NCBI GenBank assembly: GCA_024195265.1
Contig: JAJLRJ010000004.1
Location: forward strand, 6,684,095 to 6,748,094
Reading direction: 5' to 3'
Source of the DNA: Dendrophyllia cribrosa
Taxonomy: Eukaryota; Cnidaria; Anthozoa; Scleractinia; Dendrophylliidae
DNA length: 64,000 nt
Position numbers and translations under genes: made by a program. A model generated the notes under the pieces. It was not told the DNA's origin and searched no databases. It saw nothing but the letters and a program-made list of their open reading frames with translations. Shown here piece by piece: positions 1 to 64,000 of this stretch (position 1 is the first letter of the stretch; every line of letters begins with the position of its first letter).

Positions 1-13400: not shown

Positions 13401-13454
13401 AGTCGGACCTGCCCAATATGTCGACATCCTCTGTACAGTCCACCCAGGGAGTAA
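1..13454 (+). CDS. Gene A (3' part): CHY/CTCHY zinc finger and RING-H2 E3 ligase-like protein
   Basis: Five exons join in frame (1-1424, 3679-3806, 5546-5666, 12894-12976, 13403-13454) and give about 601 residues ending in TAA. The reading frame is open at the window edge, so the 5' part lies outside. Domains in order: a Ser/Asn/Thr-rich low-complexity region, a Glu/Arg-rich coiled coil (about 1040-1220), a CHY zinc finger starting at CEHYQRHC (1263), a CTCHY zinc finger, and a RING with spacing CxxC...CxHxxHxxC...CxxC. This order is that of RCHY1/Pirh2 ubiquitin ligases, which transfer ubiquitin from an E2 to substrates. Unlike Pirh2, the protein ends just after the RING and has no C-terminal zinc ribbon. 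Gene B carries a close paralogue of every exon with the same intron phases. Ligase activity is inferred from the preserved zinc ligands. Confidence 0.85.
2287..2450. mobile_element. Short inverted-repeat element (MITE-like)
   Basis: The ends TGAGTAGTCCCT and AGGGACTACTCA are inverted, and the CCTCAGGGATAGTA block recurs inverted as TACTATCCCTGAGG. An inner hairpin has arms AAAATCACCCCAC and GTGGGGTGATTTT. No coding potential. Confidence 0.65.
2592..3382. mobile_element. TA-flanked inverted-repeat transposon, non-autonomous
   Basis: The ends begin CCGTAAACACC and finish GGTGTTTACGG, followed inside by AAGCCGCAC blocks, and TA flanks both sides (2590-2591, 3383-3384). A TA duplication is typical of Tc1/mariner-type elements, but no transposase is present, so the superfamily is inferred. 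Related copies in the opposite orientation lie at 42138-42981 and 42984-43211 in a gene B intron. Confidence 0.7.
3679..3806 (+). CDS. Gene A, exon 2 of visible part: CHY/CTCHY zinc ligands
   Basis: The acceptor TTGTTACAG precedes IGEDSEKCRKCGG, and the donor GTGAGT follows CGICR after two bases of the Arg codon. The exon is 128 bases, the same as its gene B partner (54040-54167). The Cys pairs CRKC, CSIC and CEKCGIC are zinc ligands of the CHY-to-CTCHY region. Confidence 0.85.
3807..5545 (+). other. Gene A intron between exons 2 and 3
   Basis: A 1.74-kb AT-rich intron. Near 5095-5180 there is a cluster of inverted copies of an AGTATTCTTTAT motif, likely a relic of a small hairpin repeat. 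No coding exon is recognised. Confidence 0.6.
5546..5666 (+). CDS. Gene A, exon 3: CTCHY finger and first RING cysteines
   Basis: The exon encodes IHKDKSFHCEVCNVC followed by a His/Cys pair and then ECCICLE, whose CxxC is the first zinc pair of the RING. It has 121 bases, as in gene B. The end of the preceding intron is also conserved between the paralogues (TAGTAGTGAAT then a pyrimidine run and AG), which shows duplication of genomic DNA rather than of an mRNA. Confidence 0.85.
6514..6550 (-). ncRNA. Hammerhead-ribozyme-like motif at the Penelope-like element end
   Basis: On the minus strand the order is GCT, CCGACGA, a hairpin GGGC/GCTC, GAAAC, GTC, AGC. This matches the hammerhead order: stem I, a CUGANGA-like core with one change, stem II, GAAA, cleavage triplet, stem I. 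Stem I pairs GCT with AGC. One extra A lies between core and stem II. Hammerheads are known in Penelope-like elements; activity of this copy is unproven. Confidence 0.4.
6630..7200 (-). pseudogene. GIY-YIG endonuclease domain of the Penelope-like element
   Basis: The minus strand encodes NFKLLQNDPETG, then a Cys-containing stretch, then IYCITC...IYIGETGRRLGDRFREH, which matches the GIY-YIG core including the conserved Arg. An in-frame TAA in place of a sense codon near 6690 truncates the tail. The domain would nick target DNA in an active element. Confidence 0.75.
7207..8112 (-). pseudogene. Reverse transcriptase fragment of the Penelope-like element
   Basis: A 301-codon open stretch on the minus strand contains palm motifs including YIDD, so the catalytic aspartates are visible. 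Upstream sequence to about 8350 continues the similarity in another frame (KPKIHKPN, GRPIVSACSCPTE). The apparent ATG is therefore internal, and this is not a complete gene. The 3' end runs out of frame before the endonuclease. Confidence 0.8.
9675..9897 (+). CDS. Short ORF of the dispersed repeat, unknown function
   Basis: From the ATG at 9676 the frame reads MPHSPRSTRGSLRHFSSDYD and ends after the three 11-residue repeats. The start region is conserved in the second copy of the repeat near 62350, which diverges after RHF. It could be the start of a transposon gag-like or ORF1 protein. No family is recognised. Confidence 0.3.
9790..9888 (+). repeat. Three tandem 33-bp units inside an ORF
   Basis: The block GTGAATTCTGGCCCAAAATG with its flanks repeats three times in frame, giving an 11-residue repeat of the form RGAVNSGPKCV. 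It lies at the 3' end of the ORF starting near 9619. Whether it is translated is unknown. Confidence 0.6.
9900..11070. other. Gene-free intronic stretch
   Basis: AT-rich sequence with short unsupported ORFs. A fragment with CACTCGCTACGCTCG, a phrase often seen in short inverted elements, lies near 9960. Nothing else is recognised. Confidence 0.5.
11074..11307 (-). repeat. ORF-bearing repeat fragment
   Basis: The minus strand is open for 77 codons (FSREFGVAGYKLKVGGTW, then RKIFKNEDTGDAFWCILG). It looks like a decayed repeat rather than a host exon, because it sits inside an intron of gene A on the other strand with no splice context. No domain is recognised. Confidence 0.35.
11852..11930 (+). 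repeat. 14-bp tandem repeat
   Basis: The unit AGTTATTCCCCTGT, with small changes, repeats about six times, bordered by CCCCTGTAATC-like sequence in inverse form. Confidence 0.75.
11969..12250 (-). CDS. Acidic 93-codon ORF, hypothetical
   Basis: The protein begins MSESDSDDDIFITQSSFS and is rich in Asp, Glu and Ser, with a predicted helical middle (LFEELKRSEYTNE). Composition looks protein-like rather than random. It lies antisense within a gene A intron, next to two tandem 207-bp units and a long palindrome, so it may be an exon of a mobile element. No homologous family is recognised and expression is unknown. Confidence 0.35.
   Translation of the reverse strand: MSESDSDDDIFITQSSFSGSIQSSCKDESLLDLPADNLDGLDVEETVTELFEELKRSEYTNEVGETSKKVEVSRRGIEIVTQGEVEERNSIKC
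12289..12707. repeat. Tandem duplication of about 207 bp, two copies
   Basis: The sequence starting ATGCAAATTACAACACGAGG occurs at 12289 and 12496 and continues through AAAACCTCACCA to GTGAAAAAT. The copies differ by small indels. On the minus strand each carries ATGTCGGCAAAA. Function unknown. Confidence 0.75.
12715..12831. repeat. Near-perfect 117-bp palindrome
   Basis: The arms TATCGGCCT...CCGAGGGC and GCCCTCGG...AGGCCGATA pair over about 57 bases around a three-base centre near 12773. It ends 63 bases before a RING exon of gene A. In the pre-mRNA it would form a strong hairpin close to the acceptor. Confidence 0.85.
12894..12976 (+). CDS. Gene A, exon 4: RING core
   Basis: The exon encodes DAFSGCQILPCSHKVHREC and continues to the donor GTAAGT. 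It supplies the CxHxxHxxC part of a RING-H2. It has 83 bases, as in gene B. The intron before it is 7.2 kb here but only 340 bases in gene B. Confidence 0.85.
13403..13454 (+). CDS. Gene A, last exon: final RING CxxC and stop
   Basis: After a T-rich tract and AG, the exon encodes RTCPICRHPLYSPPRE and TAA. CPIC is the last RING zinc pair. The ten residues after CPIC differ completely from gene B (DQPLRA), so the C-terminal tails have diverged. Confidence 0.85.
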
Positions 13455-14088
13455 ACATTAATTCCCTTGATAAATTAGCAATGATGAGCTAACCTGCCTG
13501 GTGTATTTGACCTGGCATTTAGCTCCGATAAGGAAGAATTGTTGAAGTAGTCTGATTTACAACTTGAGGGTTGATGAAAGATTTGAAATAGTTGAATATT
13601 AATTATGACTGATTGTTTGCTTGATCGAATTATAAAAATTTTTCTATGTTGTTTTTTCTTCCCCACGTTTTAGCTGTCTGGAAATAGGGAGATCACTACA
13701 GGGATAAAATAAAGAGAAAATAGTGGAGTGAAAGAATGTGTTTTTTGAGGCTAAGGTTTTGTAATAGGCACAAAAGGCATGATGTATCACTACTAGTAGC
13801 TGACTGCTCCAACCAAATAATTGTTGTGTCATGATTTTTAATGCCTCAATGATGTTTTTCTAGTGTGATTTTGTACATGATTATAAGGCTAAGTTTGCAT
13901 GCAGATAATAGCAATACAATAATATTGAATTTATTTGAGTTATATGCGAGATTAGTTGGACAGATTAATTTTGTTTTCAGTAAAAGATGGTAATATATAA
14001 ATCATTCTTAATGACAATTCCTCATCTAAAAAGGATGCATCAAGAATTACAAATTGAAAAAAAAATTGTATAGACTTGCATTTGTCAT
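13455..14088. other. 3' flank of gene A
   Basis: AT-rich sequence with one AATAAA at 13708 and no coding signal. It probably holds the 3' untranslated region. Confidence 0.5.
13708..13713 (+). terminator. Candidate poly(A) signal of gene A
   Basis: An AATAAA lies 254 bases after the gene A stop in AT-rich sequence. It is the first perfect hexamer seen downstream. Use in vivo is inferred. Confidence 0.4.
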
Positions 14089-14092
14089 TTAA

Positions 14093-14797
14093 GGTTACCG
14101 TGTACCTTCAGATCGAAAATTTATTGAAATTTTTTTTGGCGTCAAAATAAAGTTTACAGAATGAACTTTCATCCAAAAAAATAAATATCGAAAAATAGTG
14201 AAAATTGACGGAGAAATGACGGTATAACTTTTGTGGGCGGAGTTTGTTTATGAAGCGATGTTTTTCTAAGCGCTGTTTTCTCAAAGTTAATTTTTCGCTT
14301 GTAGGGGACACTTTAAAGAGCTACAACTCAAAGGGAATTTGTTCGATTTTCCTCAAATTTGGACACAAGCTAGGCTAACATATAATCAACAAAAACGTGT
14401 CGGCGAATTTCTTATTTTCGTCAAGAGCCATTTCCGTGCGATCACTTCAATTTGTTTTCTCCCTTTTTTCGAAAATATTCTGTAACTTTTCACTGCAATT
14501 GAATATGGGAAATCGCCGACACGTTTTTTTAGCGCTTCGTGTCCGGAAACCCGAGAACAAATCAAATTAGCAAAATACAATAATCGCTTTGAGTTATAGC
14601 GTTTTAAGGCTGATTCGGACGTTCGAATTTAGACGTCGTAAAAAATTCGACAATTCATTTTATTACCAAATGGTTTCCATATTTAGATAGCCAGCTCTAT
14701 AAGCTTTAATTTGATATCTGGGTTTAGGTATATTAAGTGTAATCTTAAGACGCTAGAGCTGTTATACTGGAGACACCCCCGAAGGTACACTGTAACT
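14093..14797. mobile_element. TTAA-flanked inverted-repeat element, non-autonomous
   Basis: TTAA at 14089-14092 and 14798-14801 flanks ends reading GGTTACCGTGTACCTTC and GAAGGTACACTGTAACT, which are inverted repeats with two changes. TTAA duplication is typical of piggyBac and Kolobok elements. No transposase is present. The minus-strand ORFs inside look fortuitous. Confidence 0.7.
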
Positions 14798-14801
14798 TTA
14801 A

Positions 14802-15890
14802 AAGGAGTACAAGGTTATACATGATTTCAGTTATTGTTTTTGTTGCTGTTGCTCCTATAATTATAATTTTTGAATCCAGAAAAGAATATTGAGATTCATC
14901 AGATCAAATCTAAATCTGTTTTTTTGAGATTCCTGATATGAGTTGTTGTTGTTTTTTTTTGGGGGGGGGGGGTGGATTTGGATGTGCAGTGCGCTTTATG
15001 AAACCCTTGCTCTATTTCAGACCAAAATGTGCGATTTTCCAACAAAAAAGTACCCCAAATTACCTTCAATTTGCATAAAAAGAACGGCACAAAACAATAG
15101 ATTTAATGAGCGAAAACAATGCCTCTGCACGTGCGTTTTACATTTTGGTACATTTCTTTTATGTTTTACCGTTCCCTGCAAAACAAATATTCAAATTATT
15201 AGGTTTTGTGGAAAACACGAAACATGTGAACATAAATTTTCCTTTCTCCATTTGAACTGGAAAGCCGTCCCTTCGATTTCAGCTCCTGAACAATCCGGTA
15301 CTTTTGACACACTAAACAAATTGGAACAACTCATAGTAGTTTAAAATAGTGCGAATCCTTTTTGAGTGAGCTTACATGAAGTGTAATCTCACTCTATATC
15401 ATGGGAAGTGTCCGTAAGTCCGTGGTAGTCCATTCTTCGGGTTGTCTTCGGTATCACGGCGCCTGGTCTCGAACAGATATTGTTTATTTCCGTACGAACG
15501 ATGAGAGCACGAACACGCGAATATGAGCGAGGTTGAACACGAAGTGCTGCGAACTGATCCCGGATAACGAACGACGTATTTTCGATATCAAAAACACGGA
15601 ACGTGGAAGCAACCACGTTTTTTCGCCGTTGGAGAAAGAGAGGTAAGAGGCTCGAAATTTACGATGTTTTCGTGTTATATTGCACCAGTAATCAGGCACA
15701 GCATTCAAGCAATGTGTCTATTGTTTTCACGTAAAGAGTTTTTCAGATGTTTTGAAGGTGTAGACAAAATCGTCGCCAACAAAAGGTTCCCTAAATCACC
15801 GAGATGTAGTTTTAAAGACAGCTGTGATGGCCGCCGAGTGACTTGTGCAGTCCAGCATTGCGAATTGCTCCATGTACAACATCTGGCAAT
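14802..15890. other. Gene-free intergenic stretch
   Basis: Contains a 12-base G tract near 14961 and several short ORFs without domain signals. Nothing recognisable. Confidence 0.5.
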
Positions 15891-15894
15891 CCAT

Positions 15895-15999
15895 AACCCT
15901 GTCTCAGGGTCATATAATTCCCTTCTGGGAACAAAATATTTCCTTCGGGAAACGATGAATTCTCTTCGAAGAACAAATAATGTCTTTAGAGACACAAAT
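15895..15999. repeat. Array of five 21-bp units, each a different micro-hairpin
   Basis: Units start at 15895, 15916, 15937, 15958 and 15979. Each has A/T-rich borders and an inverted repeat at the same place: CCCTG/CAGGG, TTCCC/GGGAA, TTTCC/GGAAA, TTCT/AGAA and TGTCT/AGACA, with loops of three to six bases. The stems change sequence from unit to unit but keep pairing. The minus strand reads as a 7-residue repeat (VLRREFI, VSRRKYF, VPRRELY). Confidence 0.8.
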
Positions 16000-16205
16000 C
16001 TGGGTTAAGTGCAGTTACACTAAAACGTTGAAAAGTTATTGTTTGAAAACGTTGATGTTACTAAGTTTAAAATGTAAGTTAACTATACTTGTTACAGCTA
16101 CCTACATTCCAAAAAAACTTGAGAATAAATGTTAATGTTTTACTGTTATTGTTGGCAATGCTGATACTGTATGCAAACAGCTACATGCTATAAGCACCAA
16201 CCAGG

Positions 16206-16315
16206 GCTCAATTTCATAAAACTTTTACAGCTGTAATTTACAAGTGTAGTTATTGTTTCAGACCTCTGAAACAATAGCTACAAGCGTAAAAGTTTTATTA
16301 AATTGATCTTTAAAT
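16206..16315. repeat. Short inverted-repeat element
   Basis: The arms TAGTTATTGTTTCAGA and TCTGAAACAATAGCTA, followed outward by AAAACTTTTAC and its inverse, give a hairpin of about 100 bp. Confidence 0.7.
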
Positions 16316-18109
16316 TTATATATTTTGATTAAAAGATAACATTGCCTGCCTTGAGTATAATGGTGTCAATCTTTACTGTCAGTATGGGGTTTTACCACTC
16401 CTTACATGTGAAACCCGACCACGTTTGTTTGTCAGACACTGTTTCAAATAAACACCTATTTCAAAAAGGCACCCATCCTTGTGTAAATCCATGTGCGGTA
16501 GATCTAGAATTTTGTTCATGTTCACAGTTAAAGTAATTCCTCTATTAAGTGGTCATTTTTCAAAAACCCAAAATATGTATTCACCAGTCCTTTACTGGAA
16601 ATGGTTCTCAAGGTCCTGAGGGTTTCAGCTTAACAGAGGGACTGCTGTATATGATTTACATTTTTTTCAGAAATTTGCTAATATGATAACTTTGATGATG
16701 ACAATGATGATAACTCGGTCCTTGTAGTGACATTACATAGCGTGACAAAAACGATACCAAATTAACGAACGATCTTCCAGTCCAACAAAACAAAAAATCA
16801 TCCTCGACAAACCAAGATACTTTTCCAATACAGAAGCTCTTGAGACGTTAAGTTGCAAGCCACAATGGTGCTTGGTGGACATGTGTTTTTATCACATCTC
16901 TTGGACTTGGAACACTTGCACCAGTTATACAGTCAATGAACCATTTTTTAAGTTGTGCTTCCATACCTGTGACAGTACCACATATCGTTAAATAGTTTTT
17001 CTGAAAAATCAGAGGCAGACAGCCTATTTAGCTTAATATCTTTGACAGTAACATTTTCGACATCACAAATTCCGTCTCTAGATATTTCCGTGCAAATTTT
17101 CATCGTAAGCTCACTCATGTACGCATTGCGGACCTATTTTTCCTTGGCGTTGCCGTCGTCGTTGCTTTAGGTTTAACACTCGTTAACATCTCTCAAACTG
17201 ACCTTGAACACCTTATGAGGCTTAACACAACGTAGTATTTTATCGTTGTGCCGTAGTACTGACGTACTTTATAGATACGTATAGATACTTTATAGATACG
17301 TATTAATTGTTAGTAGAAATTATCATGTAGTTGTATTTTATTTTGTACCGACCTGATTAATTTTTACGGTGTTAAAATAAATAAATAATATAATAAAGTA
17401 CACGAGAACATTTATTGGGCAGAAAACAGAGCTCCGGTTCAGCAAAGAGTAGCGTTTTGGGGTTTAGCATTGATCTACAGTGTTTAGGGTTAAGCACTGA
17501 TTTGAAAATGGTTAGCTTTCATTTCTTGTTATGGGTAACTTTATAAATATGTTAAAAATTGGTTGCTTCTGTAGATACAGGATCAGTCTACGTCATCAGA
17601 TTCTAGCTAAATTAATTCTGTGCAATTGCATAATTAGCAAAATCATTTTATGAAATGCATAAATTACATTTCAATTTTCAAATTTAATTTCATCTTTGGA
17701 AGTGTGGTAGTGTGGAAGTTTAGAAGGGTAGGATATTTTTTAATTCCATAACACTTGAAATAAATATCACATTTTGTTCCCACAGTGATTTAGTTATTTC
17801 AAGCAAGAAGTTCGTAATCTCAGGAAATATGTCTTGATTAAAACCCAAATTCTACAAGATTGATACAAAATGCAAGAAAAATAGTAACGAGGACTGTTTA
17901 TCTGGCTCTAGGATGCTAAGTCTACCCTATTCACATTCATATTAGATATAAAGATTAAAGTATTTTCAAAATATTATATTTCTTTCAATAAATCAGGTAT
18001 GTAGAATAATGCACTATAGAACTATATTACTGTTGTCGTCTTACTTATTTTGTCAACAATTATTTCAAACTTTGATGACCCCAACTGTAAAAACAAATTA
18101 AATCCTGCC
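16316..18109. other. Gene-free intergenic stretch
   Basis: AT-rich sequence with scattered short direct repeats (TAGATACG near 17270) and no supported gene. Confidence 0.5.
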
Positions 18110-18295
18110 ATAGACCCTATTCATAAATGGCGGCCGGTTTATGATTCTTTTATATTCATGCTAATCAGCCCAACTAGCCTCGTTAGCATGTGCAAAATTC
18201 AAAAGAATTTTTGCTTTAAAATGAGGCTAGTTGGGCTGACTAGCATGAATATAAAAGAATAAATAAATCGGCCGCCATTTATGAATAGGGTCTAT
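18110..18295. mobile_element. Inverted-repeat element of 186 bp (MITE-like)
   Basis: The ends ATAGACCCTATTCATAAATG and its inverse continue through GGCGGCC to long arms (about 75 bases), including TATTCATGCTAATCAGCCCA and its inverse. No ORF. Confidence 0.8.
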
Positions 18296-19460
18296 AGTAT
18301 CTGTAAAAGTTCACCATTTTAGCACAACTGTTAACATGAACATTACTATCAGATATAGGGATAAAACTATTAAAATATTGTATAAACTTGTTTCAATAAA
18401 TATTGTAACCAAATGAAAACAATGTATTAAAGTGTCCCTATGATCAAATTTTTGATTTTCATTTTTTTACATTTTCGTGTGCTGTTAGACTTTCTTACTC
18501 ATCTTGCCAAATTTCAATCCATTACGAACATCAGAAGTCATTCTATTTTAACATTTATTTCCGAGAATTTTCGGCCGCCATTAATCAACCTGGTTCCAAG
18601 GCTTGGTTGCGAATGGGAGAAAGTGACGTCAAAGACTCAAACATACCTCACGGGTTGAAGTTATAATAACTAAGTATTGAAAATCACGCGAAAAGCAACA
18701 AAAACTTTGGACTTGTTCTTCGTGAAATTTTCTATGCTGATTGGTATTATAATTTCTTTTGAAATCATTTCAGAAGTCCCGATCTTGATCAATCCGACGA
18801 GTGCTTAAACAAGGACACTGACTATAAAAGGGATAGCTCCGCCCCCTTTGTCACACCATCACTGCTTCAACGGCTAATCAAAGATGGCTAACACTGCGAG
18901 CAACACGGAGGAAGACCGTTGCCCCCAAAAATTGGTCTAATTCTACCTTCACCAGCTCAATCTTGTATAGAATTTATCTTTCACGAAAATAAAACTAATA
19001 ACATTATTTGAATTTATGCGCCTCTTAGCATGAATATAATATTTTAGTTTGCCAAATTTGAATTTCGCGCCGGTAACGGTTCTCCATTGGCGAGCGGATG
19101 CACGTGATGTTGACAGTTCGGTGTCAAGTGTGAAATGACTGGCGGCTTGGCCAGGCCAAGGTTCCTTTTATAGTCAGTGTCCTTGTTTAAACAAGCACCT
19201 GTTATGGTGTCGCAATTTTGCCTAATGAAGTCCATTAAAATTCTAAAACAGGAAGTAGCAAGGGGTGACAGGCCGCACAAACAATTCCGTTGTGAAACTG
19301 ATTTGATACCTTTTATATTTTTGCTTTATCGAGTGTACCGTTAAAGGATTTGCCTTTTTTAAAAGATACCAGGGGTCGTTATTTGTAGATTTGTCGTAGC
19401 AGTGGTTGGTTCTGCATTGTGTGCCATTTTGTTTGACATTTGGCACTGATGGCTGGTATA
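18296..19460. other. Gene-free stretch with a spaced inverted repeat
   Basis: TTAAACAAGGACACTGACTA (18806) recurs inverted near 19170, about 330 bases away, suggesting a decayed inverted-repeat element. No gene recognised. Confidence 0.5.
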
Positions 19461-19872
19461 GACCAATATCACGCTAGTATGTCACAAAAATATATTTAGT
19501 TTATTGGGAAAAAGAGCCCAGCATCAAATTCAGCATATCGCTATTAGTAAAACTACAAAGTTTTGCAAAGATTGCTAGAAAACTGACGAAGATATGAAAT
19601 TTTGAAACTGAGCATATTTTTACAAAGAAATGTATGATGGACGGGCATAGATTGCCCGTCCAGCCTAGTTTTCGTGTTTTTCCCATACATTTCTTTGTAA
19701 AAATTAGGCCCAGTGCACTAAGTTTCAAAAATTCATATCTCCGTCAGTGTACGAGCAATCTTTACGAAACTTTACAGTTTTACTAATATTGATGTGCTGA
19801 ATTTGATACTGGACTCTTTTTCTCATTAAATTAAATATATTTTCATGCCATGCTAGCGTGATATTGGTGTAT
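19461..19872. repeat. Inverted-repeat element of about 410 bp
   Basis: The outer arms ACCAATATCACGCTAG and CTAGCGTGATATTGGT are followed inward by diverged but aligned arms, down to a central GGACGGGCA / TGCCCGTCC hairpin near 19650. Confidence 0.7.
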
Positions 19873-20454
19873 TGTGTCGCAAAGAGCAGAATTTCTTTTT
19901 GTGTCATCCCCTCATGTTTAAGGTGGCCGAACAAAATTTTGATAGCTACGTTGAGAGTAAATGTCATTCGTTAGGGCATTATGTGAGAAAGACTGCAGCT
20001 TAGAAGCTGAAACTTGGCAAAAGGAAAAATATATAGTGATGGAAGATTTTAATTAACGACTAAAATTTGCGCTTTGGACTGTTTCCATGGCACCGTGGAT
20101 GATTGAAAACAAACCTAAAATTTCACTTTTATAAGGTTTACGTAAAATCCAGTTATTAGATTTTCTCATGAACTTGTACACAGCTTACAATAATTAATTG
20201 TTATTGTTTAAAATTGGCTCGACCAAATTTTAACAAATGGTTTTTTAAATTTTCAACAACAGAGCTGCCCAGTCAATATTAATCGTGTCACAGAATTCCT
20301 TTGTTAGACTTCTGTTTTAAAGTTCTCATTATTTGAAATGCGATAAAAATAAGAATTCCGACAAATGAAATTTTAATGAGTGGATTTTGAGAAATTGTCC
20401 AGTTTGTGTACATTGTTTACAAAACGGAGCTGTCTCCCGGCATTCTTTCTAAGT
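19873..20454. other. Gene-free intergenic stretch
   Basis: Nothing recognised beyond AT-rich sequence. Confidence 0.5.
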
Positions 20455-20830
20455 AAGTGTAGTACCTGTGGTACTGATCTGTAGTAAGTGTAGTAACTGA
20501 AGTAGCTTTATTATCTGTAGTAACTGTAGCGAAGCTGAAGTATCTGTAGTAACTGGAGCAGCTGTAGTATCTGTGTAGCCACTGTTGAAGCTGTAGTAAT
20601 TTATTAAGTAATTGTAGTATCTGTAGGAACTATTGTAGCTGAAGTAACTATAGTAACTGTCAGTAGGATCTCGTAAGTGTAGTAACTGTTGTAGTAACTG
20701 TAGTATCTGTAGTAAGTGTACTATCTGTGGTAACTGTTGTAGCTGTAGCAAGTGTAGTATCTGACCGTATCTGTAGTGGGTGTAGTAAGTGTAGTAGATG
20801 GAGTAACTGGAGTATGTCTACGAAACTAGC
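20455..20830. repeat. Minisatellite based on GTAGTAACT
   Basis: Degenerate units of the forms GTAGTAACTGTAGTATCTG and GTAGTAAGTGTAGTA repeat throughout. The minus-strand ORFs (LLQLLQL and TTVTTDT repeats) are by-products of the repeat, not genes. Confidence 0.85.
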
Positions 20831-21614
20831 CAGCACGTTCCCGATGCACAGCCAAATAATGAGCCGAACTAACATAGAGTCCCCCCTGAGGCGTGGCTTC
20901 CCTATTTAAGTGTATATATGCCAATTTTATGTCCCTTTCAGGTAACTTTCGTTGTAGGATGCAATTCTTTGTTTGTTTGTGCGTTACCCACCCACTTCCC
21001 CTTCTGTGACTTTTATCTCTTTTGCGAAAAAACCTTCATTGGTAAAACTGATATCGTTTGAAGAAAAAATTAAGCACTAAGATTTTCTTAAAATGCATGA
21101 GCAAAACTGTAAAAACTTTAAAAGGTAATTGACGACATTTCGATGCTACTTCACGTCATTGTCAAGTTGAAAGTGGACCTGACGATTATAAATATATAGA
21201 TAATAAAAACAAGTATGTCGTGCCCCTGTGGGCCGGGTATGGTTCCCAAAAGTGAAAGAACTAGGAATTAGAAAAAATAAATAATATTTATTAATGTGTT
21301 ATGTAAATAGTTGTGCGCGCGCACGCGAGTCCCGCTATTCCAACAAATACTCGCAGTTAGGTTTTGTGGCTGCTGAGATACTATGTCAGGCTTCTTTGAA
21401 TTTTTAAAAACTAACAGTTATGTCATATTAACACAAATGTTTATCTCTAGCTTTTAAAACTATTAAAACATTTTCCTATTCACATTTTGATGTATTTCGT
21501 AAGGACTCTTGGTACAACTGAGGAAGGCACCCTCACGCAGTAAAAACGGCATAGGAAATGCCTTAAATTGGCTGGCTGTATATGGCTGTATAAGGTTGTA
21601 TACAGCTATTTCAA
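20831..21614. other. Gene-free intergenic stretch
   Basis: No gene recognised. Tandem copies of GGCTGTAT lie near 21580, and similar sequence recurs after 22195, so the elements at 21619-22175 interrupt that simple repeat. Confidence 0.5.
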
Positions 21615-21618
21615 TTAA

Positions 21619-22049
21619 AGGGGCTATGTCGCGAGGATGGCGGGTGAGTACTGGGTACTAACAACTTGAAAATTTATCAAGTTGGCGGCCATTATTGTCA
21701 AATTCGCTGCAATCCGTTCCATCCCGTCGTATTGCGTGGAAGGATAGATCTCAAGTTTACCAATTAGTTAGGGTATTTACTTGGCTAGATTTTTGTTAAA
21801 TTAATTCTGCGATTTGTTAGTCGTACCTCAGAAAAGTTCGATGTCTTCCAGTAGTGAAGGAAGTTGGGGAGGAATTTAAAAGCGAAATCGATCGTGTGTT
21901 TGTTTACCTCGCGTGGTTCGACACGTGTGCAAGCGCGATAAAACTTGCCGCGATCCGGAAGGGAACAATAGAAATTTGACATGTGTGACGTCAGGTGACG
22001 TCACATGACAGGAACTCATTGCGCAGACTCACCTTGCGACATAGCCCCT
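21619..22049. mobile_element. TTAA-flanked inverted-repeat element, Kolobok-like ends
   Basis: TTAA (21615-21618 and 22050-22053) flanks AGGGGCTATGTCGC and GCGACATAGCCCCT. The TTAA target and AGGG start resemble Kolobok-type elements. It is non-autonomous, with no transposase ORF. Confidence 0.75.
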
Positions 22050-22053
22050 TTAA

Positions 22054-22175
22054 CGTTGTCGGATGAAAAAGCGAAAAGCCAAGAGCGCAAGGTAGTACGG
22101 GATTTTTATGCAATAGCCATTTACAACTACCCATACTTCCTTGCGGTCTTGGCTTTGAGCTTTCATCCGACAACG
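22054..22175. mobile_element. Small TTAA-flanked hairpin element
   Basis: CGTTGTCGGATGAAA...TTTCATCCGACAACG arms continue inward (GCCAAGA, CGCAAGG and their inverses). TTAA at 22050-22053 is shared with the neighbouring element, and a second TTAA lies at 22176-22179. Confidence 0.7.
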
Positions 22176-22308
22176 TTAATTGAAATAACTGTGTGGCTGA
22201 ATAGGGCTGAATAGGGCTGTATATGGTTGTATAGGGTTGTATATAGTTGTCTTTATTAGAATCATCAGACATAAGAAAAAGCATTAATAAATTACTAACT
22301 GATGCTAA

Positions 22309-22588
22309 TAGAGCAGTTTTCAATTGACTGTCGAAAGTAATTACACAATTGCTTTGGTTTTGCATTGCTACGCTTTGTGATTGGCTAAAAAATCTCGCGC
22401 CACTTTCTCGACCAATCAGAAGTAAAACCAAAACCAATCGTGACTTGCTCGCACGCGTTTTCCCGCGCTTGGCGCCGGCGACATGTAATTGCTTCGAGCT
22501 CTGATTGGTTCATTGGATTGTTTACGACTGCTGTGATTGGTCAGAGTAATTACTTTGGTTTTACGACACTCAATTGAAAACTGCTCTA
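22309..22588. mobile_element. MITE-like element of 280 bp
   Basis: The ends are TAGAGCAGTTTTCAATTGA and its inverse, followed inside by GTAATTAC-type blocks in both arms. No coding capacity is supported. Confidence 0.75.
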
Positions 22589-22743
22589 TCAAACAATACA
22601 AAGTCTAGTTAAAACAATGCTAATAAAACTCTAATTCAGTTAATTCTTTAAAAAAAATGCCTGCTTTCCATAAATGCCGTGTAAGATAAGGATTATCGTT
22701 TATTTTGAAAGAAATCAGGGCAGCTGGATTTAAAAGAGGAGAG

Positions 22744-22967
22744 AATGTTTGAGGGTAAAGGGAGTGCTGTTATGTACGGGACCGGATCTTTGACGATTCG
22801 TAGATAATCTTGTCGTAATCTTGAAGCTGCTGTTGTGTGAACCCTCTTATGGGATGCCATACAAACGCGAAGAAATCGGCAGAACGTAGGCAGAAAATTT
22901 GAGTTGACAAAGCAGGGAAGTAAAAATTCCACGCAGTCTCGAACCCAGAGTCACAGAGACCGATAAA
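22744..22967 (-). pseudogene. Inverted copy of the 5' end of a UBE2J2-like gene
   Basis: On the minus strand MASHKRVHTTAASRLRQDYL and LRIVKDPVPYITALPLPSNI are encoded, the N-terminus of a UBE2J2-type E2. Similarity to 24489-24715 stops four bases into the codons after NI, before the exon end, and unrelated sequence follows. It also carries the sequence upstream of the ATG. It is a truncated copy, so a pseudogene. Confidence 0.75.
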
Positions 22968-23024
22968 GGTCTCTTCAACGAAACAGAAATTCTCCCTCCC
23001 CCCTCCCCATACAATTTTGCAAGA

Positions 23025-23192
23025 TACGGTCATACGTCTCCTTATGGACACCTCCTTTATACGGACACCTCTATATTAAGAACAGCCTTCTTGGTTCCAA
23101 AGATACCAAAATTCATACAATCGCTATCTCTGTCTTAGAAAGACACCTCTATAATGCGGACACTTGAGTCTGTCCAGTTCGGTGGTTCGACT
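23025..23192. mobile_element. Fragment of a pogo/Tigger-like short element
   Basis: Repeated GGACACCTC phrases and the end GGTTCGACTGTA match the element at 28515-28692 in the opposite direction. The other end is not recognisable. Confidence 0.5.
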
Positions 23193-23443
23193 GTATTTTT
23201 TTTTAACACAAGCAAATAATAACAACATACTTACAACATTTATGTGGAGTTCCAATTAATTATTTTTAAAAAATCGGTATTTTGTTATTTTGTTACCCCT
23301 TGGGGTAGGGTGCCACGAAGCTCACGGAACGCCTCACAGGATTGGCTAAGAAAACAATAGAACAAACAACAGAAGAATGGATCCTATCCCTGAAACAATA
23401 GAGCTTCGTGATACCCAGGGCCAATAAAATTAGAGGTTCTAAG

Positions 23444-24217
23444 AGAGGGTTCATAATTTATGTAGAGGGGGGGCTATGTCGATTTTTTAGGTGGGGGGGG
23501 GGGGGGGGCATGACTTTTTCCTCTTACGTTTGAGGGGGGCTATCGAAAATTTCTCTTAATGTAAAAGAAGGTATAAGGGGGGGGGGGGGGGGGGGGGGGG
23601 GCATCAAAAAAGATTCAATAAAAACCGCCACCATCAGTTTACTCATATATCTAGCAGGAGGATCTGTAAATGAAGATTTAGTATAGCTGGATCATATAAA
23701 TAGCAGTACATGTCAATGAATATAAATAAACTCACACTAATGCTTGCTTTCTCAGAACATTTATTTGTAATTTCCGTGTTCCTCTCTCCTCCACAGAGGT
23801 CTCTTTGTGTCACTAGAAGGCTGGGGAAAAGGGACTAAGGAAGCACATGGGGATGATTGGACGGGGAAGAGAGAAGGGACACCGCCCTGTTCGCTCTTCC
23901 CATCGTCCCCCGTGCACCTATAAATTTTTATTTAAAATTCTATTAATGGGATAACAGTGGAAGCCTCTGCAGAGTCCGTGTTGTAAAGTTTAAATTCCAA
24001 CTGGTGGTGAGGCTAGATGACCTCAAAATGTGCCAACTTGTAAAAGACTCAAAGGAATGCAAACCTTATGGCACTCCGTCCACTTCTGGCACTGCACCTT
24101 CTTTCAGCTGGTGATGATGGAAGTTCAGTGTCACTACTATCACTCTCATTAACACCCACACCCACACTGTCACTATCTATCGTCATCAGGGTATTTTTTG
24201 GTGATGGTGGTGGTGGT

Positions 24218-24251
<34 letters not shown>

Positions 24252-24404
24252 CATGGTATTTTGCCCATGATTGTGGGATATGTAATGAGGGGGGGGGAGG
24301 GGCAGGAACAAAACACACCAAATAATGGGCGGGCTTCCAAAACTTGCAAGAGAAAAATCTGAAATCGACATAGCCCCCCCTCTACATAAATTATGAACCC
24401 TCCC
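23444..24404. mobile_element. Inverted-repeat element of about 960 bp with long G tracts
   Basis: The ends GAGGGTTCATAATTTATGTA and its inverse (with one change) extend about 40 bases, through the GGGGGGGCTATGTCGAT block. The interior carries G tracts at 23492-23509, 23576-23601 and 24218-24250. Flanks CTAAGA and CTAAAGA hint at a target duplication but are not identical. The Pro-rich and Gly-rich ORFs are translations of the G tracts. Confidence 0.7.
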
Positions 24405-24595
24405 TAAAGAGCTTCAATTCGTGGCTCCTGCTTGGGATGGGAGGGTCGCCCCTTGGAGTCCGCGTTACTCTTGTTCAGCAGAACGGGACCTCAATCTCGA
24501 ACCCAGAGTCCCCAGACCTTGTCGTGGAATTTTTACTTCACTGCTTTGTCAACTCATATTTTGTGCCTACGTTCTGGCGATTTCTTCGCGTTTGT

Positions 24596-24882
24596 ATGGC
24601 ATCCCATAAGAGGGTTCACACAACAGCAGCTTCAAGATTACGACAAGATTATCTACGAATCGTCAAAGATCCGGTCCCGTACATAACAGCACTCCCTTTA
24701 CCCTCAAACATTCTAGAATGGTTTGTGTTTTCGTCTGGTTTCTTGTTTGATTGCGAAGGAAATTTTATCATTCATTCTCTTATTTCGCATTTTCTCGCTT
24801 TTTTTTTTCTTTACTAAGGTTTTATTTAACTTACTTGGCAGGCATTACGTTGTTCGAGGCCCACAGAATACTCCTTACACAG
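24596..24882 (+). pseudogene. UBE2J2-like ubiquitin-conjugating enzyme, first two coding exons only
   Basis: Exon 24596-24720 encodes MASHKRVHTTAASRLRQDYL... to NILE plus two bases of a Trp codon, with donor GTTTGT. Exon 24842-24882 begins with the last base of that Trp and encodes HYVVRGPQNTPYT, followed by donor GTAAAA. The joined sequence is the N-terminus and first strands of the UBC fold of UBE2J2, the membrane-anchored E2 of ER-associated degradation. The exons carrying the HPN region, the catalytic Cys and the C-terminal membrane anchor are not found downstream, so this is a fragment unless they lie beyond the window. The 5' end is also present as an inverted copy at 22744-22967, so I treat both as duplicated fragments. 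Confidence 0.75.
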
Positions 24883-25062
24883 GTAAAACACTTTAAATAT
24901 TAATGGAAGAAGCTTATATATCAATCTACATGTAAAAGTGGATTCTTTTCTCAAGATTAATGATTCTTTTGGCAAGGAAATTGTTTCTCGTCTGAAGAAT
25001 CAGTCTGGACTAATTCTTCGTCACCAGAGAAGAATCATATTTCTTCTCATAAGAGTTTCAGT

Positions 25063-25266
25063 TCTCTTGGCAAGAATATTTTTTTCTTTTCTGAAGAAAC
25101 TATTTTCTTGTCACAAGTGCTCATTTTCTTAATTCAAGATTCACAAAGAATAGTAAACTGTTGTTCTTTTCAGAATAGTTTCAGTTCTCTTGGCAAGAAT
25201 ATTTTTTCCTTTCTGAAGAAATTATTCTCTTGTCACAAGTGCCCATTTTCTTAATTCAAGATTCAT
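25063..25266. repeat. Tandem repeat, two copies of about 121 bp
   Basis: TTTCAGTTCTCTTGGCAAGA through CACAAGTG and TTAATTCAAGATTCA occurs twice in a row with few differences. Confidence 0.75.
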
Positions 25267-25349
25267 TTTCCTTTGTATTTTAAAAATAATAATTAATTCT
25301 CCGTGAATAATTTGTCTTCTTTCTGTATTTATACATTCTCCATACATTA

Positions 25350-26268
25350 TTATGGCTCCGTCAATTCCAATCCCGCTCATCCCCTGATCCCCGGGTATTT
25401 GTCGGGCATTTGTGTTTTTTAAAAAATAATGTTGCAAATGCCCCACGGTGGGGTCAGCTTATATGTACAAATCCCCACGGTGGGGCATCTGAAAGAGTGC
25501 AAATGCCCGACCCATGGGACAAGATCAAAAATTTATTTTAATTATTATTGATGGAAGCAATAATTGCTCACAAATAAATGGATCTTTATCCATGCTGGAA
25601 TTCTTTCGCTTTACCTCAGTATTACGTATACCTGTTCCCTCATTCTTTTGACTCAAATAATTTCCTGTTGATTCTCGTTGTTAATGTTGTTAAAGTTGTT
25701 AATTTTGATTAAAATTATGCTTAAGTTCAATCCATTTAAGGTCGCCATTGATTGCAATGCTTTTTCAAGTAAGTTGCCATTAAATTTTTAAATAGCCAGA
25801 TTCTTCTGTTGCGACAAATCCTGATAAAAAGACACCACGGCCACGAAAGTTGGCAAATAAAACGTTAACAAACATTGAAAATTTACCGTGATATTATCTT
25901 CTGTGGCAATTGAAAGGTAAGGCACTAGCCGGCCTGTTTTAAAAATTGTGTGAAACTTATCTTAAAAATAAAATGGAATATGATTGCGTTCGGTCTGTTG
26001 CCCCGGTTCACTTGAAAAGTGCGGGACCCAAACGACGTTTATCAACTCAGTTTTTATATTTTTATATTGGGGGCAATCAGGAAATTTAAAATAAACAAGG
26101 AAGCATGTACGAATTTTAAATCCAAAAGATAAAGTTGTTTTGACAATGCCCCACCCCCGGGGCTGACCTGTTTTAGCAAATGCCCCACCCTTGGGAAGGA
26201 AAAGTTATAAAATGCCCGACAAATGCCCGGGGAGGGGATGAGCGGGCTTGGAATTGACGGAGCCATTA
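25350..26268. mobile_element. Inverted-repeat element of about 920 bp
   Basis: The end TGGCTCCGTCAATTCCAA and its inverse, followed by GCCCGCTCATCCCC in both arms, define it. Subterminal copies of AATGCCCGAC and CCCCACGGTGGGG occur in both halves. No transposase. Confidence 0.7.
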
Positions 26269-27061
26269 ATTAGTATAACAAGAAGTGGTATTTCCTCCTT
26301 CAAGTCAAAAACACTATGATACCTTATATCCATGTTTCAAAAATACAGTTTTATTGATGTCACATATATACATGTGTACATGTAATTGCACCCATCAGCT
26401 TTGGTGCATCATCTTATTTTAAGTACACTTAACACAACAACAAAATCCATGATCCTTAGAATTTTAACACTTACAATATGTAAGGAATGCATGTATTTAA
26501 AAAATTTTTGTTGGCTTTCTATCAAGTTTCGAAATACCCAAGAAACTTATTATTTTATGGTGTTTGAATGAAACGACTTCTTCAACAAACAAAATTCAAA
26601 ATAAGTACTTTTCCCATTAAAACAATTATATCACCTACATCTGGGTCTTTAAAGCAGGGCTGTCATTAAGGGCCATCACCCCTAGCATCTGTTACGGGTG
26701 AGTCCACTTGATGGAACCTTGTTGTTGCAGGTGATCTTGACTGTTATATACTAAATTAAATGACAAGGCAACAAGCTTGTTGCGGGTGTCAAGATAAGAG
26801 CAATGCTGTCACAAATCTTAATGACAGCCCTGTTTAAAGTGCCTATAACCCCTTCTAACAACAATAATTGAAGGGGTCAGAATAACACGAAGCTTAGTGA
26901 CTTTTTGGAAAAAAATAAAAATTTCTCCAAATTAGCCGTTTTTTGGCATACGGACTTGTTTTTATGTTGTAAACATTACCCTGTGTGTCTTTCACTGGTT
27001 TTGTGCTTCATTTTCTAGAAAAAACGGTCCAAAAATGCGGTCGGCTAAAAAATCTCAAACA
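26269..27061. other. Gene-free intergenic stretch
   Basis: A GGGCTGTCATTAAG block near 26657 has an inverse near 26820, a probable small inverted repeat. No gene recognised. Confidence 0.45.
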
Positions 27062-27535
27062 AACACTGCAGCACTTTGTCTTTGTGTACTTCATTCCCCT
27101 TGGGATTGCTGTTTTCACTGCTTTTTAACCGCCCAAGTTGTTCGTTTCACTTGATAAAACCGCAAGCTGTTCGTTTAACTGCTGTTAAACCACTTAATTT
27201 GTTCGTTTCAATTGAAAAATGCGCAAGTTGGTCAGGGTTACGGTTACCGTTAGGGTTAGAAAAAAAAACATGGAAAAACACAAGTTGTTCGCTTCACTGC
27301 TTTTAAAGCACTCATAACTTGTTGGTTTCACTGCTGTTAAACCGCTTATAAAGTTGTTCGTTTCACTTAATAGAAAAATACTACAGTTGTCCGTTTCACT
27401 TAAAAAAAGGCACAAGGTGTTTGTTTCAGTAATCAACCGCTCATTCAGTTGTTCCTTTCATCAATAAAACTAAAAAATCAAAGCACTGCAGCGTGTTGTC
27501 TTTGTGTGTTATATGCCCCTTGGGATTACTGTTAT
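27062..27535. repeat. Degenerate GTTGTTCGTTTCACT array framed by a direct repeat
   Basis: About eight copies of a roughly 38-bp unit containing TTGTTCGTTTCACT (27130-27460). The array lies between two direct copies of a 50-bp block that includes TTGTCTTTGTGT and CCCCTTGGGATT (27070, 27493). Confidence 0.7.
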
Positions 27536-28514
27536 AAATACTGATCAAGTTAGACATTTGAAGAGCTGGGTGCATAACCGTTTCATGTTGAATGTCAGGC
27601 ATTTTTTATTTATTCTTGCTCAGATAACGGACCTATCTGCCACTGTCGCAAAGCATGTCGGGAAATTCTATGGCAAATTCGAAATGGAGTTCCCGCCCCA
27701 AAAATTATGGCAAAATATTATAAGTCTGGAAGCACTTCGGATATCGGGCATTTCGACCACGGCACGGGATGGCAAATGGGCCACAACTCACAACGCTGTC
27801 CCTTTTTGATCCGAAATGATTGCAGACTTTCCCACCGGCTCGTACTTGTCCACCAAGGTCCATTTTTCACCACGAGCGCTAAATGGTGCTTTAGACACAA
27901 GGTTTGACAAGAAACACGACTCGTTTCTTTGAGAGGTGCTAGAGACTTAAGGATTTCCGGACTTCATGATGTCCTTCCATTGCCGAGCGGGCCTTAAACA
28001 TGGCTTAAACCAGCGCTCAGCCACTGAGTTGTTCGCTGTTCAGCCATGTTGTCGCAAGTGGCGAACGCCATCGATAAGCCCTCCTTAAATAACGTTATGT
28101 TCGTTCAGGTCGTTGGCGCGGGTCAGGAGTATTGCGGTCGCATATTCTCACGATCAATCTGCTTTTAGTAATGGCGTCGTTTAGAAACTTCTAGCTGCAG
28201 TTTTGGAAGGAACCGCTACGGTCGAATTGTACAGTCAAAGCACTAGGGGTCCAGAACTCTTCTTTTTTTGCAGGTAAAATTTGTCAAATTCCTTAACGTG
28301 AGTGCCAATTCGACACTTCGGCAATGTTTACGACACCAAAACAAGCCTGCACGAGAAATTAACAATTTTCAAGCAAAATGAAAAAATCACCCAAAAAGTC
28401 ACTTAACCCTCTGTTATTCTAAGCCCTTCACTTGTAATTATACATGTATATGTTGTAGTTAATTTTTTATCTCAGTTAATTTTTGTTTTTCCATTGTTTT
28501 TGGGTATGGTAATA
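27536..28514. other. Gene-free intergenic stretch
   Basis: The 101-codon ORF at 27504-27809 (+) and its antisense partner show no domain and are not called. Nothing else recognised. Confidence 0.45.
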
Positions 28515-28692
28515 CAGTCGAACCTCCTTAATACGGACACCAAAGGGACAGACCAAAGTGTCCGTATTATAGAGGTGTCCGTATTATAGAGGTAGGGATT
28601 GTATGAATTTTTGTATCTTAGGGACCAAGAGAACTGTCCGTAATAGAGAGGTGTCCGTATTATGGAGGTGTCCGTAAGGAGAGGTTCAACTG
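28515..28692. mobile_element. TA-flanked pogo/Tigger-like MITE
   Basis: TA flanks CAGTCGAACCTCC and GGAGAGGTTCAACTG. The interior repeats GTGTCCGTATTATAGAGG in several places. TA targets with CAGT ends fit the pogo/Tigger branch of Tc1/mariner. Non-coding. Confidence 0.7.
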
Positions 28693-29516
28693 TATATGCT
28701 AATGAATTTGAAACAAAGCAAAAACAAAAATTACCTGAAATAAAAAATTAACTACAACATAGATACACATCAAAACGCTTGTCTCGGTTGAAAAATCCTT
28801 TTAGATCGATTTTAATGTTGCATTAAAGACTCCAAATGCGAAATATCTTTAAGCTTATTGTTGTTTATATTCATTTACAACAATTTAGTTATTGTTATCA
28901 CTGGATTGACGTTATTCTTGTTACAAAATGCATTTGTAACAAACATTACGTCACTAAGTTTACAGCTGATGGAAGGAGTGAGTGAGTGAGCGAGTGCTCA
29001 TTTGCATATCTGTCTCCGTTACCGATAACCCGTTCATTACGCATGCGCGTATTCACGGGTTAAAAATGAGCTTGGAGTGCTGATGTGCCGGGTTGCTGGT
29101 TCGGTGCTGTGATGTGATACAAAAAACAATCAGGTCGATATAAAATAACTCATTCTGTTTCGAGAAAAGAGAAACTTAGGGCTAAAACATAAATTATTAA
29201 TGGGCAGAAAAATACCGGTGAATTTCGTGAAATGCGGCCAGGACCCGTGATAATCCTCTTAATCCATGATTTCAGTATAGTAAACAAAACAGGTCATTTC
29301 AAGTTGGACGGAATGACGTCACATTTCAAGGCCAGGCTGCTAAATATGGTTAAAAAATGGCGGCATTCAAAACGGTTTTTGGATACTTTGGACAATAATT
29401 TAATTGGGATTGGAAGCTCTTTAGAAGCTGAAACTTTGGTCAGCATCCTATCTCTATATATACTTTTTATTAGTGGAAAGAAAAAAAGGGGGTGCCTTCT
29501 GGAGTGAACTTCTCCT
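28693..29516. other. Gene-free intergenic stretch
   Basis: Contains a GAGTGAGTGAGCGAGTG run at 28977 and short ORFs without domain signal. Confidence 0.45.
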
Positions 29517-29603
29517 TTAAAAGAAATGAAAGAGTGAGGATCGAAATGCACCAATAACAACGAACCAACGTGCTACATAAGCGACACATAACCAATCAAC
29601 CTC

Positions 29604-29649
29604 ATCGCCTGATGAAGACTAGTAGTAATAACAGTCGAAATGTTGTGAT
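29604..29649 (+). ncRNA. Hammerhead-ribozyme-like motif, unit 1
   Basis: Order: ATCGC, CTGATGA, A, GACT, loop, AGTC, GAAAT, GTT, GTGAT. Stem I pairs ATCGC with GTGAT over five pairs including one G-U, stem II pairs GACT with AGTC, and the core is intact. One extra A sits before stem II, and stem III would be minimal, as in motifs thought to act as dimers. Confidence 0.5.
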
Positions 29650-30072
29650 CAACAACTCAAAGTGACTCCAACGTGAGAAAAATGAACAAGCGTTCACCTA
29701 ATTTAATTATTTGTCTCTTTCTCTAGATCACTTTTCTGTGCCTCATTGTTGGATTGAGAAACTTCATTGTGGACCTTATTTGATTTATTTCCAGTTCAAG
29801 TAACATGTAAGTTTGTGTCTTCACTGTGGCCAATATGGCTAGTGTGTGTGTACCCTGTTCAGTGTTCTGAGTTGAACCCATAACCCGTAACACCTGTGAG
29901 GGGTGTCACTTACGGCTGTCAATCAAGGTGTTTTAATACAGTGTTTAGTTAGGCCTGTTGGCCATGTGCCACATTGTTATGGCTTTTAAAAGAAATGAAA
30001 GAGTGAGGATTGAAATGCACCAATAACAACAAACCAACGTGCTACATAAGCGACACGTTACCAATCGACTTC

Positions 30073-30118
30073 ATTGCCTGATAAAAACTAGCAGTAATAG
30101 CAGTCGAAACGTCGCGAT
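30073..30118 (+). ncRNA. Hammerhead-ribozyme-like motif, unit 2, core damaged
   Basis: ATTGC, CTGATAA, loop, AGTC, GAAAC, GTC, GCGAT. Stem I is kept by paired changes relative to unit 1 (ATTGC/GCGAT against ATCGC/GTGAT), but a core G is A here and stem II is weakened. Probably inactive. Confidence 0.4.
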
Positions 30119-30470
30119 CAACAACTCAGTGACCCCATCATGGTTCAAATGAACAATCGTTCACCTAATTTAATTATTTGTCTCTTTCTCTAGATCACTT
30201 TTCTGTGCCTCATTGTTGGATTGTGAAACTACATTGTGGACCTTATTTGATTTATTTCCAGTTCAAGTAACATGTAAGTTTGTGTTTTCACTGTGGCCAA
30301 TATGGCTAGTGTTTTGAATCATATGTATACCCTGTTCAGTGTTCTAAGTTGAACCTGTAACTTGTAACACCTGTGAGGGGTGTGTTTTACGGCTGTGAAT
30401 CAAGGTGTTTTAATACAGTGTTTTGTTAGGCCTGTTGGCCATGTGCCACATTGTTATGGCTGTTTAAACT

Positions 30471-30750
30471 CATCATCAATAGATGAGCTTGGGAGCTGGT
30501 GCCTAGAAAGCTGGTGGGGGGCCTTATGCGATTTCAAGGCAAGTAGGGAGGTATCCATGGGAACCCTGAGAGCAGGAACCACCCCTACGTGCAGCCCCAC
30601 CAGGACACCGTCACACTGATAAATCAGTGGAAATTCTTACCTAACCTGATACTTACCCAAGTCCACCGGCTGACAATGGGTGGGTGGGGCGGGCAAGACT
30701 CCGTGATGATTCGCTTAACAGCAAGGCAATGGTTCTAACAAGAGCAAAGA
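30471..30750. other. Gene-free stretch between repeats
   Basis: Non-repetitive sequence with a short ORF continuing from the 470-bp repeat. Nothing recognised. Confidence 0.4.
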
Positions 30751-31430
30751 TCTGCAAAGATCGCTAAGACTCTTCAAGGATCTGCAAAGATCGCAAATGC
30801 TTGAATGTGATCTGCAAAGGTCAGGAAACGCCGCGCAGGACATGTACTGTCACCAAGCAAACCGCTGACTGCATAGACTTGAGTTTAACTTTGCCTAAAT
30901 TGCATTTAGCCACATTTAAAGAAATGAAAGAGTGACCCTGGTGAGAATCTTTGAAGGATCTTTAAGGATCCTTAAAGATCTGCATGAGGATCTGCGAGGA
31001 TCTTACTGAGGATCTTAATAAAGATAGTTGAGGATCTTTTAAATTCCTGCAAGATCCTCAATAATCTTGCCTCAGATCTTCAAGGATCCTTTAAATTCTT
31101 GCCAAGATCTTCAAGGATCTTTAAAGATCTTCAAAGATCTTTGCAAGATCCTTCAAAGGATCTTATTAAGATCCTTGAAAGATCCTTATAAATTCTTGAG
31201 GATCTTAAAGGATCCTCACAAGGATATTTTGCTAGGATCCTTTCAAGATCATCATCAATTCCTTGAGGATCTTTGTAAAAAAATTCTACAATAAATTGCA
31301 GATGAAGAATCTTTGAGGATCTTTCAAAGATCCTGTGAGGATCCTTTAAAGATCTTTATCTTTAAGGATCTTTGACAGGTCTTTGAAGATCTTTAAAGAT
31401 CCCTGAAGATCCTGTCAGGATTTTCACCAG
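30750..31430. repeat. GATC-rich degenerate palindromic array
   Basis: Phrases such as AAGGATCTTTAAAGATCTTC recur dozens of times without a fixed period. GATC density is far above the rest of the window. The plus-strand ORF with FKDL and LKDP repeats is a by-product. Confidence 0.8.
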
Positions 31431-32779
31431 GGACACAACTTTAATTGTTCATTTCACTGACAAAAAAGGGAGAAAAAATGTTTTATTTCTAATCAGTGAC
31501 TAATACAGCAAAATATGCTTGTTTCACACAAAGTCAAGTTACACCTTGGTAGAAGTCTATAAAATTCAGCTAGGCTAAAAATTCAGATTAGGGTTGTTCT
31601 ACACTAAAATTCAGTTAGGGTTAGGCTATACTTGGGGTTAAAATTCAGTTTAGGGCTAAACCACAGTTACAGGGCTAACAATTGGCGGTCGCACGGTCGC
31701 CAGTGGCGCGTTCAAACTGTCCAGGGCCACCAAAGTTGAGGGTTGTATCGAAAACAAAGACCCACGAAAACGAAGACCTAAGACCTAAGACCCAAATCTA
31801 AGACCTAAAACTAAGACCTAAAACTAAGACCTAAAACTAAGACCCCCTATAATTTACCTTTTTTACCAGGGTCTTAGTTTTCGTTTTTTCGAAAACTAAG
31901 ACCTAAAACTAAGACCCCCTATAATTTACCTTTTTTACCAGGGTCTTAGTTTTCGTTTTTTCGAAAACTAAGACCTAAAACTAAGACCCCCCTTTTATTT
32001 CTTTAAAGGCCGTTTTTTCAGTTCACTTGAAATGGAAGCGGCCACAGTCGAGGAAAACACTGCTCAAAAGAAGCGATATTCATGTCCAATGATCGCACAA
32101 TAAACAGAAAACTCTAGTTAGCTTGTAGGTTGAATGCCATGAAACAACTTGCGAGCAAATATTCGCGCAAAGTATGGAAATCTGAAATATGACTGATTGC
32201 TTTTTCAACAGGAAATTTAGAATAACAATGTGTAACCCAAAAATGTTTTCAAATTTTTGACCTGACTTCCGTTTGCGGTTTCATATTTTTGGTAATTTTG
32301 GCATCGGCTATATTTTGTTTTTTACTCTAGTGCGACCTGGCTCTTATGCAAACAATCAAGTTGAGAAGTACTTGTCTAGTACTTTTTCGTTTAGCCTGCG
32401 TAGCAAACGTTTCCGCGCATAAAACCCAACAGAAGCCCTTGCTACGCAGGCCAGGCTATTTTTGGCGTCCAGAACTCAAAAATAAATTTGGGTGTAAGGG
32501 GTGAACACTTTTAATTTGTTTAAAAGCGCATCTCTCGACCAAACACGATGAAAATTGGCAGAGGCGCCCTTTGATACCTCCTTTGCAAAAAGGTGTCGGG
32601 CTTTGTTAAATTGTGCTCGCGTTTAAAAGTTATGAATCTGGTTTATCGCTGAGGAAACATCAAACTGCAAGACGGTGTAGGAAAAAAAACGTCACTCATG
32701 AAAAATCGCAGACACCTTTTTTGTTCGGGGTCTACCCTTGATTGAACCTAGAAGTGAAGCCGTAAAAATTGACAGGATC

Positions 32780-32969
32780 GCGCGTTCTTTAACGGATTGA
32801 AATAACAAAATTGGCTTTGGAAAAAGAAAAAAACGGCCTTTAAAGAAATAAAAGGCCTTAGTCAAAATGACTTTAGTGACTTTTGCCATAGACTTCGCGT
32901 AGACCCTCGTGATCTGGTTTTTGATTATTGTCTTATACTGAATAACGGATTGAAATAACAAAATTGGCT
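32780..32969. repeat. Direct repeat inside the foldback element, copy 1
   Basis: AACGGATTGAAATAACAAAA, GGCCTTTAAAGAAATAAAAG and CATAGACTTCGCGTAGACCC occur here and again at 34810-34990. The 89- and 63-codon minus ORFs in the two copies share their first 50 residues for this reason and are not called as genes. Confidence 0.7.
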
Positions 32970-34640
32970 TTTTTTTTAATTTTTTTTTTTTTTATTTATA
33001 CAAAACATTTACGTAACAAGCAGATTTAAAAGGTTACAATACAAAGGAATACATGACAAGATATTACAACAATACACTACACTAGACATTCCGAGACTGG
33101 GTTGGCATTGGCGATTTCAATTTTTGTTTATAGTCTGAAGCTGCACTAATCATTTAGTAACTCTATATAGTAGTTAACAATATATTTTAAATTATATAAT
33201 ACTTATGTTTTATTTTACAGAGGGGATTTTTCTAGATGAAATCTACAGTTTAATTTAACTACAAATTCCTCTAAAGATAGGTTTTTCTGTGCTAGTTTTT
33301 GGGTATAGAGGTAATATTTAGCAAAGAGGAGAGTACAGTTTAAGTTATTGGTAATCAGGTCAGTCTTGGAGGTGGAGCTCGTGCCGAAGAGAATTTCCGT
33401 TGGGGATAAGGAGAAAGAGGTGCCATTTTCTTTGTTAAACCACTTAATAACTTCCAAGAAAAACTCTTTAGACCAGTGACAATTTGAAAAAGTGTGAATA
33501 ATGGAATCATTTTCGCGACAGTAAATGCAAAGCATATCATTTTTAATACCAAATAAATGCAGTTCTCTTTTTGTAACAACTATTCTGTGCAAAAGTTTGA
33601 AGTAAAATTCTCTCAGCTTGTTTTCTCTAGAAATATATTTTACACGACTAAAAAAAGAGTCAATCCGCACCATGTCTGGCTGTAAATCTCTCTCCCACTT
33701 TACGCTTGCCTTCAATACTTGCTTGTCCTTATTTATCAAAAGCCAGTAGTAATCCCTGTTTTTTAATTTAAGTAAATTTATGGTAGTATCCCGAGACAGC
33801 TGAAACTCATATTCTGAAAGAAGAATAGTTTTATCTAGGCATTTTATCCTTGCCTTAATAATGAGGGTCTGAGGTATTGCAGATACAACTTGCATGTATG
33901 TTAGGAAATTACAACTGAGTTTGTATTTTCGGATGAACTCAGCGTAAGGGAGAATTTTTCCATCCGCCTTCAACAGATCGTGGATAAAAATAATATTACT
34001 ACTGAACCAGCTCCGATAAAAGATAGTTTGACTGTTAATTCGAATTTCTTTGTTATTATATAGAATCAATTCCTGATCGGATTCTGGATTATAAGATGCT
34101 TTAAGTTCAGAGAAATATAGTAAGATCTGCTTGTAGAAGTTCGGGAATTTTGCCTGCTCGAGGAACTTTTCATCATAGTTACAGTGCAACAGGAATTTTA
34201 AGCCACCATATTTATCAAAATAATAGTTTGGTATAACCTTCCAGGATTCACTGCCCATTTGGTCGTTTATTAAAAATCTCGAGATCCATGCCAATTTGAG
34301 TGATTTGGACATAGTTTCTATGCTAGGCGCACGTAGACCTCCATTGTCGTAGTCTTGAAACATGACTTTACGATTGATTTTGTCTTTCTTGTTTTTCCAT
34401 ATAAATTTAAATATCATAGAATTAACATCTTGAATGCATTTTTTAGGGATATCAAGAATCGAAGTAGAATGAACCAGCTGCGAAATGCCAAGGCTTTTAG
34501 TTATAAGACATCTTCCAAATAGTGTAAGGTTTCGGGACTGCCAGATGCCATGAATAGTATCTATTTTTTGAATTTTTTCTTTAAAATTGTATTGGTCATT
34601 TTTTTTTTCATCATAGGATATAAATATCCCTAAGGCTCTT
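32970..34640 (-). mobile_element. 5'-truncated LINE (L1/Tx1-like) nested in the foldback element
   Basis: The minus strand carries the C-terminal part of a LINE ORF2 and ends at a poly(A) tail, seen as a T run at 32967-32999. The insertion splits the repeat phrase at AAAATTGGCTTTT; about ten bases (ATTGGCTTTT) appear on both sides. Reverse transcriptase and endonuclease domains are missing through 5' truncation. Confidence 0.75.
33215..34417 (-). pseudogene. LINE ORF2 C-terminal region
   Basis: A 400-codon open stretch starts FKFIWKNKKDKINRKVMFQD, then GGLRAPSIE, as in the region after the thumb of L1/Tx1-type ORF2. Near the end it has a CIYCRENDSIIHTFSNC knuckle (CxxC...HxxxxC), the zf-RVT motif. 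The ATG is internal. The frame is intact, which suggests a fairly young insertion, but the catalytic RT is absent. Confidence 0.75.
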
Positions 34641-34809
34641 ATTGGCTTTTGAAAAAGAAAAAAAACGGCCTTTAAAGAAATAAAAGGGGGTCTTAGTTTT
34701 AGGTCTTAGTTTTCGAAAAAAAAACGAAAACTAAGACCCTGGTAAGCAGTGTCAAAATGACTTTTGCCATAGACTTCGCATCTGGTTTTTGTTTATTGTC
34801 TTATAGTAA

Positions 34810-34990
34810 ATAACGGATTGAAATAACAAAATTGGCTTTGGAAAAAGAAAAAAAAACGGCCTTTAAAGAAATAAAAGGCCTTAGTCAAAATGACTTTAGT
34901 GACTTTTGCCATAGACTTCGCGTAGACCCTCGTGATCTGGTTTTTGATTATTGTCTTATACTGAATAACGGATTGAAATAACAAAATTGG
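34810..34990. repeat. Direct repeat inside the foldback element, copy 2
   Basis: Second copy of the block at 32780-32969, nearly identical by eye. A shorter relative lies at 34640-34808. Confidence 0.7.
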
Positions 34991-35229
34991 CTTTTGAAAA
35001 AGAAAAAAAACGGCCTTTAAAGAAATAAAAGGGGGTCTTAGTTTTAGGTCTTAGTTTTCGAAAAAACGAAAACTAAGACCCTGGTAAAAAAAGGTAAAAT
35101 ATAGGGGGTCTTAGTTTTAGGTCTTAGTTTTCGAAAAACTAAGACCCAGGTAAAAAAGGTAAATTATAGGGGGTCTTAGTTTTAGGTCTTAGTTTTCGGT
35201 CTTAGTTTTCAATACAACCCAAAGTTGAG

Positions 35230-36194
35230 GTTTGATCGCCTGATGTGCGACTATGATACAGAATTTCGAAAAGTTGCAATGTAAATTATGCGAAGTACAA
35301 AGTTAAAATAAAACTCAATTTGCAGTTTAATTGGACTACCTTTCTCTTCGTTTCTTTTCCTTGACTCTAAGTTCATTAATCTTAGTGAATGTTTAGTTCT
35401 GAAGTGGAAATTCCGAGCCGTTTTAACAGTGGTTTCACAAGCGATCCACTTTCATAACATACAGACGCCATTTTGATTTTGTGATTGCCACGTGACTCTA
35501 GACTTACCCACAGTTCCATGTGGGATGATTTCGAAGTCGCACATGTTTCCGCTTTGAGAACAGACTTAACACTGGGATTGGAATCGATTGGAATATAGAT
35601 TTGGCGCAAAAACGTAGCGATTCCTCCTCGGTTGTGAGCTGCCGCCGCCAAAAAAAATGTGAAAAGTAAGAAAGAAGTCTCTGAAAGTATTACAAATTTT
35701 GAAAAGAACGAAAGGCAGCGGGCATTTCAAAACAGATGGAAACAAAGGAGACCATGGCTTAGTTTTCGGCGATAACGCGATGTTTTGCTCAGTTTCAACA
35801 CCTCATGATTTTATATTGCCAAATGAATGGCTGAAATGTTACAAAAATGTCTCAGGGCATCACTGGGGGCATTATATGCCTTTATGTGTTATTTCCTTAG
35901 TTAACGCTCTTGGGATGGGCCACTAAAAACTCAAGGAAACTGGCCCAAGCACTGGAGTTAATTTTTAGCCCTGCAGTTAGGGGTTAAGGCTACACTAGGG
36001 CTAAAAATTCAGTTAAGGCTAGAATTCACACTTGCTTTGGGTAAAAGGGCTCACCTCACAGTTAGTTTTACTATCATTAGTAAAAGTGTTACAGGCAATC
36101 CTCTCTAATACTAACATTACCTGTAAAAGAAGAGAATAAATCGTGTTAATGAAGGAAAACAGCTGTGTCGATCAACCTGTAACGGAAATAGGTG
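35230..36194. other. Gene-free intergenic stretch
   Basis: The phrases GGGCTAAAAATTCAGTTA near 35990 and CTAAAAATTCAG near 31570 show that one simple repeat was interrupted by the foldback element. An 89-codon minus ORF (35382-35651) begins MAAAAHNRGGIATFLRQIYI; it has protein-like composition but no known domain and no splice context, so it is not called. Confidence 0.4.
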
Positions 36195-36542
36195 TCACGG
36201 TTTTTCCAAATTTTTATATTGGCCTCAGATAAAAAAAATCCATCGACACTGCTGGGAAAAAGCATCTCAAAATTAGTAAAGTGGTCGAGTTTAAAAGCGA
36301 TATCTTTTAAAATAGTGGAGAGTATGGCAAATTTCACAGACGTCTGGCAAGAAATTTGGCTGCGCGATACAAACGTCTGTGAAATTTGCCGAATTTGCGG
36401 AACTACATATTCTCCACTATTTTAAAAGATACATGTATCACTTTTATACTCGGCCACTTTACTAATTTTGAGATGCTTTTTACAGCAGTGTCGATGGATT
36501 TTTGGTATCTGAGGCCAATATAAAAATTTGGAAAAACCGTGA
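36195..36542. repeat. 348-bp inverted repeat (hairpin element)
   Basis: The arms begin TCACGGTTTTTCCAAATTTT and end with its inverse. About 150 bases pair on each side of a short centre near 36360, with CAGACGT/ACGTCTG at the inner ends. Confidence 0.8.
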
Positions 36543-38160
36543 TAAGACCTATTGATGTTAGGTTTAGTTTTGATCAATCAACTTTTTAGTAAATTGATCA
36601 TATGTAGTTTCAGATAGTACTTTATTATGTACAATTTCACCACTCAAATAAAACCCCGTCACTACAAGGCAATGTAAGATTAACACAAGCAAGAATTCAA
36701 GGCAAAGTTAAATTCAATAAAGCTATCTAAAATTTGAAAGGTAGGAGTCATTAACGAGCGTTCATTTGTGAGCACATGTGACCAACACTTGCGTGACATG
36801 AACTACTTGTACATGTATTCAATGAAACCATGATGGAAACAGTTCCTCTCAGACACAGCCATTAAACTACGATAAAATCGCAACAAAGAAAACACTGTTG
36901 TGAAAGTAACGTCCCTCCGTACGTTTAATTAAGAAGGAATTAATATAGTATAACATAGATTGTATTTTTAGATCGTATTTCTTCCGCACTGCATTCAGGG
37001 CATCATATTTCTCCTCGTGTTTGTTTCAAAGCGATCATGCACCAACTAGCATTCCGTCGACCGGCTGGCTTTTAAAATGCAGCACCTTTTATCTGTGAAG
37101 ACAAGTTAAATAACGTTTGAATTCAAAGGTTAAAAGCTTCGAAAGGAAGCGACACCATTATATGCCTTGACAAGCATGTTAAGATTCTATACTCGCGGTT
37201 CACGGTTAATTGTGTTCATTCGAAATTCGTTTCTGTCTCAGTAACGTAACAATTGATCGATATTTTGATCTCCTTTGGTCGGCAATGCAGTGCACATTTT
37301 AAACCTGCAAGGGAAATGATTCACTTACGTTTTCTTTGGCGATTAACTCGTCTTATTTCTGCTTCTTTCGATGCAGGATCTGCTTGCGAAATATTAAAAC
37401 AACACAGTCACATTCTAGTCATTCATTAATCGCTAACAACGTTTGCCCGCTATGAATAATGGGTATTTTTAGAGCAAATCGTGAAGGGAAGCAATACATT
37501 CTGTCTTTAGAAGGATTTTCTAAACACTTCAGCGAACCAAAAATCACGGCCAAAAACTTCGCTTGCCGTTTATTCTAAACCCGAAACTCACAGAAATGTA
37601 CCATTTGGCTCGCTGCAGTGTCTTCACCGTTTGCAGAGCGAGGCTGAAACGTTTTGGCACCACCGGAGTGGTCTTTCATATGCACTTTAAAGAGCTTATC
37701 AAACTTCTCAAACTCAATAATTCATGAAAAGAAAACAAAAGAAATTACTACCTGTGCATGCAGTGTCATGCAACAAGCGAGGTTTGGCCGTAATTTAACC
37801 ATGTCGTGTATTACTAAAACTGAACTGGATATTCTCTTTACATTTTGAGGAGTTTAAACCCAGCTAAAGGAAACAAAATGAAAATCCAAATTAGGATCTT
37901 CTTTTGTTCTTTGCTTAATTGGGAATAATCACATTAGAAGAACGCAATTCTCATTTTGTGTTAGTTGCCCTGTGCCTTACATGCAGAAAAATTTGAGATT
38001 TTTTAGTGTCCGGACTGCCGTTTGGCCACCTCTATTGCTTTTTTTCAGGGGTTCATTTCCGCCGGAAATTCCTTCAAACATGTCTCCATAATCCCTGATT
38101 ACTGCTAGTTATTATAATTATTATTATTATTATTTAACTGTCTTTTTGTTTGTAGTCAGG
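36543..38160. other. Gene-free intergenic stretch upstream of gene B
   Basis: No ORF with domain signal. It may contain the promoter and first exon of gene B, but I see no decisive TATA box or first-exon donor. Confidence 0.4.
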
Positions 38161-38525
38161 GTTTTCAATAACTTTTTCATCAACTCTTTCATTTCTTTTA
38201 ACAGCCATAACAATGTGGCACATGGCCAACAAGCCTATAGTAACTGATAAACACTGTATTAAAACACCTTGATTCACAGCCGTACCATTTACTAGTGACT
38301 CCCCTCACAGGTGTTACAGGTTACAGGTTCAACTCAGAACACTGAACAGGGTATACACATGATTCAAAACACTAGCCGTATTAGCCACAGTGAAGACACA
38401 AACTTACAAGTTACTTGAACTGGAAATAAATTAAATAAGGTCCACAATGTAGTTTCTCAATCCAACAATGAGGCACAGAAAAGTGATCTAGAGAAAGAGA
38501 CAAATAATTAAATTAGATGAACGCA
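38160..38525 (-). repeat. Partial inverted copy of the 470-bp repeat
   Basis: CTTTCATTTCTTTTAACAGC and CATAACAATGTGGCACATGG match the repeat at 29517-30470 on the other strand. The copy stops just before the hammerhead-like motif. Confidence 0.75.
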
Positions 38526-38960
38526 ACCACAATGTTATTATGACCAATTTATTAAGGCACAAAAAAGGCTCATTCAGTCATTTTCTTATCCACAAGACCT
38601 TGTTTATCCAACAACCCCAGTATGGTGCAATACACCTTTAACTGTGAGCACCCAATAAACTCTTTTACAGAAGTTAGCCAATCAGAGAGCCTGAATTCAA
38701 TTGACTGGCACACCTCCTCACAAAGTTGAGCATGATCAAAATAATGTAATATTTTGTCACTTAGTGTTTATCATGAGTGCAAATTAAAGTTAATTACAAA
38801 ACTTGTATAAAAGTTTTTTGGGTGCTGATGGTAAGGCGTACCCCATGTCATACTGTGATACAAAGGCATTTTTATTGTCCACCAGTATGGTATTAAGGGG
38901 GTGCCCCTTATAAGTGTCAATTTGTTATTAATCATTCTTAATACTTTCTCTTACTTATGC

Positions 38961-38984
38961 AGGTAAATCTTGGTAAGCTTCATC
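38961..38984 (+). promoter_or_regulatory. Splice acceptor and start context of gene B
   Basis: A pyrimidine-rich tract ends CTTATGCAG at 38962, so a 5' untranslated exon lies upstream. In frame, TAA at 38964 follows at once, and the first ATG after it is 38985 in the good context CATCATGG. This fixes the start. Confidence 0.65.
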
Positions 38985-41834
38985 ATGGAAGAAAACTTCA
39001 AATCTGTTCTTGAGAATATTCATGCTTTATCTTTTTTGCATGGACATAAAAATGGTTTTGTAGAAAAGGCTTCAGAAGGAGCTAACAACATCCCAAACTT
39101 TCCTTATTATCTGGTTCCCAATGTTACCAAAGAGGATAAAAAGAGCTTTCAGTTACTACTATATAATGTTGAACAGACAATTTTGAAACCTTGGAGTGAT
39201 AGCCAATATGAATTCATGGTTTTTACTTGCCATGAAAATGATGATTTTGACATAGTGAACATACTTTCTGTCCTGAGTGCATTTGCTCATAAAAGAGGTA
39301 ATACAACATTTGTTGAAGAAGTACAAAGCATTGCTTTTCAGTATCAACAACATCCAGGTGCTGGGTTTCTGATGAATAACCTTGGGGTGATGTTAAGTGA
39401 AAATGTGCAATACGAGAAGAGTAAAGAGTGCTTGGATTTCGCAAAGAAGTGTTTTGAAAGCCAACAAGACCATCTAGGGGATGCAGTTGTTACATTTAAT
39501 CTAGCTGTTCTGCACAGGGTATTTGGAAATTATCAAAGGGCACGGGATTTGTGTGATGATGCAGCTTCCTTGTGCCATGACATCTCCATGAGAACAACAA
39601 AAGAGGCTTGTTTGCCAGCAAAGTTGCTGAGAAGAGTTGCCGATTTGTTGGAAGAGTTTGGAAACAAGATGTTCTATGATATTCTGAGGATTGGTGTACA
39701 CCATGATATCAGTGGTGCCCATAAAGCTGCTGTGGTTGATTTAACAAAGCAGTTGATGAAGTTCCAGCTTCAGGAAGAAATTGGTGAAAATATTCTAGTT
39801 GAAGAAGTGGAAGATCTTATCTTCCATTTATTTTCATTGCTGGATAAACCTGATGGTGAGCTGATGAATGCCGAGTTCATTAAAATAGTGATCATTTCAG
39901 CAAAGTTTTATTGCAATACTGGTCACCATGAAGAAGCCTGCAACTTGTTAAAGAAGCTAAAAAAGAAGTTCTTGCTGGTCCATGGTGGAAGAAGTTCTCT
40001 CTATGGCTCACTGCTCTACCAAATTGGTTGCTTCCTACATGGCTCTGGAAAGTTTGATGAAGCCAAAAGTGTGCTTGAAGAGGCTAAAGAAATCTTAATC
40101 TGTTATTTTGGCAGGAGCCATCATGCAGTTGCATCATGCAAGAGCTTTCTTGGCTCCTGTGTTATGCTAAAGGGTAATGCCAAAGAGGCCTTAAAGCACC
40201 TGAATGAAGCCCTGACCATGTTCAAGAAGCTGAACCCTAATCACCCAGAAGTTGGAGAGATTCTTCTAAAGCTTGCTTTTTTGTATGTTGAAGAGGGAAA
40301 GTTCCTGTATGCCCAAGAAATCATGCAAGAAGCAGTAGATATTTTCATATCAGCTTGTGGTGAAGTGTCTTGTAAGACAGCAGGTGCATATTTTCAAGTT
40401 GGAATGATCCTGCAGAAGATTGATAAGTTCCGTACTTCAGCTGTTGACAAAGTAGAGAAAGCCATTAAGATTTCATTGAATCTTGGATTAAATCTTGATC
40501 ATCCTGATGTCAAGCTTTGCATCAGTGTTCTTGGTGTCTTGCAGCTTTCCTTTGGTATGGCTGAAGAGGCAAAGAAGTGTTTTATTGATGTACAAAGCAA
40601 TGCATCCTTGTGTGAAGATCCATGCAGCATGAAAATCATTACCCCTGAAATCACCAACTTGCACCTTCGAGTAACATCTGATGATAGCAGAGGCAGATTT
40701 TCCTCTCTTCAAACTCAGGTGATTTCTCTTGTAAATCTGGTACACATGACAACTGGTGATGAAAGAGTCAAGTACCTGGATACACTTGCGAGTTGTTTGG
40801 AACAACTCCAAACAGTGGAGCTACAAATATGGGATTTTGCCGGCCAACATTTGTATTGTGTCTTACACAGAGTGCCTGTATCTGACAGACCTGTATTTAT
40901 AATTATTAATATGTTACAATCAGATAACAGCAGTGATTCTGACATTTTCTTGTCGTCTGCGAAGAAGTCACATTCCATTCTGTTTTCAAGAGTTCCACAC
41001 AAAGCCCAGGAAATGAAAGATGCTAAGTGCCTGGCGTCTGCCTTCTGCGAGAGTGTAAACACACTCTTTATGCAACCAAAGTTTAGAAAAGGTTTTCTAG
41101 AGGGGAAAGATTTATATATGGGATGGACAGTGCCAACAGGTCCTGGTGATGTATCCTCACTCTGTAGCCAGATTGACTGTCTTCCTCTCCTTGTTGAGCT
41201 GGAACTATCAGATTCTCAGGAACAATGTGACAACTTTGATTACTTGACATCTTGGGATCATTCTGTGAAATCCGTTGAGCCTTCAGCACACGTCTCTTAC
41301 TTTTCCTACAAGTGTTCCAGCCAGCGTGAGACTGAGATTGTTTTTGACCAGTTGATCCATAGTTTAGATCAAAACTTAGCACTGAACAAGGTCCAAGCTG
41401 TTGTTTCTAATGTTTCTCCATTACAGAATGCAGCCTCTTTCTTTTTCCAAGAGCCTTGGAATTCGTCTTTATCTGTTACCGTGGACAGTCAGTCAGTTCT
41501 TGTAAAATGCCGCACCATAAAGGAATCAGAGTTAAATTGCATTTGTTCCTCAGTGAGAAATGCACTGGATGTTGCAATGGAGTCATGTCAAACTGTTGGT
41601 GTGAACTTTGAGTCCTCTGCATGGTTGACTTGTGAAGGTGTTGGCTCTGGTTTTGGAATTGAAGAATCTTCAAGTAGAAACTGTAACTTGGGTGTTCAAA
41701 GTGATCCATCCTGTGCTGCTCTGACATCAGGAACTGGGGATTTAATCCCATGTGCAAGTGCACATAGTACAGACCCAGAATCGGAATTGAAGAGAAAACC
41801 AACTGCTGAGACAGTGGACATGCTTCAGGATGAG
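38985..41834 (+). CDS. Gene B exon 1: TPR array and Roc-like segment
   Basis: One 2850-base coding exon of 950 residues. Helix pairs such as FLMNNLGVMLSENVQYEKSK, LYQIGCFLHGSGKFDEAKSV and LLKLAFLYVEEGKFLYAQEI fit TPRs of the kinesin-light-chain type. After them, LQIWDFAGQHLYCVLHRV and VFIIIN resemble the G3 motif and next strand of Roc GTPase domains, but no GxxxxGK[ST] loop precedes and no clear NKxD follows. Donor GTAATT, phase 0. Its minus-strand ORFs are shadows. Confidence 0.8.
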
Positions 41835-44800
41835 GTAATTTTTTACTGTTGATCTCACCATTATTAAAAATAGAGGTTAAGGTGATTCCCTAGTATTGCA
41901 TTGTGCATCCTGACTGCACATAATATCTGAGAGCATGCAGATGCTGAATTTGCCCATTATTTCATTAACTTTAATGGTTTTCATGATGAGATTGTTCTCC
42001 TTTCATAACAATAATACTACATGCTAATAATAACTTTCTGGAAATAATGGTTGCTTCACTCAAGAATTGAATGTTCAATGTTTTCAATGTTAATTTTCAA
42101 TACTTAAATTTGTGAAATTATGGGATTTGATCAGATAACGTAAACACTGGCATATAAACCACACTTTTTTGCCCAAAATATTTGCTCAAAATCAGGGGTG
42201 CGACTTAGCTGCGGGAACATCAATCTGCAATAGGTTAACTTACTTGTACTTTCTGGTGATATATTAAAGTTGACAAGACTTTTTGAGCCTTGAAATTATG
42301 ATTGATCTATTTATTTGAATTATACAACCTGGAGCAAACATTCTTTAATGTTAGGTGATCTAGAAAAGTGAGTCTTGTTTCTCCAACAGAGCTGCCAGAG
42401 CACCTCCAAGACCAAAAATCAAATAAAAGAATAAGGTTCCACATCCACAGTGCTTGCTATCTTTGTCAGACATTTTGAAGCTTTTAGCAATGAAGGAACA
42501 CTGATCGAAGACGAATGAAAGAAGCCAAAGAAAAGAATCTGTAAACAAGCGGCCATCTTGGTTAACCTTAGTAACCAGGCTAAATAAAAGCATGTGCTCG
42601 AGAAATTTACACGGTTACCAAGCTTGTTTTGGCCTGAACGAACCTGAACGAACAATGTATGTAAACAAGCGGCCATCTTGGTTAACCTTAGTTACCAGCT
42701 AAATAAAAACATGTGCTCAAGAAATTTGCATGGTTACCAACTTGTTTTGGCCTGAACGAGCGGGCAAACAAACGTAGCTGCGCTGAAAACTGCTGAAACT
42801 GCGTGGGTTTTTTTTCAATACACATGATTCGATGGATAGAAGCAAAGTCTAGCTCATGTTTTGTGGAACCAATTCTCTGACTTACATTTTTATTTTAAAA
42901 ACCTTTTTTTTCCAAAATGTGAGCTTCAAAACTCGAGGTGCGGCTTATCTACGAGTGCGGCTTATACACCGGTGTTTTTGGTACTTTTTGTTACCAAGTT
43001 CATTGTGGCCTTAACGAACGGCGGGCAAACGAACGTAGATGTGATCACAAGTGTGGTTTTTTTTATACACTAGGATGATTCAATGGATAGAAGTAAGGTT
43101 TAGCTCAAGTTTCGTAGAGCCAATTCTCTAATGTACTTTTTTATGTTTTTGAGTTTCATAACTCGGTGCGGCTTATCTGCGAGTGCGGCTTATATGCCCG
43201 TGTTTATGGTATTCAGAAAGTGCACAACAAAAAAAGCCCGCTTGCCAAAAATCTGCATCTTAATGATCTTATTGCAATTTAAGGGTGAGATATTGGCTTC
43301 TTTATTCTCTGATGGCTCCATATAAACCCCTCTCATTTTGCCTCAGTTCCTAATGTTTGGAACAAATTCCATAATTTCACAAATTTAGTTTTTGACACAT
43401 CAGCACTTTGGGATTCTATTAAAAGCAACTTTTTTAGGAATTATTTATAGCTAAGAAAAACAGCAAAGAGTTAGTTCATTACCAGAAATGGCAAAACATT
43501 TTACCTTTGCAGTAAATTAAAATAATCTCTATTCATCTACATAGTAGGCTGTTTTTATGGTATTGTATTGTATTGTAGGTTATTTATTTTTTGTATTTAT
43601 CTTCATGTTAGTACGCATGTTAGTATTAGAATAGTAGTGTTATATGTACTATATATTTGTGCAAATTATTTTGATAAGTAATAAAAATCTGTTAAAAGAA
43701 AAAAAAAACTTTTATGTTTAATTTCCATTAACAGAATATTGAAGTGGACCCTCCTGTTGGCAATCCCCGCAACAATTTTCATGCAGATGTGGATGTTTGC
43801 CTGTGTCTTTTGAGTTGCCTTTTGAATCAAGCCAGACCTGTATCCCCTGAGGAAGAAGCATTGTCATTGAACAGCAGTGCGGTGCCTTCAACAGACTTTG
43901 CCAGGCATGATAGCAACAGCCAAGAAAATCACAGCTACTCTTTCTTATCAGTTGGCTCTTCATCTTCACTGAACTTATTACCTCTGAGCCCTCCTATAGT
44001 TTCCCAGAAAAAGTGCTTTGAATTACAACAACAGATAAGCCAGCTGGGAGAGCAGTTGAGACAGAGTGAGGAGGAGAAACAAAATCTTCAATTTGTTCTG
44101 GGGAAATATCTGTTCCTTGAGGGAAAAGAAAAGCGCCGTGAAAGGCTTCTTGGTGAGGCAGCTCCTGTGCAAGATCCAGGTAAGCTAGAGATGTAAAACA
44201 GCATAATAAAACAGGATGCTTACCATTAATTTTTACACAGAAAAATCTGGTTGTTAAATCAGAAAAGTATTGTTAGAAAATCGTAAGACTAATGTTTCGA
44301 AGAATTGTATAGATTTTGGGTCCATTGAACCATTCTGAACTTTTTTGGGAACTCAGGGTGAGGAAAGGGTGTGCAATTTTTTTAAAAGGGTGGGTAATTT
44401 GACACCATGGGAACCAATCAGTTGAAATTGCACTGCACCTGTCAATGTTTTGAGTGTGGGAGCAAGGTGACTCTTGCGTTCATTTGACCAAATTAGCACA
44501 TGGCTGTGATACCCTATACACTGAACTGTATGTATTATGTTACCAGGGAGACATGTTCACTTTCAAAAACCAATGCTAGTTTAAATGGAGTCCGAGTCAG
44601 TTGCAAACTTGTTGCTGACGTCACAATCCACAATAAACTACAAGACACAAAAGGAAGAGACAATAAATATTAACAACATGTTTCAACAAGTTTCTCATGA
44701 ATTTGTTAAATTTTCTCTCCTTCCTTTACTGAGATGGTACGTGTACAGGCATTCATTTTGCAGGGCTAATTGCATTTTTCTCATGATTTATAATATTATT

Positions 44801-47800
44801 TTTATTAGGCTTCTTACTACATGAAAGACTCCTAGAGATCTCCAACTCTTTATCAGCAGAAGAGGTGAAACGGATCAAGTTTCTGGCCAAAAGCAGAATC
44901 AATGGTTTTCGGCTTGCACGGTTAACAGAGGCCTTTGAACTGTTTGAAGAATTAGAATCGAGTGGTGAATTTCCATGTGACTATATTGAGAAGCTGCTTG
45001 CAGGAATTCGGCGTTACGACCTTGTGGAGAAACTTGGAATACATGTTCCTTTGCCTGGGGCAGAAGGAGGTTTGTTAATTTTTCTATTTCAAACATCAAT
45101 CAGTATTGCTACAGTAAACACGCATAAAAGAAACAGCAGATTAACCCTTTACTCCCTAAGAGTGCCAATTGGCACATAATGCCATAACTTGCTCAATATT
45201 TGGTAGATTGCTATGAATTTTTGCCGCCAAAATTACTTGTAAAGATCTACCCAGCAAAGGCATAAAAGACCCCCTCCTATACATGGCATGGTTGGCCACC
45301 CCTACAACTTTTCAACATTTCCTTTCCTTACACATTTGTAGTCCAAGACTTATCTCATAACTTCCTTCACAGATGCTGAAAGATATGTTTTATGAGATTA
45401 ATACACTGATCAATAGCTTTAAAATGGTGTATCATACATGGGCATAGGGTTACTCCTTATCAATTTGGAAAAAAGTGGCATTTGCCTTAGGGAGTAAAGG
45501 GTTTTAAGAACCTGCAGGCTGAAATTTGGCCAATAAAGCACCTAATGTATAAGAACCAATTCAGCCTGACAAATAAAGCAGGTTCTTATAAGAAAATATT
45601 ACTAAAGATAAGACAACACTTGGGCAGATCCAAGTATGTGTGCTGGACCATTACAAACATACAATGTCTAGTTTCAGAAAATATCCATACCTCCCTCACA
45701 GAAGGGATTGGATTTTCTAGAGTAAATTTGCCAAATTTTCCAGGGTTGGGGGGGAGGGGGGTAATTTGCCTATAATGCCTAATTTACTATTAAATTTTGG
45801 GGCTCAATTTTGGGAAATCCAGAAGGGAGGGGGTCATATGGCAGATCCCACTGTGGGGGTGGGAGAAGGATGGGGAATGGATTTTCAGTAGATGCTGTAC
45901 AACATTTCCAGAAACAATTTTAAGAACCTCTTTAGTCTTAAGAACCTCTCCAGGCTGATTTCTCACTAGTTATTATTACACATCCTGTACCGGTATATAA
46001 GAAACGCATCAGCCTGAAACAGAAAATCACAGGTTCTTTTATGCGGGTGTTTACTGTATTTCATTTTCAACCCTTTCACTCCCATAGTCAATTACAGAGA
46101 CTTAATTGAAGTGTACATGTAGTTCTACAATCCAGTATGCCGACAAAATCCTGCGGTGTGACCATTCAAATGAAACCTCCTCAGCAGTATTTTTGCATGG
46201 TACCTTTTGTTTTTTCAACATTTTACAAAATGAAATTTAGAATGTTTCTACAGTTGAATCTGTCATGAATAGTAACCATGAACCCTTGGACATAATTTTC
46301 TGGCCATCCCATTGTGGAATGGAGCAAATATTCACCACTGCTTGATTAAAATACCATTAAATTCCTGAGGAATCTTGCTGAAATGTGATGCATGCCTTTT
46401 GCACTGTGTCATTTCATATTTTTGCCAGTAATAAAAACAAATTCCTATAAAAAGACTGTGACAAAGTGTCAAAGGTTTGGAATTATCCTTGATTCCTCAG
46501 GGAATTAAGGTGTCTGCACACAGTTTTCAATGACCTGTACCTTACAACATGTATGTTTTTTCCCTGGATGCCCCAAATTGGCAAGGATAAAATTAAAAGT
46601 TGGTTTATTTTTATTTCGGTAGTTTAGTTGATATATGTGACATTGCCATAGCGGCGAGGCTAGATATAAACCTGCCTTAAAAATTAGGTTCCGCTCATTT
46701 GCAAAAAAAACAATCAGTCAATAGTTTTTCTCTCCCTGTTGCCTGCTACTGATAAATACAAACTTATTCACAATGGTCTAATGCAATTTCAAGAGAGATA
46801 AATATAATTATAAATCCTTGTTTAAATATTGATTGCTTTCACATTATGCTATTAATCATTAGAGATTTCCTCTGTTGAATTTCAATTTCTTATTAGCCCA
46901 CTTTATTTTCTAAAACATTTTCCTGCCAAATTTTACAAAATTCTATCATCTGGCTCCTTATAAATTGAGGGTTAACCTATTCCCCTGAATCCGGAATCCG
47001 GAATCCGGAAACTTGAGCATGAAATCCTAAAAGCCGGAATGAACTAAAACATGAAAAATAAATAAATATCCGTTTAATACCCGTTTAATTTTTCGTACTT
47101 GACATCGCGTGGCCTAGTCTTCAGTCACGCAGTTTTCTGATTCCTTACTTTAAGTTTTCACACCAAAATTTTGACTATAGCGTGACCTTATTGTTTAATG
47201 CAACTGTGGTCTAAACTGAGTATAGTGCGACACATCGCGCTTCGTTGTCAAGCACAATCACAGGCTTAGCCTGCAATCTATAAACAGGATATATGATTGA
47301 GAGTGAAATTGTGGCGGCACAAGCGATTTTAATTTTTCCAATACAGTATTGCAACTATATGCACACAGCATTGCGAGTAATTTTGCTTGTGGTTTTAGAA
47401 TTAAGAACTAATTGAGTCATCAGGTGGGGAAAGGGTATTTTGCGAGCAGACCCAACAATACATTTTTGTTTACAATAATCAGAAAACATTATTTGCTTTT
47501 TTGTTATAAAAAAAGAAACATCAATAACGGGAGACAAATTAAATTTATACTGCAGCTAAAAACATTATAAACACTGCTGTTTCAAAAACTTCTTGTGAAA
47601 ACCGTTTGTTCTGATTGGCTTAAATTCAATGTCAAATTGAGGTTGCACGTGCACATGTAGTGCTATTTAAAACATGATTTTCTCCATGCGCTGATGCGAC
47701 ATTGTCAAAAAATCGCCTTGGCAAAATTTCTAAAAATGTGTAAAAATGGCCAAATGCATATTAGAGACGGAAAACCGTCTTGGATGGGAAACTTGTCTAC

Positions 47801-50800
47801 AGACGGAAAACTTGTCTGATATGAATCCGGTGAAGGACGAGTTTCCCATCTCAAATTATCCGTCTATTTTTACGTCTAAACCGACGGAAAACTGTCTTAA
47901 ATTCACATTAGACGCGAAAATCACGACGACTTTTTTGTGCTATGCGCTTGCATACATTAGGAAAAGACTGGAACTAGAAAGACAGCAACTGTTTCTGGTT
48001 AAAAAAAATGGCTCCCAAGAAGAAGGTCACTGAGAAGCAGTCTCATGAAGATGATTTACCGTCCTTAAATTCGTATCCAACAGTATTCTGTCTGATGGAA
48101 TTCCGTCTGTGACGAGTTTCCCGTCTTCTAATATGAATTCGGCCAATGTATGAATACAAAAGTGTATATTAAAATACGGTATGGAAAATTTAAAATCGCG
48201 ACTACTTCGTTTCAACGGGTCGCTTGTGCCGCCACGATTTCACTCTCATCTATGCTGTTTATAGATTGCAGACTAAGCCTGTGAATGTGCTCGACAACGA
48301 AGCGCGATGTGTCACACTATAGTCAGTTTAGACCACGGCGTGCGTTATACAATCAGGTCACGCTGAAGTCAAAATTTTGGCGTAAAAAGATAAAGTAAGA
48401 AATCGGAAAACTGCGCGACTGAAGACTAAAACTACACCATGCGATGTCAAAGTACGAAAAATTAAACGGGTATTAAACGGATATTCATTTAGTTTTCATG
48501 TTTTGGTTCATTCCGGCTTTTAGGATTTCACGCTCAAGATTCTGGATTCTGGATTCCGGATTCCGCATTCCAGAGAATAGGTTTACCCTTAATTGATGTA
48601 TTGTTGTGAAAAGCCAAGTGAGTTTAATTGAACAAAGGTGCCAGTAAATATATTTCCAACATACACTGTACTGTGAGAGTTTGTGCTATTCTGTTCATTA
48701 CCATAATCTGAGATAAGGGAAAACAAAACTCAAACTGGTTTGAAATTTTTCAAACCAAAGGAAAATTTGAACAAAACACATACAAATGAGTATCAATCTA
48801 TCTCTTGGAAGCATATGGCGCATTTTCAGGGTCAAAATTAGATATGTGTAACTTCTGCCTTTTGACTTTTTAAATAAAATCTTTTTATGCATTACTACTT
48901 TTAAAAACACGTCGTTCTTTGTAAAGTAACTTAATGAAACAAGTTTACAGGCTCATGCCGACTTTTAAACCCGCTACTTTGTGCATTACTACTTTTAAAA
49001 ACACACTGCTCTTTGTAAGATTACTTATGAAACAAGTCTGTAGGCTCGTGCGGACTTTTAAACCCGCTTCTTCTCTCGTTTCATAATTGTAAAGCCGTAT
49101 GATGTCACGCAACACTCCATGATTTGCGAACACTCCATGATGACTTGCGAACACTCCATGATGACTTGCGAACACTCAATGACTTGCGAACGCTCAATGA
49201 CTTGCGAAACACTTTTTGCCAGGCGTTCCTTGTCCTACTTGATCACGTGATCAAGGATCCACAGGGATCTAGGACCGACTTTTTGTGTAAAAGCATGGCG
49301 TCAATTTAGTGGTATAAAAAAGGACAGGCCAACACAACTCCCACCTGTCGCAAAAAAGTATTTTAAAAGCCTAAAGTATAAAGCTTTCCCAGTAAGACTT
49401 AAGAGAGGATTGTGCCTTTAGATCACAGTAAAGAATTTGTTCTCTTCGGTGATATAAACCTTTTGATCTTGGCGGATTATCTCTCAGATTAATAGGAGGA
49501 TACATGCTGTCCAGAGCGGTTAGAATTATTTATTTCTTTATGCCGTTATTCGGTGCTAGCTCTATTGGCATACATTGCGGTTTCTTTGGCTCACTTTTGT
49601 TGCAAGATAAATACTTATCGGCTAAAGTTTGTTATCGCTTTGAAAGTACCAGGATCGTTAAATTTCTCAGGCCGTGATTTAATGTCTAAAGTCTGCGGCG
49701 TGCAAAACTTGAGAGAAAGTGTTTCCGGCATCACGGATATAGGCGTCTTAGATCTGACTCTCAAAAAGCCGTCGTCTATAATTCCACTGCAGTGAAATCA
49801 CGAATTCTTGCAATATTTTTAAGTTCCTAAGTTAGTTCTGTAGTCGAGTTAAGTGTGTCTCAGTGGAGCTAGGATAAACCTCCGTTGCTTTGTAATAGCA
49901 TTTGATTTGGCATCCAACAGATAATCCACAGCATAGTTGCTGTGTAAATCTCACGGATGCTAGTAGATTCTTGAGTCCTTTCAAGGAATGAACACAATTT
50001 AATGTTTTAATGTTTGACTCGAGTTTCGGTTCTTTGGCGAACCTTGTCTAAAGGTCTCGTACAATGATATGAAACCATTCAATGTCTGTCGCTTTTGTAT
50101 TCCTGGGGAGGATCGAATATTTTGTTTTCTCAATGGCTCTTTTAATTGGGCCAATAGGCAGGATTGTTGTATTTTCGATCCGACGTTGTATTGTGTTTCT
50201 TCAGAAGGCTTTTTTGTGATTTCTTGTGCATGTACGGTACTTTTTTGACACAAAGGATAGCTCTTGTAGAGTTGTACAGAGGTGGTCTCGTAAATGCCTC
50301 AATAAATAAGACATTATTAATGTATCTTGCACAACAAGAGTGTGATCCTTGTGTAGTGGTGTTGTGCCACATACGTTCAGATGTAATCTCGTGCGTCGCA
50401 GCGGGACGGAGCACTGTCAAAAAGTCATAGATTGTGGTATAAAGGTAGTTGTCAGATTTGGCGTACTCGTACTCGGCCCGCGTTTCAGTTGATGTTGTCT
50501 TAGTAGACGCGGCAGCATTAGTCGATGAAGAATTTGTAATTCGCTCAGCAGTTTCAATGAGTCGCTGAGCGCACTCTCTGAGAACGTTTCAATCCATTAA
50601 AAACTGAAGATGTGCTACCGTAATCGAGATCGAGAGACTGTCAGCTTTTTCGAAACGTGGGTTTATCGATCACGTGATCAAGTAGGACAAGGAACGCCTG
50701 GCGAAAAGTGTTTCGCAAGTCATTGAGCGTTCGCAAGTCATTGAGTGTTCGCAAGTCATCATGGAGTGTTCGCAAATCATGGAGTGTTGCGTGACATCAT

Positions 50801-53800
50801 ACGGCTTTACAAATGTGAAACGCGAGAAGTAGCGTGTTTAAAAGTCGGCACGAGCCTACAAACTTATTTCATAAGTAATCTTACAAAGAGTAGTGTACTA
50901 GTGTGTTTTTAAAAGTAGTAATGCATAAAGTAGCGGGTTTAAAAGTTGGCACGAGCCTGTAAACTTGTTTCATAAGTTATTTACAAAGAACGACATGTTT
51001 TCAAAAGTAGTATAACATAAAAAGATGTTATTTAGAAAGTCAAAAGGCAGAATTAGTTACACATATCTAATTTTGACCCTGAAAATGCGCCATAGAAGCA
51101 CTCAGTTTTTTGTAATAATTACATGTATTGTATATTTTTGACTTGTGCCCATGTTCGTTTTTCTTTAAGGATCAAATCATCCTCCTGGGCAGAGTATGCC
51201 AGACAGAAAACACGAATTACCATACCATGCCACAAATTCACCTAAATCCATGACTGCACAAGACAACAGTATGAAGGTGCATCCAGACAGACATGACATA
51301 GAGAGGCATTTGAGTAATGGTGGAAACACAAATGATCATGTGTCAAGGACGGAGGAAACAGATTATGATTGCAGCCAATATGCATCAATTTCATCTGGTG
51401 GAAGCTCAGATGAGACTTGCCACTACACCGAGAATGAACTGACTTGCGGTGACATGATTGTGTTAAACATAAATGCAGAAGTCGATAGTTCATCCTTGCA
51501 AAGTACTGGTAATGCCAAAGAATGCACTCGATTACCCAACCCTTCTGATGATGATTTCTTGTCCGATTCCAGTTGCAGCACAATTACAAGTTCATCTGAT
51601 TCATTGGTAAACTCTACACAGACAACACAAGCAGCTGCTTCAAACTGCACCTCACCAGCTTCAAGTGATTCAACTGATGTCTCACCAGTCTTAACATCAG
51701 TCAATTCTCATTCGGCGTTTCAAAGTAATGAGATCTCAAGTGACAGTGGCCTTACTCCAAATACCAGCAGAGAAGAGAATCTTAGAAGTTCTCAGATGTT
51801 GGCCAATGGAGGTGAGGAGTCTGAAGATAGAGATGTGTATGATGGAGCAAAAAGATTAGCACCATCATGCATAAGTGCATGTGCTGTGAGTACAAGAACA
51901 GATTCTTCAGTCAGTTCTCCTTTGGCTTTGTCGGAACTCAAAGTGGTGCAAATGTAGGAAACGTTCCCTGGTCACACCAAGGTGCCTTTCCAAGTGCAGA
52001 AATGGCAGCAGGTGGAACACATGCAACAGGTACATTCAATGATACTGCAACAGACTGGGAGCGTCAAGGTGCTAGACCAAAACTGAGCCGAGCACAACAT
52101 TCAGCTATCAAACAAATGCCAGGAGAAACTTTCGTTCCTGTCACCGATGGTTTAGCTGGAGATTTCTTGACAAGGCACACACAAGATAGGACCATTCATG
52201 ACAGTCTGTATCAGAGTGTTGGAACAGAAATGCCATTGTTTAATGACACTCCATCGCAGAGGGCTTCCTATATTGATGGTGTGGTAAATGTATCTGACTC
52301 TAACAAAGCCAAGCCATACTTTGGCGATTGCCAGGCTGTATTTGAGACTGATCCATATAGTAGATTTGATGAAAGAGGCATTTCTTATAGTGAACACTTA
52401 AATAACAACACTGGACTTTCGCCCAGCCATTTAGGAGACAATTCTTTTTCAGTTTATGGCAACTATTCACAAAGGAACACTGTAAATGTAACAAATGGTC
52501 TTCCACTCCATAGTGGTTTTGTACATAATAACAGTAGATTTTCAGAACATTTTGGTGGAGTGCCTGGTTTACCATTAGAAACACAGCAGAGACCCTTCCT
52601 TTCTGTACCAAGTAATCAGTTTGTCAATTCAGGAGTGACTCGTTCAAGTTTTGCTGACCTCGCTTGTAACAGCACTACTTTAAGAACTCAATCTGGGCAC
52701 CCTGTGTATGGTGCACAAAGATATACCTCATTTAATGATAATACTTCATCATCTGCACAGAGTACAAAACAAACACCTCAGAATACAAATTTAGCCCTGG
52801 GAAACTATTCAAGCAATACTACAAACAATGATAATGTACCAAGTACTTCTGCGGGAAATATTCTACATGGACATGTGCAGAATTCTGCTTTGCCAGCTGC
52901 CCGTGCAGTTTCCAGTCGTGATCCTCCTCGTGCAACAGGGCTGAACTCAACCACAACTGTTGGTGACGAGGTATTGGCACAGGGATCTGCAAGTGGGACA
53001 TCTATCCCTGAACCTAGTTGTGGTAATGCAGACAACCGCAGAGCTTCTGTGTTAAACAACAGAGACTTTGTTACTGAGTCAGTTGAGTCCACAGACAACT
53101 CCTCACTTGCTCTGGAACAACATGTTGCAGAGGCTTGCGCCCTTGTTGAACGAGTACTCAGGGAGAGGGAAGAGCGTGAACAGTTTGGAAGGGAAATGGA
53201 AAGAAAAGAACAGTTGATAAGAGAACAGAGAGCCAGAGAAAGGAGAGAGAGAGAAGAAAGAGAAATTCAGGAAGCGGAAATGTGGCCACATCAACAAGAA
53301 TCAATCACTGCACACTCACAGTGGCCTTGTGAACATTATCAATGGCATTGCAGAATGCGGTTCCCTTGTTGCAGAGAATTCTATCCATGCCATCACTGCC
53401 ACAACATCTCAAATGTTTGTGACAATGACGAGGCTAAAGCATGCCATGCATCCCATCTCAAGTGCTCTCACTGCCAGCATGAGCAAGAGGTAACCTTTCT
53501 TCTAAACTGATTATGTTGAACATGAGTAGTGAAGTTCCCTAGCTTAGCAAAAACTGATGGTTCAAAAGTTGAATGTCTTGCAACATTGGATGTTTGCTGC
53601 ATAAATGGTTGTTTCTAATAATTATTTTATAAAAGTGATGGAAATTCTTATCAAAAAATTTGAAGAGTAACACAATTTCATTGCCTTATAAAGTGGGTTT
53701 CATCAAAACAAATGTTTAGAACTTGTACTGAAATTTTGAATAACAGCCGCCTTCCGCTGCGTCTTATTTAGCGATGAGAGGCAGTTCATATATTCACGGG

Positions 53801-54318
53801 CTTAAAGTTACATTTGTATTATGGTGTTTAATGTGGCTTTAACTTTCCAGTCTCTGAATGATTAATCCCAAAGCTCCACTCTTGAGATATTTATATAACT
53901 TATATAAATATCTCAAGAGTGAAGCTTATTAAGCTATCAAGCAGTACTTTCCTGATTTTCAATTTTTTTTCAAATGCCATTATGGAATTTGGCACTATCT
54001 TGCATTGTTAAAACATTGTTTTGACTTCTATTGTTACAGATTGGTGAAGACAGTGAAAAATGTCGTGCATGTGGAAGCAGAATGTCAGTATATTTCTGCT
54101 TCATTTGTCGAATCGTCATTAGTGCAGACAACAATGCACATCACTGTGAAAAATGTGGAATATGCCGGTGAGTAAACCAACAACATAATTTTGTAAAATT
54201 GAAATTTATCGTAAATGTAACTGTTCCCTGCAAAGTCACCGTGTTAAAACAGTACAGATCATTTAAATTAAGGAAATGGTAAACCAGGCAAATATGGAGA
54301 GGCCCTTAGCCCGGAGAA

Positions 54319-54350
<32 letters not shown>

Positions 54351-55947
54351 TCCCATATAAAAGTGACAGGTGTGCTTGTTGGACATTTTTGAAAAACACC
54401 CTAAAAAAAGTACCATAATCATTAACATGCAAGTCTGATCAAACAGCTGAATTTGTTCGGTTTCTTTTAATTGCCTAATATTTCGGTTAGACAAAAGTTA
54501 CCTTCATCAAGGGCTATTAGAAAGCTAAGTGAAGATGGAAACAAATGGTTACAATATTTAAAAAGGGCTAAGATAAAATGCTTACACATGATAGGCTAAT
54601 AAACAAGTAACGGTTGAAAACTAGGTAGAAACGGCTGGTAATAATAATTACAATAAATACGTGGAAGATTAAATTCGTTGCGTCTGTTCTGGGTTTTTTT
54701 TTTTCGTCTTATTTGCCATTAAGTATCAGAATCATGTTTGATGGGCATGGCTCAAATGAATTTTTACCCCTATGGGTTACCAATGCTAAAACAACACATG
54801 TCATATTCAGTCATATTTTTTCAGCTCAATACCCTAAAAGATACTGTGATAAGTCTAACAGTGGTTATTTGAGATTTTAGCACTCTAAGCAGTATCAATC
54901 TACCAATTTTGACCCCTGAAAGGTACGACGAGCACCCCTGTCATTTTTATATGAAGTAATCTATGTTTCCTTTTGTCACTAAAATTCCGATTTTATTTCT
55001 TATTTACATTGCTGTTAGGATTAGTAGTGAATTTGAATTTTGTGATTTCCTCATCCCAGAATCCACAAAGACAAGTCATTCCACTGTGAGGTGTGTAATG
55101 TGTGTTTGGACAAACGGCTCAAGGGAAATCACAACTGTCGACCAGATTCAGGTTACGGTGAATGCTGTTTCTGCTTGAAGGTGAGTTTTTGGATTTCTTT
55201 TTAATGAGGGATGTGCCCATTGGGATTGGTACTGCCCCCCACCAATCCAAAAACCAGAAAAAAAGGAAAATAATAAATAATAAATAAATTATGTGCAGTT
55301 AGAGGTCCCAGGACAGAGGAAAAAATTCTACTGCTGTCCCTTCCCTTGATGGAGAGTTGAGGGAGATAGCTTATTGCAAATCTGTTTTTCAGAGGGCTAT
55401 AAAGCTTTAACAGTACATTGCCTTGTTGTCACCAAATTAGTTATCTGTCCAATGAGTTGCCTGACGGTTGCTGCAATTGTAATATTTTACATTTATTATT
55501 TTCCTGTTCATTCTTTGTAGGATGCATTTAGTGGATGCCAAATATTACCATGCTCTCACAAGGTGCATAGAGAATGTGCCATCGCGATGATCCAATATGG
55601 CATGTAAGTAACTGCCTTTTCTAAGATAGTATTAAGTTCTCTGCTTATTGTCTAAGCTTTGTTAGTGAAGAGTAATCCATCTTTCTCTTATTTTTTGTGT
55701 AACCCTAGGCCTGGGTAATCCACCTGGTGTATTTGTACAGTGTTCACCCCATTTACACACTTATTTTTTTGGATATTTTATTAGACATGATTAAAACAAA
55801 TTCTTCAAATTCACGAAAATTTGTTGTTGCAAAATATAACCCTTCAAAAATTGTGAAAATGTCCGGTAATGGGTAGATACTGACCTGTGTGTTCTTTATG
55901 TTTGCAGTCGCACCTGCCCAATTTGTGACCAGCCACTACGTGCATAA
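38985..55947 (+). CDS. Gene B: TPR / Roc-like / DED / CHY-RING multidomain protein
   Basis: Exons: 38985-41834, 43735-44179, 44809-45069, 51170-about 51889, about 51958-53489, 54040-54167, 55060-55180, 55521-55603, 55908-55947. They join in frame to about 2059 residues if the short gap near 51.9 kb is an intron. Order: tetratricopeptide-like repeats (about 125-200, 305-535), a Roc-like segment with WDFAGQ (616-621), a coiled coil (about 1045-1090), a death effector domain (about 1100-1185), a Ser/Asn-rich linker, a second coiled coil, CHY and CTCHY zinc fingers, and RING-H2 at the C-terminus. The parts suggest a scaffold that binds partners by TPR and DED and ubiquitinates through the RING, likely in cytoplasmic apoptosis or immune signalling. 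That role is inference. Gene A is its upstream tandem paralogue. Confidence 0.8.
42138..42981. mobile_element. TA-flanked inverted-repeat transposon, second copy
   Basis: The ends ACGTAAACACTGG and CCGGTGTTTTTGG have TA outside. The interior matches 2592-3382 in the opposite orientation (GATTCGATGGATAGAAGCAA, CAAGCGGCCATCTTGGTTAA). The CAAGCGGCCATC part is duplicated within this copy. Confidence 0.7.
42984..43211. mobile_element. Partial third copy of the TA-flanked element
   Basis: The right half only (AATGGATAGAAGTAAGG, GTGCGGCTTATCTGCGAGTG, GTGTTTATGG) directly abuts the preceding copy. Confidence 0.6.
43735..44179 (+). CDS. Gene B exon 2: linker and coiled coil
   Basis: The acceptor CATTAACAG precedes NIEVDPPVGNPRNN; the donor is GTAAGC in phase 1. 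A Ser-rich region (SFLSVGSSSSLNLLPLS) is followed by heptads (LQQQISQLGEQLRQSEEEKQ), a probable dimerising coiled coil just before the DED. Confidence 0.8.
44180..44808 (+). other. Gene B intron 2
   Basis: A 629-base intron with no repeat or coding signal recognised. Confidence 0.7.
44809..45069 (+). CDS. Gene B exon 3: death effector domain
   Basis: The 87 residues have the six-helix DED pattern: HERLLEISNSLSAEEVKRIK, then FLAK, LTEAFELFEELESSGEF, then YIEKLLAGIRRYDLVEKL. RYDL is the RxDL motif of DEDs in FADD and caspase-8, and the helix 1-2 pattern agrees. DEDs self-associate and recruit other DED proteins. The acceptor TTTATTAG and donor GTTTGT are both phase 1, so the domain is one symmetric exon, as expected for exon shuffling. 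Confidence 0.8.
45112..46056. mobile_element. TA-flanked inverted-repeat element, 945 bp
   Basis: CAGTAAACACGCATAAAAGA and its inverse (TCTTTTATGCGGGTGTTTAC TG) with TA on both sides. Non-coding; several internal AAGAACCT blocks are inverted copies. Tc1/mariner-type target, family inferred. Confidence 0.7.
46968..48589. mobile_element. Long inverted-repeat element, 1.6 kb
   Basis: The arms are about 390 bases each. They start AGGGTTAACCTATTC with CCGGAATCC repeats, pass through ATACCCGTTTAATTTTTCG and end near GGCGGCACAAGCG. The flanks AAATTG and TAATTG form a near-perfect 6-bp duplication. The middle holds direct and inverse copies of GACGGAAAAC. No transposase. Confidence 0.75.
48814..51094. 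mobile_element. Long inverted-repeat element with tandem subunits in its arms, 2.3 kb
   Basis: The ends TATGGCGCATTTTCAGGGTC and its inverse are flanked by GAAGCA at 48808-48813 and 51095-51100. The arms of about 430 bases contain two tandem units of TTTTAAAAACAC...TTTAAACCCGC and four or five units of CACTCCATGATGACTTGCGA, in mirror order. Inner borders share TGATCACGTGATCA. No transposase. Confidence 0.75.
51170..51889 (+). CDS. Gene B exon 4: Ser/Thr-rich disordered linker
   Basis: The acceptor TTTCTTTAAG and phase 1 entry give GSNHPPGQSMPDRKH. The exon is rich in Ser, Thr, Asp and Asn with no fold expected. Its frame stays open to 51957, but the next part lies in another frame. Donor candidates are GTGAGT at 51886 and GTACAA at 51890. 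Confidence 0.7.
51958..53489 (+). CDS. Gene B exon 5: linker, coiled coil and start of CHY finger
   Basis: In the frame matching gene A the protein runs NVPWSHQGAFPSAEMAAGGT, through the Asn/Ser-rich region, a Glu/Arg coiled coil (53155-53280) and CEHYQWHC (53328), and ends HEQE before GTAACC. If the 68-base segment 51890-51957 is an intron (GT...AG), the join is in frame. The exact left border is uncertain. Confidence 0.75.
53490..54039 (+). other. Gene B intron 5
   Basis: A 550-base intron. An inverted repeat of CTCTTGAGATATTTATATAA and TTATATAAATATCTCAAGAG lies near 53880-53925. Otherwise unremarkable. Confidence 0.65.
54040..54167 (+). CDS. Gene B exon 6: CHY/CTCHY zinc ligands
   Basis: IGEDSEKCRACGSRMSVYFC, then CFIC and HHCEKCGICR, with donor GTGAGT. 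Zinc ligands match gene A, while the loop after CFIC differs (IVISADNNA against KHFTSIDKNP). Confidence 0.85.
54168..55059 (+). other. Gene B intron 6
   Basis: An 892-base intron with a G tract of about 30 bases at 54319-54349. A repeat resembling a Penelope-type end (GATGAAGG...CGAAA on the minus strand) lies near 54470-54520. Confidence 0.6.
55060..55180 (+). CDS. Gene B exon 7: CTCHY finger and first RING cysteines
   Basis: IHKDKSFHCEVCNVC to ECCFCLK before GTGAGT. The first RING CxxC is intact; Ile to Phe and Glu to Lys changes separate it from gene A at positions that often contact the E2. Confidence 0.85.
55521..55603 (+). CDS. Gene B exon 8: RING core
   Basis: DAFSGCQILPCSHKVHREC is identical to gene A; one later residue differs (IQYG against IQNG). 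Donor GTAAGT. Confidence 0.85.
55908..55947 (+). CDS. Gene B exon 9: last RING CxxC and stop
   Basis: RTCPICDQPLRA and TAA follow the acceptor TGTTTGCAG. The tail is four residues shorter than in gene A and unlike it. Confidence 0.85.
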
Positions 55948-56750
55948 CTTTTAGTGATAGTGGCAAAAGTATCTGCCGAGCGCTGGACTGTCCAACTCAT
56001 GCAAATGAGCAAAATCTGTTGTTCTTGTTCATTAACTGGCTCGTCGCTCTGCGACGAGTCAGTTCTTAAAATACCCCCTTTTTTTTTTTTTTTTTTTTTT
56101 TTTCCTGTCGGGTCACCTGCCCCGGGAATCGATTTTGCTGCGGCCAACACCGTACCTAGTTTACTTCCGGTTTTCAGAAATCAGTGATGTCATCTAAAAG
56201 ACAATTTAAATGGATCTCTTAAGGAGTTATGATAGTGAGGAATGTTCTTTTCGATAATTCAGAATCAGTGGGTGAACTACATGGTGCGAAGGAGGTTTGG
56301 AGTGTTTATCTACTAACCTATAGCTGGGCGAATGTGGATATGTTTCCTTCGCGCGAATATTTTGCATTAGCAGTTGTTAGGTCATTCACCAATGGCAAAG
56401 CGAAAATTCTACACTGGTGTTGTTGCCGTGAAAAGCACAGAAAATACGGAGAGCATTAGCACATAGGCCTGAAGGAAGATCGCAATCAACAGCGGTGGCT
56501 ATCCTCAAAGGAATTTTTGGACCCCACGCGCGAAGCAAAGGGAAATTCCCGCATGTGGCAAATGCTTTTCTGAGCTTATAATACATCCTCCAGCTACCAC
56601 AGTTGAACTAGTTGAATATGAGGATATTATGTCAGTTTTCAGTCGGTTCACAAGGCGAACTGTATACCATAGGAAAAGAAATTTGTAAACAACCTCGTTC
56701 GGCTACGGTTCACACGGTTCACATAATTAAAAAAATATGTATGATATTAA
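55948..56750. other. 3' flank of gene B
   Basis: A run of about 24 T at 56080-56103 and AT-rich sequence. No AATAAA is seen in the first 700 bases, so the poly(A) site is unclear. Confidence 0.45.
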
Positions 56751-56754
56751 TTAT

Positions 56755-57360
56755 TTAATATATTCTTAATAGAATTATTAAGAAAATAGAATCAAAATCT
56801 AAGGACAAGGTACATCAGATGAAGCTTGTTCAACTAAACATCAAGATTAATTTGTATTCTAAATTCACAAATGACACAGGAAGTTCTAGTAACTCTTATG
56901 ACGTAATAAAAAATGTGAAACACAGACGAACACTGGCTAAGTTTCGAACAGGAAATCATTGCCTACGTATAGAAACGGGTAGACATGCAAAACCAAAAAT
57001 TCCAAGAGATCTGAGGCATTGCGAATGCTGCTTATCAAATGACGTTGAAGACGAAATTCATTTCTTTTTCGACTGTGTTTCATATTCTGACCTAAGGAAT
57101 TCACTATTCAATGAAATTAGCAAACATTGTAAAAGTTTCTTGAATCTACAAAATACAGATAGAATTAATTTCTTTTTTAATAATGTTGACCCCTTCATAT
57201 GTAAACAGTTGGGTCACTTTATATATGAAGCTTCAGAGAGACGAAACACTGTTAGCAAGGACTGCAATCACTGTATTTTAATTTAGTTTAGTTTAATCTG
57301 TTAGTGTAATAGGCAATACCATGTATGTATATGGGAATGCTAATAAACTTTGAATTGAAT
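56755..57360 (+). mobile_element. LINE 3' fragment
   Basis: The frame encodes LAKFRTGNHCLRIETGRHAK, then CECCLSNDVEDEIHFFFDC, the zf-RVT knuckle found after the reverse transcriptase in many LINEs, and ends at TAG near 57286. A short 3' tail ends in GAATTGAATTGA, as in LINEs with short repeats in place of poly(A). The 5' part, including RT, is missing, so it is a dead fragment. This LINE type differs from the one at 33 kb. Confidence 0.7.
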
Positions 57361-57416
57361 TGATTCCTGATTCTGTAATATAATTATAAACTCTTGTTCT
57401 TAGGCCATCGTAACTT

Positions 57417-58345
57417 GATTAAAAATAAAACACAAACAGCGGTTATAAACATGGTAAACCAACGCATATAATATAATAAACTTGACGTTTCGTATGCTAA
57501 GCAACATACATTTTCAAAAGTAATCGTTACAGTGTTTGAAAACTGTTTATATATTTCAAAATAGGGGTCTGGAACCAAGATTAAGAAAAACAATCTTAAC
57601 AGTAAATTTAAGGCGGGAGTTAACCTAAACGCCACTTTTCCGCCACTTGACATGGCTTTAATGGAAATATCTCGTTCACGTTTCAAGCAATCCAAAACCT
57701 CTATGCTTAAAACATAAACCTATGTTATGGGGTGTTTTGTAAATTTTTGGGTGATTTTTGGGTATGTTTGGGAGGAAATAGTTTTTCTCAAAGGATTGGT
57801 AAAATTTAGAGAAATAAGAAATGTTGAAGATTTAGTGAAGTTTTAAAATTAGAATTTGTAGTTAATAATTAATAGACGGATACCAAGTTAGTCCACTAGC
57901 AACCTGGGGTGCTCTTGCGTGGGTATCGACTGTCTGTTGGTGTTCCAAAACTCATTTTCTTTCTCCTATCCCTTCTTAAAACCTCTTAAAATTTCATTAA
58001 AATTCAGGTAGACTCCCGCCTTAATAGTACGGACTGTCAGTCCTAAGAAGCTACAGCTAATAAAGCAACAGCTTCTCCCTGCAGATGTTAACATTTATAG
58101 AAGGCTGTAGTTCTTGAATGAGCAAAGTCTCCTTGATTTTACAGTGAAAGTATCAAAATGATCCCAATTAATGTTGTGACCAGTGATTTTGATATGATCA
58201 GTAATGGCTAAATGTAAACGTCAGCAGTGAGAAGCTGTTGCTTTATTAGCTGTAGCTTAGCATACGAAACGGCAAGTTTATTATAAAAATGCGTTGGTTT
58301 ACCATGTTTATCACCGCTGTTTGTGTTTTATTTTTAACAGATAAT
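57417..58345. mobile_element. Nested inverted-repeat element
   Basis: Outer arms of about 85 bases (57417-57500 and 58260-58345) share ACAAACAGCGG, ACATGGTAAACCAACGCAT and TAGCATACGAAACG in inverse order. Inner arms at 58049-58092 and 58218-58258 share AAGCTACAGCTAATAAAGCA. The 103-codon minus ORF at the left arm has no domain. Confidence 0.65.
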
Positions 58346-59156
58346 TATAATAGTTATAACCAATACTTATACAGGGTATATATAAACGTCACGCGCGTCG
58401 AGTCTTCTCGGGAGAGGGGATTTTCGTGCTCGCTCGCGGGATCTCCCACTTGGCCTTGTATCCCTGAGAGAAATTAATAAGGAATTACTCGTAGTCTTGT
58501 TTGTCATACTAGTATGATCATCTTTAATTTTATAACAGCCATTCTCCGTCCCGTCACGCGTGACCAGTATTTTTGAAAATGTGAATGGAGTTTTCAAGTT
58601 TACGCGTCGGTTTTGTAAATTCATTCCGACATTCGGAATTCCCGTCAGAATTTTACGCTTTTTGGAAACAAAGAGCAACAAAAGATCATTTTATTTGAAA
58701 TGTTACATATCTGAACAATATTAGGCTTTTTATGCGTGTAGCGAAGTTAATTTTCCGTTAACTCGTGACTTTCAAAGTGTTTTCCAGAGAGATCTTTAAG
58801 GTTTCATTCAAATCTCGGACGTTACAAAGAAATATTCAAAGAGTATCATTTTATCTGCTTAATGTCGCGGGTCGCGAGTCGCGACTGAAAGTCGCGGGTG
58901 TGGGTAACAGGTGCGGGTGCGGGTAAAAGTCGCGGGTAACAAATAACCAAAAAATTAAAATAAAAAACCAAAAATTAAAAAGAAAAAATTACCAAAAAAT
59001 TACTTCTCCCAAAGCGGGTTTCGAATTTTATCGTCCAGTAATCATGCTAGAAATTTGCAGTGGCATAGCCACAAAGCGACTCTTTTCTATTGTTAACAGA
59101 TCGAATAACAATGTAAAAATTTTGGTTTTGTTTCTTTTTTTGTGCGCGGAGAGAGG
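58346..59156. other. Gene-free stretch
   Basis: A short GC-rich phrase array (GTCGCGGGT copies) lies at 58863-58940. ATCCCTGAG near 58460 resembles one end of the element at 2287. No gene. Confidence 0.45.
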
Positions 59157-59512
59157 TAGCCTGCGTGGCAGGCGTAAACGGGGAGGGGAGAGGGGAGAGG
59201 GGGCGCGAAAAAGGAAAGGGGGAGAAGGGAAGGAACGCCTGCTATAAGAACCGGGCTATTCGCATTACGCCCACCGATTTCCTTGTAATCGAATTACGTC
59301 AACTGTCAATACGTTCACCAATCAGAAACTGGCACGCGCTTTTACTCATGGATGATTTCACGCGGGAAGTTACTTTGTTTACCGCCCAGCGCGAATTAGC
59401 CAATCAGAATTTGCGGCCGCCAGCGTCCGCAGAAATGAACAAATGGGGGTCTTTATTGCAGGCGTCCTCTCTCCAGTTCCCTTCTCCCCGACGCCTGCTA
59501 CGCAGGCAAGCC
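59157..59512. mobile_element. Inverted-repeat element with AGCCTGCGT/ACGCAGGC ends
   Basis: AGCCTGCGTGGCAGGCGT at the left and ACGCCTGCTACGCAGGC at the right, about 355 bp apart. A short relative with TAGCCTGCGTAGCAA ends lies at 32393-32458. The 146-codon ORF across it is not supported. Confidence 0.65.
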
Positions 59513-59894
59513 TTTGTACAGCGGTATATATATATTTTTACCGTTTCGTCGATTAATCGTAAGCCGTCGATAACAAAAGATAACCCCCAAAATGGGACAA
59601 AATAAAAACAAAAGCTATAATTATCAATTTAAAATGAAGTAATTCCCGATAACGTCCAGGCATTTATGCTGAGCCAATTTCAAGGAATCTTCAAAGGCAA
59701 TACAAGATTAATTATTATTATATAAACACCAATGAAATACCAGGTGAGCTTTCGCGCGTAAACATCATATCTTCACACGTGAGAATAACATGTTATCTTC
59801 ACACGTGAAAAGATCACCGTTCTACTTTAGGACTACAAAAAGTTATTAAAGTGAAATGGTTTGATTTCATTGGTGTTTATATAATAAACAGAAC

Positions 59895-60012
59895 ATTACA
59901 TGGCCGCTTGAAGATACGAAATTTCTCTTCTCGTGTTGAAAAATATTTCACTCGTTCGCGATATTTTTCAACACTCGAAGAGAAATTTCGTATCTTCGCG
60001 CGGCCATGTAAT
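59895..60012. mobile_element. 118-bp hairpin MITE
   Basis: ATTACATGGCCGC, GAAGATACGAAATTTCTCTT and GTTGAAAAATAT pair with their inverses around 59955. Non-coding. Confidence 0.75.
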
Positions 60013-61264
60013 ATCCTCTATATATGCAGGATCTTTGCTGTGATAATGAGAACATCACTGCCCCCCTTCATGCTGAATTGTGCTATCATTTTTCGCGCTG
60101 ATTCTGAATTGCTAAAATGAGCCGCCGCAAAACGGCTTTTTCCTTGCTTTTCACTCTAGTAAGGATAAGATACGTCAAATTGAACAAAGGAAACTTGGAT
60201 TTCATTTTCAGTGGCAAGAGTTTCATAGGTGTTCGTTTAGTACAGGTCAGATTTTGGCGTTGAGAAGTGACCATTTATTCAAAGTATTTGAGTAAAAAGA
60301 TGTAGCTTAAAATTCTAAGAGTTAAAACTATTAAAAATAGTTAACAATGTCTGCCCCTTTGTAAAAGAATGCACGTTTAGTTTACTCTAAGTTTATCGCT
60401 GTTTTTAGTATTGTAAGAGTGAAAGTCACAGCACTTGATCATGATATAAGTAATCAGTAATTTAGATTTGGAGTAGTGTGCTCTATACCCTTGGTTACTT
60501 ATACTTTAACAATAAAGTTAGTTTAAACGCAAGCGTTTGGCTTTTATTTGACTTTTTTTAAAGCAACGACTTGGCGATTTACCGTATAAGTACAGCTATC
60601 AGGGCTGCAATTAACAGCCTGTCATTGGACATATGTCCGGTAAATTTGGCATTTTGACTGGTGAAAGCTTAACCTGGCCTGACAGATGGGCAGGGTAGTT
60701 CTGCTTCAATTAAATTCTGACAGAATCTTTTCTCTCAGTAAAATATGGAAAACTTTCCATTAGGCATTTTTCAGAAAAAAAAATCCAAATTGCCTGACCA
60801 GAGTGACGTCTTTTCAGGTCAATAGTCCCTGGACTGACAAATGACTTGCTCAGAGAAGAAAACTGTTTGCCGGCTTGTCTATGGACATTTTGATAATGAT
60901 TACCCTAAACGGGAACCAAGGGGAGAACGGACCTTTTTGCAAAAGTTGATGTCATGACGCAATCGCAATCTAAAAAAAAGGATCCGTTTTCGGTGGTCGA
61001 AAATGCCGTTTCAGTGCAGACGGAAGGCCAAACCAGGGAAGAACCGGCAAAATGATGCATTCATTACAATTAACAAATAACATGAAAAAAAAAAAAAGAA
61101 AGAAAGTAAATTTAAGAGAATAACTTGACGAAAGGCTTTATATCAATAGAAAGTGTTAATATAATTTAATCAATGCAAAACTAGTATTGTCCGATTACAA
61201 CTTTGCTGTTGCCATAGTAATTGTATTAAATGATGTGATTGGTTCATTTAGCCTTAAGCTTGAT
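60013..61264. other. Gene-free stretch
   Basis: AT-rich, with an A run near 61085. Nothing recognised. Confidence 0.45.
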
Positions 61265-61383
61265 CTCCTCTCTGAATTAACGATAATCGTTAATTCTCAA
61301 ATTGCTCAGAATTTACCATTATAGTTAATTTAGAACACTGTTTCCCAGGACATTTCAGAAAAGAAGAAATAAAAAAAAAACCA

Positions 61384-61462
61384 TGTTATTTGCACTGCGG
61401 GATTCGAACCCGGAACTACCGCTACCAGGAACGTCTTTTTACCACTAGACCACCGAACAACA
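61384..61462 (-). repeat. tRNA-like sequence 1 (pseudo-tRNA or SINE head)
   Basis: On the minus strand an A box TGGTCTAGTGG (61452-61442) and a B box GGTTCGAATCC (61410-61400) are 31 bases apart, with a T-arm CGGG/CCCG. The acceptor strands (TGTTCGG and GCAGTGC) do not pair, so it is not a functional tRNA. Confidence 0.6.
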
Positions 61463-61757
61463 AGGCGATGGGAAATTAAATCTGCAAGACATTTATTTGA
61501 GTCTTGCATAGAATATCATTGATCTACAGTGATTAGGCCTAAGCGCTGATTTAAAATGGTTAGCTTTTTGTTGAGGTTTGGTGATCAAGCTTTTCCATTT
61601 ACTTTCAAAAACTATTTTCAAGCGAGTGATTTATAGGCTTACTACAGGGTGTAGAATAAGCGCATGAATTTTATTATGTTAAAAAATTGAGGTTTGCTCA
61701 ACCAGCAGCGTGGTGGTCTAGTGGTTAGAAGAGAGGATAAGTCAGCTGGTCAAGCCC

Positions 61758-62089
61758 AAATCATACTGTCCAGAAGGACGTCGGACACCTTATTGAGACT
61801 TATATAACGGAGTAACTGGTTACCTTTCAGTTGAGGTTGGGGGTAGCAGTTTATATAGTTAAATTTAGGACTAAGCAACCCGAGAAGCTAGGTAGTACAG
61901 TGGTACGGTAGGCTATGTTAGCCTAAGCCTAGCTGAGGTCACAGGTTCAATCCTGAGTTTGGATTTTAGACTTTCTTTTTTACACTTAAACATTTATTGA
62001 AAATAAAATTCTAAGTGTTGACATTACGTTTTATAAGTCTCAATAAGGTGTCCGACGTCCTTCTGGACGGTATGATTTAGGTACAACCA
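61758..62089. mobile_element. Inverted-repeat element nested in the tRNA-like sequence
   Basis: AAATCATACTGTCCAGAAGG and its inverse with one change extend about 46 bases per arm, through GACGTCGGACACC and GAGACTTATA. No clear target duplication. Confidence 0.65.
61880..61965 (+). repeat. tRNA-like sequence 3
   Basis: A box TAGTACAGTGG (61893) and B box GGTTCAATCC (61944), inside the nested element. No cloverleaf acceptor stem is evident. Confidence 0.45.
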
Positions 62090-62271
62090 AGTCAACGAAG
62101 GGTCGTAGAGGCCGTAGGTTCGAGTCCTGTCCGAACACTAAGGATTGTTCTTTTTCAACAAAAATGCTGATTTTCCAGAATTCCTTTCAGACTGTCAGTG
62201 TTCTAAATTAATTATAATCGTAAATTCAGAGCAATTTGAGAATTAACGATAATCGTTAATTCAGAGAGGAG

Positions 62272-63060
62272 GACGGGTTGGAACAGAAGTGTCGAAGACT
62301 ACCGCGAGTTGAGCGAGGACTGTGGGGCATGGTGATAGGACCGTTGGATAGAAAAGATTTTCGAAGATTGTACGGAATAAAAAACAAATCTATTTTGAAC
62401 TGAATCACTCCGACAGCGGTCGATGAGACTGGACTGAGCTGAGCGGGGACGCGAAACCTGAGCTGAGCGCGTGGAGACGCAAACACGATACGGCTAGCTA
62501 GTAACGCAACATATTAACCTAAATTTTCACACCTTCCTTGTGGTAGACTGCAAAACAGTCGTATTTTTTGCGTTGGTCATACGAATGCAAAAAATACGAA
62601 TACGATAATGCGAAAGGTCTGGAACGAGTGTGAATATGAAGAGTGGGACTGGGGAGAGACGCTAAAAAATACACGCCCGTGTGAGGCTCGCGTGCTTCGC
62701 GCGCGGGTATCCACGCTCCAGACGCTTTTGGCGCTTCGCGCCTTTGCGAGCGAGCCAGCGGAAAAAAAAAACGACTGTTTTGCAGTCTATCCTTGTGGTG
62801 AACGCGTCCTTTGCTCAACAATATTCTACAGATATTGCAAGAACTTGATGCGTGAATTTCAAAACAAAATTAGTCTTATCAGCTGGAGTTTTCGTCGATT
62901 CATCCCGGTTACATTTGCTTTGATTCCCCTCAAAAACGAAAGAGAAAATTCTGTAATACCAGCTGAGCGAGACGATACAACAGCATTATTACAACAAATT
63001 TACCGCAGCAATTACTATCTTTTGGATACACTAGTAATATTTATGATTAACAAATTAATC
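62272..63060. repeat. Dispersed repeat, copy 2 (inverted relative to 9120-9760)
   Basis: Shares GCTAGTAACGCAACATATTA-type sequence, the MPHSPRSTRGSLRHF frame and the SLISWSFRRFIPVTFAL frame with copy 1. It is interrupted by the element at 62544-62789. Confidence 0.65.
62544..62789. mobile_element. 246-bp inverted-repeat element with 9-bp target duplication
   Basis: The ends TAGACTGCAAAACAGTCG and its inverse are flanked by TCCTTGTGG at 62535-62543 and 62790-62798. The related copy at about 9440 has a single CCTCGTGG-type site and no insertion. A 9-bp duplication fits a Mutator-like MITE. Confidence 0.8.
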
Positions 63061-63271
63061 GTCCAGGGCTTTCACCTACACTCCAAAATCATAAGACAAA
63101 GCAGAAATCTGTGTTCATGTTTACAAAAGTTTAAAACTTTTTTCTATGACAATTTTTATGTTCCACTGAATAATTACGATGGTAACGCCGCCCAAAGGAG
63201 GAAATGAATCGTTTTTGTGATCAAGGCGCTTGAAGGGGGCCGGTTACACCTGAATTTTAATGAAACTGTAA

Positions 63272-63455
63272 GGGGGTGTTTACATGACACCGGGGCGACT
63301 TTCGCGCCGTGGCGAGTTTACTCCGGTTCCCTCTTATGGCTCTACATTTGTTTACATGATACCACTATCATGTAAACAAATGTAGAGCCATAAGAGGGAA
63401 CCGGAGTGAACTCGCCCCGGCGCGAAAGTCGCCCCGGTGTCATGTAAACACCCCC
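63272..63455. mobile_element. 184-bp hairpin element with TAA duplication (Harbinger-like MITE)
   Basis: GGGGGTGTTTACATGACACC and its inverse, with arms of about 90 bases that are nearly perfect, and TAA at 63269-63271 and 63456-63458. Three-base TWA targets with G-rich ends are typical of PIF/Harbinger MITEs. Non-coding. Confidence 0.75.
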
Positions 63456-63458
63456 TAA

Positions 63459-64000
63459 GAGTTTCAAAGAAAAGATAGAGAAAGAAAATTATTTTTAGAA
63501 CACCCCACGCAAGAACACCCCTGGTTGGTGGTGGACTGTTTTTGTGTTTATCTAACAATAATTAACTATACATTATAATTTTAAAACTTCACTGAATAAA
63601 TCTTTAATATTGTATATTTTTGCAAAATTTCACAAATCAACCCCCTTCTCCCTTTATCCTTTTCTTACGCACTCCCAAAAATCACAAAACAAAACATTCG
63701 TCTATAGCTATAAACCTATTGTGGTATTTTTCATTTGATTGAAATGTTTACGAGATAATTCCAGAAAACCGATCTCAAGTACCGAATCAAAGGCTCCTAT
63801 GAGCCAACTCGAAACAACCTTTTCACCCTCCCCTCTCCTACGCGTTTTGCTCCACCCATGGCCCGCTATTTTGAAGCGGAGAAGGCCCTAGGGACGAGGT
63901 TGAGGCAGGTGACCATCTGACTCGTCTCCAGTCGTCTCTCTTGGCAAGACGCGGATGACGCGCGCGGGGGATAGATACGGAACTGAGGAACGAAAGACAA
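63459..64000. other. Gene-free end of window
   Basis: No coding or repeat signal recognised. Confidence 0.4.

What the first reader, a model, noticed from the sequence alone, without database searches (positions are those of the whole stretch)
38985..55947. Single protein joining TPR, Roc-like, death effector and CHY/RING ligase modules
The exons join in frame to about 2059 residues with TPRs, a DED holding the RxDL motif, two coiled coils and a Pirh2-type CHY/CTCHY/RING-H2 C-terminus. I know of no described family with a DED fused to a CHY-RING ligase. A DED would let the ligase join FADD/caspase-8-type assemblies and ubiquitinate them. Domain calls come from motifs seen; the signalling role is inference.
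Basis: partly seen in the sequence, partly recalled or inferred. Interest (0 to 1): 0.82.

Follow-up and report, generated by a model that had tools for sequence, protein, structure and literature searches.

The report
Coral death-domain ubiquitin ligase gene family
Stony corals appear to carry a multi-copy gene family that fuses a protein-binding repeat scaffold and a cell-death assembly domain to a ubiquitin-ligase end, a combination I did not find described, although this particular copy has a reading-frame break in the assembly.

The parts
38985..41834 (+). Exon 1: residues 1-950, TPR superhelix (about 49-538) and a mid region (about 600-880) with a G3-like DFAGQ motif at residue 617
   Evidence: Pfam PF13424 5.1e-26, PF08477 Roc 4.1e-4 below cut-off; model m72dacbefd4df; donor GAG|GTAATT; motif position
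43735..44179 (+). Exon 2: linker with a putative coiled coil (from about residue 1041)
   Evidence: open frame, GT-AG junctions in frame; aligned in relatives
44809..45069 (+). Exon 3: death effector domain, with RxDL motif (RYDL at residue 1167-1170, numbering)
   Evidence: PF01335 1.1e-12; fold model and matches to FADD; RxDL in 20 of 20 aligned DEDs
51170..53489 (+). Exon 4: low-complexity linker, second putative coiled coil, first part of the CHY zinc finger; interrupted by a frame change
   Evidence: ORFs 51169-51957 and 51843-53510; related proteins run through
51907..51957 (+). Net one-base loss within 51907-51923 and the resulting stop TAG at 51955-51957
   Evidence: tblastn of P0073 and P0074
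54040..54167 (+). Exon 5: rest of CHY / start of CTCHY
   Evidence: in frame, GT-AG; Pirh2 alignment
55060..55180 (+). Exon 6: CTCHY and first RING cysteines
55521..55603 (+). Exon 7: RING-H2 core
55908..55947 (+). Exon 8: last RING cysteines and stop TAA
3..1424 (+). Tandem copy, its exon 4 (cut by the window start): linker and CHY, 77.5% identical in protein to the right-hand copy
   Evidence: tblastn and blastn self-comparison; no stops
3679..3806 (+). Tandem copy, exon 5
5546..5666 (+). Tandem copy, exon 6
12894..12976 (+). Tandem copy, exon 7 (RING)
13404..13454 (+). Tandem copy, last exon (RTCPICRHPL...stop), start approximate
   Evidence: motif search

Best explanation
A tandemly duplicated gene family, seen so far in stony corals, that encodes a very large E3 ubiquitin ligase. 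A TPR superhelix plus a degenerate region without GTPase motifs forms the N-terminal binding platform. A single DED lets the protein self-assemble or join DED assemblies of the coral FADD/caspase-8 type. A long low-complexity linker and a putative coiled coil tether a Pirh2-type CHY-CTCHY-RING-H2 module, which is thereby concentrated on the assembly and ubiquitinates its members or whatever the TPRs have captured. Shown: domain identities, the fusion in gene models of several genera, the tandem copy, some purifying selection on the ligase end. Inferred: DED recruitment, ligase activity, partners, immune or cell-death role. The window's own copy has a frame break that is either an assembly error or a loss-of-function allele.
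For: Domains. DED fold. Same fusion in relatives: P0002, P0018 and P0019 scanned with TPR, DED, CHY, RING in that order; P0002 aligns to residues 1034-2082 in one piece across DED, linker, CHY and RING; DED-CHY-RING without TPR in P0037, P0045, P0048, P0063 and, with a ZZ finger in front, P0025. Zinc ligands: 32 of 37 Cys/His of Pirh2 (7ynx) matched; all eight RING-H2 ligands are in register in the alignment. Constraint, right against left copy: 560 codons dN 0.087, dS 0.222 by NG86 and 0.097, 0.172 by YN00; CHY-RING 165 codons 0.093, 0.451 by NG86 and 0.128, 0.190 by YN00. Coral context: coral FADD and caspase-8 are reported to interact (PMC4715348, passages); a coral caspase has tandem DEDs (PMC7586219, passages).
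Against: No expression data. Frame break in this copy. Five of 19 relatives with a DED lack CHY (P0020, P0021, P0022, P0023, P0145); P0001 and P0007 have TPR and CHY but no DED; P0004 shows no RING match and a second DED after its CHY. NCBI models may be fused or split by the predictor. DED Pfam scores of P0002, P0003, P0019, P0025, P0045, P0048 and P0145 fall below the curated cut-off. With YN00 the constraint on the CHY-RING part is weak. Nothing shows a DED partner.
Confidence: 0.6

Rival explanations
1. Two neighbouring genes (TPR-DED and CHY-RING) merged by gene prediction and by the first reader.
For: 6.1-kb intron before exon 4; models without CHY (P0020, P0021, P0022, P0023, P0145) and models without TPR (P0037, P0045, P0048) or without TPR and DED match (P0066) exist, in Stylophora and Oculina on contigs of the same length, so probably the same contig.
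Against: TPR-less models keep the DED with the CHY-RING (P0025, P0037, P0045, P0048, P0063), and TPR+DED+CHY+RING chains are predicted in Montipora, Stylophora and Acropora. The exon 3/exon 4 junction is in frame. P0020, though without CHY, runs through the linker to just before it.
Confidence: 0.15
2. The window's copy is a pseudogene or null allele that makes only a TPR-DED fragment.
For: Net one-base loss and TAG at 51955.
Against: The other exons are open and the seven introns have GT-AG ends; the ligase end still shows dN below dS against the left copy; a single-base loss is also a common assembly error (general knowledge).
Confidence: 0.4
3. The DED serves only to oligomerise the ligase (activating the RING by proximity) and has nothing to do with FADD or caspase-8.
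For: DEDs can form filaments by themselves (FADD-DED filament entries); the DED is well conserved within the family (mean column identity 59% over 14 sequences), and a search with the Oculina DED found only itself and one other family member among 136 candidates.
Against: Nearest folds are FADD and caspase-8/cFLIP DEDs, which shows fold, not partner.
Confidence: 0.4

Closest known systems
Pirh2/RCHY1 (CHY-CTCHY-RING E3 ligase)
   Same: Same zinc module and order; phmmer 1.3e-24 over residues 3-174 of the C-terminal part
   Different: Pirh2 (7ynx chain, 203 residues) is small and has no TPR, DED or long linker (recalled)
FADD / caspase-8 / PEA-15 death effector domains
   Different: No caspase or death domain was matched by Pfam in the exons; the DED lies in the middle of a 2,000-residue ligase
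BFAR (BAR) and CARP1/2, RING ligases of the DED-caspase pathway (recalled; BFAR seen only as an E3 in passages of PMC11367865)
   Same: RING ligases linked to DED caspases; BFAR has a DED-like segment (recalled)
   Different: No CHY-CTCHY module, no TPR scaffold (recalled)
Coral TPR-GT4-conflict proteins (glycos_transf_1 proteins with TPR)
   Same: About the first 940 residues are 50-52% identical to 11 such proteins (P0006, P0008-P0017); P0003 holds GT4, TPR, DED and CHY in one model
   Different: Effector is a GT4 glycosyltransferase instead of DED-CHY-RING
Marine invertebrate TRADD-N/DED expansions (Kaur et al. 2021, PMC8195603) and coral NACHT/NB-ARC proteins with DED and TPR (PMC4083563)
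   Same: DED joined to variable effectors, ubiquitin-ligase domains among them, in lineage-specific expansions (passages and section 15); coral NACHT proteins with DED at one end and TPR among the repeats (passages)
   Different: No NACHT and no TRADD-N was matched here; CHY is not named in the main text of PMC8195603 (0 occurrences)

Membership tests
Death effector domain (PF01335) | Profile match above the curated cut-off | tested here: met
   48.4 bits against 35.9; several relatives score below it
Death effector domain (PF01335) | Six-helix death fold | tested here: met
Death effector domain (PF01335) | RxDL motif (recalled as a DED hallmark) | tested here: met
   20 of 20 aligned DEDs, window included (alignment read by eye)
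Death effector domain (PF01335) | Homotypic binding to another DED | not testable with these tools
   needs a binding assay
Pirh2-type CHY-RING E3 ligase | CHY, CTCHY and RING-H2 in order with zinc ligands | tested here: met
   alignment; 32 of 37 Cys/His matched; among the five unmatched, the His of Pirh2 'DICHLF' is Arg here; which Cys/His bind zinc was not looked up
Pirh2-type CHY-RING E3 ligase | Ubiquitin ligase activity | not testable with these tools
   biochemical assay needed
Pirh2-type CHY-RING E3 ligase | Module in one continuous reading frame with the upstream exons in this copy | tested here: not met
   frame break 51907-51923; met in the gene models P0002, P0018, P0019
Roc / AP-GTPase (PF08477) | Profile match above cut-off | tested here: not met
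   21.0 bits against 27, profile positions 51-95 of 119 only
Roc / AP-GTPase (PF08477) | P-loop GxxxxGK[ST] | tested here: not met
   0 of 26 family proteins, window included; one of the 26, P0024, has no TPR in its precomputed Pfam list and probably lacks the module
Roc / AP-GTPase (PF08477) | Ras-like fold | tested here: inconclusive
   mid region modelled with block means of pLDDT about 31-75; fold lists filled by the TPR part
Coral TPR-GT4-conflict family | GT4 domain PF20706 in the protein | tested here: not met
   no match in the window exons; the N-terminal module is homologous

The most novel reading that the evidence does not exclude
Corals run an interchangeable intracellular receptor system: one TPR/pseudo-GTPase recognition module is plugged either into a GT4-conflict glycosyltransferase or into a DED-CHY-RING ligase, so that ligand capture leads to glycosylation or, through DED polymerisation, to ubiquitination of caspase-8/FADD assemblies or of the captured invader. 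This would be a class of signalosome E3 ligase that I have not found described.
Probability: 0.3. Interest if true: 0.82.

Novelty: new variant of a known kind. Interest (0 to 1): 0.6.

Why it matters
In the systems I know of (recalled), control of DED assemblies by ubiquitin is mostly done by separate ligases brought in by adaptors. A family in which the DED and a Pirh2-type ligase are one polypeptide would give corals a built-in, duplicated brake or switch on the FADD/caspase-8 branch of cell death, which matters for disease and bleaching responses. Its N-terminal module is shared with GT4-conflict proteins, and glycosyltransferase and TPR genes are among the most enriched in the duplicated regions of Acropora genomes (PMC8195603 section 15; PMC12314368 section 15 part 1). 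So it offers a concrete handle on what those expansions recognise.

Tried and rejected
Small intron as the cause of the frame change in exon 4: between 51600 and 52400, 516 GT/GC-AG pairs of at least 40 bases restore the frame. By my simple score none stands out among the 30 shown, and two related proteins read through the place as coding sequence; rejected. The left-hand copy in the window does not reach the frame break, so it gave no control there. PADLOC gave only weak generic TPR matches for exon 1 (2e-4 and 0.0048) and none for P0006. phmmer of the DED against PDB ranked designed PPR repeats first through many short repeat matches, none passing singly; the real match is FADD at 4.8e-6. 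Roc as a working GTPase: rejected for lack of a P-loop. Fold lists for the exon 1 model show KLC1, LGN and APPBP2 TPRs, a common arrangement; no functional reading was made of it. No Roc chain is among the 50 rows shown in either list, which proves nothing. Literature, in a library of open-licence PMC papers only: 'death effector domain' + 'CHY zinc finger' + 'coral' gave 0 papers; DED + tetratricopeptide + cnidaria + ubiquitin ligase + RING gave 0; 'GT4-conflict' gave 0; Pirh2 + DED gave 3 papers, listing only; 31 papers held two of RCHY1, DED and cnidarian, 15 listed, none of the 15 with RCHY1; one search gave 6 by three of four terms. Searches gave 9, 8 and 1 papers. Of all these I opened PMC8195603 (passages, section 15), PMC12314368 (passages, section 15 part 1 of 2), PMC4083563, PMC5013795, PMC4715348, PMC7586219 and PMC11367865 (passages).

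Full report
What was checked. The region 38985-55947 was translated in all frames, read as DNA in two stretches (41380-48100 and 51100-56300) and scanned with Pfam piece by piece. Exon 1 gives TPR_12 at 5.1e-26; the piece with exon 3 gives DED at 1.1e-12; the end of exon 4 gives the start of a CHY zinc finger (9e-7, slightly below the cut-off, as the exon ends inside the domain). The joined C-terminal part aligns with Pirh2/RCHY1 (7ynx) at 1.3e-24. These are far beyond chance. The organism is not told; named relatives are stony corals (below), so I take the window to be one.

Gene model. Exons 38985-41834, 43735-44179, 44809-45069, 51170-53489, 54040-54167, 55060-55180, 55521-55603 and 55908-55947 have GT donors and AG acceptors at all seven introns, and the translations join without a stop on either side of one place. 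That place is in exon 4, which starts in one frame and ends in another. The first frame meets TAG at 51955-51957; the second, which carries the CHY finger, is open from 51843. Two database proteins, P0073 (831 residues) and P0074 (785 residues), run through this place as one open frame. They are listed without a source, with a longest contig of 1,454,520 bases; they are not letter-for-letter in the window (63-83% identity of aligned blocks), so I take them as paralogues or close relatives. They align to the window up to 51906 and again from 51924; between these blocks each has 6 residues and the window 17 bases. So the window copy has lost one base net. Whether the loss is an assembly error or a real null allele cannot be told here.

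One gene or two. The full-length query gave 27 proteins among the 7988 candidates scored, a capped set. Seven have both DED and CHY by precomputed Pfam (P0002, P0003, P0004, P0005, P0018, P0024, P0025), and P0019 makes an eighth by my own scan (DED 3.4e-4, below the cut-off, but 1.1e-33 with the family's own profile). Six of these eight also have TPR (P0002, P0003, P0004, P0005, P0018, P0019). In P0002 (Montipora capricornis), P0018 (Stylophora pistillata) and P0019 (Acropora muricata) the order TPR, DED, CHY, RING was seen directly. P0003 has in addition a GT4-conflict domain at its N-terminus and only a sub-threshold RING match; P0004 has no RING match and a second DED after its CHY, as if two copies were run together. 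Against the fusion: P0001 and P0007 have TPR and CHY but no DED; P0020, P0021, P0022 and P0023 have TPR and DED but no CHY. P0006 and P0008 to P0017 (11 proteins) have TPR and GT4 and neither DED nor CHY. P0026 and P0027 are distant TPR-only matches.

A second search, from P0025, scored a capped 7981 candidates and listed 120 of 184 proteins. By precomputed Pfam 6 of the 120 have both DED and CHY (P0025, P0037, P0045, P0048, P0063, P0111); P0036 has a partial DED by the family profile. Many of the others are unnamed ENA records that look like predictions of the CHY exon alone and cannot inform on the joint; I did not check them one by one. In P0037 (Oculina patagonica), P0045 and P0048 (Stylophora) and P0063 the DED precedes CHY and RING in one chain. 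A third search with the Oculina DED added P0145 (Oculina, TPR and DED, no CHY). In all, 19 relatives have the DED and 14 of them also CHY. The DED-to-CHY-RING joint is thus seen in gene models of Montipora, Stylophora, Acropora and Oculina. The organisms named in the listings (Montipora, Stylophora, Acropora, Oculina, Porites, Desmophyllum) are stony corals; the 64 unlisted hits were not seen, so a wider spread is not excluded.

The mid region. A DFAGQ-like motif stands at residue 617 and is kept in 24 of 26 family proteins, the window's included; none of the 26 has a P-loop. One of the two without the motif, P0024, has no TPR in its precomputed Pfam list. Pfam Roc scores 21.0 bits against a cut-off of 27 and matches profile positions 51-95 only. 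At most this is a relic of a Roc/AP-GTPase. The structure model is uncertain there.

The second copy. The window's first 13.5 kb hold the last five exons of a second copy on the same strand: 3-1424, 3679-3806, 5546-5666, 12894-12976 and about 13404-13454. Over 560 shared codons dN is 0.087 and dS 0.222 by NG86 (YN00: 0.097 and 0.172); for the 165 codons of the CHY-RING part 0.093 and 0.451 (YN00: 0.128 and 0.190); for the 395 linker codons 0.084 and 0.158 (YN00: 0.093 and 0.125). So there is some purifying selection, its strength dependent on the method. The left copy starts outside the window and does not cover the frame break.

Coral context. About the first 940 residues are 50-52% identical to those of 11 unnamed TPR-GT4-conflict proteins, closer than to the NCBI-named relatives (35-45%), while the unnamed P0001 is 67% identical over residues 1-607 (Pfam of P0006). 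GT4 domains of this type are reported as a lineage-specific expansion of over 500 paralogues in Acropora digitifera and as predicted effectors of conflict systems (PMC8195603, section 15 read). TPR and glycosyltransferase group 1 genes are among the most enriched in non-syntenic regions of Acropora genomes (PMC12314368, section 15 part 1 read). DED partners exist in corals: an Acropora caspase-8 reported to interact with coral FADD (PMC4715348, passages) and an Orbicella caspase with tandem DEDs (PMC7586219, passages).

Mechanism. Shown: the parts, their order in relatives' gene models, the tandem copy. Inferred: that the TPR module captures a ligand; that the DED polymerises or joins FADD/caspase-8 assemblies; that the RING is active; that the outcome is ubiquitination of assembly members or of the captured ligand. 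The most likely reading is a ligase that is concentrated on DED assemblies. Whether it dampens or drives cell death cannot be said.

Known or new. Each part is a known domain. DED proteins with other effectors, ubiquitin-ligase domains among them, are described in marine invertebrates (PMC8195603, passages), coral NACHT proteins with DED and TPR are described (PMC4083563, passages), and RING ligases acting on DED caspases are known (BFAR, CARP; recalled). I found no description of a DED fused to a CHY-RING ligase in the library searched. I file it as a new variant of a known kind.

Noticed in passing
window 7210-8226 (-): 339-residue open frame with a reverse transcriptase domain (RVT_1 6.2e-9), inside an intron of the left-hand copy.
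   Followed up: partly
window 33218-34705 (-): 496-residue open frame with a weak zf-RVT match (1.7e-4, below cut-off), probably a retroelement remnant between the two gene copies.
   Followed up: partly
window 42132-42988 and 2585-3387: Repeated DNA in opposite orientation shared between intron 1 of the right copy and the intron after exon 4 of the left copy (77-93% identical), perhaps a mobile element.
   Followed up: no
P0003 (Montipora capricornis): One model holds GT4-conflict, TPR, DED, CHY and a sub-threshold RING match; either a true five-part fusion or neighbouring genes run together.
   Followed up: no
P0025 (Montipora foliosa): ZZ zinc finger at the N-terminus of a DED-CHY-RING protein without a TPR match, another front end for the same ligase.
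   Followed up: no
Stylophora proteins P0018, P0022, P0045, P0048, P0066: Five family members with different domain subsets, all listed with a longest contig of 594823 bases and near-by LOC numbers, which points to a tandem array there too.
   Followed up: no
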